Shown here one piece after another: positions 1 through 64,000 of a stretch of DNA of 64,000 nt. Every line of letters begins with the position of its first letter. The first letter of the stretch is position 1. The notes beneath the pieces were generated by a model, which had not been told where the DNA came from, did not search any database, and saw only the letters and a program-made list of their open reading frames with translations. The DNA comes from Skermanella rosea (GTDB lineage: Bacteria; Pseudomonadota; Alphaproteobacteria; Azospirillales; Azospirillaceae): assembly GCF_016806835.2 (NCBI RefSeq), contig NZ_CP086111.1:3713471-3777470 (forward strand), read 5' to 3'. The position numbers and the translations under genes were made by a program.

Positions 1-434
1 ATGTCGGAGATCTGGAGACCCGCCCGTTCCGGATCGACCGGCTGGTGGTCGTGGCCCCTCCCGACCATCCGGCCGCCGCGTTTCGGCAAGTGGCATTCCG
101 CGAGATCGTGGACGCGGAGTTCGTCGGCCTGGGCCGGCACAGCGCCTTGCAGGAGCATATCCGGTGCCACGCGGCGCGCATGGGGCGGACGCTGAAACTG
201 CGCGTCCGGATGGGCGGCTTCGATGCGGTCTGCCGACTGGTGGCCCAGGGCGTCGGACTTGGCGTGGTGCCGGAGATGGCGGTGCGGCGGTGCGCGGCGA
301 ACCTGCCGATCCGGGTGATCGGCCTGACGGATGCGTGGGCGCTGCGGCACCTGACGATCTGCCTGCGCCGGTTCGACCAGCTTTCCCCGCAGGCACGGTT
401 GCTGGTGGAGGCGTTGGGGGTGTGTGGGGACTGA
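1..434 (+). CDS. LysR-type regulator, C-terminal part (5' end outside window)
   Basis: The frame is open from the left edge (codons start at base 3) and reads as the end of a LysR substrate-binding domain. It contains the usual stretch GDLETRPFRIDRLVVV followed by PPDHP, a VAQGVGLGVVPE effector-domain segment, and a tail ending LRRFDQLSP...LVEALG before TGA. About 143 codons are visible; a full LysR protein is about 300, so the DNA-binding half lies outside. A diverged copy of the last 95 or so codons recurs at 3687-3980. Its target genes cannot be told from here. The 283 bp that follow hold no recognisable gene. Confidence 0.8.
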   Translation, partial: VGDLETRPFRIDRLVVVAPPDHPAAAFRQVAFREIVDAEFVGLGRHSALQEHIRCHAARMGRTLKLRVRMGGFDAVCRLVAQGVGLGVVPEMAVRRCAANLPIRVIGLTDAWALRHLTICLRRFDQLSPQARLLVEALGVCGD

Positions 435-717
435 CGAGCGGGGTGAGCGCACTTTTCGAAACGGCCGGGGAAAACCGTTCGGAGATCGACCGGGTTATAC
501 GAGCCGCTCGCATCTCCTCAGGGAGCGCTTAGGGGAGATAGTCGCTATCGCAATCCGGGATATGGGTTGGCAACACTGGTACACCGTGATCTCCGCTGGA
601 GGCCTGTATGGCTGAACACTTCCGGGATGGTTCAGTTCTTCCCGGCCGGATTGCCGGGATTGCCGTTGGTCCGTTATCCTGATCGTGAGAGCTACGGAAG
701 CGGCGGGGACAACTGCC

Positions 718-1422
718 ATGAGCACCGAAGGAAGGCACGAGACGATACTCCCTTTCCGAATCGCCCGACTCTCCCTCTCCTGTGCGGTGGCGGCGCTGAT
801 GGCGGCAGGAGGCGCCGCGGCCCAGCAACGCCCTCCGCCGCTCAAGCTTTCCCGGGATGTCGTCGTCACCTACCGTTATGTGATGGACGGCTAGGCACTG
901 GCCGCCGCCGCAGGCATCAACCCCAATTCCATGGTCGGCCAAGCCATGCGCGAGATGGCGGATGTCCAGACCCGCACCCTGCAGCAGGCTTCGACCGGCC
1001 GGATCCGTTCCGAGAATGCCGGACTTGTCCAGATCGTCGATCCCCGGAGCAGGCGAAGCTGGCAATTCGACACGTCCCCCGACGCTCCCGGCGGGCGCGT
1101 CGTATTCGTGAGCGAGGGGGAGGACGAGGTCGGCATGCAGCTCGAGGAGGTAGCACAGGATCCCCAATTCCTTGTGCGCCGGGAGGCAGGCACCGACATG
1201 GTGGCGGACCAAGCCTGCACCAATTGGCGCATCCAGCCCTGCGATGACGACTCCATGGTATGGATCTCCTGCTTCGCGGCCGACGGCCTCGCCCTGCGCG
1301 TCAAATTGTAGAGCGAGGGCATGACATCCGTTCAGGAGGCGACGCAGGTCGAGTATGGCCCGATCGACGCGGCGCTGTTCTCGCCGCCGGCGGACTGGCC
1401 GGTGCAACCCGCCATCGAGTAG
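718..1422 (+). pseudogene. Secreted DUF4412-like protein, interrupted by two in-frame amber codons
   Basis: One reading frame runs from ATG 718 to TAG 1420 but is broken by TAG at 892-894 and TAG at 1309-1311, with no frame change. The start encodes a signal peptide (hydrophobic run LSCAVAALMAAGGAAA, then QQ). The middle reads VQIVDPRSRRSWQFD, then a REAGTDMVADQACTNWRI segment and a SCFAADGLALRVKL segment. The end reads VEYGPIDAALFSPPADW. This pattern resembles periplasmic DUF4412-type proteins, where a fixed cysteine pair brackets a 'tryptophan...vtaDGvvLR' block; that resemblance is by eye. Total length would be about 234 residues, a sensible full protein. The likeliest reading is a recent pseudogene; amber readthrough is a remote alternative. 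Confidence 0.6.
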
Positions 1423-1480
1423 CCTGCGGGCAGCTTGTACGGCATTCTATCCAAATCTATGCTACAGGGGAGCCGTATGG

Positions 1481-1684
1481 ATGACGGGCGGGGAGACGGT
1501 TGAATGCCTGATGGACGATGGCCGGTCCGAGGCCAATCAGGTTGGGAGCCATGAGGAGTCCAGGCACCCAGCCAAGCCTGAACTCGCGATGGTCGGCCAT
1601 CCGGCAAAGGACTATCCCCGAACACACGGAAATTCAAATAATACTACCGTCTTCGCAAATGTCTTTCCGAACCGTCTACTTTAA
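1481..1684 (+). pseudogene. Decayed hicA toxin copy
   Basis: From ATG 1481 the frame encodes a diverged HicA: LMDDG, SEANQVGSH and HPAKDYP match the better-preserved hicA at 4179-4367 position by position. The conserved GSH histidine is kept. The usual KFKHPTKPG block has become ESRHPAKPE, the toxin's C-terminal LRSMETQAGIKL segment is missing, and the frame runs on into unrelated AT-richer sequence before stopping at 1684. No hicB follows. It is best seen as a relic from the same duplication that left the two LysR fragments. Confidence 0.6.
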
Positions 1685-1760
1685 TTTTTGCTGAAGGCTC
1701 GTTCCGAATATTTCATTTATGAATTCAAACATCAAGCTCATCACGGTTCTGACCATAAGT

Positions 1761-2414
1761 TTATGTTGAGAGTGCCTTCAGTGCATCTTCAACTATATCG
1801 AATCGGTTCCGCCACTCGGCCATCCCGAACCATTGGCAGTCATGTTCTTTCGTCCCCGGCCTCATACGCTTTTTATACGAATACAGGTGCGCACCGCGGC
1901 CGTTGACATGTGCCCCCTTCGCAACTTGGGCACGGACTACATCACCAGGTATGATGTAAAAATCTACATAGCGTCGCATCGGGATATCCTCACGTCCGTC
2001 GCGCCTCCGTCCGAGGGGGCGAGGGTCAAGAATGGCTCCGATATCCACAGCGATTTCGATGTCGAAGTTCAGATCTGCGGCCTCCGGGCGGTTCGCCGTG
2101 TGTGCCCAGCCAATCGAGTCGACATAAGTGCCTCCCTTCACCTGAACGCGCAGTCGATCGCCAACTAGAATATCGTACCCAGGCATGTTCCGGCGTATCT
2201 CATCGGCATCGACAACCGGCATTATTTTCGCTGCGGGCGCCAGCATGGCCATCGTCGCGTCCATAGCCAACGTCCTGCTTACATGATGTCTTTCGTTCCG
2301 ACCGAATTCATTTGATTTTCCAGTGCCGATTTCCTGCAACACTGCCGAGTTCAAGCGTTGGACAATGGCTTCACTGGGGCGCCACAGAGGGTTAGCAATG
2401 CTGATCATGGTCAT
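1761..2414 (-). CDS. Uncharacterised protein with a possible PD-(D/E)XK-type core
   Basis: This 217-residue protein has no family I can name. Its centre reads PGYDILVGDRLRVQVKGG, which matches the D...(E/Q)xK pattern of PD-(D/E)XK nucleases (aspartate, short strand, then QVK), and a second DFYIIP strand follows about 70 residues later. That gives a nuclease hypothesis by motif shape only. There is no signal peptide or membrane segment, so it should be cytosolic. It begins 14 bp after the stop of the GIY-YIG-like gene transcribed just before it, which makes a two-gene operon. Base composition is less GC-rich than the surrounding chromosome, in keeping with acquired DNA. ATG 2408 is an alternative start two codons in. 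Confidence 0.6.
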   Translation of the reverse strand: MTMISIANPLWRPSEAIVQRLNSAVLQEIGTGKSNEFGRNERHHVSRTLAMDATMAMLAPAAKIMPVVDADEIRRNMPGYDILVGDRLRVQVKGGTYVDSIGWAHTANRPEAADLNFDIEIAVDIGAILDPRPLGRRRDGREDIPMRRYVDFYIIPGDVVRAQVAKGAHVNGRGAHLYSYKKRMRPGTKEHDCQWFGMAEWRNRFDIVEDALKALST

Positions 2415-2428
2415 GATGCTTCAGGTCA

Positions 2429-3265
2429 TTAAAACTGGTAAATGAGGTTTTGCGGTGGGATGGAACCGAAAGGTAGTTCGACTCCCCCGTTGGAAGGATC
2501 GCGAGCGGGTGCGTCGAACGGTTTCGGCGCGCTTGGATCGCATTTGAGCATACCAGACTGAGCAAGTTCTTCTTGCAACGCTCGCCAATCGATTTTTGGC
2601 GATCCGTCCCGGTGTCTGAGCCAGCCTACTGCGGCATCATCCGGTCCCTGGCCGAATTGCGTGACAAGTCGATGCCAGAGATCATACACAGCACGGTTCC
2701 CGAGGTTGGTGACTTGTGCCTCCGAATACTGCCACCAGCAAAGCCATCGAAATGCTGAGCATGCATAAGTTGGTTTGAATGTGAAGAATCCGTCATAATA
2801 TGGACTGTGAACGACTTTTAGAGCCCCAAGGAGGCCTGTTTCAGATACTTCTGCACCAACCCACAGGCGCCGTCGAACCTTGGTTTGCGTGTATGTTGAC
2901 ATATCGCGCCAAGCATCCCACGGTGGAGCATTGTGCCAGGAACGAGACCCAGGCATTGCATGTGTTTCGTCGGCCGGTCGCCCCAAAGCAGTTCTCACAT
3001 GTGCCGCCGCGCCGTCGGCAGACGCAATAAACCATTCTTTCGTGTTATTACCTGTCTTGAACGGGCGGAGTCCAACATGAGCGGCTTTTTCCGCTTGGTT
3101 CAGCGCCGAGCCGTTTGTGTAGCGCCAGAGCGCGATGCAGGTCAACTCTCGCGGCGTCTGGCTTCGCGCCTGTCGAAACCGGATTGGCCATCCAGAGTCC
3201 TTCCCAACCTTTACAAGGTCCGGCCGTCCAGTGTCTTGGAGGATGTAAATTACTCTGTCAGCCAT
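2429..3265 (-). CDS. GIY-YIG-like (T5orf172/MUG113-type) protein
   Basis: The N-terminal ~90 residues match the T5orf172 branch of the GIY-YIG nuclease fold. VIYILQD is the first strand, LVKVGKDSGWPIRFRQ is the second strand with its conserved Arg, LNQAEKAAH carries the glutamate, and KEWFIA closes the domain. The remaining ~180 residues are rich in W and Y and unrecognised. I start at ATG 3265 because TAAGGAG lies 6-7 bases upstream; an in-frame ATG at 3397 lacks this signal. Total is 278 residues. It leads a two-gene operon with 1761-2414. Proteins with this domain occur in phage and mobile DNA and in defence-type loci, so a nuclease or nucleic-acid-binding role is likely, but the target is unknown. 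Confidence 0.72.
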   Translation of the reverse strand: MADRVIYILQDTGRPDLVKVGKDSGWPIRFRQARSQTPRELTCIALWRYTNGSALNQAEKAAHVGLRPFKTGNNTKEWFIASADGAAAHVRTALGRPADETHAMPGSRSWHNAPPWDAWRDMSTYTQTKVRRRLWVGAEVSETGLLGALKVVHSPYYDGFFTFKPTYACSAFRWLCWWQYSEAQVTNLGNRAVYDLWHRLVTQFGQGPDDAAVGWLRHRDGSPKIDWRALQEELAQSGMLKCDPSAPKPFDAPARDPSNGGVELPFGSIPPQNLIYQF

Positions 3266-3302
3266 AAAGAACTCCTTACATAAACTGTCTTCAGAGGGTT
3301 GT

Positions 3303-3312
3303 CTATCGATAG
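3303..3312. promoter_or_regulatory. CTATCGATAG palindrome upstream of the GIY-YIG operon
   Basis: A perfect 10-bp palindrome lies about 40 bp before the start of the 2429-3265 gene, inside an AT-rich stretch that should hold the promoter. It could be an operator for self-regulation, but no regulator is encoded beside it. The rest of 3266-3505 shows no gene. Confidence 0.25.
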
Positions 3313-3505
3313 CTGTATAGAAGCATGATCCGCTTTCCATTAACATAATGAACTTGGCAGGATACAGAGGGTCCGATCTATACAGCCCCCCTTTCAAATT
3401 CTAAGATTGTATAACGCGTATCAAATGCGCGTTTTGGCGGAGATGGAGCGCTTTGCCTCGCTCCGAAGCTCCCGGAGCCGCCGTTCAGGCGGACTCGGGG
3501 CGTGA

Positions 3506-3675
3506 TCATGCTGCAATCAGCAACTTGAGCAGGCAGATCAGGTTGTAGGCGGTGGCCGTCAGAGTGAACATCCATCCGAGATGGGCAGTGCCACGATGAC
3601 CCGTTTTGCGTAGCCCGGCTCCCCCATCCAGCTGAAGACCTCCTCGCTCCGCTTGCGAATACGAAGGCTGATAGC
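3506..3675 (-). mobile_element. IS5-family transposase C-terminal remnant, frameshifted
   Basis: Read leftward, one frame gives RIRKRSEEVFSWMGEPGYAKR, and a +/-1 shift near 3607 continues as KTGHRGTAHLGWMFTLTATAYNLICLLKLL to a stop at 3506. Together these are the well-conserved end of an IS5-group DDE transposase (R(I/K)RKRVEEVFGWxK...GxxxVGWxFTLxATAYNLxRLPKLL). The catalytic E region is present but the upstream DDE body and the terminal repeats are missing. The right edge abuts the duplicated LysR fragment at 3687, so the element probably took part in the rearrangement. Confidence 0.7.
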
Positions 3676-3686
3676 GTAGCCGAGAT

Positions 3687-3980
3687 GGCGCCTTGCAGGA
3701 GCATATCCGCCGCCCCGCGGCACGCATAGGGCGGACGCTGAAACTGCGCGTCCGGATGGGCGGCTTCGATGCGGTCTGCCGACTGGTGACCCAGGGTGTC
3801 GGCCTTGGCGTGGTGCCGGAGATGGCGGCGCGGCGGAGCGCGGCGAACCTGCCGATCCGGGTGATCGGTCTGACGGACGCATGGGCGCTGCACCACCTGA
3901 TGATCTGCTTGCGCCGGTTCGACCAGCTTTCGCCGGGGTTGCGGCTGCTGGTGAAGGTGTTGGGGCATGTGGGGACTGAC
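3687..3980 (+). pseudogene. Duplicated 3' fragment of a LysR gene
   Basis: About 290 bp from GCGCCTTGCAGG to GGGGACTGAC closely match bases 143-434 of the left-edge LysR gene, roughly nine bases in ten. It encodes LKLRVRMGGFDAVCRLV, VVPEMAARR and LRRFDQLSPG. One base is lost near the end, so the original stop is out of frame and the frame runs on to 4031. Similarity starts directly at the edge of the IS5 remnant. There is no DNA-binding domain, so it cannot be a working regulator. Bases 3981-4178 hold nothing I can identify. Confidence 0.75.
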
Positions 3981-4178
3981 GCGGATTTTGGCGGAAGCCG
4001 GGATGGTCATCCGAGATGGCCGCCGCTTTGACGATGAGCCGGCCTTTGACGAGTCCCCTGGTGAGGCGGTAACCCGATGTCCCTGTTGAAACTTGTGTAA
4101 GAATACACAATATTCTTCGCCAACAGGCGGCATGAGGAGTATTGTATACAAATGTATGCAATATAGGGGGCCGCGACG

Positions 4179-4367
4179 GTAACAAGCAGGGAAATCATAA
4201 AACGCCTGATGGACGATGGCTGGTACGAGGCCAATCAGGTCGGGAGCCATAAGAAGTTCAAGCATCCGACCAAGCCTGGATTCGTGACGGTGGCCCATCC
4301 GGCAAAAGACTATCCCCCGAAAACGCTGAGATCGATGGAGACGCAGGCAGGGATCAAGCTCCGGTGA
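4179..4367 (+). CDS. hicA: HicA-type mRNA interferase toxin, lacking a normal start codon
   Basis: The frame reads (V)TSREIIKRLMDDGWYEANQ, then VGSHKKFKHPTKPGFVTV and HPAKDYPPKTLRSMETQAGIKLR to TGA 4365. This is a complete 60-odd-residue HicA with the GSHxxF(K)HP active-site histidine. HicA folds as a small dsRBD-like domain and cleaves mRNA. The expected start position is GTA (4179), preceded by ACG (4176), with a purine-rich GGGGG 5-8 bases upstream and an in-frame TAG at 4164. The first ATG is 4209, which would delete the first helix. So the toxin may be crippled at translation, or start weakly at ACG. hicB follows after 37 bp. Confidence 0.7.
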   Translation, partial: VTSREIIKRLMDDGWYEANQVGSHKKFKHPTKPGFVTVAHPAKDYPPKTLRSMETQAGIKLR

Positions 4368-4404
4368 AGACCGGAGCCATCCTGATCCTGCTGGAGGAGC
4401 AAGA

Positions 4405-4797
4405 ATGTCTGTCAGGTACTTCCCCGCAATTGTCGAACAAGGCAGCGACGGGTTCTATGTATCGTTCCCAGACGTGCCCGGTTGTGTCTCGCACGGTGCC
4501 ACGCTGGAGGAGTTGGCGGCCAACGCCGAAGCGGCTCTTGCCCTGCACCTAGCGGAGAGCGCCGAGGATGGCCGGGACCTTCCGGTACCTTCGGCGCTGG
4601 GCGATACTCCGGTCGATCCGGACGAACCCGAGGTATGCCGTCTGCTGGTGCGCGCCGAACTGCCCGGCAAGTCGGTCCGGATCAATATCAGCATGGACGA
4701 GGGCCTGCTTACAGCCATCGACGCGGAGGCGAAGCGGCGCGATACCTCGCGGTCGGGGTTCCTGTCGGCTGCGGCCCGCCGCGAACTCGGTCGCTGA
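4405..4797 (+). CDS. hicB: HicB-type antitoxin
   Basis: This 130-residue protein has the two HicB parts. Residues 1-70 form the partial RNase H-like fold (YFPAIVEQGSDGFYVSFPDVPGC, then GATLEELAANAEAALALHL). The C-terminal ~45 residues form a ribbon-helix-helix DNA-binding tail (VRINISMDEGLLTAIDAEAKRRDTSRSGFL...AARREL). It should bind and block HicA and repress the hic promoter. GGAGGAGC sits about 6-9 bases before ATG 4405. It stays intact although its toxin partner has no clean start codon and a decayed toxin copy lies 2.9 kb away. That fits an antitoxin kept after toxin loss. Confidence 0.9.
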   Translation: MSVRYFPAIVEQGSDGFYVSFPDVPGCVSHGATLEELAANAEAALALHLAESAEDGRDLPVPSALGDTPVDPDEPEVCRLLVRAELPGKSVRINISMDEGLLTAIDAEAKRRDTSRSGFLSAAARRELGR

Positions 4798-4870
4798 TGA
4801 CGGGCGCTTGAGCGATTTCCGACCAGTTTGGACCGCTCCGGTCCATGCAGCCTGCCGTTCCATTCGCCGC

Positions 4871-4898
4871 GATGCGTTGGGCCAAGGCCCAACGCATC
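4871..4898. terminator. Hairpin terminator between convergent genes
   Basis: GATGCGTTGGGCC and GGCCCAACGCATC form a perfect 13-bp stem with a two-base AA loop. It lies between hicB (rightward) and the regulator ending at 4958 (leftward), so it can end transcription from both sides. There is no clear T-run. Confidence 0.6.
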
Positions 4899-4957
4899 AG
4901 CTCGGCTATTGCGGCAGCGTCAACCCGCCCTCGGGCAAGGTCCGGTCTGATCCACTC

Positions 4958-5302
4958 TCAAAGTGCCATCTTCATCTCGATAGAGTCGTACTCGGCGCGC
5001 AACCCGTCATGATCATCGATCAGACCGGCCGAGATCAGCGCCGTGACATCCTGATGGACATTCTTGTAGTCACGGTTGAGCGCCTTCGACAGGCTCCGGA
5101 TGCTGGTTTCCGGGTTGCGGTGAAGATGCCGCAGGATTTCCAGACGCTTGCTGGTCAGAACCTGCGTCAGTCCCTCCCAGGACTCGAAAGTGATATGAGC
5201 CTCTTGAACCGCTTCCCCAGCTTCATGCCGGCGTAGGGCATCCTTGATCGAGCCAGCCTCCCGCGCGAGATCGACCCCGACATGAATCTCCAGCGTGCTC
5301 AC
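4958..5302 (-). CDS. HVO_A0114-type DNA-binding protein, probable antitoxin
   Basis: This is a 114-residue protein with a winged-helix region. LTSKRLEILRHLHRNPETSIRSLSKALNRDYKNVHQDVTALISAGLI is the classic helix-turn-helix plus wing of the HVO_A0114 group. Its start ATG overlaps the stop of the TumE-like gene by 4 bp (5299-5302), so the two are translated together. Regulators of this group are often paired with small toxin genes, and here it most likely neutralises the product of 5299-5592 and represses the pair. No membrane or signal segment is present. Confidence 0.75.
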   Translation of the reverse strand: MSTLEIHVGVDLAREAGSIKDALRRHEAGEAVQEAHITFESWEGLTQVLTSKRLEILRHLHRNPETSIRSLSKALNRDYKNVHQDVTALISAGLIDDHDGLRAEYDSIEMKMAL

Positions 5303-5592
5303 AGCTTTCCCTCCCGTATCGCAGTCACATCGGCCATGAAATCATCAATCATCCTGTCGAGATCCGTGAATGGATAAGACAATTCATCTTCGCGGATGTG
5401 TTTGTGATCGCCCTTGCCCCGCTCATTGTCGTAACCGACCAGCCGCACACCATCGCGGCCATAAAACAGGCTGTATTTGTATTTGTGCCGGCTGGCCATG
5501 ACCGGCGACGGCACCGACCAGATCCGGATTTGAAGGATCCCACCGTCGTCATAGATGACCTTGCGGTCGATCAAGGGGCGCGCCTTGCTCAT
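5299..5592 (-). CDS. TumE-family (DUF6516) toxin
   Basis: This 97-residue protein has the DUF6516 signature: GGILQIRIWSVPSPV, then SRHKYKYSLFYGRDGVRLVGYDNERGKGDH and HIREDELSYPF. The YDNE.GKGDHxH block is the best-conserved part of TumE-type toxins and probably holds the active site. The gene comes first in a two-gene operon with a winged-helix partner (4-bp overlap), the toxin-first order usual for this family. Its molecular target is not visible from sequence. Confidence 0.78.
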   Translation of the reverse strand: MSKARPLIDRKVIYDDGGILQIRIWSVPSPVMASRHKYKYSLFYGRDGVRLVGYDNERGKGDHKHIREDELSYPFTDLDRMIDDFMADVTAIREGKL

Positions 5593-5904
5593 CCCTGAAC
5601 TTCTATCAGGATTTTCCTATGGCTTCAATAACCATATGGCGAGATACACCATAACGAACAATCGGCAAGATACGCTGCGTTGGCGCGAGGATGCCGTGAT
5701 TGCCCGCGTGGATGATGCTGGACGGCGAGCCCCTTCCCGATCACCAAGCCTTGCTGCATTGATCAAGTTCATCGAATGCATCTTGGTAAGATGCTGCCTC
5801 CGGAATGCCTTGCATGCCGGTACGTCGGTTTCCAACTCCTACAGGAGGGTTGCCGATTTGGGGACTCTGTACCGCGCGAGTTGCTTGAAGTTCTTTCGCT
5901 CCGC

Positions 5905-6006
5905 GTAGGTCGTCCTTCGCCCGCAAGGGCGAACGCGGACACCCTGCATCAACGTTCCGGAATGGGCGTCGGCGTCGGCCTTCGGCCGAGGCCGACCTAC
6001 GATGCA
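5905..6006. repeat. Nested inverted repeat in intergenic DNA
   Basis: In the 431-bp space between the toxin gene and the protease there are two sets of inverted arms: GTAGGTCG (5905) with CGACCTAC (5993-6000), and TGCATC (5945) with GATGCA (6001). There is also a tight local hairpin, GTCGGCCTTCGGCCGAGGCCGAC. Its layout is like a REP-type palindromic element and may end protease transcription coming from the right. No gene is supported in 5593-6023; an open frame on the plus strand there has no family features. Confidence 0.45.
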
Positions 6007-6023
6007 ACCGGGCTGGGTGTTGA

Positions 6024-7184
6024 TCAGCCGCCGCCGGGCTTCGGCTCCTCCTCGATCCGCGCGCTCAGGGTATCGCGCGCGCCGTTGCGCTCCACGGTGA
6101 GCGTCACCGACTCGCCGACGCGCTTGAGGCCGACATGGTTGCGGACCTGGGTGGCGCTGCGGACTTCCGCCCCGTCGATGGCGATCACCACGTCGCCGCG
6201 CCTCAGTCCGGCGCGGTCGGCGGGGGAGCCGGGTTCGACCTCGGCGACGATGGCGCCTGATGTCGAGCGGGTGCCGAGGGCCGCCGCGATGTCGGGCGTC
6301 AGGTCCTGGACGGAGATCCCGATCCGGCCGCGCCGGACCTCGCCGTACCGGATGATCTGGTCCATGACGGTCCTCGCCATGTTGGCGGGCACGGCGAAGC
6401 CGATTCCGACATTGCCGCCGCTGGGCGCCAGGATGGCGGTGTTGATCCCGACCAGCCGGCCTTGGAGATCGACCAGCGCGCCGCCGGAATTGCCGGGGTT
6501 GATCGAGGCGTCGGTCTGGATGAAGTCCTCGTACCCCTCGACCCGCAGGCCGCCGCGGCCGAGGGCGCTGACGATGCCCGAGGTGACGGTCTGGCCCAGA
6601 CCGAACGGGTTGCCGATGGCGACGACGTAGTCGCCGACCTCCAGCGCGCCGCTGTCGCCGAACGGTACGGCCTGGAGGTCTCCCAGGGAGCCGCCCTGGG
6701 AGCCGCCCTGCGTGCCGTCGCCCGGCACGATCCGAAGCACGGCGATGTCGGTTCCGTGGTCCCGCCCGACCAGCCGGGCCTCGAAGCGGCGGTTGTCCTT
6801 GGTGGTGACCTCGATCGACTCGGCCTCCGCGACCACGTGGCTGTTGGTCAGCACATAGCCCCGCCCGGCATCGACGATCACGCCGGAGCCGCTGGAGAAG
6901 GTCCGGCGCGGCGGCTGCGGCGGGCGTTGCGGCTGCGGAAGGTCGGGCAGATCGAAGAAGCGCCGGAAGAAGGGGTCGTTGAGCAGCGGGTTCAGGGCCT
7001 GCGCCCGGCCCGTCACCGCGACGTTGACGACGCCGGGCGTCACCTCGCGGAGCATCGGGGCGAGCGTCGGCGTTCCCGGGACCGGGGAGGTGTCCGGCGC
7101 CGGGACCGCGCACCCGCCGACCGCCAGGGCGGCGGAAAGGCCAAGCGCCAGGGCGAGCGCGATCGGGGGGCTTGCTGCGGGCAT
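6024..7184 (-). CDS. HtrA/Deg-type serine protease, lipoprotein form, one PDZ domain
   Basis: This 386-residue envelope protease begins with a lipobox signal (ALAVGGC, Cys25), so it is probably tethered to a membrane. The trypsin-like domain has the full triad: His in TNSHVV (116), Asp in HGTDIAVL (146), Ser in GNSGGAL (233). A single PDZ domain follows (GRIGISVQDLTP...GSPADRAGLRRGDVVIAIDG). DegP has two PDZ domains, so this is closer to DegS-like or short DegQ-like proteins. I prefer ATG 7184 because AGGAG sits 10 bases upstream; the GTG at 7193 is too close to it. A second, two-PDZ protease lies at 55351-56859. Its role is presumably degradation of misfolded envelope proteins. Confidence 0.88.
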   Translation of the reverse strand: MPAASPPIALALALGLSAALAVGGCAVPAPDTSPVPGTPTLAPMLREVTPGVVNVAVTGRAQALNPLLNDPFFRRFFDLPDLPQPQRPPQPPRRTFSSGSGVIVDAGRGYVLTNSHVVAEAESIEVTTKDNRRFEARLVGRDHGTDIAVLRIVPGDGTQGGSQGGSLGDLQAVPFGDSGALEVGDYVVAIGNPFGLGQTVTSGIVSALGRGGLRVEGYEDFIQTDASINPGNSGGALVDLQGRLVGINTAILAPSGGNVGIGFAVPANMARTVMDQIIRYGEVRRGRIGISVQDLTPDIAAALGTRSTSGAIVAEVEPGSPADRAGLRRGDVVIAIDGAEVRSATQVRNHVGLKRVGESVTLTVERNGARDTLSARIEEEPKPGGG

Positions 7185-7232
7185 GTCGGGCACACTCCTG
7201 CTCGGCTTGCGGTTCCGGACTTCCCCTCTGGG

Positions 7233-8429
7233 TCAGGCGGGGCGGGCCATCCTGAGAACGGTCGTGGCAAGGATCTGGGCACGGGCAAGCAGGGAGGGAA
7301 CCTCGATATACTCGTCGGCGGTATGGGCCTTGCCGCCGACCGGGCCGGTGCCGCACAGGGTGGGCGCTCCCAGGCTGGCGGTGAAGCCCGAATCGGCGCA
7401 GCCGCCGGTGAACTCGCCGGAGATCGGGTGGCCCAGCTCGGCCGCGACGGAGAGGTAGACGCCGGTCACCGCCTCGCTCTCGGGCGTCGGCACCAGCGGC
7501 AGGAACTCGCTCAGCAGGGTCGCGCGCGAGCGGGTGCCGGGCACCTGGACCTCCGCCATGATCCGCTCCACCGAGGCGACGAGATGGTCGCGCTGGTCGT
7601 TGGTCACGTAGCGGGTGTCGATCTCGCCCCGGGCGTGGGGGGCCGTGGTGTTGTGGGACTGGCCGCCGCCGGCCAGGCCGACATTGACGGTGATGCCCTC
7701 GGGCACGCGGGTCAGGCCGTGCAGGGCCAGGATCTTGTGCGCCATCTCCCCGATCGCGCTGGCGCCGTCGGTGAAGTTGACCCCGGAATGGGCCGCCTTA
7801 CCCGTCACCTCGAAGGTGAAGTGCAGGCCGCCCTTGCGCCCGGTCACCACGTTGCCGGATACGCGCCCCGGCTCGGCGTTGAAGACCGCGCGGGCCTTCC
7901 GGGCTTCCCGCTCGATGAAGGGCCGGGAGGCGAGCGAGCCGATCTCCTCGTCCCCGGTCATCAGGGCGACCAGCGGGACGCCGGGCGCGAACTGTTTGAA
8001 GGCCGCCATGACGAAGGCGTTCATGACCAGCCCGCCCTTCATGTCGGCGACTCCGGGGCCGTAGGCCCGGCCGCCATCGATGCGGAAGGGCCGGCGCGAC
8101 GCCTCGCCCTTGGGGAACACGGTGTCGCGGTGGCCCATCAGCAGGATGGCCGGGGCGGCGGCGTCCCGGTCCGTGCCGGCATGATCGGGGCCGGCATGAT
8201 CGGGAACCGTGGCCATGCGCATCACGTCGCCGCGCTCCGCGACGGGCTCGGTGCGGACGGCGATTCCGGCGGACTCGAAGAATTGCGCCAGCCGCGCGCC
8301 GACCGCGTCCACGCCGGGCTTGTCGTAGGAGCCGCTGTCGATGTTCACCAGCTCGGCCAGCAGCGCCAGCATGGCGGGTTCGCGCTCGGCCAGCCAGGCC
8401 CGGATCTCGTGTTCGTTCGCGTCCTTCAT
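7233..8429 (-). CDS. M20-family metallopeptidase, carboxypeptidase G2-like
   Basis: This 398-residue cytosolic zinc peptidase has M20 motifs in order: LLMGHRDTVFPKGE (His100, Asp102), GPGVADMKGGLV (bridging Asp129), TGDEEIGS (catalytic Glu161, metal Glu162) and C-terminal GGKAHTADEYIEV (metal His). The layout and HRDTVFPKG wording fit the CPG2/glutamate carboxypeptidase branch, which removes C-terminal Glu from folates or peptides. The start overlaps the IclR regulator stop by 4 bp. A peptide transporter runs divergently next door, so the enzyme probably processes what that transporter imports. A small in-frame duplication (PDHAG twice near residue 80) is visible. Confidence 0.88.
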   Translation of the reverse strand: MKDANEHEIRAWLAEREPAMLALLAELVNIDSGSYDKPGVDAVGARLAQFFESAGIAVRTEPVAERGDVMRMATVPDHAGPDHAGTDRDAAAPAILLMGHRDTVFPKGEASRRPFRIDGGRAYGPGVADMKGGLVMNAFVMAAFKQFAPGVPLVALMTGDEEIGSLASRPFIEREARKARAVFNAEPGRVSGNVVTGRKGGLHFTFEVTGKAAHSGVNFTDGASAIGEMAHKILALHGLTRVPEGITVNVGLAGGGQSHNTTAPHARGEIDTRYVTNDQRDHLVASVERIMAEVQVPGTRSRATLLSEFLPLVPTPESEAVTGVYLSVAAELGHPISGEFTGGCADSGFTASLGAPTLCGTGPVGGKAHTADEYIEVPSLLARAQILATTVLRMARPA

Positions 8430-9211
8430 GATGCTTCCCTGATTCGTTTCACGGTGGCCCGGCTGAGCGCCTGGGCCGTCTCGATCGCCGGACCGGCGAA
8501 TTTGCGGGCGTATTCCTCCGGCGTCCATTCCGCCAGCGAGCCCGCGATATGGACCGCCGCGACCGGGTTGCCGCCGGAGTCGATCACGGCGGCGCCGATC
8601 ACCACCTCGCCCAGCAGCACCTGCTCCGCCGTGACCGCGTAGCCCTGGCGCCGGACGGCGGCGATCTCCTCCAGCAGGAGCTTTGGATCGACCAGCGTCT
8701 TGGGCGTCAGCGGGGACAGGTCGGAGCGCGCGACGATGTCGGCCGCGCGGGCGGGCTCCAGCTCCGCCAGGATCGCCCGGCCGCCCGCGGTGCAGAAGGT
8801 CGGCACCCGGCGGCCGACCAGCGAGGCCGCGAAATATTCCCGCTCGCTCTGCTGCCGGATCGCGTAGATCACGCTGGTGTCGTCGAACAGCGACAGCTTG
8901 ATGTGCTGCCCGGAGAACCGCCGCAGCTCGATCAGCACGGGCGTCGCCGCCTCGATCAGCGGGTTGGAGCGGAGATAGTTGTAGGTCACCTCCAGCAGCC
9001 GCTTGCCCAGGCCGTAGCGCCGCGTTTCCGGGCATTTCTCCAGGTATCCCGCGAGATGGAGCGTGTGGGCGAAGCGCTGGGCGGCACTCTTGTCCACGCC
9101 GCAGCGGGTCGCGATCTCCGTCAGCCCGAGGAAGCGGGTCCCGCCGTCGAACGCCTGGAGGACGCGTAGCGCCTTCTCCACCGACTGCACCAGCAATGCG
9201 TCCCGCGTCAT
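8426..9211 (-). CDS. IclR-family transcriptional regulator
   Basis: This is a 261-residue regulator. The N-terminal winged helix-turn-helix (VEKALRVLQAFDGGTRFLGLTEIA, then DKSAAQRFAHTLHLAGYLEK) is followed by a GAF-like effector domain with VIYAIRQQS, ST-like GRRVPTFCTAGGRAILA and QGYAVTAEQVLLGEVVIGAAVID. The start is ATG 9211, with GGAGG five or so bases upstream; an ATG 14 codons earlier lacks a site. It faces a divergent peptide-binding protein gene and is co-translated with the M20 peptidase, so it likely controls both directions in response to a peptide or breakdown product. Confidence 0.9.
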   Translation of the reverse strand: MTRDALLVQSVEKALRVLQAFDGGTRFLGLTEIATRCGVDKSAAQRFAHTLHLAGYLEKCPETRRYGLGKRLLEVTYNYLRSNPLIEAATPVLIELRRFSGQHIKLSLFDDTSVIYAIRQQSEREYFAASLVGRRVPTFCTAGGRAILAELEPARAADIVARSDLSPLTPKTLVDPKLLLEEIAAVRRQGYAVTAEQVLLGEVVIGAAVIDSGGNPVAAVHIAGSLAEWTPEEYARKFAGPAIETAQALSRATVKRIREAS

Positions 9212-9257
9212 GGATCCTCCGAAGGGCCGATTATTGGGGTTGCCCGCAATCAATATA

Positions 9258-9284
9258 CGGTATTAAATGATCACAAATCGGTAT
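9258..9284. promoter_or_regulatory. CGGTAT direct repeats in the IclR/transporter divergent region
   Basis: Two CGGTAT copies start 21 bp apart (9258 and 9279), two turns of the helix, in the AT-rich 181-bp space between the IclR gene and the binding-protein gene. This is a reasonable candidate IclR site that could act on both promoters. It is inferred from position and spacing only. Confidence 0.35.
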
Positions 9285-9392
9285 CGCCCTGCAATACGCA
9301 ATCTCGTGGCGACCCGAAAAGGCAACGGACGGAAAACGTCCCGGGGAGACTTCATCGGCATGCGCACAGCAAGCAACGGAGGGAGACCGAAG

Positions 9393-10916
9393 ATGAAAAC
9401 TCGTACTGGCCTGCTCGCGGCGGCCCTTCTGGCGGGCACCGGCCTGCTCACCCAGCCGGCCCTGGCCGGAAAATCCGACAACAGCGTCCACCTCGCCTAC
9501 GACCAGGCTCCCGAGAGCGTCGATCCCTTCTTCAACAATGTCCGGATCGGCGTCATCATCGGCCAGCATGTCTGGGACACGCTGATCTACCGCGACCCCG
9601 ATACGGGCGAGTACAAGGGGCAGCTCGCGAAGTCCTGGCGGCAGGTCGATGACCGCACGCTGGAATTCGACCTGCGCGAGGGCGTCAAGTTCCACAACGG
9701 CGAGGAATTCGACGCCGACGACGTGGTCTATACGCTGAACTTCGTTTCCAAGCCGGAAAACGGCGTCACGACCCAGCAGAACGTCGCCTGGATCGAGAAG
9801 GCGGAGAAGCTGGACAAGTACAAGGTCCGGGTGACGACCAAGCAGGTCTTCCCGGCCGCGGTCGAATACCTGTCCGGCCCGGTGGTCATGCACCCCAACG
9901 AGTATTACGCCAAGGTCGGCCCGCAGGGGCAGAACCAGAAGCCGGTCGGCACCGGCCCGTTCCGCGTGGCCGCGCACGAGATGGGCAAGTCGATCACGCT
10001 GGAGAAGAACCCGGACTACTTCAAGGATTCGCCCAAGAAGCAGGGGCCGATCGAGACGGTCGAGATCCGCTTCATCCCCGACCGCCAGACCCAGATGGCC
10101 GAGGTGCTGTCCGAGGGCGTCGACCTGATCATGCACGTGCCCAAGGACCAGGCCGACCAGATCGAGATGGTGCCGCACCTGAAGGTCGTCAGCGGCGAGA
10201 CGATGCGCATCGTCTTCATGCAGATGAACACGCTGGAGGGCACGCCGGCCCCGGCCCTGAAGGACGAGCGGGTGCGCCGGGCGATCATCCACGCGATCGA
10301 CCGCGAGACCATGGTCAAGGAGATCGTCGGCGCCGGGTCGCGGGTGATCCACACGATCTGCTTCCCCGAGCAGTTCGGCTGCACCGACGAGGGCGCGCCG
10401 CGCTACGAGTACGACCCGGCGAAGTCGCGGCAGCTGCTGAAGGAGGCCGGCTTTCCCAACGGGATCGAGCTGAACATCGTGGCCTACCGGGAGCGCAACC
10501 AGACCGAGGCCATGATCGGCTATCTCCAGGCCGCCGGGATCAAGGCGAACCTGAACTTCCTGCAATACGCGGCCATGCGGGAACAGATCCGAAGCAACAA
10601 GGCCATGCTGACGCACCAGACCTGGGGCTCGTTCTCGGTCAACGACGTGTCGGCCTCGACGCCGGTCTATTTCAAGTTCGAGAGCGACGACATCACGCGG
10701 GACCCGGAGGTGCGCGACCTGCTCCAGAAGGGCGACACCAGCGTCGATCCGGAGACGCGGAAGGAAGCCTACGGCAAGGCGCTGGCGCTGATCGCCGAGC
10801 GGGCCTACGCGGTGCCGCTCTACTCGCTTCCCGTCTACTACGTCGCGGCCAAGGACCTGGAGTTCAAGGCTTACGCCGACGAGATGCCGCGCTTCTGGGA
10901 AATGACCTGGAACTGA
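9393..10916 (+). CDS. Peptide ABC transporter substrate-binding protein (SBP family 5)
   Basis: This 507-residue periplasmic protein has a cleaved signal peptide (MKTRTGLLAAALLAGTGLL...ALA). SBP_bac_5 features include YDQAPESVDPFF, the family line YKGQLAKSWRQVDDRTLEFDLREGVKFHNGEEFDADDV, PVGTGPF and RRAIIHAIDRETMV. This family binds di/oligopeptides, nickel or related ligands. Two M20 peptidases flank the cluster, so peptides or N-acyl amino acids are the likelier cargo. ATG 9393 is chosen for the GGAGGGAG about 8 bases upstream and the signal peptide that follows. Confidence 0.9.
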   Translation: MKTRTGLLAAALLAGTGLLTQPALAGKSDNSVHLAYDQAPESVDPFFNNVRIGVIIGQHVWDTLIYRDPDTGEYKGQLAKSWRQVDDRTLEFDLREGVKFHNGEEFDADDVVYTLNFVSKPENGVTTQQNVAWIEKAEKLDKYKVRVTTKQVFPAAVEYLSGPVVMHPNEYYAKVGPQGQNQKPVGTGPFRVAAHEMGKSITLEKNPDYFKDSPKKQGPIETVEIRFIPDRQTQMAEVLSEGVDLIMHVPKDQADQIEMVPHLKVVSGETMRIVFMQMNTLEGTPAPALKDERVRRAIIHAIDRETMVKEIVGAGSRVIHTICFPEQFGCTDEGAPRYEYDPAKSRQLLKEAGFPNGIELNIVAYRERNQTEAMIGYLQAAGIKANLNFLQYAAMREQIRSNKAMLTHQTWGSFSVNDVSASTPVYFKFESDDITRDPEVRDLLQKGDTSVDPETRKEAYGKALALIAERAYAVPLYSLPVYYVAAKDLEFKAYADEMPRFWEMTWN

Positions 10917-10928
10917 GGCCCCTCCTTC

Positions 10929-10973
10929 GGGCGGGGCGCCGGCTCAGGACCGGACGGGGTCGCGGCCCCGCCC
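10929..10973 (+). terminator. GC-rich hairpin between binding protein and permease genes
   Basis: GGGCGGGGC (10929) pairs with GCCCCGCCC (10965) just after the binding-protein stop and before the permease gene. Such hairpins often shield the 3' end of the binding-protein message and let only part of transcription into the membrane genes, giving the usual excess of binding protein. No T-run is seen, so partial termination or mRNA stabilisation is inferred. Confidence 0.45.
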
Positions 10974-11014
10974 GGCTTTCTCAGAACCCGGCTTTCGCAG
11001 AAAAGGACCTCGAC

Positions 11015-11932
11015 GTGGCACTCTTCATCCTCAAGAGGCTCGGCCTCGCGCTGCTCGTGGCGCTCACGGTCTCGATCATCTCCTTCATCCTGCTGCGCAC
11101 CTCGGGCGACGCCGCCATCGCGATCGCCGGCGAGGGCGCCCGCGACATCGATATCGAGGCGATCCGGCAGGCCTATGGGCTGGACCGGCCGCTGGCGGTG
11201 CAGTACCTGATCTGGCTGGGGCAGACCCTGGGCGGCGATTTCGGGCAGTCGCTCTATTTCAAGACCGACGTGGTCGACCTGGTGCTCGCCAAGGCGCCGG
11301 TGACGCTGATGCTGGGCCTGCTGTCGCTGGGCTTCGCGCTGCTGGTCGCGGTGCCGCTGGGCGTGCTGGCGGCGGTCTTCGCCAACAGCTGGATCGACCG
11401 GGCGGCGCTGGCGATCGCCGTGTTCGGGCAGGCGATGCCGAACTTCTTCTTCGCGCTGCTGCTGGTCATGCTGTTCTCGATCACGTACCGCTGGCTGCCG
11501 GTCTCCGGCTCGGGGAGCTGGCTGCATTTCGTGATGCCGACGGTGGCGCTGGGCTACTACGCGGCGCCCGCCTTCATGCGGCTGGTCCGGGCCGGCATGG
11601 TCGAGGTGCTGTCGGCCGACTATGTGCGGACGGCGCGCGCCAAGGGCCTGCCGACCCGCATGGTCGTGTTCAAGCACGCGCTGCGCAACGCCATCGTGCC
11701 GGTGGTCGCCCTGTCCGCCGTGCAGCTGGGATACCTGCTCGGCGGGTCGGTGGTGATCGAGACCATCTTCGCCCTGGATGGGCTGGGGTTCCTCGCCTAC
11801 CAGAGCATCACCCACAAGGACTTCCCGGTGATCCAGGCCGTGGTGGTGATGCTGTCGGTGATCTACGTGCTGCTCACCCTCCTGGGAGACATCGCCAATG
11901 CCTGGCTCGATCCGCGGATCCGGGTGGCCTGA
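11015..11932 (+). CDS. Peptide ABC transporter permease (DppB type)
   Basis: This 305-residue inner-membrane permease has six predicted helices. The DppB/OppB N-terminus is clear: FILKRLGLALLVALTVSIISFILLR in helix 1 and GLDRPLAVQYLIWLGQTLGGDFGQSL after it. The EAA loop that docks to the ATPase reads DYVRTARAKGLPTRMVVFKHALRNAIVP. It starts at GTG 11015 with AAAAGGAC upstream. Its partner permease starts 3 bp after its stop. Confidence 0.93.
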   Translation: MALFILKRLGLALLVALTVSIISFILLRTSGDAAIAIAGEGARDIDIEAIRQAYGLDRPLAVQYLIWLGQTLGGDFGQSLYFKTDVVDLVLAKAPVTLMLGLLSLGFALLVAVPLGVLAAVFANSWIDRAALAIAVFGQAMPNFFFALLLVMLFSITYRWLPVSGSGSWLHFVMPTVALGYYAAPAFMRLVRAGMVEVLSADYVRTARAKGLPTRMVVFKHALRNAIVPVVALSAVQLGYLLGGSVVIETIFALDGLGFLAYQSITHKDFPVIQAVVVMLSVIYVLLTLLGDIANAWLDPRIRVA

Positions 11933-11935
11933 GCC

Positions 11936-12856
11936 ATGACCGGAACAGCATTTCCCCCCACGGCCGCCGCCCCCGCGAGCGTCGCCGCCGTGGCCGAGCT
12001 GAGCGCCGGCGCCCGGCTGCGCCGGCGCATGTTCGGCCAGAAGAGCTTCGTCTTCGGCGTCGGGCTGCTGCTGGTGATCGTCGCGGTGGCCCTGCTGGCG
12101 CCGGTGCTGGCGCCGCACGACCCCTATGCCCAGAACCTGTCGCAGCGCATGGTCCCGCCGTTTTGGTACGCCAAGGGCAGCTGGGAACACCTGCTCGGCA
12201 CCGACAACCTGGGCCGCGACTATCTCTCCCGCCTGCTCTACGGCGCCCGGATCTCGCTGCTGATCGGCCTGTCGGTGATGGTCATCTCCGGCCTGATCGG
12301 CACGACCATGGGGCTGCTGGCGGGCTATTTCGGCGGCAAGGCCGACCTGATCGTGACCTTCCTGATCACGACCCGGCTCGCCATGCCGGTGATCCTGGTG
12401 GCGCTGGCCGTGGTCGCCATGGTCGGCGGCTCGCTGCCGGTGGTGATCCTGGTGCTGGGCCTGCTCAAGTGGGACCGCTTCGCGGTGGTGATGCGGAGCG
12501 CCACCCAGCAGGCCCGCGCGCTCGACTACGTGACGGCGGCGGAGGCGGCAGGCGCCTCGACGCCGCGGATCATCCTGGGCGAGATCCTGCCCAACGTGTT
12601 CCCCCAGCTGATCGTCGTCGCCACGCTGGAGGCGGCGAGCGCCATCCTGCTGGAGGCGGCGCTGTCCTTCCTCGGCCTGGGCGTGCAGCCGCCGCTGCCG
12701 TCCTGGGGCCTGATGATCTCGGAGGCGAAGACCTACATGTTCTTCTCGTTCTGGCTGATCGCGATACCGGGAACCCTGCTGGCGCTGCTGGTGCTGTCGA
12801 TCAACCTGGCGGGCGACGGGCTGCGCGACGTCGTGGCGCCGGAAGGACGGGGCTGA
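11936..12856 (+). CDS. Peptide ABC transporter permease (DppC type)
   Basis: This 306-residue second permease has the DppC layout. The alanine/proline-rich N-terminus is followed by helix 1, a periplasmic segment HDPYAQNLSQRMVPP and LLGTDNLGRDYLSRLLYGARISL. Its EAA loop is DYVTAAEAAGASTPRIILGEILPNVFPQ, and the end is EAALSFLGLGVQPPLPSWGLMI. It should form the heterodimeric channel with the preceding protein. It lies 3 bp downstream of that gene and 2 bp upstream of the first ATPase gene. Confidence 0.93.
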   Translation: MTGTAFPPTAAAPASVAAVAELSAGARLRRRMFGQKSFVFGVGLLLVIVAVALLAPVLAPHDPYAQNLSQRMVPPFWYAKGSWEHLLGTDNLGRDYLSRLLYGARISLLIGLSVMVISGLIGTTMGLLAGYFGGKADLIVTFLITTRLAMPVILVALAVVAMVGGSLPVVILVLGLLKWDRFAVVMRSATQQARALDYVTAAEAAGASTPRIILGEILPNVFPQLIVVATLEAASAILLEAALSFLGLGVQPPLPSWGLMISEAKTYMFFSFWLIAIPGTLLALLVLSINLAGDGLRDVVAPEGRG

Positions 12857-12858
12857 CC

Positions 12859-13829
12859 ATGACCGTGGAACGCCCCATCCTGGAGGTCGAGAACCTGTCG
12901 GTCGATATCAGGACCGCCGGGGGAACCCTGAAAGCCGTCCGCGACGTGTCGTTCTCCGTCGGGCGCGGCGAGACGCTGTGCCTGGTCGGCGAGTCCGGCT
13001 GCGGCAAGTCGGTCACCTCGCTCGCCATCATGGACCTGCTGCCCCGGGCGGCGACCCGCCGCGTCTCGCGGCTGGCGTTCGACGGGGTCGATCTCGCCCG
13101 CAGCGGCAAGGGAGCGGTCAACGCGCTGCGCGGCAACCGCATGGCGATGATCTTCCAGGAGCCGATGACCGCGCTGAACCCGGCCTACACGATCGGCGAC
13201 CAGCTGACCGAGGGCTATCGCCGGCATAAGAAGGCGGGTGCCGCGGAGGCCCGCGAGCGGGCGGTCCGGCTGCTGGAGAAGGTCGGCATCGCCGCGGCCG
13301 GCGACCGGCTGGGCCAGTATCCGCACCAGCTCTCCGGCGGGCTGAGGCAGCGCATCATGATCGCCATGGCGCTGATGTGCGGCCCCGACCTGGTGATCGC
13401 CGACGAGCCGACGACGGCGCTGGACGTGACCATCCAGGCGCAGATCCTGCGGCTGCTCGCCGAGTTGCAGCGCGAGTTGGGCATCGCCCTCGTCCTGATC
13501 ACCCACGACCTGGGCGTGGTCGGGCGGATCGCCGACCGGGTCGCCGTGATGTATGCCGGCGAGGTGGTGGAGAACGGCACGGCGGCCGAGATCTTCGCCC
13601 GCCCGCGCCATCCCTATACCCAGGGGCTGATGGACTGCATCCCGCTGCCGGGCCGGACCAAGCCCGGCGAGCGGCTGGGCGTGATCCCCGGCGTGGTCCC
13701 GTCGCTGGTCGGCGGGATCGAGGGCTGCCCGTTCCGCGACCGCTGCCCCCACGCCCGGCCCGTCTGCGCCGAGGCCCCGCCCGTGAAGACCCGGGGCGAC
13801 CACGCCTGGCGCTGCATCCTGGAGGACGC

Positions 13830-13833
<4 letters not shown>
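12859..13833 (+). CDS. Peptide ABC transporter ATPase (DppD type)
   Basis: This 324-residue nucleotide-binding subunit has Walker A GESGCGKS, Q-loop FQEPMTALNP, signature LSGGLRQR, Walker B LVIADEPTTALD and H-loop ITHDLGVV. The C-terminus has the oligopeptide-type extension with cysteines (GCPFRDRCPHARPVC) that in this family can bind an [4Fe-4S] cluster. It powers import with the DppF-type partner, whose start overlaps by 4 bp. Confidence 0.94.
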
Positions 13834-14854
<1,021 letters not shown>

Positions 14855-14858
<4 letters not shown>

Positions 14859-16243
14859 GCCGCGACGCCGCCATCGCCCGTGCGACAGACTATTTCGATT
14901 CCGGCGCCTTCCGCACGGACCTCGCCCGCCGCGTCGCCCTGCGGACGGAGAGCCAGGACCCGGAGCGGACGCCCGCCCTCGACGCCTATGTCGAGGAGGA
15001 GATGCGGCCGGCGCTCGAAGCCCTGGGCTTCACCTGCGACACCGTCCGGCACGCGCGCGCCGGGGGGCCGTTCCTGATCGCCGAGCGGATCGAGGACCGG
15101 TCGCGCCCGACCGTGCTGGGCTACGGCCACGGCGACGTGATCCGGGGCCTGGACGACGGCTGGAGCGAGGGGCTGTCGCCCTGGGAGATGCGCGAGGTCG
15201 GCGACCGCTGGTACGGCCGCGGCGTCGTGGACAACAAGGGCCAGCACTCGATCAACCTGGGCGGCCTGAAGGCGGTGCTGGAAACCCGGGGCAAGCTGGG
15301 CTTCAACGCCAAGTACCTGATCGAGATGGGCGAGGAGACCGGCTCGCCGGGCCTGCGGGAAGTTTGCGCCGAGCACCGCGACCGGCTGGCCGCCGACGTG
15401 CTGATCGCCTCCGACGGGCCGCGGCTGTCGGCGGAGCGGCCGACCGTCTTCCTCGGTTCGCGCGGGGGCGTCACCTTCGACCTGTGGATCGACGCGCGGG
15501 ACGGCGGGCATCATTCCGGCAACTGGGGCGGTCTGCTGTCCAACCCGGGCATCCAGCTCGCCCACGCCATCGCCAGCCTGGTCGGCCCGACCGGCCAGAT
15601 CCGCGTGCCCGAGCTGGTGCCGGCCGAGGTGCCCGCGAGCGTGCGCCGGGCGCTCGCCGACTGCGAGGTGGACGGCGGGCCGGACGGCCCCGCCGTCGAG
15701 CCGTGGTGGGGCGAGCCCGGCCTGACCCCGGCCGAGCGGGTGTTCGGCTGGTGCTCGCTGGAGGTGCTGGCCTACGAGACCGGCAATCCGAAGACGCCGG
15801 TCAACGCGATCCCGCCGCGGGCCTGGGCGCGCCTTCAGCTGCGCTTCGTCGTGGGGGTCGATGCGCAGGCGGTGCTTCCCGCCGTGCGCCGGCACCTGGA
15901 CCGGCACGGCTTCCCGATGGTCCGGGCGGAACTGTCGCGCGAGGAGATCTTCCGGGCGACGCGGCTCGATCCCGAGGACCCCTGGGTGACCTGGGCCGTG
16001 GACTCGATCGCCCGGACGACGGGGAAGAAGCCCGCGATCCTGCCCAACCTGGGCGGGTCACTGCCGAACGACACCTTCTCCGAGATCCTCGGCATGCGGA
16101 CCGTCTGGGTTCCGCACTCCTATCCGGCCTGCTCCCAGCATGCGCCGAACGAGCACCTGCCGGTGGCGATCGCCCGGGAAGGCCTGGCGATGATGGCCGG
16201 TCTGTACTGGGACCTGGGCGAAGCCGAGGTGCCGGCCCGCTGA
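14855..16243 (+). CDS. M20-family metallopeptidase at the end of the transporter operon
   Basis: This 462-residue peptidase has VLGYGHGDVIRGLDDGW (the first metal His lies in GHGD), YGRGVVDNKGQHSINL (bridging Asp), EMGEETGSPGL (catalytic and metal Glu) and a late CSQHAPNEHLPV metal His. GHHSGNWGG marks the dimerisation-domain histidine. It is distinct from the CPG2-like enzyme upstream and close to the dipeptidase/DapE-like branch. It overlaps the transporter ATPase gene by 4 bp. The natural reading is import of peptides or N-acylated compounds followed by cytosolic hydrolysis. Confidence 0.88.
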
Positions 16244-16257
16244 CGGCGGCGGCCGAA

Positions 16258-16297
16258 TCTCCGAGGCCGATCCCTTCGGGTGTTGTGGCCTCAGAGA
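16258..16297. terminator. Hairpin between convergent operons
   Basis: TCTCCGAGGCC (16258-16268) pairs with GGCCTCAGAGA (16287-16297) with an 18-base loop. It sits where the rightward transporter operon meets the leftward oxidoreductase gene and overlaps the last codons of the latter, so it probably serves both. Confidence 0.5.
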
Positions 16298-18357
16298 TCC
16301 AGCGTCAGCTTGTCGCCGCCGCCGGCGGATCGGTCGGCTGGGACCCCGCTGCAGATCAGTGCTACGTCCTCCGTGACCTTGGCTTGGATCGGGTGTTCGT
16401 AGGTGACCTTGCCTGACAGGATCCTGGTGGCGCAGGTGCCGCAGCTTCCGGAGCGGCAACTGAAGTCCGGCGTCAGGCCGACGGACTCGGCGAGGTCGAG
16501 AAGCGCGCCGGTTCCCGGCTCCCAAAGCGCCTCCTTGCCGGAGCGGGCGAAGACCACCGGCACGGCTTCCTTCGAGGGCGCCATCGGCTGTACCGCCGGC
16601 CCGACGCCCGTTCTCGCCAGGGACGCCGGCCCGAAGGCCTCCGCGTGGATGCGGTCGTCCGGCGTGCCGATGGCGCGCAGTCCGTCGTACAGGTCCCGCA
16701 TGAACGCCGGCGGGCCGCACATGAGGAAATCGTAGCCGTCCAAGGGCAGGACCGCCCGCAGCAGCTCCAGGGTAATCCTCCCCGCCACGTCGTAGTCACG
16801 CCGCTCCACGGCGCCGGTGGGGTCGCCCAGCACGCGGATCAGGCGAACGGCACCGTCCGACCGCTCGACCAGTTCGGCGATCTCGCTGTCGAACGCCCGT
16901 TCGGCGAGGGTGCGCGCCGAGACGAACAGCCAGGTCGGACGGATGCGCCGCGTGCGCAGCCCCTCGTGGACCAGATGGCGCGCCATGGCGAGCAAGGGCG
17001 TGATGCCGATGCCCGCCGCCAGCAGGACGGCGGGCCGCCGCTCGGCGGCGTCGATCGTGAAGCCCCCCGCGGGAGCCCGCGCCTCGATGATGTCGCCGAC
17101 CGAGAGGCGGTCGTGGAGATGCCGGGAGACCAGCCCCTCGCGCTTGACGCTGATCCGGTAGTTGCCGTCGGAGGGGGCGGTCGACAGGGTGTAGGTGCGC
17201 GTGACCGGCTCGGCGTGCCCGTCCGGCAGCACGCGGATCGGAAGATGCTGGCCCGCCAAGTGGGGAATGATGCCGTTGCCATCCGCCGGCTCGAGGTGGA
17301 AGGAGCGGATCACGTCGCTCTCGTCGATGAGCTTGGCGATCCGGAAGGGGCGCCAGCGCGAGCCCAGCGCCGCGGCGGCCAACCTTGACCTGGCCTCCTC
17401 CCAATCGCCGGTCATCAGGCTGTTGGGCGACCAGCCGTCCGGCAGCATCGCCCCTCTCAGGGCCAGCGCGCCGGGCCGGAAGACAACCTTGCGGGGCCTG
17501 AAGGTCCAGAGGCGTTCGGCGCCCTGGAACGCCGCGATCTCCTCGGACTCGAGGATCACCTCGGCGTCGCCCGTCAGATGCAGCAGGTCGCCGGTCTCGA
17601 AATCGGGAAAGACCAGTCCAGCCCTAGGGTTGAGCACGAAATTGCCCAGCGTGTTGAACTGGAGGTTCCCCGCGAAATCGGGGATCGTCAGCGACCCGTC
17701 GCCATTGACGCGGACGAAGCCGGCCTTGCCGCCGCGATGCGAGGCGTCGACATGGCGGCCGGCGGCGTCATCCATGTGGGAGGAGACGAAGAAGCTGTCC
17801 GCCGCCGCGATGTGCCGGCGGGCGCGGTCATCCAGCCCTTCGGTGACGACGGCGTCGGGCAGCGCGTCGGTATCGCCGGGGTCGCGGACGAAGGCGTTGT
17901 CGCGCTTCTGGATGTATTGCGGGCAATTGCCGAAGGATTGCTCGACGCGGACATCGAACCCGCCCGGACGGCTGCCGAAGATCCGGCCGTTCAAGCGGTT
18001 GCGGCGCCGGGTGTGCGGTTCGATTCCAAGCAACCCGATCGCGTCGCCGTCCTTCAGGTGCGCCAGGGCGGGATCGCGGCCGTCGCGCGGAGCCGTGACG
18101 GACAGGGTCCGGGGATCCGGACTGCCCATGAACCCGGGGTGTCCGGCCAGCAGGGTCACCCAGCCATCCCCGGCGGGATCGACCGAGCCCAGGACCACGA
18201 ACGGCAATTGCCGAAAGAAGTCGCGGTGCTGATCGGGCATGTGGTCCCGGATCGCCCTGCCCTGCGGCGCCACGCGTTCGGCGACGCCGAGCAGGCGCTG
18301 GAGGCGGATCTCTCCGGGATGGAAGGGTGATGACGCGGATGCTGGATCGACCGACAT
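16291..18357 (-). CDS. Three-module oxidoreductase: FMN-binding split barrel, FAD/NAD(P)H reductase, [2Fe-2S] ferredoxin
   Basis: This is a 688-residue fusion. Residues 1-330 resemble the pyridoxamine-5'-phosphate-oxidase-like split barrel (PFVVLGSVDPAGDGWVTLLAG, GFVRVNGDGSLTIPDFAGN, NPRAGLVFPDF). Residues ~340-590 are a ferredoxin reductase-type unit with RTYTLS (FAD), GGFTI, LLAAGIGITPLLAM (NAD(P)H) and LMCGPPAFM. The last ~90 residues are a plant-type ferredoxin, CRSGSCGTC then a later single Cys (ALICSG). Electrons should flow NAD(P)H-FAD-[2Fe-2S], with the split barrel as an extra flavin or substrate site. The start is ATG 18357, with AAGGGGGAC upstream. A GST gene lies 79 bp upstream in the same direction. 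Substrate unknown. Confidence 0.82.
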   Translation of the reverse strand: MSVDPASASSPFHPGEIRLQRLLGVAERVAPQGRAIRDHMPDQHRDFFRQLPFVVLGSVDPAGDGWVTLLAGHPGFMGSPDPRTLSVTAPRDGRDPALAHLKDGDAIGLLGIEPHTRRRNRLNGRIFGSRPGGFDVRVEQSFGNCPQYIQKRDNAFVRDPGDTDALPDAVVTEGLDDRARRHIAAADSFFVSSHMDDAAGRHVDASHRGGKAGFVRVNGDGSLTIPDFAGNLQFNTLGNFVLNPRAGLVFPDFETGDLLHLTGDAEVILESEEIAAFQGAERLWTFRPRKVVFRPGALALRGAMLPDGWSPNSLMTGDWEEARSRLAAAALGSRWRPFRIAKLIDESDVIRSFHLEPADGNGIIPHLAGQHLPIRVLPDGHAEPVTRTYTLSTAPSDGNYRISVKREGLVSRHLHDRLSVGDIIEARAPAGGFTIDAAERRPAVLLAAGIGITPLLAMARHLVHEGLRTRRIRPTWLFVSARTLAERAFDSEIAELVERSDGAVRLIRVLGDPTGAVERRDYDVAGRITLELLRAVLPLDGYDFLMCGPPAFMRDLYDGLRAIGTPDDRIHAEAFGPASLARTGVGPAVQPMAPSKEAVPVVFARSGKEALWEPGTGALLDLAESVGLTPDFSCRSGSCGTCATRILSGKVTYEHPIQAKVTEDVALICSGVPADRSAGGGDKLTLDL

Positions 18358-18436
18358 GGTGAAGTCCCCCTTGAGGGTTGGCCGGGCTTGCCGATGGCTC
18401 TTGAAGGCGGCCCGGCGGCGGCGGACGATCAGGCGT

Positions 18437-19048
18437 TCAGGCGTTCAGGCCAACCGGCGTCCTGGCGAACTCGACGAAGCCGGGAAGCGCCTCGATCCGC
18501 CGAAGCCACGCGTTGACATTGGCATAGGGGGCCAGGTCGACATTGCCCTCGGGCGCCCGTGCCACATAGCTGTAGAGCGCCACGTCGGCGATGGTCGGCC
18601 GCTCGGCGGCGATCCAGTCGCGGCCCTCCAACTCGGCGTCGATGAGCTTGAGAACGCCATGCGCGCGGGCGATCACCTCTTCCGGGTTGAAGCCGGCCTT
18701 GAAGATGGTGATCAGGCGGGCGGCGGCCGGGCCGAAGGCGATCTGGCCGGCGGCGACCGAGAGCCAGCGCTGGACCTTCGCGGCGCCCAGCGCGTCCTCC
18801 GGCAGCCACTCGGTGCCGCCATGCTTCTTGGCGGCGTAGACCATGATCGCGTTGGAATCGGCGACGATGACACCGTCGTCATCCAGCAGCGGGACTTGGC
18901 CGAAACGGTCCAGCGCCAGATATCCGGGCGATTTGTGCTCGCCCTTCGCCAAGTCGAGGTCGATGATCTCGACATCGGCGCCGATCAGCGACAGGAAGAG
19001 CCTGGCGCGGTGCGCGTGGCCGGAAAGCTGATGTGAATAGAGTTTCAT
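18437..19048 (-). CDS. Glutathione S-transferase family protein
   Basis: This 203-residue protein has a thioredoxin-like N-terminal domain ([23 protein letters not shown], then [26 protein letters not shown], where the cis-proline and the ADSNAI glutathione contact are visible). An all-helical C-terminal domain follows with [13 protein letters not shown], the N-capping Asp motif. ATG 19048 has GGGAG about 7 bases upstream. A LysR gene diverges from it across 195 bp, suggesting control by that regulator. Possible roles are detoxification or disulfide/peroxide handling; the substrate is not predictable. Confidence 0.9.
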
Positions 19049-19144
19049 GTGACGGCTCCCAGGAGGTCCAACACCGGGTCTTCCCGGCGGGGAGACCTTG
19101 CCGTGGATCACCCGGCGGAAGAAGCCGCGTCCTGGTCAATTCAG

Positions 19145-19158
19145 CATTCCGCGGAATG
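19145..19158. promoter_or_regulatory. Perfect palindrome CATTCCGCGGAATG, candidate LysR operator
   Basis: A 14-bp perfect palindrome lies in the space between the divergent GST and LysR genes, about 97 bp from the GST start and 86 bp from the LysR start. Two copies of GCGGGGACAAAGGGG follow in tandem just before the LysR start (about 19212-19241). The position suits a LysR binding site controlling both promoters; this is inference. Confidence 0.4.
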
Positions 19159-19243
19159 GAATAATGGGCTGGCGCTGGCCCCCGGCCCGGTTATGGTTGC
19201 GAAGCTCATCACGCGGGGACAAAGGGGGCGGGGACAAAGGGGA

Positions 19244-20140
19244 ATGGATCGCCACCACGCCATGAAAGTGATGGTGCGTATCGCCGATACGGGCGGCTTC
19301 GCCGAGGCGGCGCGACAGCTGCACATGAGCCCGCCGGCCGTCACGCGCGCCGTGGCCGCGCTGGAGGATCTGATCGGCGCGCGGCTGCTGGTCCGCACCA
19401 CGCGATCCGTCAAACTGACCGAGGCAGGGCATCGCTACGTCGAGGACTGCCGCCGCATCCTGGCGGCGATCGAGCAGGCGGAGGCCTCCGCCGCCGGATC
19501 CTTCGCCAAGCCGACCGGGGGGCTGACGGTCACCGCCTCGGTCCAGTTCGGCCAGATGCACATCATGCCGATCATGATGGACTTCCTGGAAACCTATCCG
19601 GAGGTGACGGGCACGGTGCTGTTGCTGGACCGGGTCACCAACCTGGTGGACGAGGGCATCGATGTCGCGATCAGGATCGGGCACCTGCCGGATTCGACCC
19701 ACCGGGCGACCAGGGTCGGATCGGTGCGCCGGGTGATCTGCGGAGCACCCGCCTATTTCGAGCGCCACGGTGTTCCGGAACACCCGATCGAGCTCGCCCG
19801 GCACCGCGTCATCGCGGTGACCAGTGCCTGGCCATCGCTCGATTGGCGCTTCGGGCCGGGGGGAAAGATCGTCGCCCACGTCAAGCCGGCCCTGTTCTGC
19901 AACTCGAACGCGGCGGGGATCATCGCGGCGCGTGCCGGATGGGGTCTCGCCCGCGTACTGTCCTACATGATCGCGCCGGATCTGCTCGACGGCGGCCTCC
20001 GGACCATCCTTGGCGAGTTCGAGGAGGAGCCGCTGCCGATCCACGTCGTCCATCCCGAAGGTCGCAACGCGTCGGCCAAGGTGCAGGCGTTCGTCGAGTT
20101 CGCGGCGGCGCGGCTGCGCGCGAACCGGGTGATCACCTGA
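19244..20140 (+). CDS. LysR-family transcriptional regulator
   Basis: This 298-residue full-length LysR begins MDRHHAMKVMVRIADTGGFAEAARQLHMSPPAVTRAVAALEDLIGARLLVRTTRSVKLT, an intact winged helix. A substrate-binding domain follows with GGLTVTASVQFGQ, the DEGIDVAIRIGHL segment and HPIELARHRVI. The DIAVRIG-like DVAIRIG line places it in the large CrgA/DsdC-like group often found beside GST genes. ATG 19244 begins the conserved N-terminus. Its likely target is the divergent GST gene. Confidence 0.92.
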   Translation: MDRHHAMKVMVRIADTGGFAEAARQLHMSPPAVTRAVAALEDLIGARLLVRTTRSVKLTEAGHRYVEDCRRILAAIEQAEASAAGSFAKPTGGLTVTASVQFGQMHIMPIMMDFLETYPEVTGTVLLLDRVTNLVDEGIDVAIRIGHLPDSTHRATRVGSVRRVICGAPAYFERHGVPEHPIELARHRVIAVTSAWPSLDWRFGPGGKIVAHVKPALFCNSNAAGIIAARAGWGLARVLSYMIAPDLLDGGLRTILGEFEEEPLPIHVVHPEGRNASAKVQAFVEFAAARLRANRVIT

Positions 20141-20264
20141 GAGGCCGACGAGGTCTCGATTGTCGCAGATGCAAAGCCAAAGGTGCGGTGGTTGGCGCTC
20201 AGCCTTTCGCGCGCCTGTCCGCAGGCCTTCTCCGCCTCCCGGGCATGCCGGAACCGAATCGTCC

Positions 20265-21380
20265 TTACGGCAGGGAGCCGGTCCTGAACAGGGTCACCCG
20301 CACGCCCCCGTTCGTCACCGGGGCGGACGGCGGCAGGAACGGCAGCAGGGTCGCCCGGGCGAGCGCCGCGTCGCTCGTTACCAGCCCGACCCTCCAGCCG
20401 GAGAAACGCGCCAGAAGCGTCTGCCCGAGGGCGCCGTAGAGAGGGTACAGGCTCTTGCTGTCCCCGATCCGGTTGCCGTAGGGCGGGTTGACGATGACGA
20501 GGCCGGGAGGGCCGGCGGGTGGTGCCAAGTCGCTGATCGCGTGGTGCCGGAACTCCGTCAGGTCGGCGACGCCCGCCCGCTCCGCATTGGCGCGGCTCAT
20601 GGCGATGGCGCCCGCGTCGCGGTCGCTGCCGTAGAAACGGAGGTCGGGCCTGGGTCCGCCGCCGGTCCCGCGCAGGCGCTGCCAGGCCGCCTCGTCAAAC
20701 CCCGCGAGCAGCTCGAAGGCGAAGCGGCGCGACCGGCCGGGATGGAGCCCGGCGGCGATCTCCGCCGCCTCGATCACGAAGGTGCCCGACCCGCACATGG
20801 GATCGACGACGGGCTCGGCGCCGTCGTAGCCGCATTGCCGCAGGAAGAGCGAGGCCAGCGATTCCCGCATCGGCGCCTTGTTGACGGCCTCCTTGTGGTT
20901 CCGCTTGTGCAGGAATTCGCCCGACGTGTCGATGCTGACGGTGCAGAGGTCGTCGTCGATCCGCGCCTTGACCTGGATCTCGGCCTCGGCGGAGACGGGG
21001 GCGCCCAGTTCCTCCCGGATCGCGGTCGCGATCCGCTGCGCCGCGGCGCCGGCGTGATAGATGCGGGAGCCCTTGCAGGACGCCTCGACGCGGACGGGCA
21101 CGTCCGGCCGCAGGACGTCGCCCCAGGCCAGCCGGCGCGCCCGCTTGTCGAGCTGGGCCAGGTGGAAGGCCCGGAAGGCGCCGATGCGCGCGAGGACGCG
21201 GCTGGCGCCGCGGATCTCCAGGTTCCCCCGCCACACCTCGGGCCAGCCGCCCCTCACCGTCACGCCGCCCTTGACGGCGGTGGGGTCCCTGAAGCCCTTG
21301 GCCTGCGCCTCCGCGCAAAGGACGGGCTCCAGGCCGGGAAATGTCACCAGGAAGATTTCGAAATCGGCGTCCGTGTTCAT
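20265..21380 (-). CDS. THUMP-domain class I RNA methyltransferase (RlmL/TrmG-like)
   Basis: This 371-residue protein has an N-terminal ferredoxin-like/THUMP region (EIFLVTFPGLEPVLCAEA, GASRVLARIGAFRAFHL, ARIDDDLCTVSIDTSG) and a C-terminal SAM-dependent domain. The latter has KEAVNKAPMRESLAS, DPMCGSGTFVIEAA (SAM motif I), FYGSDRDAGAI and NPPYGNRIGD (catalytic motif IV for N-methylation of a base). That layout matches the N-terminal methyltransferase of RlmL, which methylates 23S rRNA guanine N2. The second RlmK half is missing, as is common outside enterobacteria. Start ATG 21380; 17 extra codons upstream look non-coding. Confidence 0.86.
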   Translation of the reverse strand: MNTDADFEIFLVTFPGLEPVLCAEAQAKGFRDPTAVKGGVTVRGGWPEVWRGNLEIRGASRVLARIGAFRAFHLAQLDKRARRLAWGDVLRPDVPVRVEASCKGSRIYHAGAAAQRIATAIREELGAPVSAEAEIQVKARIDDDLCTVSIDTSGEFLHKRNHKEAVNKAPMRESLASLFLRQCGYDGAEPVVDPMCGSGTFVIEAAEIAAGLHPGRSRRFAFELLAGFDEAAWQRLRGTGGGPRPDLRFYGSDRDAGAIAMSRANAERAGVADLTEFRHHAISDLAPPAGPPGLVIVNPPYGNRIGDSKSLYPLYGALGQTLLARFSGWRVGLVTSDAALARATLLPFLPPSAPVTNGGVRVTLFRTGSLP

Positions 21381-21470
21381 CCCGCCTACATATCGCCCCG
21401 GCGCGCGATCATCGACACCTTTCTCGCGCAATCGTTCCTTGCGCGACCACGCAGGCGGCTGGACGGGGCT

Positions 21471-22019
21471 TCAGCGGCGGTAGAGGAGCTCCAGCATCCG
21501 GGCGATGTTGTCGCGGATCGCCTGCTCCAGCGCGTCCCGCTCCATCAGCACGGGCTCCGGCAGGCCGGCGGTGACCTTCCGCTCGGCGCTCGTGTCGATG
21601 TCGGCGCGCCAGACCTCGGCCCCGGTCCCGGCGTCCCTCAGGACATAGGCGGCGGTGATGCCGATCTCCGTCTCGAAGGGTCCCGGTATGGCCGGCGTCC
21701 TCGCGCCGGAGATCGCCATGTCGAGCCGATAGGCCGGGCGGCTCGCCGCCAGCAGCCCGCGGCTGGCGAGCGTGTTGATCAGCGCCTCCCGCAGATCGGT
21801 GCGGGAAATCGCGCCGACGCCGGCGATCTGCCCCGCGGCGCTGCCTTGCAGCGTTATCTCGCCCACCTCGATGCCCTGCCGGAGGGTCGCGTCCCTCGGC
21901 TGCGGAGGTTCCTGCGGATCGACGGGGACCACCATCTGCGGCATCCGGGGATGGACCGCGCCGGGCGGGGTCTGACAGGCGGCGAGCATGATGGCGAGGA
22001 GAAGGACGACGTGACGCAT
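21471..22019 (-). CDS. Uncharacterised outer-envelope lipoprotein
   Basis: This 182-residue protein begins MRHVVLLLAIMLAAC, a clean lipobox. Gln follows Cys15, so sorting to the outer membrane is expected. The mature part has a proline-rich linker and then an alpha/beta stretch (LREALINTLASRGLL...YRLDMAISG...GITAAYVLRDAGTGAEVW) like the small adaptor-type lipoproteins that carry a LolA/LpoB-like or DUF-type fold. I cannot name the family. It may be co-transcribed with the UDG-like gene to its right, whose stop is 30 bp upstream. Confidence 0.65.
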   Translation of the reverse strand: MRHVVLLLAIMLAACQTPPGAVHPRMPQMVVPVDPQEPPQPRDATLRQGIEVGEITLQGSAAGQIAGVGAISRTDLREALINTLASRGLLAASRPAYRLDMAISGARTPAIPGPFETEIGITAAYVLRDAGTGAEVWRADIDTSAERKVTAGLPEPVLMERDALEQAIRDNIARMLELLYRR

Positions 22020-22049
22020 ACCGCACTTGTACACACCGATCCGGGCCTG

Positions 22050-22949
22050 TCACCCCATCTTTGGGGGAAACCCGAAATCAACCCTATCGCCCGCTTCCAT
22101 GATCACCGTCGAGAGATAGTCGGAGAGCATGGCCTTGTCCCGGCCCTCCAGGAGGATCTTGGAAGACACGTTGCCGTTGCCGGTCCTCAACCCCGGGGTC
22201 CTGCTCTCCCAGGCATCGAGGAACCGGTCCATGGCGGCGTTCCATCGCGGATCGCTGTTCCGGCAGAAGATCTTCGACAGCGAGAAGTGGGGCACCTTGC
22301 GGAAGGGGGACGGAAGGTTCCGCCCCTGGAAACGGGCCGGCGGCTCTCCCAAGGATCGGAAGCGGGATTCCAGGGTCCGGCGGAAGTCCCGGAACGTCGC
22401 GCCGCCGCTCTCCATGCCGATGGTCACGACCGGGATGCCGAGCAGCGCCACGATCTCGGCGATCAGGCGGGCGTTCTCCTCCTGGTCGTGGCGAATGGCC
22501 TGATCGACGGCGGAATCGCCGACGCCGTCCCTCAGGGTCTGCGTCAGCCCCGCGGTGCGCGGCGTATGGTAGGAGCTCTTGTTCAGCACCATGACCTTGG
22601 ACCGGAACGATCCCGGGCCGTAGATCCCGTCGAAGAAGGCGTGCGCCATCCGTCCGGCGCGCCCCGCCGCGCAGAGATAGACGGATTTCTCCCACTCCCT
22701 GCGGCCGGGGTTGTCGCCGACCAGGACGAGGTCGGGCAGCGGCCCGCCGTCCGCGGCATAGTCCGAGAGGTCCCGGTTCTCCACGAACAGGGACGACACG
22801 GTGTCCCTCAGCCGGCGCGTCCGCTCCCCGTGGGCGGCGACGATCTCCCGGAACGCCGCTACCGGGGCGGAGGTCCCGCCAGATGCGGGCGGATCGCCGG
22901 GGATGACGGCCGGGGTGGCGGTCGCCCTCGCTTCCAAGGTATGGGACAT
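22050..22949 (-). CDS. Uracil-DNA-glycosylase-superfamily-like protein
   Basis: This 299-residue protein has features of the UDG fold: LPDLVLVGDNPGRREWEKSVYL resembles the UDG motif G(D/E)xPGxxE, VMVLNKSSYHTP sits where the second strand and N/H residues fall, and VVTIGMESGGATF is a later strand. The usual C-terminal HPS loop is not obvious; HFSLSK is a weak match. So the fold is plausible but activity on uracil is not assured. The N-terminal ~45 residues look disordered. ATG 22949 is chosen because upstream codons overlap repeat-rich intergenic DNA. Confidence 0.5.
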   Translation of the reverse strand: MSHTLEARATATPAVIPGDPPASGGTSAPVAAFREIVAAHGERTRRLRDTVSSLFVENRDLSDYAADGGPLPDLVLVGDNPGRREWEKSVYLCAAGRAGRMAHAFFDGIYGPGSFRSKVMVLNKSSYHTPRTAGLTQTLRDGVGDSAVDQAIRHDQEENARLIAEIVALLGIPVVTIGMESGGATFRDFRRTLESRFRSLGEPPARFQGRNLPSPFRKVPHFSLSKIFCRNSDPRWNAAMDRFLDAWESRTPGLRTGNGNVSSKILLEGRDKAMLSDYLSTVIMEAGDRVDFGFPPKMG

Positions 22950-23085
22950 GGACCGGACTGCATCCTTTTCATCATGGCGGGATTCGGCGGAAGCCTTGAT
23001 GCATCGAGATCCGCAGGTCAAGACCGCGGCTGTTTGGCGCGATGGTTGTCTGCATGCACAGGCTTCAAGCGCAGGCAGATCCGCT

Positions 23086-23365
23086 CCCGTTTCGTCTTAG
23101 CCGGACTTGATCCACGGCTGTCTAGCACGTTGTTTGCTGAATCTGCGAAAGGATCAGTTCCGGGCAGAAGCACTCCGTTTTCGTCATGGCCGGACTTGAT
23201 CCGGCCATCTTTCACGGGATGCATTGAACGCTCCGTGCCTTGAGATCCGCGGGTCAAGCCCGCGGATGACGAACCGAAGGAGAAAACTGTCATTAGGAAT
23301 TTTCTCAATAGATGATGAGCAAGTACCGTGCCGGACAGCCGTGGATCAAGTCCGGCCACGACCTT
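23086..23365. repeat. Cluster of hairpin intergenic repeats; includes an unoccupied relative of the intron site
   Basis: This 280-bp stretch carries several units built around a xCCGGx-TCAAG-xCCGGx hairpin. Two units face left (23101-23141 and 23186-23212) and two face right: 23245-23267, arms ATCCGCGGG/CCCGCGGAT, then 23319-23360 with GTGCCGGACAGCCGTGG. The stretch TGACGAACCGAAGGAGAAAA at 23267-23286 matches the joined exon ends around the group II intron at 51112-52974, so this is a sister copy without an intron. The same family recurs at 51041-51064 and 52977-53244. The flanking 22950-23085 and 23366-23546 hold no gene I can support. Confidence 0.75.
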
Positions 23366-23546
23366 GACGGGCCGCGGGCGCCGCCTTCCCGAGCCGAGGG
23401 GCGGCCCGTGGGGACAGGGCTCCGCCCGGGCACCACGCCCCGCTCCGGCGACTTCCTTGTCGAGGGGCATCGATCGGGCTATAGAGAACACCGTGGCAGT
23501 GACCGGAGGCATTGCGTTTGCGGTCCCGGCAGAAGGTTCGGAAGGC

Positions 23547-24140
23547 ATGAAACTCTCAGACGTCGATATTGACCGATACCTCGCCGAGGGACGCATCCAG
23601 ATCGACCCGATGCCGACGGAAGGCCAGATCGGCGCCATGTCGGTCGATCTCCAGCTGGGGGACACTTTCCAGGTGTTCCCGCCCGGCAAGGCGGCCTTCG
23701 TGGACCTTGCGCCGCCCGTGGGGCACCCCAGCCAGGTTCCGGACAAGCTGATGGACCGGGTACAGATACCCGCCGGGGAGTCGTTCTTCCTGCATCCCGG
23801 CGAACTGGTGCTGGGCATCACCGTGCAGCGAATCCTGCTGCCGAACGACATCGCCGGGCGCCTCGACGGGCGCAGCAGCCTGGCGCGGCTGGGCCTGATG
23901 GTGCATGCGACGGCGCACACGATCGATCCGGGCTGGAACGGCCGCATCACGCTGGAATTCTTCAACTGCGGCCGCCTGCCGCTGGCGCTGCGGCCCGGCA
24001 TGCGCATCTGCGCGCTCAGCTTCGAGACGCTGATGTCGCCGACCTCCAAGCCCTACGCGGCGCGGGCCGACGCCAAGTACCGCGACCAGCTCGATCCCCT
24101 GCCAAGCCGGATCAACCTGGAACAGCCGCTCAAGGATTGA
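23547..24140 (+). CDS. dcd: dCTP deaminase
   Basis: This 197-residue dCTP deaminase converts dCTP to dUTP on the route to dTMP. Sequence signs: MKLSDVDIDRYLAEGRIQIDP at the start, the GRSSLARLGLMVHATAHTIDPGWNGRITLEF core (substrate loop RSSLARLG and catalytic Glu in ITLEF) and PTSKPYAARADAKYRDQ at the end, shared with the E. coli type. Length is close to the family's 193. The functional unit is a homotrimer. It is preceded by the hairpin-repeat cluster and followed by a convergent transporter. Confidence 0.95.
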   Translation: MKLSDVDIDRYLAEGRIQIDPMPTEGQIGAMSVDLQLGDTFQVFPPGKAAFVDLAPPVGHPSQVPDKLMDRVQIPAGESFFLHPGELVLGITVQRILLPNDIAGRLDGRSSLARLGLMVHATAHTIDPGWNGRITLEFFNCGRLPLALRPGMRICALSFETLMSPTSKPYAARADAKYRDQLDPLPSRINLEQPLKD

Positions 24141-24383
24141 GGGCGCACCCCTCGCCGCCGAGGCGGGGGTCTCGGAAGCTGCGGGTGGCGGGCATGCCGT
24201 ACGGGGCGCCTTTTCGAAACCATCGAAGCGGTTGTCGCCCGACCCGAAGGTGGAAGCCGGCTGTCCAAGGCCCGACGTGTCCGAAGCTCCCCGGAAGATA
24301 ACCGGCGGACAAGACGGCGGGATGGTATGTATTGCGCAGCCGGATCGCGGCGGCAGCCGGCCCAATGAGACGCTCTAGACTAA

Positions 24384-24412
24384 AAGCCCCGTCGCGGCGA
24401 AGCGGCGGGGCT
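24384..24412. terminator. Hairpin terminator downstream of dcd
   Basis: AAGCCCCGTCGC and GCGGCGGGGCTT form a strong stem with a GGCGAA loop, followed by TCCTTAT; TAAAA precedes it. It works on both strands and lies between dcd and the convergent MFS gene. The 240 bp between dcd and this hairpin (24141-24383) contain no gene or RNA that I recognise; the hairpin's distance from dcd leaves room for an unrecognised small RNA. Confidence 0.75.
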
Positions 24413-24535
24413 TCCTTATGTACCATACCGCACTGCGAGACCTAGCGGCAGGCGGCTTTCCCGGCATCGCGACTTGCGTCATGCGCGATCGTCTTGGGAT
24501 CCGGAGTCCGGTGACTCAAGATCCACTTCACCAGC

Positions 24536-25783
24536 TCACTCGGCCGGGACCGCCACCAAGGGACGTGCGGTTTCCCGGATCGGGAGATGGACGAGCGCGC
24601 TGAAGGCACCGATGCCGACGCCGATCCACCACACGGCGTCGTAGCTGCCATAGGCGTCGTAGAGCCGCCCGCCGAGCCAGACGCCCATGAAGCTGCCCAG
24701 CTGGTGGCTGAGGAACACGATGCCGTAGAGCGTGCCCATGTAGCGCAGCCCGTAGAGATGCGCGACGAGGCCCGAGGTGAGGGGCACGGTGGCCAGCCAC
24801 AGGCTTCCCATCACGGCCGAGAACACGAGCACCGTGGTCGGCGTCATCGGCGTCAGGATGAACCAGGCCGAGGCCAGGGTGCGGCCCGTGTAGATCCCGG
24901 CCAGCAGGTATTTCTTGGTGTAGCGCTTGCCGGCCCAGCCCGCCGCCAGCGTGCCCGCGATGTTGCCGAGCCCGATGATCGAGATCGCGACGGCGCCCAG
25001 CGCGCCGGTCGTCGTGATCCCCATTGCGTGCAGCACGCTGCCCAGCATGATCGGCCCGCACACCTCGGCCACGAAGGCCGGGAAATGGGCGGTGATGAAG
25101 GCGAGCTGGTAGCCGCAGGAGAAGAACCCCAGGAAGATCAGCGCGAAGCTTGGGTCGCGCAGCGCGCCCAGCACCACCGACCCCATGCTCTGCTGAAGCT
25201 CGGTCCTGGAGACGGGAGCGGGCGAGCGCATCCAGGGCAGCACGGCCAGCACCGCCAGGATCAGCGCCGCGAAGGCCAGGAACACGCCCTGCCACGGCAT
25301 CAGCGCCAGCAGTCCCTCGGCCAGCGGCGGCCCGACCACCTGCCCGGCGGACCCGGCTGCGGTCACGATGGCGAGCGACATGGAGCGGTTCTCGTCCGAC
25401 GAGGCCCGGCCGACGACGGCGAGCACCACGCCGAAGCCCGTGCCGGCGATGCCCAGGCCCACCAGCACCTCGTACAGGTGGTGCTGGATCGGCAAGGTGG
25501 CACCCGCCGAGAGCACGAGGCCCAGCGCGTAGGCCAAGGCCCCGAGGATGATCGCCTTGCGGTCGCCGATCTTCTCGGCCAGCGCGCCGAAGAGCGGCTG
25601 GCCGAAGCCCCAGGCGAGGTTCTGGATCGCGATGGCGAGGGAGAACTCGGCGCGGGGCCAACTGAACTCCATCGCGATGGGAAGCTGGAAGACGCCGAAC
25701 GAGGCGCGGATGGCGAACCCGACCAGCACCACAAGGCTGCCGGCGAGGAGGACAGGCGTGATGAGGGGGGAGCGCTGGGTCAT
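24536..25783 (-). CDS. MFS transporter (OFA/monocarboxylate-like)
   Basis: This 415-residue 12-helix carrier has MFS signatures: LAWGFGQPLFGALAEKIGDRKAI after helix 2 (the GxxxDRxGxR-type loop) and GLGIAGTGFGVVLAVVGRAS in helix 4. TSGLVAHLYGLRYMGTLYGIVFLSHQLGSFMGVWLGGRLYDAYGSYDAVWW in the C-half is typical of the oxalate/formate-monocarboxylate antiporter group. ATG 25783 is used; an ATG 20 codons earlier adds a Pro-rich extension and lacks a ribosome site. The substrate is probably a small organic acid. Confidence 0.85.
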   Translation of the reverse strand: MTQRSPLITPVLLAGSLVVLVGFAIRASFGVFQLPIAMEFSWPRAEFSLAIAIQNLAWGFGQPLFGALAEKIGDRKAIILGALAYALGLVLSAGATLPIQHHLYEVLVGLGIAGTGFGVVLAVVGRASSDENRSMSLAIVTAAGSAGQVVGPPLAEGLLALMPWQGVFLAFAALILAVLAVLPWMRSPAPVSRTELQQSMGSVVLGALRDPSFALIFLGFFSCGYQLAFITAHFPAFVAEVCGPIMLGSVLHAMGITTTGALGAVAISIIGLGNIAGTLAAGWAGKRYTKKYLLAGIYTGRTLASAWFILTPMTPTTVLVFSAVMGSLWLATVPLTSGLVAHLYGLRYMGTLYGIVFLSHQLGSFMGVWLGGRLYDAYGSYDAVWWIGVGIGAFSALVHLPIRETARPLVAVPAE

Positions 25784-26058
25784 CCGATCTGTCTGCGCCG
25801 GGCTGGGAATCCTGTCAACCGGCGGATTCGCAGGACCTGCCATGCGCCGGATGGGCGGAGGCGGGTCGGGCTTTCGCGTCGCCTGACCCCGATGCGGCGC
25901 TCGGATGTCCGAAGGTTGCCATGCCGCCGGTGCCGGAGCATTGTGGGGCCAGACGCGAGCAGCATGGCGATCCGAAGCTACAGCATGGAACCACAGGACT
26001 CACCGATCGACGCCGGACGGCACCAGCGCGCACGCCCGGGGGCCGGGGACGGCGGGCC

Positions 26059-26967
26059 TTGACGCCGCGGGAGCGGAACCTCCGGACTGTCCTGAGTGGA
26101 TTCGCCTGGGCCGCGGTCACGGTGACCATCTTCGCCGGCTGGTTCGTCGTGACCCGGTTCGGCGTTACCCGCGAACTGCGCGTCTGGGACATCACCGCGC
26201 TGCGGTTCGGGTTCGGCACGCTGATCCTGCTGCCGGTCCTGCTCGGCCGGGCCGGCCGGATGCCGAAGGGCGCCTGGACCGAGGGACTGCTGTTCGCGGC
26301 GCTCTGGGGAGCGCCCTTCGTCCTGCTCGTCGCGATGGGGCTCCAGCTCACCTCCGCCGCCCAGGCCTCGTCGGTCACCCCGACCATGATGCCCGTCTTC
26401 TCCGGAGCGATCGCGTGGCTGGCCCTGCGGGAGCGGCCCGGCCGGGGCCGTCTCGCGGGATATGCCGCGATCATCGCCGGCCTCGTCGGGCTGACCGTCG
26501 GCGCGTCGCTGTCCGGAGCGTCCCCCAGCCCGGCGGGGTTCGCCTGCCTGCTCCTGGCTTCGGCCATGTGGGCGCTCTATACGCTGCGCTTCCGGCGGAG
26601 CGGCCTCGCCCCGATCCAGGCGGCGGCGCTGATCTGTTTCTGGTCGGCCGTCCTGTTCCTGCCGGCCTACCTGGCGTTCGACCTCGCCCGCCTCGGCAGC
26701 GCCCCGATCCAGGAAGTCGTGGTCCAGACCGTCTATCAGGGCGTCCTGATGAGCGCGGTCGCCATCGTGACCTTCAACAGGGCGGTCTCCCTCCTCGGCT
26801 CGGGGGCGGCCACCGCGATCGTAGCATTGGTCCCGGTGATGGCATCCTTGATAGCCATCCCCATCCTGGGAGAGATCCCGACGCCCATCGAAGGCATAGC
26901 GATCGCCGTCATCGTGGTCGGCGTGACGCTGGCGGCGCGCCCGCCGCGGGCCGGGGCGCCGGCATGA
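26059..26967 (+). CDS. EamA/DMT-family membrane transporter
   Basis: This protein of about 302 residues has ten predicted helices in two EamA repeats: TIFAGWFVVTRFGV...ITALRFGFGTLILLP and, in the second half, ASAMWALYTLRFR...VVVQTVYQGVLMSAVAIVTFNRAVSLLGSGAATAIVALVPVMASLIAIPILGEIP. Such proteins export or import metabolites. I place the start at TTG 26059, where the recognised domain begins. The same frame is open to ATG 25921, but those 46 residues are Arg/His-rich and lie in the divergent intergenic space with the MFS gene. No strong ribosome site decides between them. Confidence 0.8.
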   Translation: MTPRERNLRTVLSGFAWAAVTVTIFAGWFVVTRFGVTRELRVWDITALRFGFGTLILLPVLLGRAGRMPKGAWTEGLLFAALWGAPFVLLVAMGLQLTSAAQASSVTPTMMPVFSGAIAWLALRERPGRGRLAGYAAIIAGLVGLTVGASLSGASPSPAGFACLLLASAMWALYTLRFRRSGLAPIQAAALICFWSAVLFLPAYLAFDLARLGSAPIQEVVVQTVYQGVLMSAVAIVTFNRAVSLLGSGAATAIVALVPVMASLIAIPILGEIPTPIEGIAIAVIVVGVTLAARPPRAGAPA

Positions 26968-27063
26968 CCGGGCCGTTCTCCGGCAAGCCTGACCGACCAG
27001 GGCAATCCCTGCCATTTAAACCTTCACCGGGGCAATGCAACAGGGGCCGTATCGAAACCGACC

Positions 27064-27087
27064 TTTCGCGAACATTAAATTTCGCGA
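27064..27087. promoter_or_regulatory. TTTCGCGA direct repeats upstream of the act/cox operon
   Basis: TTTCGCGA occurs at 27064-27071 and 27080-27087, 16 bp apart and separated by an AT-rich spacer, in the 265-bp region before actA. Each copy contains the self-complementary TCGCGA. The position fits an operator for the respiratory operon; no known regulator is implied. Confidence 0.3.
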
Positions 27088-27232
27088 TCGGCCGGCACCA
27101 ATGCACCACTGGCTGGTTTCCCGAACAGCATCACCCGGCCCGCTGTCGAGAGATCACATGCAAACCGATGCCGCATCCGCCCTTCCGCGGGTCACCTTGG
27201 ACAAGCCGACACGCCCGGACTGCCGCTGAGCG

Positions 27233-27882
27233 ATGGCAGCGGTCTTCGGTCCAAAAGCGAACCTGATAACCAAGCTCGTCCTGCTGGGTGCGGCCGCCGG
27301 CCTGCTGACGCTTTTCGTCGGCGGCTGGGTATTTCCCAGTATCGATTATTACACCCGCGTCGGTTTCGTGCGGCCTCAGCCGGTCCCCTTCAGCCACGAG
27401 CACCATGTCGGCGGCCTTGGCCTGGATTGCCGATACTGCCATACCTCGGTCGAGGTCTCGGCCAACGCGGGGATGCCGCCGACGCACACCTGCATGACCT
27501 GCCACTCGCAGCTCTGGACCAACGCCGAGGTGCTTGCCCCGGTCCGGCAGAGCCTGGCGACGGGGGAGCCGATCCGCTGGAGCCGCGTTTATGACCTGCC
27601 CGACTACGTCTTCTTCAACCATAGCATCCATGTCGCCAAGGGCGTCGGCTGCACCACCTGCCACGGGCAGATCGACCGGATGCCGCTGACCTGGCAGGCC
27701 TCCAGCCTGTCCATGGGCTGGTGCCTGGACTGCCACCGCGACCCCGCCCCCAACCTCCGCCCGCGCGAGGAGGTGTTCGACACGGACTGGAAGCCGACGC
27801 CGGACACCCCCACGGGGGAACAGCTCCTGGCCGCCTACGACATCCACCCCGCCACCCTGTCGGACTGTTCCGTATGCCACCG

Positions 27883-27886
<4 letters not shown>
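27233..27886 (+). CDS. actA: Alternative complex III subunit A, pentaheme cytochrome c
   Basis: This 217-residue protein has one N-terminal membrane anchor (LVLLGAAAGLLTLFVGGWVF) and five CXXCH haem sites at about residues 66, 87, 140, 164 and 212. That is the ActA arrangement. It sits on the periplasmic side of alternative complex III, which oxidises quinol and passes electrons to a cytochrome or oxidase. First gene of a 12-gene respiratory operon; its stop overlaps the actB start by 4 bp. Confidence 0.93.
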
Positions 27887-30867
<2,981 letters not shown>

Positions 30868-30870
30868 GCC

Positions 30871-32238
30871 ATGACCGCCGCGGCGTTCGACGAGACCAGG
30901 CGCGTGCTGGAGCCCGGCGTTTCGGAAACGTCGGTGACCGACCATGTCAGCGACCTGGTGCTGGAGCGGAAGACGCCGGCGTGGTGGTGGATCGGCTTCG
31001 GCCTGTCGCTGTCCCTGCTGCTGCTGTTCGTCGTGTCCCTGGCGTGGCTGTTCATCCGGGGGGTCGGCATCTGGGGAGTCGGCTGGCCGGTCGCCTGGGG
31101 TTTCGCGATCGGCAACTATGTCTGGTGGGTCGGGATGGCGAGCGGCGGGACCATCATCTCCGCCCTGTTCTTCCTGACCCGGTCGGAATGGCGGAGCGCC
31201 ACCAACCGCATCGCGGAGTCCATGACGGTCTTCTGCGTCGCCTGCGCCGGGATCATGCCGGTCATCCATCTCGGGCGCTGGTGGTATTCCTACTGGCTGT
31301 TCCCCTACCCCAACACGATGGGGACGTGGCCGCAGTTCCGCAGCCCGCTGCACTGGGACTTCGTCGCGATCCTGGTCTATGTCATCGCCTCGGTCCTGTT
31401 CTGGTATATCGGCCTGATCCCCGACATGGCGACGTTGCGGGACCGCGCTGTGAGGCGCTGGCAGCGGGTCCTGTACGGGATCCTGGCGCTGGGCTGGCAG
31501 GGATCGTCGCTGCACTGGCGGGAATACCGAAGCGCCTATCTGGTGCTGGCCGGCCTGATGGCGCCGCTGGTGATCTCGGTCCACAGCATCGTCGGCCTGG
31601 ATTTCGCGGGCGGGCTGGTGCCGGGCTGGCACGAGACGCAGTTCCCGCCCTATTTCGTGTTCGGCGCCGTGCTGTCGGGGTTCGCGGTCGTCCTGATGCT
31701 GGTGATCCCGCTGCGGCGCGCGCTGGACCTGGACGGCGTGATCACGCCGCGCCACCTCGACGTGCTGGCCCGGCTGATGCTGACCACCAGCCTGCTGATC
31801 GGCTACAGCTACGGCCTGGAAATCTTCATGCCGTTCTACCGGGGCGAACATGCCGAGATCACGGTGGTCCTGTCGTACCTGACCGGCCACTACGCGCCGT
31901 GGTACTGGGCGAAGATCGTCCTCAACGCGGTCATCCCGCAACTCCTGTGGTTCCGGGCCGCGCGGCTCAACCAGCCGGTTCTGTTCACGATAGCGGCCGG
32001 CGTGGTCGTCGGCATGTGGATCGAACGCTACGTCATCGTCGTCGCCAGCCTGCACCGGAACCATTCGGAATCGAGCTGGGCGGTCTTCACCCCGACCTTC
32101 TGGGACTGGGCGACCCTGGCCGGGTCGGCCGGGCTGTTCCTGACCGGCTTCTTCCTGTTGCTGCGGTTCATCCCGATGGTCTCCATGTTCGAGATGCGCG
32201 AACTGGTGCGGAAGAAGAAGCGGGAGGGCGGACGATGA
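30871..32238 (+). CDS. actC: Alternative complex III subunit C, NrfD/PsrC-like quinol-binding membrane protein
   Basis: This 455-residue ActC has about ten membrane helices, for example WWWIGFGLSLSLLLLFVVSLAWLF, GNYVWWVGMASGGTIISALFFL and HWDFVAILVYVIASVLFWYIGL. The WVGMASGGT and NRIAESMTVFC...MPVIHLGRWWY segments are hallmarks of NrfD-like act subunits and hold the quinol site. It starts 3 bp after actB and overlaps actD by 4 bp. Confidence 0.94.
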   Translation: MTAAAFDETRRVLEPGVSETSVTDHVSDLVLERKTPAWWWIGFGLSLSLLLLFVVSLAWLFIRGVGIWGVGWPVAWGFAIGNYVWWVGMASGGTIISALFFLTRSEWRSATNRIAESMTVFCVACAGIMPVIHLGRWWYSYWLFPYPNTMGTWPQFRSPLHWDFVAILVYVIASVLFWYIGLIPDMATLRDRAVRRWQRVLYGILALGWQGSSLHWREYRSAYLVLAGLMAPLVISVHSIVGLDFAGGLVPGWHETQFPPYFVFGAVLSGFAVVLMLVIPLRRALDLDGVITPRHLDVLARLMLTTSLLIGYSYGLEIFMPFYRGEHAEITVVLSYLTGHYAPWYWAKIVLNAVIPQLLWFRAARLNQPVLFTIAAGVVVGMWIERYVIVVASLHRNHSESSWAVFTPTFWDWATLAGSAGLFLTGFFLLLRFIPMVSMFEMRELVRKKKREGGR

Positions 32239-32774
32239 GCGACGCCCCCCGCCCCTATGGCTTGGTGGCCGAGTTCGACCGGCCGGAACCGATGCTGGCG
32301 GCCCTCCAGCGGCTGCGCGCCGCGGGCTTCCGCCGGATCGAGGTCTACAGCCCCGAACAGGTCGAGGGCGTGGACGAGATCCTGGAACGCCGCCCCTCCC
32401 GCACGCCCCTGGTCGTCTTCGCGGCCGGCGTCGTGGGGGCGGCCGGCGGCTTCTTCCTGCAATGGTACGGGTCCGTGATCGGCTACCCGCTCAATATCGG
32501 CGGAAGGCCGCTCAACAGCTGGCCCGCCTTCGGGACCACGACGATCGAGCTGGCGATCCTGTGCATGGTGCTGGCCGGCACGGCGGCCCTGCTCCGCGCC
32601 TGCCGGATGCCGCTGCTGTACCACCCGATCTTCGACGCGCCGGGCATCGAGCGGGCCTCGCGCGACCGGTTCCTGGTCTGCATCGAGGCCGGCGACCCCC
32701 GCTTCGACCCCGACCGCCTGCGCCGGCTGCTGCATGTCCACGACCCCGTCCGGCTCTCCGAGGTGCCGGCATGA
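32235..32774 (+). CDS. actD: Alternative complex III subunit D
   Basis: This 179-residue membrane protein starts with a cytoplasmic DUF3341-type domain (YGLVAEFDRPEPMLAALQRLRAAGFRRIEVYSPEQVEGVDEIL). Two helices follow, the second beginning after INIGGRPLNSWPAFGTTTIELAIL, then a cytosolic tail (HPIFDAPGIERASRDRFLVCIEAGDPRFD). This matches ActD, whose two helices cap the complex. It is coupled to both neighbours by 4-bp overlaps. Confidence 0.93.
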   Translation: MSDAPRPYGLVAEFDRPEPMLAALQRLRAAGFRRIEVYSPEQVEGVDEILERRPSRTPLVVFAAGVVGAAGGFFLQWYGSVIGYPLNIGGRPLNSWPAFGTTTIELAILCMVLAGTAALLRACRMPLLYHPIFDAPGIERASRDRFLVCIEAGDPRFDPDRLRRLLHVHDPVRLSEVPA

Positions 32775-33286
32775 GGCCCGGGAGTGCCGCGATCACCGCC
32801 CTGATGCTGGTGCTGGCCGCCGGCTGCGACAATCTGGCGGAGCAGCCGCGCAGCAAGACCTGGGAGCCGGCCGCCGACCTGCCGAGCCGGGAGCGCTGGC
32901 CGCTCCAACCTCCCGAGCACACCGTCGCCCGCGAGGATGTCGCCCCCCCGGTGCCCGCGCTGGACGCCGCCCTGCTGGCGCGCGGGCATGAGCGCTACGA
33001 CGTGTACTGCTCCCCCTGCCACGGTTTCCAGGGCGAGGGCGACGGCATGATCGTCAAGCGCGGATTCCCGGCGCCGCCGTCGTTCCACATCGATCGGCTG
33101 CGCTCTGCCCCGACGCGGCATTTCTACGACGTCGTCACCGACGGCTGGGGCGTGATGTATTCCTACGCCGACCGGGTCCAGCCGCCCGACCGCTGGGCCA
33201 TCGCGGCCTATGTCCGCGTCCTCCAGGAGAGCCGGAGCGCCGATGTCGCGGAACTGCCCGAAGCCGCGCGGGAGAAGCTCGAATGA
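32771..33286 (+). CDS. actE: Alternative complex III subunit E, monohaem cytochrome c lipoprotein
   Basis: This 171-residue protein has a lipobox (LVLAAGC, Cys19) and one CSPCH haem site near residue 80, in the frame YDVYCSPCHGFQGEGDGMIVKRGFPAPPSFH. It is a typical ActE: a periplasmic cytochrome anchored by lipid, likely the exit point for electrons toward the oxidase. It overlaps actD and actF by 4 bp each. Confidence 0.93.
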   Translation: MRPGSAAITALMLVLAAGCDNLAEQPRSKTWEPAADLPSRERWPLQPPEHTVAREDVAPPVPALDAALLARGHERYDVYCSPCHGFQGEGDGMIVKRGFPAPPSFHIDRLRSAPTRHFYDVVTDGWGVMYSYADRVQPPDRWAIAAYVRVLQESRSADVAELPEAAREKLE

Positions 33287-34326
33287 CCCGCGCGTCCCGC
33301 ATGGCCTATGGCGCCTCCGCCGTGGCGGTCCTCGGCGGCGGCGCCGTCTGCGGGCTGGGGCTGGGCTTCGACCGGGAAGCGGTGCTGCGCGGCTGGCTGG
33401 CCGGTTGGGCCTTCTGGATCGGCTTTCCGGTCGGAGCGGTGATGCTGCTGCTGGCCCACGACCTGACGGGAGGCCGCTGGGGCGACGCTACGAAGGCTCC
33501 CCTGAAGGCGCTGGCGACGACGCTGCCGGTGGCGGCGCTGGCCTTCGTCCCTGTCCTGCTGAGCCTGCCCGACCTCTACCCCTGGGCACGTCCGGAGGAG
33601 GCGGCGAAGCTGCCCAACACCTTCTACCTGAACACGCCCTTCTTCCTGGCGCGGGCGGCGGCCTGTTTCGCCGCCTGGGCGCTCCTGGCCGTGCTGGCCG
33701 GGCGCGGAAAGTCCTTCGCGGCGCCGGGGCTGATCGTCATGGGGGTAACCGCGACCTTCGCGTCGTTCGACTGGCTGATGTCGATCGAGCCGGACTGGGG
33801 GTCGAGCATCTACGGCATGCTGGTCATCAGCGGTTTCCTGCTGACCGCCCTGGCGGCGGCGGCGCTCGCCGCGAGCGCCGCTCCCTCGGTCGGGGAGAGC
33901 CCTCGCCGGGACCTCGGCAGCCTCCTGATCGCGGCCATCCTGCTGTGGGCCTACCTTTCCTTCATGCAGTTCCTGATCGTGTGGGAAGCCGACATGCCCA
34001 CCGAGATCACCTGGTACCTGAAACGGCTGGAGGGGGGCTGGGAATGGGCCGCCCTGGCGGTGTTCCTGGCCCAGGGCCTCCTGCCCTTCCTGGCGCTGCT
34101 CTGGCCGCGCGTCAAGCGGAGCCGCCGGGGCTTGGCCGCCGTCTGCGTGCTGCTGCTGGCGGCCCATCTGCTGGAAAGCTGGTGGCTGGTGCTGCCGGGC
34201 TTCGACGCCACGGGAATGACTTGGTTCGCCCCGGCGGCGACGCTGGCGATCGGCGGGCTGTCGGCAGCGCTGTTCCTGTGGCGCCTGGATGCCGGACGCC
34301 CGGATGCCGGGGTGCGGCATGGCTGA
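33283..34326 (+). CDS. actF: Alternative complex III subunit F, membrane protein
   Basis: This 347-residue protein has about ten helices and is related to the ActC/NrfD type. Recognisable ActF stretches are GWLAGWAFWIGFPVGAVMLLL, LPNTFYLNTPFFLARAAACFAAW, TFASFDWLMSIEPDWGSSIYGMLV and FMQFLIVWEADMPTEITWYLKRL. In alternative complex III it pairs with ActC in the membrane. The next gene starts inside its last codons. Confidence 0.93.
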   Translation: MTRASRMAYGASAVAVLGGGAVCGLGLGFDREAVLRGWLAGWAFWIGFPVGAVMLLLAHDLTGGRWGDATKAPLKALATTLPVAALAFVPVLLSLPDLYPWARPEEAAKLPNTFYLNTPFFLARAAACFAAWALLAVLAGRGKSFAAPGLIVMGVTATFASFDWLMSIEPDWGSSIYGMLVISGFLLTALAAAALAASAAPSVGESPRRDLGSLLIAAILLWAYLSFMQFLIVWEADMPTEITWYLKRLEGGWEWAALAVFLAQGLLPFLALLWPRVKRSRRGLAAVCVLLLAAHLLESWWLVLPGFDATGMTWFAPAATLAIGGLSAALFLWRLDAGRPDAGVRHG

Positions 34327-34684
34327 CCGCGTCTCCACCAACGAAACCACGCGGTTCGAGACCGCCGACGTGCCGTCCCGGGTGGTCGGGTTGCTGGCCG
34401 CCATCGTCGCCGGCGTGATCGCCCTGTCCGTCGCCGGCCTGCTGCTGGTCTTTCCCGGAGGCACCGCCGACGCGCCGAAAGCTCTGAAGGACCGCATGCC
34501 CGAACCCAGGCTCCAGCCCGATCCCCTGGGCGACATGAGGGATTATCGCGCGAGGGCGGCACGGGAGAGCGCCAGCTACGGCTGGATCGACCGGGACCGG
34601 GGGGTCGTCCGGATCCCGATCGAGGAGGCGGCTCGCCGCGTACTGGAGCGCGGCATCCCCGACTGGCCGGAGACGGCGCGATGA
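34319..34684 (+). CDS. Small one-TM protein of the act/cox operon
   Basis: This 121-residue protein has an N-terminal soluble stretch, one helix (LLAAIVAGVIALSVAGLLLVF) and a periplasmic tail whose end reads LQPDPLGDMRDYRARAARESASYGWIDRDRGVVRIPIEEAARRVLERGIPDWP. The 'LQ-P...YGWIDr..GvvRIPIeeA...rG(L/I)P' tail recurs in small proteins encoded between actF and the oxidase genes. Its function is unknown: an assembly factor or a small subunit bridging the two complexes is possible. Start ATG 34319 overlaps actF by 8 bp; its stop overlaps sco by 4 bp. Confidence 0.75.
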   Translation: MADRVSTNETTRFETADVPSRVVGLLAAIVAGVIALSVAGLLLVFPGGTADAPKALKDRMPEPRLQPDPLGDMRDYRARAARESASYGWIDRDRGVVRIPIEEAARRVLERGIPDWPETAR

Positions 34685-35490
34685 AGCTGCCCGGAACCGT
34701 TCCCCTGCTTGCCGCGATGGTCGTCGCGATCCTGGCCGCCCTGCCCGTCCGAGCCCAATCGACCCTGCCGGCCGAGGGCTTCGCCGGCCTCGCCTTCGAC
34801 CAGCATCCGGGCGCCGTCCTGCCCGCCGACGTCCGGCTCGTCGACGACCAGGGGCGGAGCGTCTCGACCGCCGACCTGTTCGGCCAGGGCAGGCCGGTGG
34901 TGCTGGTGTTCGACTATTTCCGCTGCACGACCCTGTGCGGTCTGGTGCTGGGCGACCTGTCGGCGGCGCTGGCCCAGGTGCCCCTGACGCCGGGCCGGGA
35001 CTATGGGTTGGTTGCGGTCAGCATCGACCCGAGGGAGACCGCCCGGGACGCGGCGGCCCTCAAGGCCCGGCATTTCGACCGCGATCCCGCCTTCGCCGGG
35101 GCGGCCCGCTTCCTGGTCGGTCCGGAAGACGAGGTGCGGCGCCTCGCCGACACCGTGGGCTTCCCCTACCGCTACGATCCGGCGATCGGGCAGTTCGCCC
35201 ATCCCGCGGGCGTCACCCTGGTTTCGGCCGGCGGCAGGATATCCCGCTACGTCCTGGGCATCGGCTACGACCCCCTGGACCTGCGCCTGGGACTGATCGA
35301 CGCCTCGCGCGGGACCGTCGCCTCGGTCGCGGACCAGTTGCTTCTGCTCTGCTACGCCTACGACCCGGCCCACGGGAGATACAGCCTGGTGATCGGCAAT
35401 ATCGTCCGGGCCGGCGGCATCCTCACGGTGGCCGCCCTGGGCCTGCTGATCTTCCTGGCCTCGCGCAAGCCTTCGGGGGGTGCCCGATGA
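34681..35490 (+). CDS. SCO1/SenC-type copper chaperone with C-terminal membrane anchor
   Basis: This 269-residue protein has a signal peptide (cut near ...LPVRA), then a thioredoxin-fold SCO domain with CTTLC (Cys82, Cys86) and a distant His in FAHPAG (174). These three residues bind copper and deliver it to the CuA site of oxidase subunit II. A C-terminal helix ([14 protein letters not shown]) anchors it. It lies directly before coxB with a 4-bp overlap. Confidence 0.92.
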
Positions 35491-36449
35491 ACCAGGGCAT
35501 CCACTTCCTTCCCGAAACGGCATCGGCCCATGCCGGCGAGATGGACTGGCTGTTCGCAGGATTGATGATCACCAGCGCCATGATCCTGGCGCTGGTGTTC
35601 GGCCTGATGGTGGTGTTCTGCGTGCGTTACCGGCGGAACAGCGGAGCCGAGCGCGGCAACCGGCTGGGAAAGACCTGGCGGGTGGAGGTCGGCTGGACGG
35701 CGGCGACCTTCGTGCTGTTCCTCGGCCTCTATTTCTGGGGTGCCAACCTCTATTTGAAGCTGCACCGGCCGCCGGACGACACGACCGACATCTTCGTCGT
35801 CGCCAAGCAATGGATGTGGAAGGTCGAGCATCCCGGCGGGCAGCGGGAAATCAACGAGTTGCACGTCCCGGTCGATCGCCCGATCCGGCTGGTGATGACA
35901 TCGCAGGACGTGATCCACGACTTCGCGGTTCCCGCCTTCCGCATCCGGCGCGACGTGCTGCCCGGACGCTACGAGTCCATGTGGTTCAGGCCGACCAAGG
36001 TCGGGCAGTACCGCCTGTTCTGCGCCGAGTTCTGCGGCACCGAGCACGCCCACATGACGGGCATCGTCACCGTCATGGAACAGGGCGACTACCAGCGCTG
36101 GCTCGACGCCCAGGGACCGGGCGAAACGCTGGTAGCCCAGGGGGCGGCGCTGTTCCGGCAGTACGGGTGCAGCGGCTGCCACGGTCCCGCCAGCACCGTC
36201 CATGCCCCGCCGCTGGAAGGGCTGTTCGGCCGGCCGGTGCCGCTGGCCGACGGGTCGATGGTGACGGCGGACGAGGGCTATATCCGGGACTCGATCCTGC
36301 TGCCCAAGTCCCGGATCGCCGCCGGCTATCCCGCCGTCATGCCCTCCTTCGACGGGCAGATCGGCGAGGAGGACCTGTTCAAGATCGTCAGCTACGTGAA
36401 GTCGCTGGGGAACGCATCCCCCGGTACCGGCGAAAGGCCCGCCCCATGA
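35487..36449 (+). CDS. coxB: Cytochrome c oxidase subunit II with fused cytochrome c (caa3 type)
   Basis: This 320-residue protein has two N-terminal helices and a cupredoxin domain with a complete CuA site (His144, Cys179, Glu181, Cys183, His187, Met190 in [13 protein letters not shown]). A cytochrome c domain with CSGCH near residue 228 follows, and a later Met in VMPSF as the likely axial ligand. The fusion makes this a caa3-type oxidase that can take electrons without a soluble cytochrome, for example straight from ActE. Overlaps sco and coxA by 4 bp. Confidence 0.95.
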
Positions 36450-38104
36450 CCGCCACCTCTCCCGACAGGGCCGTCACCGCCCGGCCGGCCGCCCAGCCGC
36501 CCAACTACCTGACCGAGGGCGGATCGACGCTCCGCTCCTGGCTGCTGACCCACGACCACAAGAGGATCGCGATCCTCTACGCCCTGACGATCACCGTGTT
36601 CTTCTTCTTCGGGGGAGCCGCGGCGGCGATGATCCGGCTGAACCTGGTGACGCCGCCGGGGATCTTCGCGGCGGACACCTACAACCGGCTGTTCTCGATC
36701 CACGGTATCGTGATGGTCTGGTTCTTCCTGATCCCGTCGATCCCGAACACGCTGGGCAACTTCCTGCTGCCGATGATGATCGGGGCGAAGGACCTGGCGT
36801 TTCCCCGGATCAACCTGCTGAGCTGGTACCTGTTCGTCGCCGCCGGGGTGGTGGCCCTGTTCGCCGTGATCGCCGGCGGCGTCGACACGGGATGGACGTT
36901 CTACACGCCGTTCTCGACGATGTATTCCAACAGCTACGTGATCCTGGCGATCTCGGCGGTGTTCATCTCCGGCTTCTCGTCGATCCTGACCGGGCTCAAC
37001 TTCATCGTCACGGTCCACCGGCTGCGGGCGCCCGGCATGACCTGGTACCGGCTGCCGATCTTCGTGTGGTCGAACTACTCGACCGCGATCATCCTGGTGC
37101 TGGCGACGCCGGTGCTGGCGATCACGCTGGCCCTGCTGGCGGTCGAACGGCTGCTGCAGGTGGGCATCTTCGACCCGGCGCTGGGCGGCGATCCGCTGCT
37201 GTTCCAGCACCTGTTCTGGTTCTACTCGCACCCGGCGGTCTACATCATGATCCTGCCGGGGTTCGGGGTGATCAGCGAGGTCGTGCCGTGCTTCTCCCGG
37301 AAGCCCATCTTCGGCTACAAGTTCGTGGCCTGGGCCAGCGTGTCGTTCACCGCGGTCAGCTTCCTGGTCTGGGCGCACCACATGTTCGTCGCCGGCATGT
37401 CGGTCTATGCCGCACTGGTCTTCTCGCTGCTCAGCTACATCATCGCCGTGCCGTCGGCGATCAAGGTGTTCAACTGGACCGCCACGCTGCACAAGGGCTG
37501 GATCAGCTTCGACGCGCCCATGCTCTACGCGCTGGGCTTCATCGGGCTGTTCACGACCGGCGGCCTGTCCGGGCTGTTCACCGCCAACCTGGCGTTCGAC
37601 GTCCATGTCACCGACACCTACTTCGTCGTGGCGCATTTCCACTACATCATGGTCGGCGGCATGGTCAGCGCCTACTTCGCCGGCCTGCATTTCTGGTGGC
37701 CCAAGATCACCGGCCGCATCTATCACGAATGGTGGGCGCGGATCGCGGCGCTGCTGATCTTCGTCGGGTTCAACCTGACCTTCTTCCCGCAGTTCATCCT
37801 GGGCTACCTGGGCATGGAGCGGCGCTACCATTCCTATCCGCCGGAATTCCAGTTCTGGAACATCCTGTCCTCGGCCGGCGCCTCGATCCTGGCGCTGGGC
37901 TACGTGATGCCGCTGTTCTACCTGACGTGGTCGCTGTACCGGGGCCAGCGTGCCGGCGCCAACCCGTGGGCGGCGACGGGGCTGGAGTGGACCACGCCGT
38001 CGCCCCCGCCCAAGCACAATTTCGACAAGACCCCGACCGTCACCCGCCCGCCCTACCAGTACCGGCCGGAACCGGAGCCCCAGGATGCCCAAGGCCATGC
38101 CTGA
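36446..38104 (+). CDS. coxA: Cytochrome c oxidase subunit I, A2-type haem-copper oxidase
   Basis: This 552-residue catalytic subunit has about 12 helices. Visible ligands are His86 (SIHGIVMVW, low-spin haem), His262 and Tyr265 (CuB and the crosslinked Tyr in YSHPAVY), His311/312 (WAHHMF, CuB) and His397/His399 (HFHY, haems). The usual D-channel glutamate in GHPEVY is absent. Tyr-Ser stands in front ([10 protein letters not shown]), the mark of A2-subfamily oxidases. It reduces O2 to water and pumps protons. Confidence 0.96.
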
Positions 38105-38741
38105 CATACGGCCGGAACCCCAGTACGCCACCCTGGAACAGCAGGCCGACGTCGCCGTCTTCGGGATGTGGATCTTCCTGGCGACCGAGGTGCTGTTCTT
38201 CGGCGGCATGCTGTTCGCCTACACGGTCTATCGCGGCGTCTACCCGGAGGGCTTCGCGGAGGCCGGCCGCCATACCAAGATCGTGATCGGGACGGTCAAC
38301 ACGGTGATCCTGCTGACCAGCAGCTTCGTCGTCGCCTGGGCGGTGCATCTGGCGGAGCGGGGACGCGGCCGCGGCGTCGCGGTCCTGCTCGGCGTGGCGG
38401 CGCTGCTCGGCACCGTCTTCCTCGGGCTGAAGGGCTTCGAGTACTACCAGGAATGGCACGAAGGCCTCGTCCCGGGCCTCCGTTTCGAGGAGACCGGCCC
38501 GCACGCCCATGCCATGGAGCTGTTCTACCTCCTGTATTTCATGATGACCGGGGTGCACGGGTTCCATGTCACGATCGGCATCGGCCTGATGGCCACCATG
38601 GCGGTGCGCGCGTGGCGCGGCGCCTTCTCAAGCGCCTATCACACGCCGGTCGAGATCACCGGCCTGTACTGGCACTTCGTCGATATCGTGTGGATCTTCC
38701 TGTATCCGCTGATCTACCTGGTGGGAAGGAGCGGCGGATGA
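38085..38741 (+). CDS. coxC: Cytochrome c oxidase subunit III
   Basis: This subunit of about 218 residues has five predicted helices: [100 protein letters not shown] and [20 protein letters not shown]. The short five-helix form without the first two helices is usual for caa3 oxidases. ATG 38085 is preceded by GGAG about 9 bases away; ATG 38097, four codons on, is equally possible. Either start overlaps the end of coxA. Confidence 0.93.
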
Positions 38742-39064
38742 GGGAGAACCTGCCGCCGCTTCCGCTGGTCCTGGCCTGGGTGGCCCTGCTGGCGCTCCTC
38801 GGGGCCACGCTGATCCTGGCCTATGTGCCGATGGGGCCGTTCAACGCGGTCGCCGCCATCGGCATCTCCGTGATCAAGGCGCTTCTGGTCGTCATCATCT
38901 TCATGAAGCTGGCGGACAGCGGCAACCTGGTCCGCTTCGCCGCCGCGGCGGGCCTGTTCTGGCTCGCCATCCTCTTCTCGCTCGGCGCGACCGATTACCT
39001 GACCCGGACCACGGTGCCCACCGGCAGCTACACGCGCGGCCACCTTGGCGAGGAGTCGCCCTGA
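38738..39064 (+). CDS. Cytochrome c oxidase subunit IV (caa3 type)
   Basis: This 108-residue three-helix protein reads [49 protein letters not shown] and then [24 protein letters not shown]. The IKA-LVV-FMKL line is the signature of prokaryotic COX4/CtaF-like subunits. It overlaps coxC by 4 bp and closes the oxidase set (II-I-III-IV). Haem O/A synthase and CtaG genes are not present in the window. Confidence 0.9.
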
Positions 39065-39065
39065 C

Positions 39066-39557
39066 ATGACATCATCCGGCGACGATGCCCGCGTGAGGGA
39101 GACCCGCCTGAGGGAGGCCGTGGACAGGGCCCTGGAGCATCTCCAGGCCGGCCGCCGGCAGGCCGAGGAGGATCTTTCCCGCAGCCCGGTGCACGGCACC
39201 CATGTCGACATGCTGCGCAGGATCCGCACGTTCCACAAGGAGGTGCTGCTTCCCGCCGTGAACGCGAAGCGCTCGATCGTCGAGCATGTCGGCGCGCTGT
39301 GGCTGGAGGAGGACATCGATCCGCCGCACCAGATGCCGCGCGCCTTCGTCCGGTTCAGCTCGATCTCCGCCCACCCGATGGCGCCCCGCGCCTACATGAC
39401 CTTCCATGTCGCGGAGGACGGCACCGCCCTGGTCTCCCGCAACTTCGAAACCCCGGTCAAGACCACCGAGGTGACGCTCGGCCGCCTGGAGGAACTGTCG
39501 CCCGAAACGGTGTCGGCCGCGATCGACGACTTCCTGCTGCGGGCGCTGAACGCCTGA
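39066..39557 (+). CDS. Uncharacterised cytosolic protein at the end of the respiratory operon
   Basis: This 163-residue protein starts 1 bp after the subunit IV stop, so it is probably the last operon member. The first 80 residues are helical and charged (REAVDRALEHLQAGRRQAEEDL; RRIRTFHKEVLLPAVNAKRSIVEHVG). The rest is a mixed fold with PRAFVRFSSISAHPMAPRAYMTFHVAEDGTALVSRNFETPVK. No signal peptide or membrane segment. I do not recognise a family; its position suggests an accessory role or simple carry-over. Confidence 0.7.
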   Translation: MTSSGDDARVRETRLREAVDRALEHLQAGRRQAEEDLSRSPVHGTHVDMLRRIRTFHKEVLLPAVNAKRSIVEHVGALWLEEDIDPPHQMPRAFVRFSSISAHPMAPRAYMTFHVAEDGTALVSRNFETPVKTTEVTLGRLEELSPETVSAAIDDFLLRALNA

Positions 39558-39580
39558 CGGAGGCGGGACAGGTTCCTGCC

Positions 39581-40654
39581 TCAGTCCACCGGCTCCCCGG
39601 TCAGGTATTCGGAGATCGTCCGCGCGCAGGCGTTCATGCCGTCACGCAGCACGACTTCATACCCGTGGGTGCTCTCGGTCGGTATCGCGATGCAGCCGGC
39701 GCGCGCCGACGATCCCGAACTGAGGACGGCGCTGGCGTCGGATGCGAATCCCGGCATCAGCGCCGGCTGCGGGTGGAGCCCGCAGCGGTCGGCGGCATGC
39801 AGCAGCCCGTCCGACACCGACTTGGTGTAGAAGCCCTTCTCGTCGCCCATCAGCACGATCGGATCGGCGCTCAGCGTGGTATCGTATTCGGCCGCGATGG
39901 GGCCGACTTCCACGGCGACGCAGACATCGCCCGGCAAGGTCCTGGCGGCGTACTGGGCGCCGGCATTGGTTTCCTCCTCCTTCGTCGTGAAGACGAACAG
40001 AGCGTCTCGGCGCAGCGCGTCGCGGCGCGACGCCGTCAGGGCCGCCGCCCCGAGGGTCGCCACGATCGGCGCGCGATCGTCGAGGAAGTGGGCCGCGACG
40101 CAGTCGTTGACCAGGAACGGCCGGCGCCAGTGCCTGCTGAGCACGACTCTCGTCCCGGCCCGCACGCCCAGCTTGCCGAGTTCCTCCTTCGAGCGGCGCG
40201 TGGTCACATGGACGTCCGGCCACCGCACGTTTCCGCTCAACACGTCCGCAGCCTGGCCGGACTCGGATGTGCCGTGCATGGTGCCGAACGACAGCACGCC
40301 GGGGACGACTTCCCGCTCGCCCATGATGTCCAGGGGACACATGCCGAAGTTCACCGGATGGGCCCCGCCCAGCGCCACCACCCGCAGGCTTCCGTCGGGT
40401 TCGACGCGCTTGACCACCATCGCGATCTCGTCCTGGTGCGCCATGATGCGGACCGCGCGCCGTTCCGCCTCGGCGCGCGGGACCGATCCGGCGCGCACGA
40501 TGCCGATCACGTTGTCGGCGGCGTCGATCCAGACCGTGTCGCAGGTCCGCTCGAGCTCGCGCCGGCAAATCGCCCGCACTTCCTGCTCCTGGCCGCCGGG
40601 GCCCCGGGCCAGCAGGAGTTCCGTCAGGAGCGAGAGATCGTCTTCGGTGGACAT
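39581..40654 (-). CDS. M42-family metallopeptidase
   Basis: This 357-residue protein has M42 features: IMAHQDEIAMVVKRVEPDGSLRVVALGG (first metal His and Asp), LVNDCVAAHF (bridging Asp in VNDC), VFTTKEEETNAGAQYAA (catalytic and metal Glu), AVEVGP and a late ESTHGYE metal His. M42 enzymes are large-complex aminopeptidases; some relatives are annotated as endoglucanases. ATG 40654 follows AAGGAAA; an in-frame GTG sits just before it. It is downstream of the hydrolase gene by 19 bp. Confidence 0.87.
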   Translation of the reverse strand: MSTEDDLSLLTELLLARGPGGQEQEVRAICRRELERTCDTVWIDAADNVIGIVRAGSVPRAEAERRAVRIMAHQDEIAMVVKRVEPDGSLRVVALGGAHPVNFGMCPLDIMGEREVVPGVLSFGTMHGTSESGQAADVLSGNVRWPDVHVTTRRSKEELGKLGVRAGTRVVLSRHWRRPFLVNDCVAAHFLDDRAPIVATLGAAALTASRRDALRRDALFVFTTKEEETNAGAQYAARTLPGDVCVAVEVGPIAAEYDTTLSADPIVLMGDEKGFYTKSVSDGLLHAADRCGLHPQPALMPGFASDASAVLSSGSSARAGCIAIPTESTHGYEVVLRDGMNACARTISEYLTGEPVD

Positions 40655-40673
40655 CACGTTTCCTTATGTTCGT

Positions 40674-41687
40674 CTATCCGTCGGCCGGCATCGGCGAAGG
40701 TTCGGCCACCTCCAGCAGGACCCCTCGGATCTCCTCCGCGAGGACATCCGGATGGTCTTCGGGCGTGAAGTGCCTCGCCCCGGGTATCCGCCGCAGGCGC
40801 GCCCCGAGGGTGTCCGCGAGCAGAGCGCCGGACCATTCCCCGAGCGGATCCCTCCCGCCCCAGACGACACGGGCCGGAACGTCGAGCCGCCGCAGCCGGC
40901 TTCCGATCCGCAAGGTATCGTAGGCCGACATCTGGGCGAGCTGGTTGGCCAGGCCGGCGGGACCGACCGATCGCGCGTAGGGTTCCCAGACCAGCTCCTC
41001 GGATATCCTCCGGCGATCGGAATCGTCGTGGCCCAGGTTGTTGACCGCCGCCAGCAAGACCGGCCTGATCAGGGCCGGCGGCAACCGGGCGACGAGACCC
41101 CGCATCCGCTGCGCCGTCCTGACCATCGGAACCGGCCAGTTGTCGTAGGCGACGGAATCCGCCAGAACCAGGCCCGCGAAGAGTTCCGGATGGGTGGTCA
41201 GGAGAGCCTGGAGGACCCCGCCGCCGACGTCATGGCCGACGAACACCGCCCGCCGGATGCCCAGGTGCCGGAGCCAGGAACGGAGATAGTCGGCCTGCCG
41301 CGGGATGGAGATGTCGCGGCCCAACCCTTCGCCGAGCGACCAGCCGAACCCGACCAGCTCGCAGGCGAGACAGCGCACCCCGACGCCCGTCAGCCGGGGA
41401 ACGACGTAGCGCCAGATTCGGGGGTTGGTCGGGATGCCGTGGACCATCACCACCGGAACACCATCGGCCTCGGGACCGCCGTGCTCCTCCCAACGCATCA
41501 GGACCCCGTCCACCATCGCGCTGCGGGTCAGTTCGGGAGCGGCGGCATCGACTTCCCTTCGGTAGCCGGCCGGACGCGGCGTGCGGAGCAGAGCCCTTCC
41601 GAGTTCGAATGCGGCCACGGCGGCGATCGCTCCGAGAACGAAATGCGTGCCGCTCCGCCCAGCGGATTGGATCTGGCGATCGGGCAT
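40674..41687 (-). CDS. Alpha/beta hydrolase with aspartate nucleophile (haloalkane dehalogenase/epoxide hydrolase type)
   Basis: This 337-residue protein opens with a probable membrane-anchor helix (THFVLGAIAAVAAFELGRALL). The core has the oxyanion loop VMVHGIPTNPRIW, a nucleophile elbow VGHDVGGG with Asp153 in place of Ser, RVVWGGRDPLGEWSG for the acid, and ARHFTPEDHPD for the base His. An Asp nucleophile is typical of haloalkane dehalogenases and epoxide hydrolases, so hydrolysis of a C-halogen bond or an epoxide is more likely than ester cleavage. The substrate is unknown. Co-directional with the M42 gene. Confidence 0.85.
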   Translation of the reverse strand: MPDRQIQSAGRSGTHFVLGAIAAVAAFELGRALLRTPRPAGYRREVDAAAPELTRSAMVDGVLMRWEEHGGPEADGVPVVMVHGIPTNPRIWRYVVPRLTGVGVRCLACELVGFGWSLGEGLGRDISIPRQADYLRSWLRHLGIRRAVFVGHDVGGGVLQALLTTHPELFAGLVLADSVAYDNWPVPMVRTAQRMRGLVARLPPALIRPVLLAAVNNLGHDDSDRRRISEELVWEPYARSVGPAGLANQLAQMSAYDTLRIGSRLRRLDVPARVVWGGRDPLGEWSGALLADTLGARLRRIPGARHFTPEDHPDVLAEEIRGVLLEVAEPSPMPADG

Positions 41688-41799
41688 GTTTCCTCCTGCA
41701 TCGGTCAGGGCGTTGATGATCTGGGAACCGGCGAAGCGGCTGGATCACGCGGACGCCGCGGTCGGCGTGAATCCGCTCTCCCGATGCGGCGAGGATCGG

Positions 41800-42159
41800 T
41801 TACCTGGCCTGCTCCCCGGGCTGGTTCGCATCCGGTACCTTGGCGCGATCCTCTATGCTTTCGGCGGATTCCGGCGGTTGCGGCGGCTGGCTGCTGCCGC
41901 GGCTCCGGTTTTCCACGTCGTTCCCCTGGACGTCGACCGGATCCTCCTTCAGGCGCTCGAGGGCGCCCTGAAGCCCGCTCTCCTCGTCCGTCTCGTCGAT
42001 CGTGTCAGGCGAGCGCGTACCCTGGGGAGCGGGGTTGGGTTCGAGGCTCCGCACGACGCCGGGGTCGTTCGTCAGCATCTCCTTGGCTCCCTGGGCGCCG
42101 GCCGGAACGGCGGCCAGGACCAGCAGGGCTGATCCCACGATGATCGGTATCGCATTCAA
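41800..42159 (-). CDS. Small secreted disordered protein
   Basis: From TTG 42159 the product is 119 residues: a signal peptide (NAIPIIVGSALLVLAAVPAGAQG), then an acidic, Pro/Ser/Glu-rich mature chain with SLEPNPAPQGTRSPDTIDETDEESGLQGALERLKEDPVDV and a QPPQPPESAESIED tail. AGGAG lies about 11 bases before TTG. An upstream ATG (42228) in frame would put 23 charged residues before the signal peptide and is less likely. No family recognised. The composition matches the small secreted proteins of the island at 44333-58410. Confidence 0.55.
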   Translation of the reverse strand: MNAIPIIVGSALLVLAAVPAGAQGAKEMLTNDPGVVRSLEPNPAPQGTRSPDTIDETDEESGLQGALERLKEDPVDVQGNDVENRSRGSSQPPQPPESAESIEDRAKVPDANQPGEQAR

Positions 42160-42348
42160 AATGTCGGCACTCCTGTCTTTCGTGTCCCGTCGGGCGAAGC
42201 CCTCCCGGGTCCGGGTCTGGCCGTACAACAGCGGGAACAGCCCTCTTCAGGCGGTCAACAGTGCTGCCGCGGGTTCGTTTCCCGGCAGTCCGCCGACGCC
42301 GTCAGGCGGCCGAAGACGGCGACGGCCGTGAAGGTAGGGATCGCCATG

Positions 42349-43353
42349 TCAGCCCGCATCCTTTCCGTCCGCCTTTCCGTCCGCAGCCGGCTGCCGCGCC
42401 AGGGTGCCCGCGATGGTCCTGGGCGCCGGGGGCTTCGGGCCGGACGGCCAGCCCTCCCGCTGGCGGGTCCGGTCGCCGTCGGTCTCCTCGGTCTGGTCGT
42501 GGAACAGGACCACGCTGGTGGGAAACGGAAGATCGATGCCGCTTTCGCCCATCCTGTCCTTGATCGCCATGATCACGTCGTGCTGGACCCGCAGCACCTC
42601 GTGCTGGCGCGCGTCGGTCCACCACATGGCACGGATGTTGACGCTGGAATCGGCCAGCGCCACGGCGATGGCCTCCGGCGGCGGGTCCCGCAGGACGCCC
42701 TTGACGGTCCGCAGGGTCTCGACGATCGCGGCGGCGGCCTGGCGCGAATCGTCCCCGTACCCGATCCCGATATCGCACTGGCTGCGCCGGATGCCGTAGG
42801 CGGTGTTGACGATGACGGCGTTGGTGAAGATCTCGCCGTTCGGGACATAGGCGCGCCTGCCGTCATAGGTCTTGATGATGGTGGTGCGGGTCTCGATCTC
42901 CTCGACCGTACCCTCGAAATCCTTGAACACGATCTGGTCTCCCAGGCGGAACGGCTGGCGCAGCAGGATCAGGATGCCGGCCAGGAAGTTCTGGAGGATG
43001 TCCTTGAACGCGAAGCCGATGGCCACGCTGCTGATGCCCAGCAGCGAGAACAGGTCGACCGGCCGGACCGAGGGAAACATTATGGTCACCGCGACCAGCA
43101 ATCCGAGCAGCGTCAGTCCCCACTGGGCCAGCCGGCCGAGCACCAGGCCGACATTGCGTCCGGCTCCCCCGGCGGTTCCCCGCCGCGCGGCCATGCGCAC
43201 GCCCTTGCCGATCAGCCAGAACAGGATGAAGACGACGACGCCGATGGCGAGCTTGGGCAGGAAGGAGATCGACCAGTCGATCATCTGGTCGATGGTCGCC
43301 CAGGCCGTCGAGATTTCCGCGTCCACGGCGGCTTGCAGATCGGTATCCTGCAC
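42349..43353 (-). CDS. Small-conductance mechanosensitive channel (MscS family)
   Basis: This 334-residue protein has three N-terminal helices; the pore helix TM3 is in the GLLVAVTIMF...LLGISSVAIGFAFKDILQNFLAGILIL region. The MscS beta domain starts RQPFRLGDQIVFKDFEGTVEEIETRTTIIKTYDGRRAYVPNGEIFTNAVIVNTA, a textbook match. The C-terminal 40 residues are Pro/Lys-rich and poorly conserved. It opens under membrane tension after osmotic downshock. The neighbouring DUF421 gene is 39 bp upstream in the same direction. Confidence 0.93.
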   Translation of the reverse strand: MQDTDLQAAVDAEISTAWATIDQMIDWSISFLPKLAIGVVVFILFWLIGKGVRMAARRGTAGGAGRNVGLVLGRLAQWGLTLLGLLVAVTIMFPSVRPVDLFSLLGISSVAIGFAFKDILQNFLAGILILLRQPFRLGDQIVFKDFEGTVEEIETRTTIIKTYDGRRAYVPNGEIFTNAVIVNTAYGIRRSQCDIGIGYGDDSRQAAAAIVETLRTVKGVLRDPPPEAIAVALADSSVNIRAMWWTDARQHEVLRVQHDVIMAIKDRMGESGIDLPFPTSVVLFHDQTEETDGDRTRQREGWPSGPKPPAPRTIAGTLARQPAADGKADGKDAG

Positions 43354-43392
43354 GGTTGTCCCTGCGGTGTAGTTCAGGAGTGATCGATGCCG

Positions 43393-43932
43393 TCACGCGG
43401 CATCGGACGAACGCGCCGCCGGGCCCGGCTTGGGGACGTTGGCCAGGGCGGAGGTCGAGCCGTCGGAAGACGGGCCGACGACGCTGAAGCTTCCATCGGT
43501 TTCCAGGACGACCGCCTCGACCTGCTCCAGGCTCGCGAACCCGCTGGAGCGCACGGCCGCCATCACCTCCTCGGGCGCCACCCGCGCATCGAGCAGGGCC
43601 TTGTCGAGCATGTTTCCCTTGTGCAGAAGCATCGTCGGCTCGGCCTTGACGAGGTCCCGGACCCCCTGCCAGCGGGCCGACGCCCAGGCGACGATCATCT
43701 GGAGGAAGATCAGGAGAGCGAAGCCGAGAATACCTTCCGCCAGGGCCACGCTCTGGGACAGCAGGATCGTCGCCAGCGTCGAGCCCAGGGCCACCGTCAC
43801 GATCAGGTCGAACGCGTTCATCTTGGACAAGGTGCGTTTTCCGGTGACGCGCAACAGGATTATGATCGCGATATAGGCCAGCACGCCGACCAGGAGGGTC
43901 CGCAGCAGGCCTGTCCAATCGTCAAAAAACAT
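43393..43932 (-). CDS. DUF421 (YetF-like) membrane protein
   Basis: This 179-residue protein has three predicted helices at the start (LLRTLLVGVLAYIAIIILLRVTGKRTLSKMNAFDLIVTVALGSTLATILLS, then GILGFALLIFLQMIVAWA). A soluble DUF421 domain follows with AEPTMLLHKGNMLDKALLDARVAPEEVMAAVRSSGFASLEQVEAVVLETDGSFSVV. The RTGKRTLSxMxxFDLIVTxALGS motif is diagnostic. Members are linked to sporulation or stress in Bacillus but the biochemical role is not known. It lies upstream of the MscS gene, likely in one transcript. Confidence 0.88.
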   Translation of the reverse strand: MFFDDWTGLLRTLLVGVLAYIAIIILLRVTGKRTLSKMNAFDLIVTVALGSTLATILLSQSVALAEGILGFALLIFLQMIVAWASARWQGVRDLVKAEPTMLLHKGNMLDKALLDARVAPEEVMAAVRSSGFASLEQVEAVVLETDGSFSVVGPSSDGSTSALANVPKPGPAARSSDAA

Positions 43933-44132
43933 GAGCTTTCCTTAAGCGTTTCGAATTCCGGCTTCAGTATCGGTCGGATATGACCGACGCGGCGACGCTC
44001 CCAGTGCAACAACGTCGGCCGAAAAAGCTCTCACGCCGCTGGTTTTCCCGCTGAATCCGGCATCAAGGGCAAGACTGGGTGCATCTGCAAAGATGTGTTG
44101 GCGGAGCGAATTGTAGCCTGACAGGAAAAACC

Positions 44133-44175
44133 TTGCGGGAGTCAGGAATTTCCTGACATCACACTTTCCCGCAAA
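44133..44175. promoter_or_regulatory. Nested inverted repeat upstream of the PRC/PxVxV island
   Basis: The 400-bp AT-richer space between DUF421 (leftward) and the first island gene (rightward) has a perfect palindrome GTCAGGAATTTCCTGAC (44141-44157). It is framed by TTGCGGGA (44133-44140) and TCCCGCAA (44168-44175). This could be an operator or fold as an RNA hairpin in the leader of either transcript. The rest of 43933-44332 holds the promoters but no gene. Confidence 0.45.
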
Positions 44176-44332
44176 GTCTGTTGCCGTAGTCAAAGCAATA
44201 GAATCCAGCTTTCGCACCGGCAGTAATGCTGATGCTTACAAAAAGACACTAAACGCGATCTTTGACCCGGTGAGGCAATCATCAGGCCGATCTCGCGATG
44301 TGGAATTATTGCCTTTTCTGCAGGAGAGCCAC

Positions 44333-45877
44333 ATGAGATCTCAAATACTGGCCACTGCCGCTACGCTGCTCGTCATGACGAGCCCTGCGGCCTGGGCCCA
44401 GCAGAACCAAGGACAGGCCGGTCAGGGGCAGCAGGCCCGGGACCAGGCCCCCCAGCAGCGGCTGCGCCAGGCCCAGGGCGAGTTGCGGCAGGCCTACCAG
44501 GATCTCGAACGCGCCCGGAACCAGGGCGGCGAGCAAGGCATCCAGCAGGCCCGCGACCGTGTCCAGCAGGCGCTGGAGACCATGAGTGGAGCGCTGGTCG
44601 CGGTGGCGGAACTGCCGCGGGTGCAGCAGAACACCCAGGCCAGCCAGGCCTTCCAGGAAGCCAGGAACCAGGTCGACGCCTCCCTCGCCGCGATCCGCCG
44701 GCGCGGCGAGGCCGGGGAGCAGGAGAGCCGCACCGCCGCCGCGCGCGCCGATGAACAGGTCCGACGCGGCGCCGAGCAGGCCCGGATGCAGGTCCTGGTC
44801 CAGGCGGCCCAGCCGCGTGTCGCCGTCCAGCAGCCCGCACCCCAGGTCGAGGTGCAGCAGAGGCCGTCGCAGGTGGGCATCGAGCAGCAGGCGCCGCAGG
44901 TCATCGTGCGCCAGGAGCCGCCGACTGTCACGCTGGAGCAGCCTGCGCCGCGGATCACGGTCCGCCAGCAGCCGCCCGAGATCATCGTGCGCCTGTTCGA
45001 ACCCGAGGTGATCGTCAACCAGCGCCGCCCCGAGGTTTCGATCGACATGGGCGATCCCAACGTGAACGTGGACCAGCCCAAGCCGCAGGTCTCCGTCCAG
45101 GTGCCCCGCCCCGACATCAATGTCGACCAGCCCCGGCCGCAGGTCGCCGTGCGGATGCCGGAGCCCGAGATCCAGGTGCAGCAGGCCCAGCCCCAGGTCC
45201 GGGTGGAGCGGTTCGCACCGCAGGTCGACGTGAGCCAGGCGGCCCCGGAGGTCGACGTGCGGGTGCCGGAGCCGCGGGTGGCGGTCAACCAGCCGCGTCC
45301 CCAGGTCAACGTCGACCAGGCGCGGCCGGACGTCAACGTCCAGGTGCCCCGTCCGCAGGTCCAGGTGGACCGGGCCGAGCCGGAAGTGACCCTGCGGATG
45401 CCCGATCCCCAGGTGCAGGTCCAGCAGCCGCGACCCGACGTGGACGTCAACATGGCCCAGCCCGAGGTCCAGGTCGAGCAGGCCCAGCCGCAGGTCCGCG
45501 TCCAGCAGGCCGAGCCGCGGGTGAGAGTGGAGCGGCAGGGGACGGCCGATGTCCAGATGGCCGAACGCGAGGCTCTGGACGAAGGCTCGGCACGGCTGCA
45601 GGCCTTCATCGGCCGCGACGTCGTCGCGCGCTCCGGCGATCACGTCGGGCGGGTGTCCGACCTGCTCGTGGCGCCCGGCGGGGAACTCGACGCCGTGATC
45701 ATCACCCTGGTGGACGAGATGGGCGGACAGCAGGTCCGGATCCCCGCCGACAACGTGATGGTCAACAGCCAGGACGGCACCGTGCTCGTCGTGATGGACA
45801 CGCCCCAGATCACGGCGGCTCCGGTCTTCGACACCGAGGCAGCCGAGGGAAACCTCGTCAGCCGCGGCACACGCTGA
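44333..45877 (+). CDS. Secreted PRC-barrel protein with about 27 PxVxV nine-residue repeats
   Basis: This 514-residue secreted protein has a signal peptide (residues 1-22, ending AWAQQ), a Gln/Arg-rich helical region (25-155, probably coiled coil) and a long repeat region (161-403) of period nine, P-x-V-x-V-x-x-x-x. A PRC-barrel-like C-terminal domain follows (FIGRDVVARSGDHVGRVSDLLVAPGGELDAVIITLVDEMGGQQVRIPADNV). PRC barrels bind partners; the repeats should make an extended beta-type rod. CAGGAGAG precedes ATG 44333. A shorter paralogue lies at 46200-47369. Function unknown; an envelope scaffold or adhesive rod is a fair guess. Confidence 0.8.
   Translation: MRSQILATAATLLVMTSPAAWAQQNQGQAGQGQQARDQAPQQRLRQAQGELRQAYQDLERARNQGGEQGIQQARDRVQQALETMSGALVAVAELPRVQQNTQASQAFQEARNQVDASLAAIRRRGEAGEQESRTAAARADEQVRRGAEQARMQVLVQAAQPRVAVQQPAPQVEVQQRPSQVGIEQQAPQVIVRQEPPTVTLEQPAPRITVRQQPPEIIVRLFEPEVIVNQRRPEVSIDMGDPNVNVDQPKPQVSVQVPRPDINVDQPRPQVAVRMPEPEIQVQQAQPQVRVERFAPQVDVSQAAPEVDVRVPEPRVAVNQPRPQVNVDQARPDVNVQVPRPQVQVDRAEPEVTLRMPDPQVQVQQPRPDVDVNMAQPEVQVEQAQPQVRVQQAEPRVRVERQGTADVQMAEREALDEGSARLQAFIGRDVVARSGDHVGRVSDLLVAPGGELDAVIITLVDEMGGQQVRIPADNVMVNSQDGTVLVVMDTPQITAAPVFDTEAAEGNLVSRGTR
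44813..45541 (+). repeat. 27-bp-period coding repeat (PxVxV nonapeptides)
   Basis: About 27 tandem units of nine codons follow the pattern Pro-x-Val/Ile-x-Val/Leu and four variable residues often ending in Q, P or R (PQVSVQVPR, PDINVDQPR, PQVAVRMPE, PEVQVEQAQ). A few units are shortened. The units differ at the DNA level, so selection acts on the protein pattern and the array is not a recent expansion. Confidence 0.85.
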
Positions 45878-45901
45878 CGCAACGGGAGATCGGAGCACAC
45901 C

Positions 45902-46138
45902 ATGACCAAGCAATTTACCAGCGATCTGCTGCGCCGCCTCTCACGTCCGGCATTGGCCGCCGTCCTGGCGCTGCCCCTGCTCGCCGCCTGCGGCGAGGAC
46001 GAGGTCGCGGAGCAGGAAACAACCTCACCGCCGGCATCGACGTCAGACAACCAGGAAGCGCCGGCCGGCGTGCCGAGCACGCTCGAAAGCACGGAGCGCG
46101 CCATCGAGGCGGTGCCTCCCAAGTCCGACGGCCAGTAA
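45902..46138 (+). CDS. Small lipoprotein
   Basis: This 78-residue protein has an N-terminal hydrophobic segment ending LLAACGED (lipobox, Cys ~35). A short acidic Ser/Thr/Pro-rich mature part follows (EQETTSPPASTSDNQEAPAGVPSTLESTERAIEAVPPKSDGQ). Gly follows the Cys, so outer-membrane sorting is expected. It lies 24 bp after the first PRC/PxVxV gene in the same direction. No family recognised. Confidence 0.7.
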   Translation: MTKQFTSDLLRRLSRPALAAVLALPLLAACGEDEVAEQETTSPPASTSDNQEAPAGVPSTLESTERAIEAVPPKSDGQ

Positions 46139-46199
46139 GGCTTCCGCTCGAAGGCCAAGCCTTACCCGAACAGGCATATCACAAGGAAGGAATCAATCC

Positions 46200-47369
46200 A
46201 TGCGAAGCAAGCTCCTGCTGACGACGGCTCTGACCATCGGCATCGCCGTCCCGGCGGCGATGGCCCAACAGAACCAGCAGCCCCAGCCCAACCCGCAGAA
46301 CCAGCAGCAGGCCGGCCAGGCCCAGCAGCAGAACCCGCAGATGCGGCAGGCCCTGCAGCAGCTCCGCGATGCCGAGAAGCAGATGCAGCAGGCCATGAAC
46401 CAGCAGGGCCAGCCGGGCCAGCAGGCCATGCAGCAGGCCCGCCAGCAGGCCCGCCAAGCGATACAGCAGATCCGTCAGGCGATGCCCCAAGGGCAGAACC
46501 AGCAACTTACGAAGAACATTCAGTCCGCCGAACAGGCGCTGGGCAAGCAAGGCGCCGAAGGTGCCCGCGAGGCGCGCGAGGCGATCGCGCTGATCCTCAT
46601 CGATGTCGAACGGATGTCCACCGCCTCGACCGGTTCCGACGACCGAACGCAGGTCGCGGTGCAGCAGTCCTCGCCCGAGGTGGTCGTGCAGCAGCCTGCC
46701 CCGCAGGTCCAGGTCGAACAGCACCGGCCCCAGGTCACCGTTCAGCAGCCGCAGCCGACGGTCACGGTGGAGCAGCCGCGGCCGCAGGTGAACGTCCAGC
46801 AGGCGCAGCCCCAGGTGACGGTCGAGCAGGCCAAGCCCCAGGTGAACGTCGAACGCGCGGGCGAGCCCCAGGTCACGGTGCAGCGCGCGGGCGAGCCCGA
46901 GGTCAACGTCAAGCGGACCGGCGAGGCTCAGGTCGATGTCCAGCAGGGCGGCAAGCCGCAGGTGAAGGTCGAGCAGGCCGGCAACCAGCAGCAGAAAGGG
47001 CAGCAGGCGCAGATGGCTGACCCGCCGCCCCGGTCCGACGCGCCGGACGGCATCCGTGCCGAGACCCTGATCGGGAAGCAGCTGGTCGGTACCGGGGGCG
47101 AGGAGTTCGGCGAGATCGAGGATGTCCTGATCAATCCGCAGTCCGGGAAGGCCCAGCGGGTGATCGTCGCGGTCGGCGGGTTCCTCGGCATCGGCGAGAA
47201 GCAGGTCGCCATCGACGCGTCCCGCCTCAAGATGGGCCAGGGGCAGGAGGACGTGCAGATCTCGGGCCTGACCAAGCAGCAGGTCCAGGACATGCCCTCC
47301 TTCGAGATGGACGAAAGCATGACCTCCTTCAACCAGACGCCGGGCAACACACCTCCGGCGGCGCGCTGA
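46200..47369 (+). CDS. Secreted PRC-barrel protein with PxVxV repeats, second copy
   Basis: This 389-residue paralogue of 44333-45877 has the same plan: signal peptide (to AMAQQ), a Gln-rich helical segment (22-140), about 12 PxVxV repeats (149-262) and a PRC-barrel-like domain (GIRAETLIGKQLVGTGGEEFGEIEDVLINPQSGKAQRVIVAVGGFLGIGEKQVAIDASRL). The first seven repeats have period nine, the last five period ten with a GE or GG insertion. The PRC domain is of the IGD/GFLGIGEK type seen in many rhizobial and Azospirillum stress-linked secreted proteins. AAGGAAGG precedes ATG 46200. Confidence 0.8.
   Translation: MRSKLLLTTALTIGIAVPAAMAQQNQQPQPNPQNQQQAGQAQQQNPQMRQALQQLRDAEKQMQQAMNQQGQPGQQAMQQARQQARQAIQQIRQAMPQGQNQQLTKNIQSAEQALGKQGAEGAREAREAIALILIDVERMSTASTGSDDRTQVAVQQSSPEVVVQQPAPQVQVEQHRPQVTVQQPQPTVTVEQPRPQVNVQQAQPQVTVEQAKPQVNVERAGEPQVTVQRAGEPEVNVKRTGEAQVDVQQGGKPQVKVEQAGNQQQKGQQAQMADPPPRSDAPDGIRAETLIGKQLVGTGGEEFGEIEDVLINPQSGKAQRVIVAVGGFLGIGEKQVAIDASRLKMGQGQEDVQISGLTKQQVQDMPSFEMDESMTSFNQTPGNTPPAAR
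46644..46985 (+). repeat. PxVxV coding repeat array, second gene
   Basis: Twelve units: seven of 27 bp (PEVVVQQPA, PQVQVEQHR, PQVTVQQPQ and so on), then five of 30 bp (PQVNVERAGE, PQVTVQRAGE, PEVNVKRTGE, AQVDVQQGGK, PQVKVEQAGN). The shift from nine to ten residues inside one array is unusual. Confidence 0.8.
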
Positions 47370-47514
47370 CCACACCCGACACCGACTTGACGGAACGCAG
47401 AACCGGGCAGTCGGCGCGAGGCTGGGCGGATCACCGGCGATCGCCGGGGTCCGCCCCCGCCCGAACCGGCTCCCGCCTTCAACGGACTACCGAGCAAGGA
47501 CCATTGGAGTAGGA

Positions 47515-48144
47515 ATGATGTTGAAACGCACTTCAGCCTGCATCGCCGCACTGGTCATCGCAACGACAGTGCCGGCCCTGGCCCAGCAGCAGGGCAGCCC
47601 GCCGAAAGGCGATCCCGCGACGCGCACGAACCTGGAGCAGTACATCCAGAAACGATCCGGTCCGGAACAGCGCAAGCTCGAACTGCTTCAGACGACGCTC
47701 CTCAATCAGTTCGGCGGGCTCGGCTTCGCGAGGCTGGTGGATTTCGGCAAGGTCGGAGCCAGCTACGTGGCCGAGGTCGAGACCGTGCGCGGCGACAACG
47801 TGTTCGTCACGATAGACCCCATCACCGGCGAGATCATCGGTATAGAGCCGATCACGGCAGCCGTCGTCATGCCGGCTCCCTCGTCCGCATCGGGCTCGTC
47901 CGGGTCGGCGCAGCAGAAATCCTCGGGCGGCGGTTCCTCCGAGTACAGCGCCATGGGAACCTGCCAGCCCGCCGGCTGGCAGCAGATCACCGACGGGATC
48001 GGCAAGCTGCCTCCGGACAAGGAGCTGGTCGCCCGCCGCAAGATGATGCAGGTCTGGGAAAACTATGCCGATGGCGACAACATCGCCTGCCGCGAGAAGC
48101 TGGAGGACATCCAGCGGTATCTGAAAACCGCGTCGGCCCGGTAG
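47515..48144 (+). CDS. Uncharacterised secreted protein
   Basis: This 209-residue protein has a signal peptide (KRTSACIAALVIATTVPALAQQ). The mature part is a globular stretch, GPEQRKLELLQTTLLNQFGGLGFARLVDFGKVGASYVAEVETVRGDNVFVTIDPITGEIIGIEPI, which resembles a PepSY-like strand pattern (V-E-...-G...V.IDP.TGEI). A Ser/Gly linker and a helical C-terminus with two Cys (CQPAGW; ACREKLEDI) follow. The likely fold is a small periplasmic binding or inhibitor module. GGAGTAGGA precedes two adjacent ATGs (47515/47518). Confidence 0.65.
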   Translation: MMLKRTSACIAALVIATTVPALAQQQGSPPKGDPATRTNLEQYIQKRSGPEQRKLELLQTTLLNQFGGLGFARLVDFGKVGASYVAEVETVRGDNVFVTIDPITGEIIGIEPITAAVVMPAPSSASGSSGSAQQKSSGGGSSEYSAMGTCQPAGWQQITDGIGKLPPDKELVARRKMMQVWENYADGDNIACREKLEDIQRYLKTASAR

Positions 48145-48227
48145 ATGAAACCGCGGCACTTCCGGCCGGACTTCGGCCCCTGCCCGATCCGCACGGCTGT
48201 TCCGCAGACACCGATGGGGAGATTTCG

Positions 48228-49142
48228 ATGATACGCATGTCCTTGACGGTCGGAGCGGTGCTCGCCGGCCTGACGGCAGGGGCCTATGCCCAGGAGGAAA
48301 AGCTCGACGAGCCCCTCGACACCGGGCGGATGGGAGCCGGGCGCGAAGCGGAAGGCCCGGCCGGAAACCTGCTTCGCGACCGGGCCCCGCCCGATGCCGA
48401 CGCTCCGCAGGCGGGCCGCCCGCATCAGCCCGCCATCGCCGGCGGCAGCGGAACCGCCGCGACCAATGCGCTGACCAAGATCGGGGAAGAGGCGGAGCCC
48501 GACGTGGAGCGCCTGCCCGAAACCGGTGCCGAACCGGCCCCGCTCAACACGGCGCCGCCGTCATCGGCCCTGGGAACCCGCGGAGGCGGCGCGCTGCAGG
48601 CGGATGACGTCTATGCGGACCAGCTCAAGGAGATGGAGGTCGCGGTCGGGGACCAGGGAGCGATCGGAACGGTCTCCGGCGTGCTGATCGACGTCGATGC
48701 CGGCCGGATCGCGGCGCTCATGGTCTCCAGCGCCGGGCTCCTGGACTTCACGGACCAGACTTACCGGGTCCCCTGGCAGGATATCCGCTCGATCGACAGG
48801 AACGGCCACCGCATCCGGATCGAGCGTCGGCCCGAGCCGGTCGGGAGCCGGGAAGCCGTCATCCGGGCAGCGGACGGGCACCGGCTGACAAGCCTCGACA
48901 CGCTCACGGACATGTCCGTCACGGTCGGTCACGCCGGGAACTTCGGCGAGGTGGCGAGGCTGGTGGTCGACCAGGCGAGCGGAGCCATCGAGCAGCTTAC
49001 GATCTCCGCCGGCGGCCTCGGCGGTACGGGTCTCGGCGATGCCCGTTACGACGTTCCCTGGAGCGCCGTCGCATCGGTGGACCTGGACGCCCGCTGGGTG
49101 CTGGTGGACCGGACCGCGGAGCAGCTGACGTCGGCCAAATGA
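48228..49142 (+). CDS. Secreted protein with two PRC-barrel-like domains
   Basis: This 304-residue protein has a signal peptide (MIRMSLTVGAVLAGLTAGAYAQ) and a long disordered Ala/Pro/Glu linker to residue ~120. Two PRC-type units follow: VAVGDQGAIGTVSGVLIDVDAGRIAALMVSSAGLL...YRVPWQDIRSID, and VTVGHAGNFGEVARLVVDQASGAIEQLTISAGGLGG...YDVPWSAVASVD. The 'G.iG.V...vid...G.i..l.v......VPW..v' rhythm is the PRC strand order. It is likely co-transcribed with its neighbours. Confidence 0.75.
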   Translation: MIRMSLTVGAVLAGLTAGAYAQEEKLDEPLDTGRMGAGREAEGPAGNLLRDRAPPDADAPQAGRPHQPAIAGGSGTAATNALTKIGEEAEPDVERLPETGAEPAPLNTAPPSSALGTRGGGALQADDVYADQLKEMEVAVGDQGAIGTVSGVLIDVDAGRIAALMVSSAGLLDFTDQTYRVPWQDIRSIDRNGHRIRIERRPEPVGSREAVIRAADGHRLTSLDTLTDMSVTVGHAGNFGEVARLVVDQASGAIEQLTISAGGLGGTGLGDARYDVPWSAVASVDLDARWVLVDRTAEQLTSAK

Positions 49143-49201
49143 CGGCAGCGGCCCGTGGCGGGCCGCGAAACATGGACACGCAATTCGATATCGGAGGAAC
49201 C

Positions 49202-50026
49202 ATGGACAGCAAAAGAATGAAGACCGTCGTGGCGTCGGGTATCGCCGCCTTGACGCTCACCGCCAGCACCGCGCTGGCACAGGGAACCGCCACCCAGGGA
49301 ACCGGGAACAACGCCGGCTCGGCGGTCAGCAGACAGGCACCGGCCCCGATCGCGGGAGAGCAGACCCGCATCGACCTGGGGCAATGGGAATACGAGGAAC
49401 TCTACCGGTCCGGCTGGCGCGCCGAGCAGTTGATCGGCGCCAACGTCATCGGCCAGTCCGGCGAGGAGATCGGCGATGTCGAGAACATCATGATCGGACC
49501 CGAGGGCAAGGTTCTCAGCATCATCGCCGAGATCGGCGGCTTCCTCGATATCGGCGACACCCACGTCAACATTCCCTGGAACGAGGTCCAGTTCACGTCC
49601 GGCAAGGAGTCCGTGAAGGTGCCCCTGACCGAGGAGAACCTCGACCAGTACTCGCTGTTCGGCGATGAGGAACAGCTCGGCCGTGGCGCCGCGTCGCGGA
49701 TCCAACGCATGGACGATCCGGCGACCGGGCCGCGCGTGTGGCGGGCGACCGAACTGACGGGCGATTACGTCAGGCTCCAGGGCGGCGAAGCCTACGGCTA
49801 TGTGGACGACCTCATCTTCAACCGCGACGGTACGCTGAGGGCGGTCTCCGTGACGCGGGATGTCGGTTACGGCAACGCGGGTCCTTATGCCTATCCATAC
49901 TATGGCTATGGATACGGGGCTTTCGACCCTGGCCTGGATTATTACGGGCTTCCCTATGCCGAAGACGAGGTCGCCGACGTCGAGCCCTTCGAATACGAGG
50001 AAATGGACGGAAGCGTCTTCCAGTAA
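49202..50026 (+). CDS. Secreted PRC-barrel protein, tyrosine-rich tail
   Basis: This 274-residue protein has a signal peptide (VASGIAALTLTASTALAQ). PRC unit one is WRAEQLIGANVIGQSGEEIGDVENIMIGPEGKVLSIIAEIGGFLDIGDTHVNIPWNEVQF; unit two is VWRATELTGDYVRLQGGEAYGYVDDLIFNRDGTLRAVSV. A Tyr/Gly/Pro tail follows (GPYAYPYYGYGYGAFDP, then YYGLPYAEDEV). This layout recurs in secreted alphaproteobacterial PRC proteins. ATG 49202 has GGAGGA 5 bases upstream. Confidence 0.82.
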   Translation: MDSKRMKTVVASGIAALTLTASTALAQGTATQGTGNNAGSAVSRQAPAPIAGEQTRIDLGQWEYEELYRSGWRAEQLIGANVIGQSGEEIGDVENIMIGPEGKVLSIIAEIGGFLDIGDTHVNIPWNEVQFTSGKESVKVPLTEENLDQYSLFGDEEQLGRGAASRIQRMDDPATGPRVWRATELTGDYVRLQGGEAYGYVDDLIFNRDGTLRAVSVTRDVGYGNAGPYAYPYYGYGYGAFDPGLDYYGLPYAEDEVADVEPFEYEEMDGSVFQ

Positions 50027-50119
50027 TCGGAACGGAGATCCCGGCAAGCAACGGCGGCCGGACCTGTCGTTCGGCCGCCGTTGCCCTTCATGAAGACATA
50101 CTTCGATTCACGGGAGCGG

Positions 50120-50443
50120 ATGATGGGCAAAGTGTTTCACCGCATCGCTGGCCTTGCGGCCGTACTGACCATGATCGGCGCGGGAACGGTGCAGGCACAG
50201 ATTCTTTCCGACGACGGCGAGGAGCCGTCCGTCGGCCTGACCGAGGATCGCGGCGTGATCCCCGAGCGGGAAGGCAGCGGACTGTCGGATCAGGTCGATA
50301 TCGGAACCGTCGAGGACGAGCAGGTGCTGGCCGGCGAGGACGAAGGCCAGCCGCGTGGCGCCGGCGTGGGCCTGCGGGAGAACGAGAGCGATATCGGTGA
50401 GGTGCCGCGGGGACCGGCACCAGGTCTGGAGCGGGACGACTGA
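50120..50443 (+). CDS. Small secreted acidic protein
   Basis: This 107-residue protein has a signal peptide (GKVFHRIAGLAAVLTMIGAGTVQA). The acidic, Gly-rich mature part reads ILSDDGEEPSVGLTEDRGVIPEREGSGLSDQVDIGTVEDEQVLAGEDEGQPRGAGVGLREN. Two adjacent ATGs (50120/50123) follow GGGAGCGG. Probably disordered; no family recognised. Part of the rightward series of secreted-protein genes. Confidence 0.6.
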   Translation: MMGKVFHRIAGLAAVLTMIGAGTVQAQILSDDGEEPSVGLTEDRGVIPEREGSGLSDQVDIGTVEDEQVLAGEDEGQPRGAGVGLRENESDIGEVPRGPAPGLERDD

Positions 50444-50483
50444 TCCCCGGAACCGGCACGCGCCGAAGAAGGAGAGCAACCCC

Positions 50484-50960
50484 ATGCCAGTAAAAACTGC
50501 CCGGAGTCGGCGGGCATGCATAGCCCTGGTCCTCCTGGTGACTTCGTGGACCGGGATACCGGCCGTCGTAGCGGCCCAAATGGGCCGGCAGCCGGAAGTC
50601 GTCCTCAGGCCGGGCGCCATGGACCGGACGGTGGCCGAGTTCGGTTGCCGCATTCCCATACGTATCACGTCGGACCGCACCGGCGGTCCCACGGACATGG
50701 CCATCGCCGTCGAGGCCCGTGACCGGAACGGCAGAAAATTGGAATCAAGCGGATTTCGGACCGAACAGCTCCCGGCCGTCAGCGGAAGCCTTCGCGAGAT
50801 GGATCTGCAATTCTCCCGGACGGCCTGCGACGACATCGCCATCATCGTCGTGACGTCGGCGACCTGCACCTATGGAGACGCCACGGCGACGTCCTGTATC
50901 GACCGGGTGGTCATCGAGGACGAAAACCGTACCGTGGCCTACGAAGTCGACGCCGACTGA
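50484..50960 (+). CDS. Uncharacterised secreted protein with four cysteines in the mature part
   Basis: This 158-residue protein has a signal peptide (SRRACIALVLLVTSWTGIPAVVA). The mature domain is beta-rich (FGCRIPIRITSDRTGGPTDMAIAVEARDRNGRKL, then IAIIVVTSATCTYGDATATSCIDRVVIEDENRTVAYEV) with Cys in FGC, TAC, ATC and TSC, enough for two disulfides. AAGGAGAG precedes ATG 50484. Last rightward gene before the repeat/intron region. No family recognised. Confidence 0.68.
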   Translation: MPVKTARSRRACIALVLLVTSWTGIPAVVAAQMGRQPEVVLRPGAMDRTVAEFGCRIPIRITSDRTGGPTDMAIAVEARDRNGRKLESSGFRTEQLPAVSGSLREMDLQFSRTACDDIAIIVVTSATCTYGDATATSCIDRVVIEDENRTVAYEVDAD

Positions 50961-51145
50961 AGCATGCCGCCGGAAAACGCCGGTTGCGGCATAACCAACT
51001 GCCGGCACGACAAGCAGGGAAATGGCCGCGCTTGTTCTTCGGCTGTCCGGCACGGTACTTGCTTATCAACTACTGAGAACATTCATAGCGACTGTTTTCT
51101 CCTTCGGTTCGATAGGGGTAGGGAAGGTTTTGCCTCCCCTCCCTC

Positions 51146-51179
51146 CGAACCGTGCGGGCGGTTTTCCCGCACACGGCTC
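51146..51179 (-). ncRNA. Group II intron domain V
   Basis: A 34-nt hairpin begins GAGCCGTGTGCGGG, has a GAAA-type tip and returns as CCGCCCGCACGGTTCG. AGC catalytic-triad bases and the two-nucleotide bulge can be placed. Domain V is the catalytic heart of the ribozyme and its intact state argues for an active intron. Confidence 0.85.
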
Positions 51180-51196
51180 TCCAGTCGTGGCTTTCC

Positions 51197-52543
51197 TCAT
51201 CGGGAGTGTCTCGCTTGCCTGAGGGCTGTCGAGAGGGTGAACAGTCCCCTGGTCGCGAAGTAGGCATTGGTCCATTGCCGATGGTCTGCATAGCTTTTCC
51301 CGAAGCCTGGGCGTCGGGATTGCTTGCGCAGCATCGCCCTCAGGCGTCTGCGGATGAACTTGTCCAGTTGCGTGAAGAGGCGGGCTCGAGCATGTTGGAA
51401 GTAGCCGAACCACCCCCGCAGCACCGGATTGAGATCCGCGATGACGTGATCCAGGCTGACGCCCCGGCTGCGGCCGGTGCGGGCTCGGATCTTGTCCTTG
51501 AACGCCTTCAGGCTCTTGTCCCGCACGTATCGGCGTCTCGCCTCGAAGCGGTAGCCGAGGAAGTCGAAGCCCTGGCCGGGTTGCCGGCAGTCTCCGACGT
51601 GCGTCTTGTCGGGATGGAGCGTCAGGCCGTTGTCGGCCACCCAGGCTTGCACCCGGGCCAGGGCCGCGCGGGCCTGCGCCTCGTCCCGGCACAGGACGAC
51701 GAAGTCGTCCGCGTAGCGGATCATGCGGTAGCCTTCGGCTTCCATCAGCTCGTCCAGCGGGTGCAGGTACAAGTTGCTCAGGATCGGTGAGATCACCGCC
51801 CCTTGCGGAGCTCCCGCGACCGGTGTCCATCGTGCCGTTTCCGTCATGATGTCCTGCTGGGGGAAGCTGTCGATCAACTCCAGGACGCGCCCGTCGCTGA
51901 TCAGGTCGCCGAGCCGGGCCATGAGGTCCCGGCGCGGGATCGTGTCGAAGTACCGTTCCAGGTCGGCGTCCACCACCCAGGCGTATCCGTCCTTGAGCGC
52001 CCGGTCGACCGCGCGCAAGGCATCCTTGCAGCCGCGGCCGGGGCGGAAGCCGTAGCTGCCGTCCCGGAACCGGGCTTCGAGGATGGGCTCGATCGTCAGC
52101 TTGAGAGCCGTCTGGACAATCCGGTCCTTGACCGTGGGGATGCCCAGGGGGCGGGTTTTGCCGTCCCCCTTCGGGATCTCCACGCGCCGGACCGGGCTTG
52201 GCCGGTAGCTGCCGCTGTTCAGGTCCTCGTGCAATTCCCGCAGGTACCGATCCGCCTGGAGCGTGAACCGGGCGATGCTCTGCCCGTCCACGCCCGCCGC
52301 CCCCTTGTTACGCGCGACACGCCGCCACGCGCACTCCAGGGTCGCCGGCCGGATCGCTTTGTCGATCAGGCTGTACCATTTGCCTCCTTTGACGCCGTTG
52401 CCCAGCGCCGACACCATGGGGCCGGTCCAGATCGACGCTTCCACCCAGTTCCAATCCCGAGCCTGGGCTTCCGTCCCTTGTTTAGCCGTTACCGGCACTC
52501 CCGGAACTGTTCCTTGCGTCATCCCCGTCCTTCCCCGTTCCAC
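51197..52543 (-). CDS. ltrA: Group II intron reverse transcriptase/maturase
   Basis: This 448-residue intron-encoded protein has RT blocks in order: VEIPKGDGKTRPLGIPTVKDRIVQ, SYGFRPGRGCKDAL, WVVDADLERYFDTI (first catalytic Asp), GAPQGAVISPILSNLYLHPLD and RYADDFVVL (YADD at 277-280). The maturase (GIIM) domain ends it (GVSLDHVIADLNPVLRGWFGYFQHA...FIRRRLRAMLRKQSRRPG). There is no H-N-H endonuclease. It helps the RNA splice and inserts it by target-primed or lagging-strand reverse transcription. GTG 52543 follows GGAGGCAGGAA; ATG 52522 with AAGGA is an alternative. Confidence 0.93.
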   Translation of the reverse strand: MERGRTGMTQGTVPGVPVTAKQGTEAQARDWNWVEASIWTGPMVSALGNGVKGGKWYSLIDKAIRPATLECAWRRVARNKGAAGVDGQSIARFTLQADRYLRELHEDLNSGSYRPSPVRRVEIPKGDGKTRPLGIPTVKDRIVQTALKLTIEPILEARFRDGSYGFRPGRGCKDALRAVDRALKDGYAWVVDADLERYFDTIPRRDLMARLGDLISDGRVLELIDSFPQQDIMTETARWTPVAGAPQGAVISPILSNLYLHPLDELMEAEGYRMIRYADDFVVLCRDEAQARAALARVQAWVADNGLTLHPDKTHVGDCRQPGQGFDFLGYRFEARRRYVRDKSLKAFKDKIRARTGRSRGVSLDHVIADLNPVLRGWFGYFQHARARLFTQLDKFIRRRLRAMLRKQSRRPGFGKSYADHRQWTNAYFATRGLFTLSTALRQARHSR

Positions 52544-52976
52544 TTCCTGCCTCCCTTCCCTCGGGCCGGTTTTGCTATCCGGCCCTCTCCGGCGCCGGCG
52601 ACCGCCCTCCGGCGGTCCCGCGCCATCGCGGTAATATGAAGGCTCTGACTCCTGCCGCCGTCACCCGCGCCGGCAGGTCTCTCCGCTTACTCCGCCTTGC
52701 CGTCCCGACATTCCGCCCCCAACCACGTGGTGGTCCCGCCGGTCGCTTTCCCAGTCACATCAGCGCCGACGGTCGGTTCCAGGCTTCGCCACGAATGAGC
52801 AGGCTCGCCGAGCCACCCCGCCGAAACGGGTTCGTCATCCTATACGGACTGCCGGTTCGCCTCAGGTTGCTCCCCATCCCGCCTCGCGGCGACGCAGTTA
52901 CCTTCGGCTTCGAAGTCGTGACCTCCTTCGGTGCGGACTTGCACCACACTGACAAAACGTCCTCACGGACGCACTC

Positions 52977-53244
52977 ATACCCGGACTTGATCCGGGTATC
53001 TCCCTGCACGACGGCGCTGATGGAGTCTGCAAACGATGACCGGGTCAAGCCCGGTCATGACGGCAAAAAGGCGAATGCTATGGGGGAAAAGCGTCTCTAG
53101 GTTGGTTTAGCAAACACCGTGCCGGACAGCCGTGGGTCAAGCCCGGTCATGACGACAAAAGGGCGAATGCTCTGCGGGAAAAACGTCTCTAGGTTGGTTT
53201 AGCAACCACCGTGCCGGACAGCCGTGGATCAAGTCCGGCCATGG
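52977..53244. repeat. Hairpin intergenic repeats with a 92-bp tandem duplication
   Basis: This region is flanked by the intron. It holds the 5'-exon hairpin (52977-52999) and a rightward unit GACCGGG-TCAAG-CCCGGTC (53038-53055). Two near-identical 92-bp tandem units follow (53051-53142 and 53143-53234) plus the start of a third (53235-53244). Each unit runs CCGGTCATGACG...GGCGAATGCT...CGTCTCTAGGTTGGTTTAGCAA...ACCGTGCCGGACAGCCGTGG. The same GTGCCGGACAGCCG core is at 23319-23345 and, inverted, at 51041-51055. These are non-coding elements of one dispersed family. Confidence 0.8.
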
Positions 53245-53296
53245 CGAATGAAGGGCTTTGGCTTGTGCGCCCCGCTTCGGATCAGAACGCCATCGC

Positions 53297-53545
53297 TCAA
53301 CGGACGTCGTCGCCCACCATCTCCGACGGTCCGGGCAAGCCTTGGCCGTCGAGTTCCGTGGTATAGGGAGCCCTGTCCACCGGGCCGCTGCTGTACCCCA
53401 GCGGGTCGCGCAGGGTCGGCTCGCGGAACAGGGAGGCGTCGTCGGAAGATACCGGACTGGCCGGAGGCAGGTCCGTCGGAGCACAGGCTGTCACGATCAG
53501 CGCTCCCAGGACACCGAAGACGAATGCAGGCGCTTTGCCGGCCAT
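53297..53545 (-). CDS. Small lipoprotein
   Basis: This 82-residue protein starts MAGKAPAFVFGVLGALIVTACAPTDLPPASPV, with a lipobox at Cys21 and Ala after it. The mature chain is short and disordered (SSDDASLFREPTLRDPLGYSSGPVDRAPYTTELDGQGLPGPSEM). AGGAG lies 7 bases before ATG 53545. It is 85 bp downstream of the EF-hand gene in the same direction. No family recognised. Confidence 0.65.
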   Translation of the reverse strand: MAGKAPAFVFGVLGALIVTACAPTDLPPASPVSSDDASLFREPTLRDPLGYSSGPVDRAPYTTELDGQGLPGPSEMVGDDVR

Positions 53546-53630
53546 GCGCGAACTCCTGTCGTCGGTCGATGGCCGGCCGAAGCTGTTCGCGGCCGGCCAT
53601 CGAGCCTTGTTGCGGTGGTTCCGGGGTGCC

Positions 53631-53987
53631 TCAGAACAGTCCGTCCTCTTCCCAGTCGCCCCACTCGTTCTCGGCAAGCATGCCGTCCTCGTTGTCATCC
53701 AGGATGTTCCAGGAGCCATCGGCGAATTCGTCCTGGTCGATCCCGTCGTCATCGTTCAGGTCCCAGTCGCCGAACGAAAGCTGCTCGTCTCCACCCCAGT
53801 CCTCGGAGCCTGCGGCGAACTCCGTATCGTTGATGATCCCGTTCCCGTCATCGTCCCACTCGCCGAAAATGCCGGCGTCGCCGAGATTGGTATCGAAGGT
53901 TCCGCGGTCGATCAGGCCGTCGTCCTGCGCGAATGCGGTACCGGCGGCGAACAGGGCGGCGACGAACACGGCTGAAAGCTTGCGCAT
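53631..53987 (-). CDS. Secreted protein with three EF-hand calcium loops
   Basis: This 118-residue protein has a signal peptide (MRKLSAVFVAALFAAGTAFAQ), then three canonical 12-residue EF loops at about 45-56 (DDDGNGIINDTE), 76-87 (DLNDDDGIDQDE) and 97-108 (DDNEDGMLAENE). Each has acidic or Asn residues at positions 1, 3, 5 and a Glu at 12. W-rich linkers (DWGG, GDWDL, NEWGDWEEDG) separate them. It should bind Ca2+ in the periplasm or outside the cell. GAGGAGTG precedes ATG 53987. Confidence 0.85.
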   Translation of the reverse strand: MRKLSAVFVAALFAAGTAFAQDDGLIDRGTFDTNLGDAGIFGEWDDDGNGIINDTEFAAGSEDWGGDEQLSFGDWDLNDDDGIDQDEFADGSWNILDDNEDGMLAENEWGDWEEDGLF

Positions 53988-54199
53988 GGCTTCACTCCTC
54001 GGTCGATTGCATGACCTCCCAAGGGAGGTTTCTCGGGCAACCCTCGGGGGCGCTTCTCGTCGCAGAATCAATTCAGGCAAAAGAGGGGCATTTCACCGGG
54101 TCGCATCCGTGGCCAATCGTCTCCAAAGAGCCCTCCGGTCCAAGGGAACTTTCGCGCCTCGATCCGCTTCGATGAAGTAGGAATAGACTGGTTGATGAT

Positions 54200-55246
54200 G
54201 TGATCGTGAAAGACGTCGATCTATCCATCGGAACGACCTCCCCGACCGCCAGGACGCTGCGCTGGATCGCGCTGACGGCGCTGGCGCTGCTGGCGGTGTG
54301 GATCGCCGGCGGCTTCCTGCTGATCGGCTTCGCCGGCATCCTGGTCGCGATCATGCTCAGGGCCCTTGGCGATCAGCTCGCCCGGGCAACGGGCCTGAGC
54401 CGCGGCAAGACCGTCCTCATCGTGACCCTGGCCCTGATCCTCCTGATCGGGCTGACCTGCTGGCTTCTCGCTCCCCGCCTGGCATCCCAGGTCGACGAAC
54501 TCTGGCAGACGATCCCGCAATCCATCGACCAGCTGCGGGCCAGGCTGTCGAACTATTCCTGGAGCGAGACGCTGTTCCGCCAGTTCGATCCGGACCGCCT
54601 CAACCTGGACAGCGGATCGATCCTGGGGAGGCTTTCCGGCGCCGCATCCTCGGTCATGAGCTTCCTGGGGACGCTGGTGGTCGTCTGTTTCATCGGGCTT
54701 TACCTGGCACTCGACACCAGGCTTTACAGGAGCGGCCTGGTCCGGCTGTTTCCGCCAAGCTACCGGCCCCGGGTCGACCGGATCCTGGACGAACTCGGGC
54801 GCCTGCTGAAATGGTGGCTCATAGGCCGGGGGATCTCCATGGTCGCGACCGGCGTCCTGACCGGGCTGGGCCTCTGGCTGCTCGGTATTCCGCTGGCGCT
54901 GACGCTGGCGCTGCTGGCCGCGGCGCTGACCTTCGTGCCCTATGTCGGCGCGATCCTGTCGGCCATCCCCGCCCTGCTTCTGGGGCTTGTGCAGAGCCCG
55001 ACCATGGTGCTCTATGTCTCGCTTCTCTACGTCGTCGTCCAGCTGGTCGAGGGCTACCTGCTGACACCGTTGATCCAGCAGGAAACGGTAGCCCTGCCGC
55101 CCGCACTCACGATCGCTTCCCTGGTCCTTTTCGGCGCCCTGCTCGGCCCGCTCGGGCTGATGCTCGGAACGCCGCTGGCGGCGGCCGGCATCGTCCTGGT
55201 CCGTATGGCCTATGTGGAGGATGTCCTGGAACGGGATGAAACCTGA
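54200..55246 (+). CDS. AI-2E-family (PerM/YdiK-like) membrane permease
   Basis: This 348-residue protein has about seven helices. Family features are GFAGILVAIMLRALGDQLARATGLSRGKTVLIVTLALIL, a soluble loop rich in Gln and Leu, TLVVVCFIGLYLALDTRLYRSGLVRLFPPSYRPRVDRILDELGRLLKWWLIGRGISMVATG, and LALLAAALTFVPYVGAILSAIPALLLGL. Members export small molecules or ions (AI-2 in one case; others Na+/H+). It starts at GTG 54200. It faces the EF-hand gene divergently across 212 bp. Confidence 0.88.
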   Translation: MIVKDVDLSIGTTSPTARTLRWIALTALALLAVWIAGGFLLIGFAGILVAIMLRALGDQLARATGLSRGKTVLIVTLALILLIGLTCWLLAPRLASQVDELWQTIPQSIDQLRARLSNYSWSETLFRQFDPDRLNLDSGSILGRLSGAASSVMSFLGTLVVVCFIGLYLALDTRLYRSGLVRLFPPSYRPRVDRILDELGRLLKWWLIGRGISMVATGVLTGLGLWLLGIPLALTLALLAAALTFVPYVGAILSAIPALLLGLVQSPTMVLYVSLLYVVVQLVEGYLLTPLIQQETVALPPALTIASLVLFGALLGPLGLMLGTPLAAAGIVLVRMAYVEDVLERDET

Positions 55247-55267
55247 ACGCCCCGGCGGACGGCCGGA

Positions 55268-55292
55268 ACCGCGCCGGCACTGCCGGCGCGGT
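55268..55292. terminator. Bidirectional hairpin terminator
   Basis: ACCGCGCCGGC and GCCGGCGCGGT form a perfect 11-bp stem with a three-base loop, placed between the convergent AI-2E permease and DegP genes. There is no T-run, so efficiency is uncertain. Confidence 0.55.
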
Positions 55293-55350
55293 CCAAACAC
55301 TTCCCAACGATCCTACCGTCGTCTCCGGACGGTTTCGGCCCGTACTGGGA

Positions 55351-56859
55351 TCAGCCTGTCTGCCCGTCGATCGGCAGCGGCACGAAAATGGAATTCCCGT
55401 CCCGCTGACGCAGCAGCAGCACATGGTCCTGATCGGCATCGCGCGCCCGCTTGACCGCGTTCGCCACGTCGCCCGGTCCGTCGACGTTCTGACGGCCCGC
55501 CTGGGTGATCAGGTCGCCTGGACGCAGGCCCCGCATCGCCGCCGGGCTGTTGGGCTTGACCTGGACGACCACCGCCCCGCTGGCATCGGAACCCAGATCG
55601 AAGCGCTTGCGCATTTCCGGCGACACCGGGGCCAGCGTCAGTCCGAGAGGGCCTTCCTGCCCGCTGCCGCTCTCGCCCTCCGTCTGCGCCTCGGCCGACC
55701 GGGTCTCCTCCAGCTGCGTGATGGTGGTGTTCAGGGTCCGGCTCTTTCCGTCACGAAGCACGGTGATGCCGACCTGCTTGCCGATATCGGTCTGGGCGAC
55801 CGTCCGGCTGAGCTCGCGGGGGCCTTCCAGCTGCCGGCCGTCGAACTGGGTGATGACGTCCCCCTGCTCGATACCGGCCTTGGCCGCCGGGCTGTCCGGC
55901 GTCACCTGCGCGACCAGGGCGCCACGCTGCTGATCGAGGCCGAGCGCTTCGGCAATCTCCGGCGTGACCGGCTGGATCGCGACGCCGAGCCAGCCGCGCG
56001 TCACCTTGCCGGTCTCCCGCAGCTCCGCGATGATCGGCTGGGCAACCTCCGCCGGGACGGCGAAGCCGATGCCGATGTTGCCGCCCGACTGCGAGAAGAT
56101 CGCGGTGTTCACCCCGATCACTTCGCCCGCCATGTTGAACATGGGGCCGCCGGAATTGCCCCGGTTGATCGCCGCGTCGGTCTGGAGGAAATCGTCGTAC
56201 GGCCCAGCCCCGATGTCGCGCGCGCGGGCCGAGATGATGCCCGCGGTCACGGTGCCGCCAAGCCCGAAGGGATTGCCGATCGCCAGCACCCAGTCGCCGA
56301 TCCGCATCTGGTCCGAGTTTCCCCAGGCCACGGCCGGCAGCGAGCCCGCGCCATCGATCTTCAGGAGCGCCAAGTCGGTCTTGGGATCGGTGCCGACGAT
56401 CTTGGCGGTGAACTCCCGCTCGTCCTGGAGCACGACCTTCACCTCGTCGGCCTTGCTGACCACGTGGTTGTTCGTCACGACGTAGCCGGACGGGTCGATG
56501 ATGAAACCGGATCCCAGCGCCGTGGCCGGGGGCGAGGGTTGCTGCGGCCCATCCCCGTTCCCACCCGGACCGAACCGCCGGAAGAAGTCCTCGAACGGAA
56601 TGCCGGGCGGAAGATCGAACTGCGGGAAGCCCGGCGGCAGGCCGAACCCGGGTCCGCCCCCGCTTTCGTCGTCCCCTGCCTGTTGATTGGAGGTGGCGGT
56701 GATGGTGACGACGCTGGGAAGTTTGCTCTGCGCCAGGTCGGCGAAGCTCGCCGGAGCATCGGCCTGCTGGGCGGATACCGTGCCGGTACCGACCAGGGTC
56801 AGGGACAAGGCGAGAACGCAGTGCCGCGAAGCCCGCATGAGAGATGGAGAGACGAACAT
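55351..56859 (-). CDS. degP: Do-family periplasmic serine protease, two PDZ domains
   Basis: This 502-residue protease/chaperone has a signal peptide (CVLALSLTLVGTGTVSAQ) and a Gly/Pro-rich LA-type insert (residues 60-110). The protease domain has His132 (TNNHVV), Asp162 (KTDLALL) and Ser236 (GNSGGPM). PDZ1 begins RGWLGVAIQPVTPEIAEALGL and PDZ2 GPLGLTLAPVSPEMRKRFDL. It degrades or refolds damaged envelope proteins. ATG 56859 has GAGGAAC about 8 bases upstream. Its position among secreted PRC proteins suggests envelope-stress control. Confidence 0.93.
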   Translation of the reverse strand: MFVSPSLMRASRHCVLALSLTLVGTGTVSAQQADAPASFADLAQSKLPSVVTITATSNQQAGDDESGGGPGFGLPPGFPQFDLPPGIPFEDFFRRFGPGGNGDGPQQPSPPATALGSGFIIDPSGYVVTNNHVVSKADEVKVVLQDEREFTAKIVGTDPKTDLALLKIDGAGSLPAVAWGNSDQMRIGDWVLAIGNPFGLGGTVTAGIISARARDIGAGPYDDFLQTDAAINRGNSGGPMFNMAGEVIGVNTAIFSQSGGNIGIGFAVPAEVAQPIIAELRETGKVTRGWLGVAIQPVTPEIAEALGLDQQRGALVAQVTPDSPAAKAGIEQGDVITQFDGRQLEGPRELSRTVAQTDIGKQVGITVLRDGKSRTLNTTITQLEETRSAEAQTEGESGSGQEGPLGLTLAPVSPEMRKRFDLGSDASGAVVVQVKPNSPAAMRGLRPGDLITQAGRQNVDGPGDVANAVKRARDADQDHVLLLRQRDGNSIFVPLPIDGQTG

Positions 56860-57079
56860 CGGATGTTCCTCGATCGGTGTTTCCGGGTGAGTTTCGATAA
56901 TGCTCCGAACACCAGCGCCTCGGGTCGAGCGGCGACCCCGAGCGACAGCAGGTTCGATGCGGGAGGCCGGGTACCGGCTCCTCCCGTGGTACCCGGCTAA
57001 CTCCGCGGGCACCGCCCGGTTCCAGCCTTTTTCAGCCCCGATTTACCCTTGTCGCATCCGTCCGAGCGGCGGCGGATAC

Positions 57080-57970
57080 TCAGTCCGGAAGGGCTTCGGT
57101 CATCTTGGCGTAGTCGAAAGCCGGAAGGCCGGCGATCACCTGTTCGGTCAGCGGAACCGTCAGGATCCTGCCCCCGGGCTCCACCACGACGGAGCGCCAG
57201 GGTACGGCGCGGAGGGTACCGGCTTCGTCATCCCGGAACACCACGGCTTTCAAGGCGGCATCGCTTCCGGCGATGAGATCGTCCACCGTGCCGACCGGCA
57301 CGTCGCCGTCGATCTCCAGCGCCGAGCCGACGAGTTCGGAGACATGCCACTGCCGGCCGATGCTCTCGGGACGCTCGACCGGCCCGATCGGCTGGCCGGG
57401 AGCGGTTTCCCGCAGGTTCCGCGCGTTCAGGGGTATTTCGGCCGTTCGAAACCCCTCGTTCACCTCGACCATGTTCCAGCCGAGGCTGAACCGGCCACCC
57501 TCCATCGGCGGTGCGGCGGCGCCGGGCTGGATCACGACCCATTCGAGGTCGCCGGGAAACCCGATCGTGACGTCCGCGATGGTGCCGACGGGTTTCTCCC
57601 CGCCTCCGACGACGGGAAGGCCGATCAGCCGGCTGAGCCTGAACCCGGTGTAGAAGTCGTCGTAACTGTAGTCACCGATCGCCACCGGTTCCTCGCGCGG
57701 CGGGGAAGCGGGATCCTGTGCGGCGGCGCTCTGCGTTGCGCCGAGCATGGCGACCAGGTCGTCCACGGTTCCGACCGTCTTGCCGCCCGGCCCCGATACG
57801 CCGGCGCCCAGCATGTCCCTTACGAGAAGCTTGTCCTGGGCGGCGGAGCCGAGCGTTTCCGCAGCGCTCTTCGCGGCGGAGGTGAGGTCGGTCATCGTCT
57901 GCGCCGTGGCCGGTGGCGACTGCAACGAAGCCGCGGCAAGGATCAGCGCCGGTACGAAGGAGGCTCGCAT
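57080..57970 (-). CDS. Secreted protein with three PRC-barrel-like segments
   Basis: This 296-residue protein has a signal peptide (SFVPALILAAASLQSPPATAQ). Three PRC-like units follow: LLVRDMLGAGVSGPGGKTVGTVDDLVAML; RLSRLIGLPVVGGGEKPVGTIADVTIGFPGDLEWVVIQPG...FSLGWNMVEV; and WHVSELVGSALEIDGDVPVGTVDDLIAGSDAALKAVVFRDDEAGTLRAVPWRSVVVEPG. The last two are most convincing. It lies 220 bp upstream of degP on the same strand, with a promoter possible in between. It probably acts in the periplasm or envelope. Confidence 0.78.
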   Translation of the reverse strand: MRASFVPALILAAASLQSPPATAQTMTDLTSAAKSAAETLGSAAQDKLLVRDMLGAGVSGPGGKTVGTVDDLVAMLGATQSAAAQDPASPPREEPVAIGDYSYDDFYTGFRLSRLIGLPVVGGGEKPVGTIADVTIGFPGDLEWVVIQPGAAAPPMEGGRFSLGWNMVEVNEGFRTAEIPLNARNLRETAPGQPIGPVERPESIGRQWHVSELVGSALEIDGDVPVGTVDDLIAGSDAALKAVVFRDDEAGTLRAVPWRSVVVEPGGRILTVPLTEQVIAGLPAFDYAKMTEALPD

Positions 57971-58131
57971 GGTTTCCTCGAAACATTTTCCTCGAAGGAC
58001 GGGGCATTCATTGGCGTAACTCCGGTCCCTGGATCGGGTTCCCTGTTTTGCCGAGGCGCCCCGACCGCCGTTCCCGGGATCCGGGCGATCCCCGGACCGT
58101 TGCCGAAGGGCGATGCCAGAAGGAGGATTGG

Positions 58132-58410
58132 ATGCCCGCGATCGCCCGTACCCTCGCCATCATCGGCTACGCCGCGGTCGGCGGCGGCTTGGTCACCGCG
58201 GCCGGGCTGGCGCTCTCGCTGGACGGCTGGATGGCGATCGGCGCCGCCCTGCTGAGCGGATTCGCCGGCATCTACGCAGGCGCCATGGCCCTCGGATTCG
58301 CGGCCAACCTGCGGATCCTGTCGGCCCTGCTCGACCGGCAGACGGAAACCCCGCCGAACGCCGCCGGCCCCGAAGAGCGTGCCCCTTCCGCGGGCGGCGG
58401 AGACCCGTGA
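58132..58410 (+). CDS. Small two-TM membrane protein
   Basis: This 92-residue protein has two hydrophobic helices (TLAIIGYAAVGGGLVTAAGLALSL and MAIGAALLSGFAGIYAGAMALGFA) and a short polar tail (LLDRQTETPPNAAGPEERAPS). AGGAGG lies 6 bases before ATG 58132. It diverges from the PRC gene at 57080-57970. No family recognised. Confidence 0.65.
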   Translation: MPAIARTLAIIGYAAVGGGLVTAAGLALSLDGWMAIGAALLSGFAGIYAGAMALGFAANLRILSALLDRQTETPPNAAGPEERAPSAGGGDP

Positions 58411-58544
58411 GCCGCATCGGCCGGCTCCCGCCCGTCCATCCCGCGGAAGGTCGAACTCGCTTAAGAATCGGGGAACCGTCCAGGCACATGGCCGGTTCTC
58501 CAAAGAGTTGCTCAGGAAAATAGAAAAAATCCGAGGAGGAAACG

Positions 58545-59681
58545 ATGCTCACAAGGTTCGCGTCGCTGGCCGTCGGAGTGGCCATGTCGCTGGCTGCGTC
58601 ACCGGCATTCGCGCAGTTCGGGGCGCCCGGCCAGGGATCGGGCAATTCCGCCCAGGCGCCGGCCGCGCCGGAGCTGTCGCCACCGCCCGAGATCACCGGC
58701 GACGTGGTCACCGGAGACCTTCCGTCGCAGACACTGAAGTTCGGCATCGGCCTGGCCGAGACGTCGCCCCAGTACCGGTCGGTCAAGTATTTCTCCGACA
58801 TCCTGGACAAGCGCACCGGAGGCAAGCTCAAGGTCCAGATCTTCCCCAACAGCCAGGTCGGCGACGACGCGCAGATGATGCAGGCGCTTCAGAGCGGCAC
58901 GCTGGAAATGACCTATCCCTCCACGTCCCCGGCAGCCTCCCTCGTGCCCGAACTTCAGGTGTTCGACCTGCCGTTCCTGTTCGGGGACCGCAAGGCCGCC
59001 TACGCGGTGATGGACAGCGACCTGGGCCAGGAGCTGCTGGACAAGTTCGAGGGGACCGGGATCAAGGCGCTGGCGTTCGCCGAGAACGGATTCCGCGAGC
59101 TTACCAACAAGGTGCGGCCGGTGACCAAGCCGGCGGACGTCGGGGGCCTGAACGTCGGCGGGCTCAAGATCCGGACCATGCAGAACCCGGTGCAGGTCGA
59201 TATCTGGAAGACGCTGGGCGCCAACCCCACGCCGATGGCGTTCGGCGAGGTGTTCAGCGCCATGGAGCAGGGGGTCATCGACGGCCAGGAAAACCCGTGG
59301 AGCACGATCCTGACCTCCAACTTCTTCGAGGTCCAGCCCTACGGCACCGAGACCAGGCACGTCTACACGCCCTTCATCATCATGATCTCCCAGCGGGTCT
59401 GGGACAACCTGCCCGAGCCCTACAAGAGGGTCGTCCAGGAAGCGGCGGACAAGAGCGCCCAGTACGAGCGGAGGATCAGCGCCGAGTACGACGACTGGTC
59501 CAAGGCCCAACTGAAGCAGCGCGGCATGCAGATCGCCGAACTGTCGCCGGAGCAACGCGCCGCTTTCCGGGAGGCGACGAAGCCGGTCTATGAGCAGTGG
59601 GCGCCGCGCATCGGCACCGACCTCGTCGATCGCGTCCAGAAGATCGCCGAGGGAGCGGAGGAAAGCGCCGCGACCAAGTGA
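58545..59681 (+). CDS. dctP: TRAP transporter substrate-binding protein (DctP family)
   Basis: This 378-residue periplasmic protein has a signal peptide (LAVGVAMSLAASPAFA) and then an unusual 40-residue Gly/Ala/Pro-rich linker before the domain starts at LKFGIGLAETSPQYRSVKYFSDILDKRTGGKLKVQIFPNSQVGDDAQMMQALQSGTLEM. Family marks: FDLPFLF, LGANPTPMAFGEVFSAMEQGVIDGQENPWSTIL (the Arg/Asn carboxylate site region) and VYTPFIIMISQRVWDNLP. It should bind a C4-dicarboxylate or other organic acid. Confidence 0.93.
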   Translation: MLTRFASLAVGVAMSLAASPAFAQFGAPGQGSGNSAQAPAAPELSPPPEITGDVVTGDLPSQTLKFGIGLAETSPQYRSVKYFSDILDKRTGGKLKVQIFPNSQVGDDAQMMQALQSGTLEMTYPSTSPAASLVPELQVFDLPFLFGDRKAAYAVMDSDLGQELLDKFEGTGIKALAFAENGFRELTNKVRPVTKPADVGGLNVGGLKIRTMQNPVQVDIWKTLGANPTPMAFGEVFSAMEQGVIDGQENPWSTILTSNFFEVQPYGTETRHVYTPFIIMISQRVWDNLPEPYKRVVQEAADKSAQYERRISAEYDDWSKAQLKQRGMQIAELSPEQRAAFREATKPVYEQWAPRIGTDLVDRVQKIAEGAEESAATK

Positions 59682-59715
59682 GGCGACGGCCGGCCGACGG
59701 CGCTCGGCCGGCACA

Positions 59716-59758
59716 ATCCCGGCGCGTGACATCCCGGCGCGTACATCCCGGCGCGTAC
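59716..59758 (+). repeat. 14-bp tandem repeat before dctQ
   Basis: ATCCCGGCGCGT(G)AC occurs three times in a row (15, 14 and 14 bp) in the 90 bp between dctP and dctQ, ending 13 bases before the dctQ ATG. It may affect the coupling of the small permease to the binding protein. Confidence 0.6.
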
Positions 59759-59771
59759 ATCAAGGTGAACC

Positions 59772-60356
59772 ATGGAAAATGACCTGGACGAGGGCGGCAG
59801 CGCCGAACCGTTGCCCCTGCCCTTCCGCATCATCGAAACGCTGTTCGGCAGCATCCTGGCGCTGCTGTTCATCACGCTGATCTGTACGGTCGGGGCCAAC
59901 GTGGCGGGGCGGTTCCTGTTCAACTACTCCCTGGCCTGGGCCGACGAGCTGTCACGCTTCATCTTCATCTGGCTGATCTTCCTGGGTGCAGCACTGGCCT
60001 ACCTGCGCAGCGAGCACATCGCCGTCGACTATGTCGAACAGAAGCTGACGAGCACCAGGGCGCGGGCCGCGATGCGGCTGCTGCAGGACCTGCTGGTCCT
60101 GTTCGTGCTGGCGATGTTCCTCTGGGGAGCCTGGCAGGTGCTCTCCACCTACACCGGACACTCGGCACTGCTTCAGGTCCCCATGAGCTGGATCAACGCG
60201 TCCGTCCCGGTGGCGGTCGTGATCATGGCCCTGATGTGCTTCTACCACATCGCCCGCCATCTCCGCGGCCTCACGTCGAAGGACGATCCGGGACTGGCTC
60301 CCGACGAGGGCCGGTCCGGGGATGCGCAGTTCGTAAAAGTCTACAGGGGGGAATGA
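59772..60356 (+). CDS. dctQ: TRAP transporter small membrane subunit (DctQ)
   Basis: This 194-residue protein has four helices: FGSILALLFITLICTVGANVAGRFLFNYSLAWADELSRFIFIWLIFLGAALAYLRSEHIAVDYVEQ with the typical AWADELSR-F-WLxFLGA line, LLVLFVLAMFLWGAW and VPVAVVIMALMCFY. The C-terminal tail extends about 30 residues beyond the family's usual end. It pairs with DctM, whose gene starts 3 bp later. Confidence 0.94.
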   Translation: MENDLDEGGSAEPLPLPFRIIETLFGSILALLFITLICTVGANVAGRFLFNYSLAWADELSRFIFIWLIFLGAALAYLRSEHIAVDYVEQKLTSTRARAAMRLLQDLLVLFVLAMFLWGAWQVLSTYTGHSALLQVPMSWINASVPVAVVIMALMCFYHIARHLRGLTSKDDPGLAPDEGRSGDAQFVKVYRGE

Positions 60357-60359
60357 GCG

Positions 60360-61643
60360 ATGCTGTGGGTGTTTCTGGGGATCCTGTTCATCTGCATCGT
60401 GGTCGGCGTCCCCATCGCCTTCGCGCTCGGGCTGGCGGCGATCGTCATGATGTTCATCGCGGGCGTCAGCCCGGCGGTGATGGTCGAGCAGGCGATCAAC
60501 GGCGTGAACAGCTTTCCGCTGCTGGCGATCCCGTTCTTCATGCTGGTGGGCGAGATCATGAGCACCGGCGGCATCGCCCGCCGACTGGTCAATTTCGCCG
60601 AGGCGCTGGTCGGCTTCATCGCCGGCGGGCTCGGGCAGGTGACGGTGGCGGCCTCGATGTTCTTCGGCGGGATCAGCGGGTCTGCGGTGGCCGACACCTC
60701 CGCGATCGGCGGCATGCTGATCCCCAGCATGAAGGAGCAGGGCTACACGGCCGCCCACGCCACCGCGATCGTCACCTCGTCGTCGGTTATCGGCATCATC
60801 ATCCCGCCGTCGATCCCGATGATCCTCTACGGCATCGTGACGGAAACCTCGATCAGCCGGCTGTTCATCGCGGGACTGATCCCCGGCCTGGTGATCGGGC
60901 TGGCCCTGATGGTCACCACGTTCCTGACCGCGCGGACCAGCCATGCCGGCAAGACCACCCGGTTCTCCCTCGGCCGGCTCTGGCAGACCTTCAAGGAGGC
61001 TTCCCTCGGATTGATCCTGCCCGTCATCATCGTCGGCGGGATCCTCGGCGGCGTCTTCACCGCGACCGAGGCCGCGGTGGCGGCCCTGCTCTATTCGCTG
61101 GTGATCTCCCTTTTCGTCTACCGGGAGGTCAAGGTGCGCGACCTCTGGGGCATGCTGATCAACACCGGGCGCCTGACCGGCATGGTGCTCTTCCTGCTGG
61201 CGACCGCCACCGTCGTGGCCTGGTTCCTGACCACCTCGATGGTGCCGCAGACGCTGGTGCAGAGCATGACCGGCATCACCACGAACCCCTACTGGATCCT
61301 GCTGATGCTCAGCGCCCTGCTGCTGCTGGTTGGCGTGGTGATGGACCTGACCCCGGCCATGGTCATCCTGGCGCCGATCATGCTGCCGATCATCCAGGCG
61401 GGCGGCATCGACTCGGTCTATTTCGGCGTCCTGATGTCGTACCTGCTGGGCATCGGGCTGCTGACCCCGCCCGTGGGCACCGTCCTGTATGTCGGGTGCG
61501 GGATCGGCAAGGTCAGGATGGAGCAGCTGGTCCGAGCGCTGCTGCCGTTCTACGGAACGCTTCTCGTGGTGCTGGCCCTGCTGATCATGTTCCCCATGCT
61601 GATCCTGTGGCTGCCCTACGCGTCGGGTTTCGCGATCAAGTGA
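60360..61643 (+). CDS. dctM: TRAP transporter large membrane subunit (DctM)
   Basis: This 427-residue 12-helix carrier subunit has family lines VFLGILFICIVVGVPIAFALGLAAIV, FPLLAIPFFMLVGEIMSTGGIARRLVNFAEALVG, SMFFGGISGSAVADTSAIGGMLIP, SSSVIGIIIPPSIPMILYGI, GVFTATEAAVAALLYSLVIS and SYLLGIGLLTPPVGTVLYVG. It drives uptake with Na+ or H+ gradients. Followed 24 bp later by a convergent gene. Confidence 0.95.
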   Translation: MLWVFLGILFICIVVGVPIAFALGLAAIVMMFIAGVSPAVMVEQAINGVNSFPLLAIPFFMLVGEIMSTGGIARRLVNFAEALVGFIAGGLGQVTVAASMFFGGISGSAVADTSAIGGMLIPSMKEQGYTAAHATAIVTSSSVIGIIIPPSIPMILYGIVTETSISRLFIAGLIPGLVIGLALMVTTFLTARTSHAGKTTRFSLGRLWQTFKEASLGLILPVIIVGGILGGVFTATEAAVAALLYSLVISLFVYREVKVRDLWGMLINTGRLTGMVLFLLATATVVAWFLTTSMVPQTLVQSMTGITTNPYWILLMLSALLLLVGVVMDLTPAMVILAPIMLPIIQAGGIDSVYFGVLMSYLLGIGLLTPPVGTVLYVGCGIGKVRMEQLVRALLPFYGTLLVVLALLIMFPMLILWLPYASGFAIK

Positions 61644-61667
61644 CGGCCGGTGCCGGAACGCCGATCC

Positions 61668-62666
61668 CTACGGGCCGGCCAGCGTCATCAGGGCCGCCTT
61701 GCCGCCGCTGCCGTCCGCGGAGATCGCGAAGCCGCCGTGGGTGTGGGCGGGATCCAGGAGCGTCCGGCGATAGTCCGCCTGGTCCAGCCACTGCCCGACG
61801 AAGAACCGGACGTCCGCGTCCGTCGGCTCGGTCCCGCAGCCGCCGCACCGTCCCGCCACGCTGGAGAAGTTGCGCCAGCGGGTCCGGGCATCCGGCGTCA
61901 GGTGGCGGAACGGGGAGGCGTCGAGCGGCCGGCCGCCTCCCCCCTCGTCCAGGGCTTCGCGTCCGGCCTCGGCCAGAGCCGGAGCGCCGGAGAGCGGCTC
62001 GACGCCGCCCTCCCTCCGGGCGCGGTTGATCAGGTCGAGCGCCAGGGCCTGCCTTTCCTCCGGCCCGATCCGGCGCGCCGGCGCGTCGCCCTTTCCGCCT
62101 GCGGCTTCCCCGCCCGCGCGGCGCGGGGTACCGGCACCGGCGAAGTTCTGGACGGCGTAGAGGCCCTGCCCGGCATCGCCGGCGATGCCGAAGCCGAAGC
62201 GCTCCAGGCCGTCAGCCAGGATGTTGCGGCGGTGTTCCGGGCTGTTCATCCAGCCCCGCTGCAATTGCTCGACGGTCGATCGGTCGGGCGGCAGCGGACA
62301 GCCTTCGCACCGCGCGATGTTCTCCGCGACCACCCGGGAGGAACTGCCGCCGGCGGCGCGGTAGCGGTCCATGACGGTTTCCCCTTCCGGCGAGGTGTGG
62401 CTGTAGTAGCCCCGGCGAAGCATGTCCTCCGCGTGGTTCTGCGCGGACTCGTTCAGCGTGTCGTCGAGTGCGAGGGGCGGCAGGTCGTGCTCGCGGCGAT
62501 CCTGGTTGAGCAGGTCGAGGGCCGCGGTCCGGAGGGTGGCCAGGTCGCCCGTTTCCATGCCGGACGCGGCGCGGACGGCGATCAGGCATGCCAGCAATGC
62601 CGCGGCCGCGGTCGCCGCAAGCCGACGGGTCGCGGGCGGTCGCGGGGCTCTCGCGCACTTGGTCAT
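61668..62666 (-). CDS. Secreted protein with two CAP (SCP/PR-1) domains
   Basis: This 332-residue protein has a signal peptide (RRLAATAAAALLACLIAVRAASG). CAP domain one is clear: LDLLNQDRREHDLPPLALDDTLNESAQNHAEDMLRRGYYSHTSPEGETVMDRYRAAG, then VAENIARCEGCP...GWMNSPEHRRNILADGLERFGFGIA. The second half (LDLINRARREGGVEPLSGAPALAEAG...FRHLTPDARTRWRNFSSVAGRCGGCG...WLDQADYRRTLLDPAHTHGGFAI) keeps the fold marks but loses HTSP and NSPxHR, so it is a degenerate second CAP domain. ATG 62666 follows GAAGGAT. CAP proteins bind lipids or glycans or inhibit proteases; function here unknown. Confidence 0.85.
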   Translation of the reverse strand: MTKCARAPRPPATRRLAATAAAALLACLIAVRAASGMETGDLATLRTAALDLLNQDRREHDLPPLALDDTLNESAQNHAEDMLRRGYYSHTSPEGETVMDRYRAAGGSSSRVVAENIARCEGCPLPPDRSTVEQLQRGWMNSPEHRRNILADGLERFGFGIAGDAGQGLYAVQNFAGAGTPRRAGGEAAGGKGDAPARRIGPEERQALALDLINRARREGGVEPLSGAPALAEAGREALDEGGGGRPLDASPFRHLTPDARTRWRNFSSVAGRCGGCGTEPTDADVRFFVGQWLDQADYRRTLLDPAHTHGGFAISADGSGGKAALMTLAGP

Positions 62667-62770
62667 CCGGGGATCCTTCTCGATCGGGTCAAGCTTGAAC
62701 TGGCGGGAGGTGGACTGGCGGACAGCCGCCGCCCTATTCTCCCGGTCGGGTTCCAAGGGGTTGGGTAGAT

Positions 62771-64000
62771 TTGAAGCATCGACCGCCGGCCGGCGACAAT
62801 CGGAAAACCATCGCGGGAGGTCCGCACCCCGCCATCGACGCGGCCAAGCGGGTTCCCGTCCGTCTCCTGGTCCGCCTGCGCCGGCTGATGCGGCACGACC
62901 AGCTGCTCCTCGCTGTCCTGGCCGTGCTGGTCGGCGGGGTGGCCGCGGGCGGCGCCATCGTGTTCCGGACCGCCATATCGATCTTCCAAAGCCTCGCCTA
63001 CGGCACCGGGGGCCTCCAGATCCTGGACAGGCTGGAACAGCTGGCGTGGTGGCACATCCTGCTGGCGCCCTGCGCGGGCGGGCTGCTGCTGGGCCTGTTC
63101 CAGCACCGGTTCCTGCCGGGGGGACGGCCGATGGGGGTTCCCGACGTCATCGCGCAGGCCGGCAGGGCGAAGGGCCGCCTGCCCTTCCGGAGCGGACTGG
63201 CCGCCGCCCTGGCATCCGCCGGGGCGCTCGGGGTCGGAGCCTCCGTCGGGCGCGAGGGACCGGTGGTCCACCTGGGAGCCGTCCTCGCGTCCTGGTTCGG
63301 CGAAACGCTCCGCCTGTCGTCGGGGCTGAGGCGCACGCTGCTCGGCTGCGGCGTGGCGTCGGCCGTCGCGACCTCGTTCAACGCGCCGATCGCGGGCGTG
63401 TTCTTCGCCATCGAGGTCGTGGTCGGCCAGTACGGCGTGGCGGCCTTCGCCCCCGTGGTGCTGGCCTCGGTCACCGGGACCGCCATCGGCAGGGCCTGGT
63501 ACGGCGACTTCCCGGCCTTCATGCTGCCGGCGACCCCGGTCGGCACCCTGTGGGAGCTTCCCGTCTTCGCCCTGCTCGGCTTCGCGTCGGCCGCCATCGC
63601 CCTGGCCTTCATCCGGTCGATCTTCCTGGTGGGCGACCTGTTCGACGCCTGGTCTCCCAAGATCGGGCTGCCGCGCTGGGCCCGTCCCGCCGTGGGCGGG
63701 CTGGGCGTCGGGCTCCTGGCGCTGGAGTTCCCGGAGGTGCTGGGCGTCGGCTACGAGGTGACCGACCGGGCGCTCCAGGGCGCCCTGCCCTTCAGCCTGC
63801 TGGCGGCGCTGCTGCTGGCCAAGCTCGCGGCGACGGCGCTGTCGCTGGGCAGCGGCTTCTCCGGCGGGGTGTTCAGCCCGTCGCTGGCGGTGGGCGCGCT
63901 GGGCGGCGGCGCCTTCGGGCTGGTCGTCGCGGCGGTGTCGCCGGACCTGGCGTCCGGATCGGGAACCTATGCCACGGTCGGAATGGGCGCCGTGGCCGGC
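62771..64000 (+). CDS. ClC-family chloride channel/transporter (3' end outside window)
   Basis: The frame is open to the right edge, about 410 codons. ClC marks are GVGASVGREGPVVHLGAVLASW (GREGP selectivity loop with the gating Glu), SFNAPIAGVFFAIEVVVGQ, and GSGFSGGVFSPSLAVGALGGGAFG (GxFxP loop). GVPDVIAQAG replaces the GSGIP loop, as in many bacterial ClC relatives. The start is uncertain: TTG 62771 with AAGGGG upstream fits a cytosolic N-terminus, while ATG 62888 would cut just before the first helix. It diverges from the CAP gene. Confidence 0.9.
   Translation, partial: MKHRPPAGDNRKTIAGGPHPAIDAAKRVPVRLLVRLRRLMRHDQLLLAVLAVLVGGVAAGGAIVFRTAISIFQSLAYGTGGLQILDRLEQLAWWHILLAPCAGGLLLGLFQHRFLPGGRPMGVPDVIAQAGRAKGRLPFRSGLAAALASAGALGVGASVGREGPVVHLGAVLASWFGETLRLSSGLRRTLLGCGVASAVATSFNAPIAGVFFAIEVVVGQYGVAAFAPVVLASVTGTAIGRAWYGDFPAFMLPATPVGTLWELPVFALLGFASAAIALAFIRSIFLVGDLFDAWSPKIGLPRWARPAVGGLGVGLLALEFPEVLGVGYEVTDRALQGALPFSLLAALLLAKLAATALSLGSGFSGGVFSPSLAVGALGGGAFGLVVAAVSPDLASGSGTYATVGMGAVAG

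Follow-up and report, generated by a model that had tools for sequence, protein, structure and literature searches.

Organization of the locus

In the 64,000-nucleotide stretch of Skermanella rosea DNA that we analyzed (the window), a gene for a 514-residue protein, here called A, encodes a signal peptide, a predicted helix bundle, a long nonapeptide array and a PRC barrel. It is followed on the same strand by a gene for a small acidic lipoprotein and by a second gene of similar design, B, and genes for a mechanosensitive channel and a YetF-type membrane protein lie on the opposite strand. The features are listed below by position and strand, with the basis of each assignment.

42349–43353, reverse strand: MscS-type mechanosensitive channel (Pfam)
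43393–43932, reverse strand: YetF/DUF421 membrane protein (Pfam)
44119–44158, forward strand: candidate operator, a 40-bp block with the perfect palindrome GTCAGGAATTTCCTGAC at 44141–44157 (genome comparison)
44333–45877, forward strand: gene A, 514 amino acids, with signal peptide, helix bundle, nonapeptide array and PRC barrel (sequence, Pfam, AlphaFold2)
44333–44398, forward strand: signal peptide of A, ending AWA (read by eye)
44426–44785, forward strand: helix bundle of A, residues 32–151 (AlphaFold2 prediction)
44813–45541, forward strand: nonapeptide array of A, 27 units of PxVxVxxxx (in-frame reading)
44948–45055, forward strand: keystone of four units whose position is fixed among homologues (homologue alignment, unit-matching counts)
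45596–45790, forward strand: PRC barrel of A (Pfam, AlphaFold2, Foldseek)
45902–46138, forward strand: small acidic lipoprotein, 78 amino acids, lipobox LAAC by eye (sequence)
46200–47369, forward strand: gene B, 389 amino acids, of a design like that of A (ORF reading, Pfam)
46647–46982, forward strand: array of B, eight nine-residue units and then ten-residue units from 46836 (sequence)
47046–47225, forward strand: PRC barrel of B (Pfam)
48228–49142, forward strand: exported protein with two PRC matches (Pfam)
49139–50026, forward strand: exported protein with two PRC matches (profile matches)

Protein B runs from a signal peptide through a Gln-rich segment and the array to the PRC barrel, which matches PF05239 at 39.5 bits against a cut-off of 21.2 (Pfam). 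Most junctions between its ten-residue units (46836–46982) carry the residues GEP. Ten-residue units with GEP junctions are also found at the PRC-proximal end of the array in L037, L038, L040 and L052.

Both genes belong to a cluster of PRC-barrel genes that occupies 44333–57970 and comprises A, B, the two exported proteins at 48228–49142 and 49139–50026, and a further gene at 57080–57970 on the reverse strand. Inside this cluster we also observe an HtrA-like protease with PDZ domains (55351–57012, reverse strand), an AI-2E family transporter (54200–55246) and a group II intron (51112–52543, reverse strand), the last consisting of a match to RF00029 at 51112–51181 (Rfam) and a reverse transcriptase/maturase frame at 51197–52543. 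The intron is the only Rfam match over 42000–58500.

Gene A adjoins B in all seven loci examined (the window, G001, G006, G012, G016, G029 and G033), with gene calls from a simple script based on codon position. These loci carry five genus labels, one of them shared by G029 and G033, whose records are named Aerophototrophica and Oleisolibacter. A small lipoprotein gene accompanies the pair in five of the seven. In Skermanella it separates A from B, in G006, G012 and G029 it comes after B, and the A–B loci of G016 and G033 yielded no such gene. A is next to the YetF gene in the window, and the A–B operon of G029 is followed by a YetF gene as well. The B homologues of five other lineages all contain a PRC barrel (5/5, Pfam), with arrays of only 3 to 10 strict motifs.

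The nonapeptide array and selection on its pattern

By in-frame reading, the array of A consists of 27 consecutive nonapeptides, all in register, from 44813 to 45541. The first position of the unit is proline in 26 of the 27, with serine in unit 3, while positions 3 and 5 are occupied in every unit by Val or Ile and by Val, Ile or Leu, respectively. Strict units number 26, whereas 10,000 residue shuffles gave 1.2 on average and never more than 4, and the original prediction, which had described some 27 regular PxVxV units from the sequence alone, is accurate on this point. Directly 5′ of the 27 units lies a degenerate 28th (44786–44812). The units are rich in Gln and Pro, with glycine occurring 3 times in 243 residues. 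Their DNA is diverse, as had also been noted, with a mean pairwise identity of 0.57 and not a single identical pair at either the DNA or the protein level. The further claim that the segment is secreted agrees with the signal peptide of A, read by eye.

Orthologues of A in two genomes of the same genus, G001 and G002, are 95% and 93% identical to it and give whole-gene dN/dS values of 0.17 and 0.16, respectively. At unit positions 1, 3 and 5, the values are 0.06 and 0.05, resting on small counts of 1 and 2 non-synonymous changes, and at the remaining unit positions they are 0.16 and 0.27. Units 1–12 give 0.04 and 0.12, and units 13–27 give 0.20 and 0.25. The reading frame of A is therefore coding, and its unit pattern is kept by purifying selection. 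Among the unit positions, dN/dS is lowest at 1, 3 and 5, which bears out the proposal that selection maintains the pattern.

Predicted structure of A

We modeled full-length A with AlphaFold2 on nine sequences and the isolated array core on six. In the full-length model, the helix bundle (residues 32–151) is predicted at a pLDDT of mostly 92–98 and the PRC barrel region at about 72–90; the array lies mostly under 50, and its strands near the keystone, which recur every nine residues, reach about 50–59. The isolated core is predicted to form twelve five-residue strands with an exact period of 9, at a mean pLDDT of 77.9 and at 84–92 over residues 31–110. Its global topology is not confident (pTM 0.31, with two of five models poor), and the strands might pair as a ribbon, a meander or a solenoid. 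The coiled-coil region that had been anticipated ahead of the array is predicted to take the form of a helix bundle. Of the proposed extended beta or polyproline-like rod, it is the beta character of the core that finds support in the model, the rest of the array staying mostly at the low values given above.

Fold searches against the PDB with the array core returned weak matches, many of them to long pore-stem hairpins at high rmsd, and we did not count these proteins as relatives. The helix bundle retrieved designed and generic helical (four-helix) bundles, which are uninformative. The PRC barrel is matched by PF05239 at 27.2 bits against a curated cut-off of 21.2 (Pfam) and has 3htr as its top Foldseek match (E 8.3e-5, prob 1.00), which together confirm the barrel recognized in the original reading. 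Further Foldseek matches include RC H subunits, RimM and archaeal PRC1/PRC2, among them a solved PRC heterodimer as named by its title (8onw). Searches with A gave nothing over a cut-off in NCBIfam and no relevant match among PDB sequences.

The array had also been suggested to hold the PRC domain away from the membrane. This idea found no direct support: no membrane anchor is seen in the sequence of A besides the signal peptide. A fully extended strand of 252 residues would measure ~80 nm (252 × about 0.33 nm, by arithmetic), and the periplasm is narrower than this. This excess length makes a spacer perpendicular to the membrane unlikely, except with a chain that folds or pairs. The adjoining lipoprotein could supply a membrane anchor for A.

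Homologues and distribution of the array

A search with the whole of A found matches in 12 of 59 relatives, matches to the PRC barrel only being included. With the own genome counted, a profile of the array core detected 12 of 82 family genomes, in 6 of 13 genera, and 8 of 398 phylum genomes; a generic six-unit profile detected 7 of 385 class genomes, two of which (G739 and G561) look unrelated. Similar genes are present on six plasmid records, four from Paracoccus and one each from Pelagibacterium and Indioceanicola, and are annotated there only as 'PRC-barrel domain-containing protein'. The plasmid regions were inspected for four of the six records, and the plasmid search gave no match to the lipoprotein. 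Array-plus-PRC proteins like A also occur in other Alphaproteobacteria and in other classes. Judged by the family, phylum, class and plasmid counts, the array module is patchy yet wide in its distribution.

Besides A and B, a PRC barrel is present in 24 of 28 array proteins scanned with Pfam, a scan that left L016 and the same-genus copies aside. L034 and L017 have no Pfam PRC match, their barrel region being degenerate by eye, and a third paralogue of S. stibiiresistens (L015) has an array without the barrel. L035 combines an EF-hand with an array, again without a barrel, and its gene lies beside an array-plus-PRC gene. EF-hand motifs are joined to the same nonapeptide array in L035 (1288–1815) and L046 (880–2085). 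The N-terminal parts of the array proteins vary, from helical Gln-rich segments or EF-hands to little beyond a signal peptide. L045 is cut by a contig end, and L039 and L047 gave no frame by the motif filter. The array-plus-PRC count leaves out L057, a 137-residue frame of low complexity, and L058. The latter, a frame from 460 in G561, has a different, highly acidic nine-residue array of the PEVVVEDEE type in an unrelated frame of 666 residues; from its sequence, this array looks convergent.

Spacings of up to 20 residues between strict motifs (n = 330, in 26 proteins) measure 9 in 301 cases, 18 in 17 and 10 in 6. The pattern, whose conservation in orthologues the original prediction had put forward as a point on which its rod could fail, is thus kept among the homologues.

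A position-locked keystone within the array

Units were numbered in seven proteins from the PRITV unit as position 0. At positions 0 to 4, which are the keystone plus one further unit, 26 of 35 units have as their best foreign match the unit in the corresponding position. This holds for 6 of 41 units ahead of position 0, for 3 of 32 at positions 5–9 and for 4 of 54 beyond these. Scores between units in the same position range from 31.5 to 38.1 at the keystone positions 0 to 3, compared with 12.5 to 18.4 at other positions. In the distal stretch beyond position 9, 17 of 54 units are closer to a unit of their own array than to any foreign unit.

The full-length alignment places ten homologues without gaps over more than 100 array columns, and a 14-unit alignment of homologue arrays was cut in register by hand. 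Leniently counted, the A orthologues outside the genus have between 15 and 42 units in their arrays. The keystone units of homologues are conserved and Arg-rich, with a placement that is uncertain in the more distant array proteins, and part of their Arg/Gln pattern is missing from the keystone of A in the window. From the position-locked units and the variable array length, we read the array as a functional segment that stays fixed while its flanks expand.

The region upstream of A

The 40-bp block at 44119–44158 shows no difference among the three Skermanella genomes with a gene A. Exact matching locates its palindrome a single time in each of them and nowhere in the 29 other genomes searched, which makes the block a candidate for a dedicated operator. 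The EcfG promoter consensus is GGAAC-N16/17-CGTT. Upstream of A, no site of this type was found, either exact or with one mismatch, for a consensus that may not be the genus's own, and a scan for sigma-70-type promoters likewise found none. PRC-barrel genes of Sphingomonas melonis and Sinorhizobium meliloti and MscS genes of Sphingomonas are placed in the general-stress regulon, and sites similar to the EcfG consensus are reported, in passages of PMC6599016 and PMC6180224.

A possible role in the envelope

We tentatively favor an explanation in which A is a periplasmic β-rod scaffold, assembled together with B and held at the envelope by the lipoprotein, and belongs to a gene cluster for envelope stress. 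In this scheme, A would be exported by Sec and serve as a scaffold in the periplasm. Each unit would contribute one five-residue strand, with the valines at positions 3 and 5 on the same face, and a four-residue turn leading to the next proline, and the array would be a rod or ribbon with the helix bundle at one end and the PRC barrel at the other. The four central keystone units may form a fixed segment for docking or nucleation, and the units on either side a spacer of variable length. A would work together with B, probably via pairing of β-edges of equal period, pairing of the PRC barrels, or both, and the acidic lipoprotein would tie the A–B assembly to the envelope. The position of A among MscS, YetF, HtrA and several PRC-barrel genes points to a part in resistance to envelope or osmotic stress.

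Other explanations account for part of these observations. Were the array a flexible linker, mostly disordered or polyproline-like, with its pattern a by-product of unit duplication, the mostly low pLDDT in the full-length model, the 15 to 42 units of the orthologues and the Q- and P-rich composition would all be in keeping. We nevertheless consider such a linker unlikely in view of the strict period of 9, selection that is strongest at positions 1, 3 and 5, core strands at pLDDT 84–92, the position-locked keystone and the lack of the identical units that recent duplication would leave; pure disorder was set aside as the leading view on the selection, the strict period and the core strands. 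A two-stranded β-solenoid, with 18 residues in each coil and one face for binding a ligand or ion, RTX-like in principle, strikes us as quite improbable: no solenoid appears among the PDB fold matches listed for the core, all of them weak, and the glycine-poor array lacks a Gly/Asp calcium signature, even though the period of 9 with one strand per unit in the core model would fit and both valines could fill a narrow core. The conserved, Arg-rich and position-locked units of the keystone, together with YetF by the operon in the window and G029, could instead mean that the keystone binds an envelope component (peptidoglycan, LPS or a membrane protein, for example YetF or MscS) and that A is a sensor or clamp and not a scaffold. 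We find this doubtful, since the window's keystone is without part of the Arg/Gln pattern and YetF is adjacent in two lineages only.

It is highly improbable that A is a member of the DUF6470 family (PF20074) and shares its function, even though the array scores 33.2 bits against a curated cut-off of 28.9 (Pfam), all ten core members give matches with E values no higher than 1 and 9 of 28 other array proteins scanned exceed the cut-off. The best stretch of A covers only model positions 2–46 of 178, and the family gives no match to B with an E value of 1 or less. Column-shuffled arrays, in which residues are permuted only within their unit position, outscore the real one in four of four cases (57.6–68.4 versus 50.4 bits), the match is lost in both of the fully shuffled arrays tested (of four made), and the reversed array scores 21.4 bits, below the cut-off. 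Because column shuffles score higher and full shuffles lose the match, it is recognition of a generic nine-residue pattern, accounted for by the residue composition at each unit position, and we rejected membership on the shuffled controls. The statement in the original prediction that the array matches no repeat family must accordingly be qualified: DUF6470 exceeds its cut-off and therefore contains a nine-residue pattern like that of A, which weakens the notion that no library knows it, but the match is generic and the family is one of unknown function and not a characterized repeat. The DUF6470 model exceeds its cut-off in 3 of 289 class genomes. It does so in Bacillus subtilis as well, in a protein that we take to be YviE. 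The gene yviE adjoins flgL, according to a part of PMC4054197. We found no literature on DUF6470.

The β-rod scaffold may also be taken further, to a periplasmic filament or zipper of an undescribed kind in which the arrays of A and B pair in register, seeded by the keystone, tuned in length by unit gain and loss, tethered by the lipoprotein and governed by the palindromic operator. We consider this fuller form unlikely. Since the array is joined to EF-hands as well, it would on this view be a rod module of general occurrence among bacteria.

Many genomes are annotated with exported PRC-barrel proteins, and our literature searches turned up no work on any that carries an array of this kind. 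Added here are the conserved array-plus-barrel module, its partner gene, the lipoprotein and the conserved segment, which make the function directly testable. If the array is indeed a β rod whose length is set by the number of units, it would offer a simple natural system for the evolution of strict-period repeats, with the keystone fixed and the flanks expanding.

Comparison with known systems

The likeness to DUF6470 lies in the first 50 or so positions of that model, which recognize the nine-residue pattern of the array. The remainder of the model is not needed for the match, and the gene context differs, with yviE lying by flgL. The C-terminal barrels of A and B resemble the PRC barrel (PF05239) by sequence, and that of A also by fold. 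A differs from published PRC proteins in its nonapeptide beta array, for which the literature listings offered no PRC counterpart: we found no report joining a nonapeptide repeat to a PRC barrel and, judging from the listings, none on periplasmic or signal-peptide-bearing PRC-barrel proteins with a nonapeptide beta array.

The nonapeptide of the RTX β-roll has the consensus GGxGxDxUx. A shares with the β-roll a nine-residue period in an exported protein and differs from it in lacking the Gly/Asp calcium signature, as none of its 27 units fits that consensus. The central repeats of AHNAK also make up a long array, in which prolines recur regularly and hydrophobic residues alternate, and the array of A resembles them in these features. 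AHNAK is moreover described as a 'polyionic rod' in a title cited by PMC10682155. AHNAK differs in being a human protein with about 128 residues per unit, as given in PMC10682155, against a unit of nine in A.
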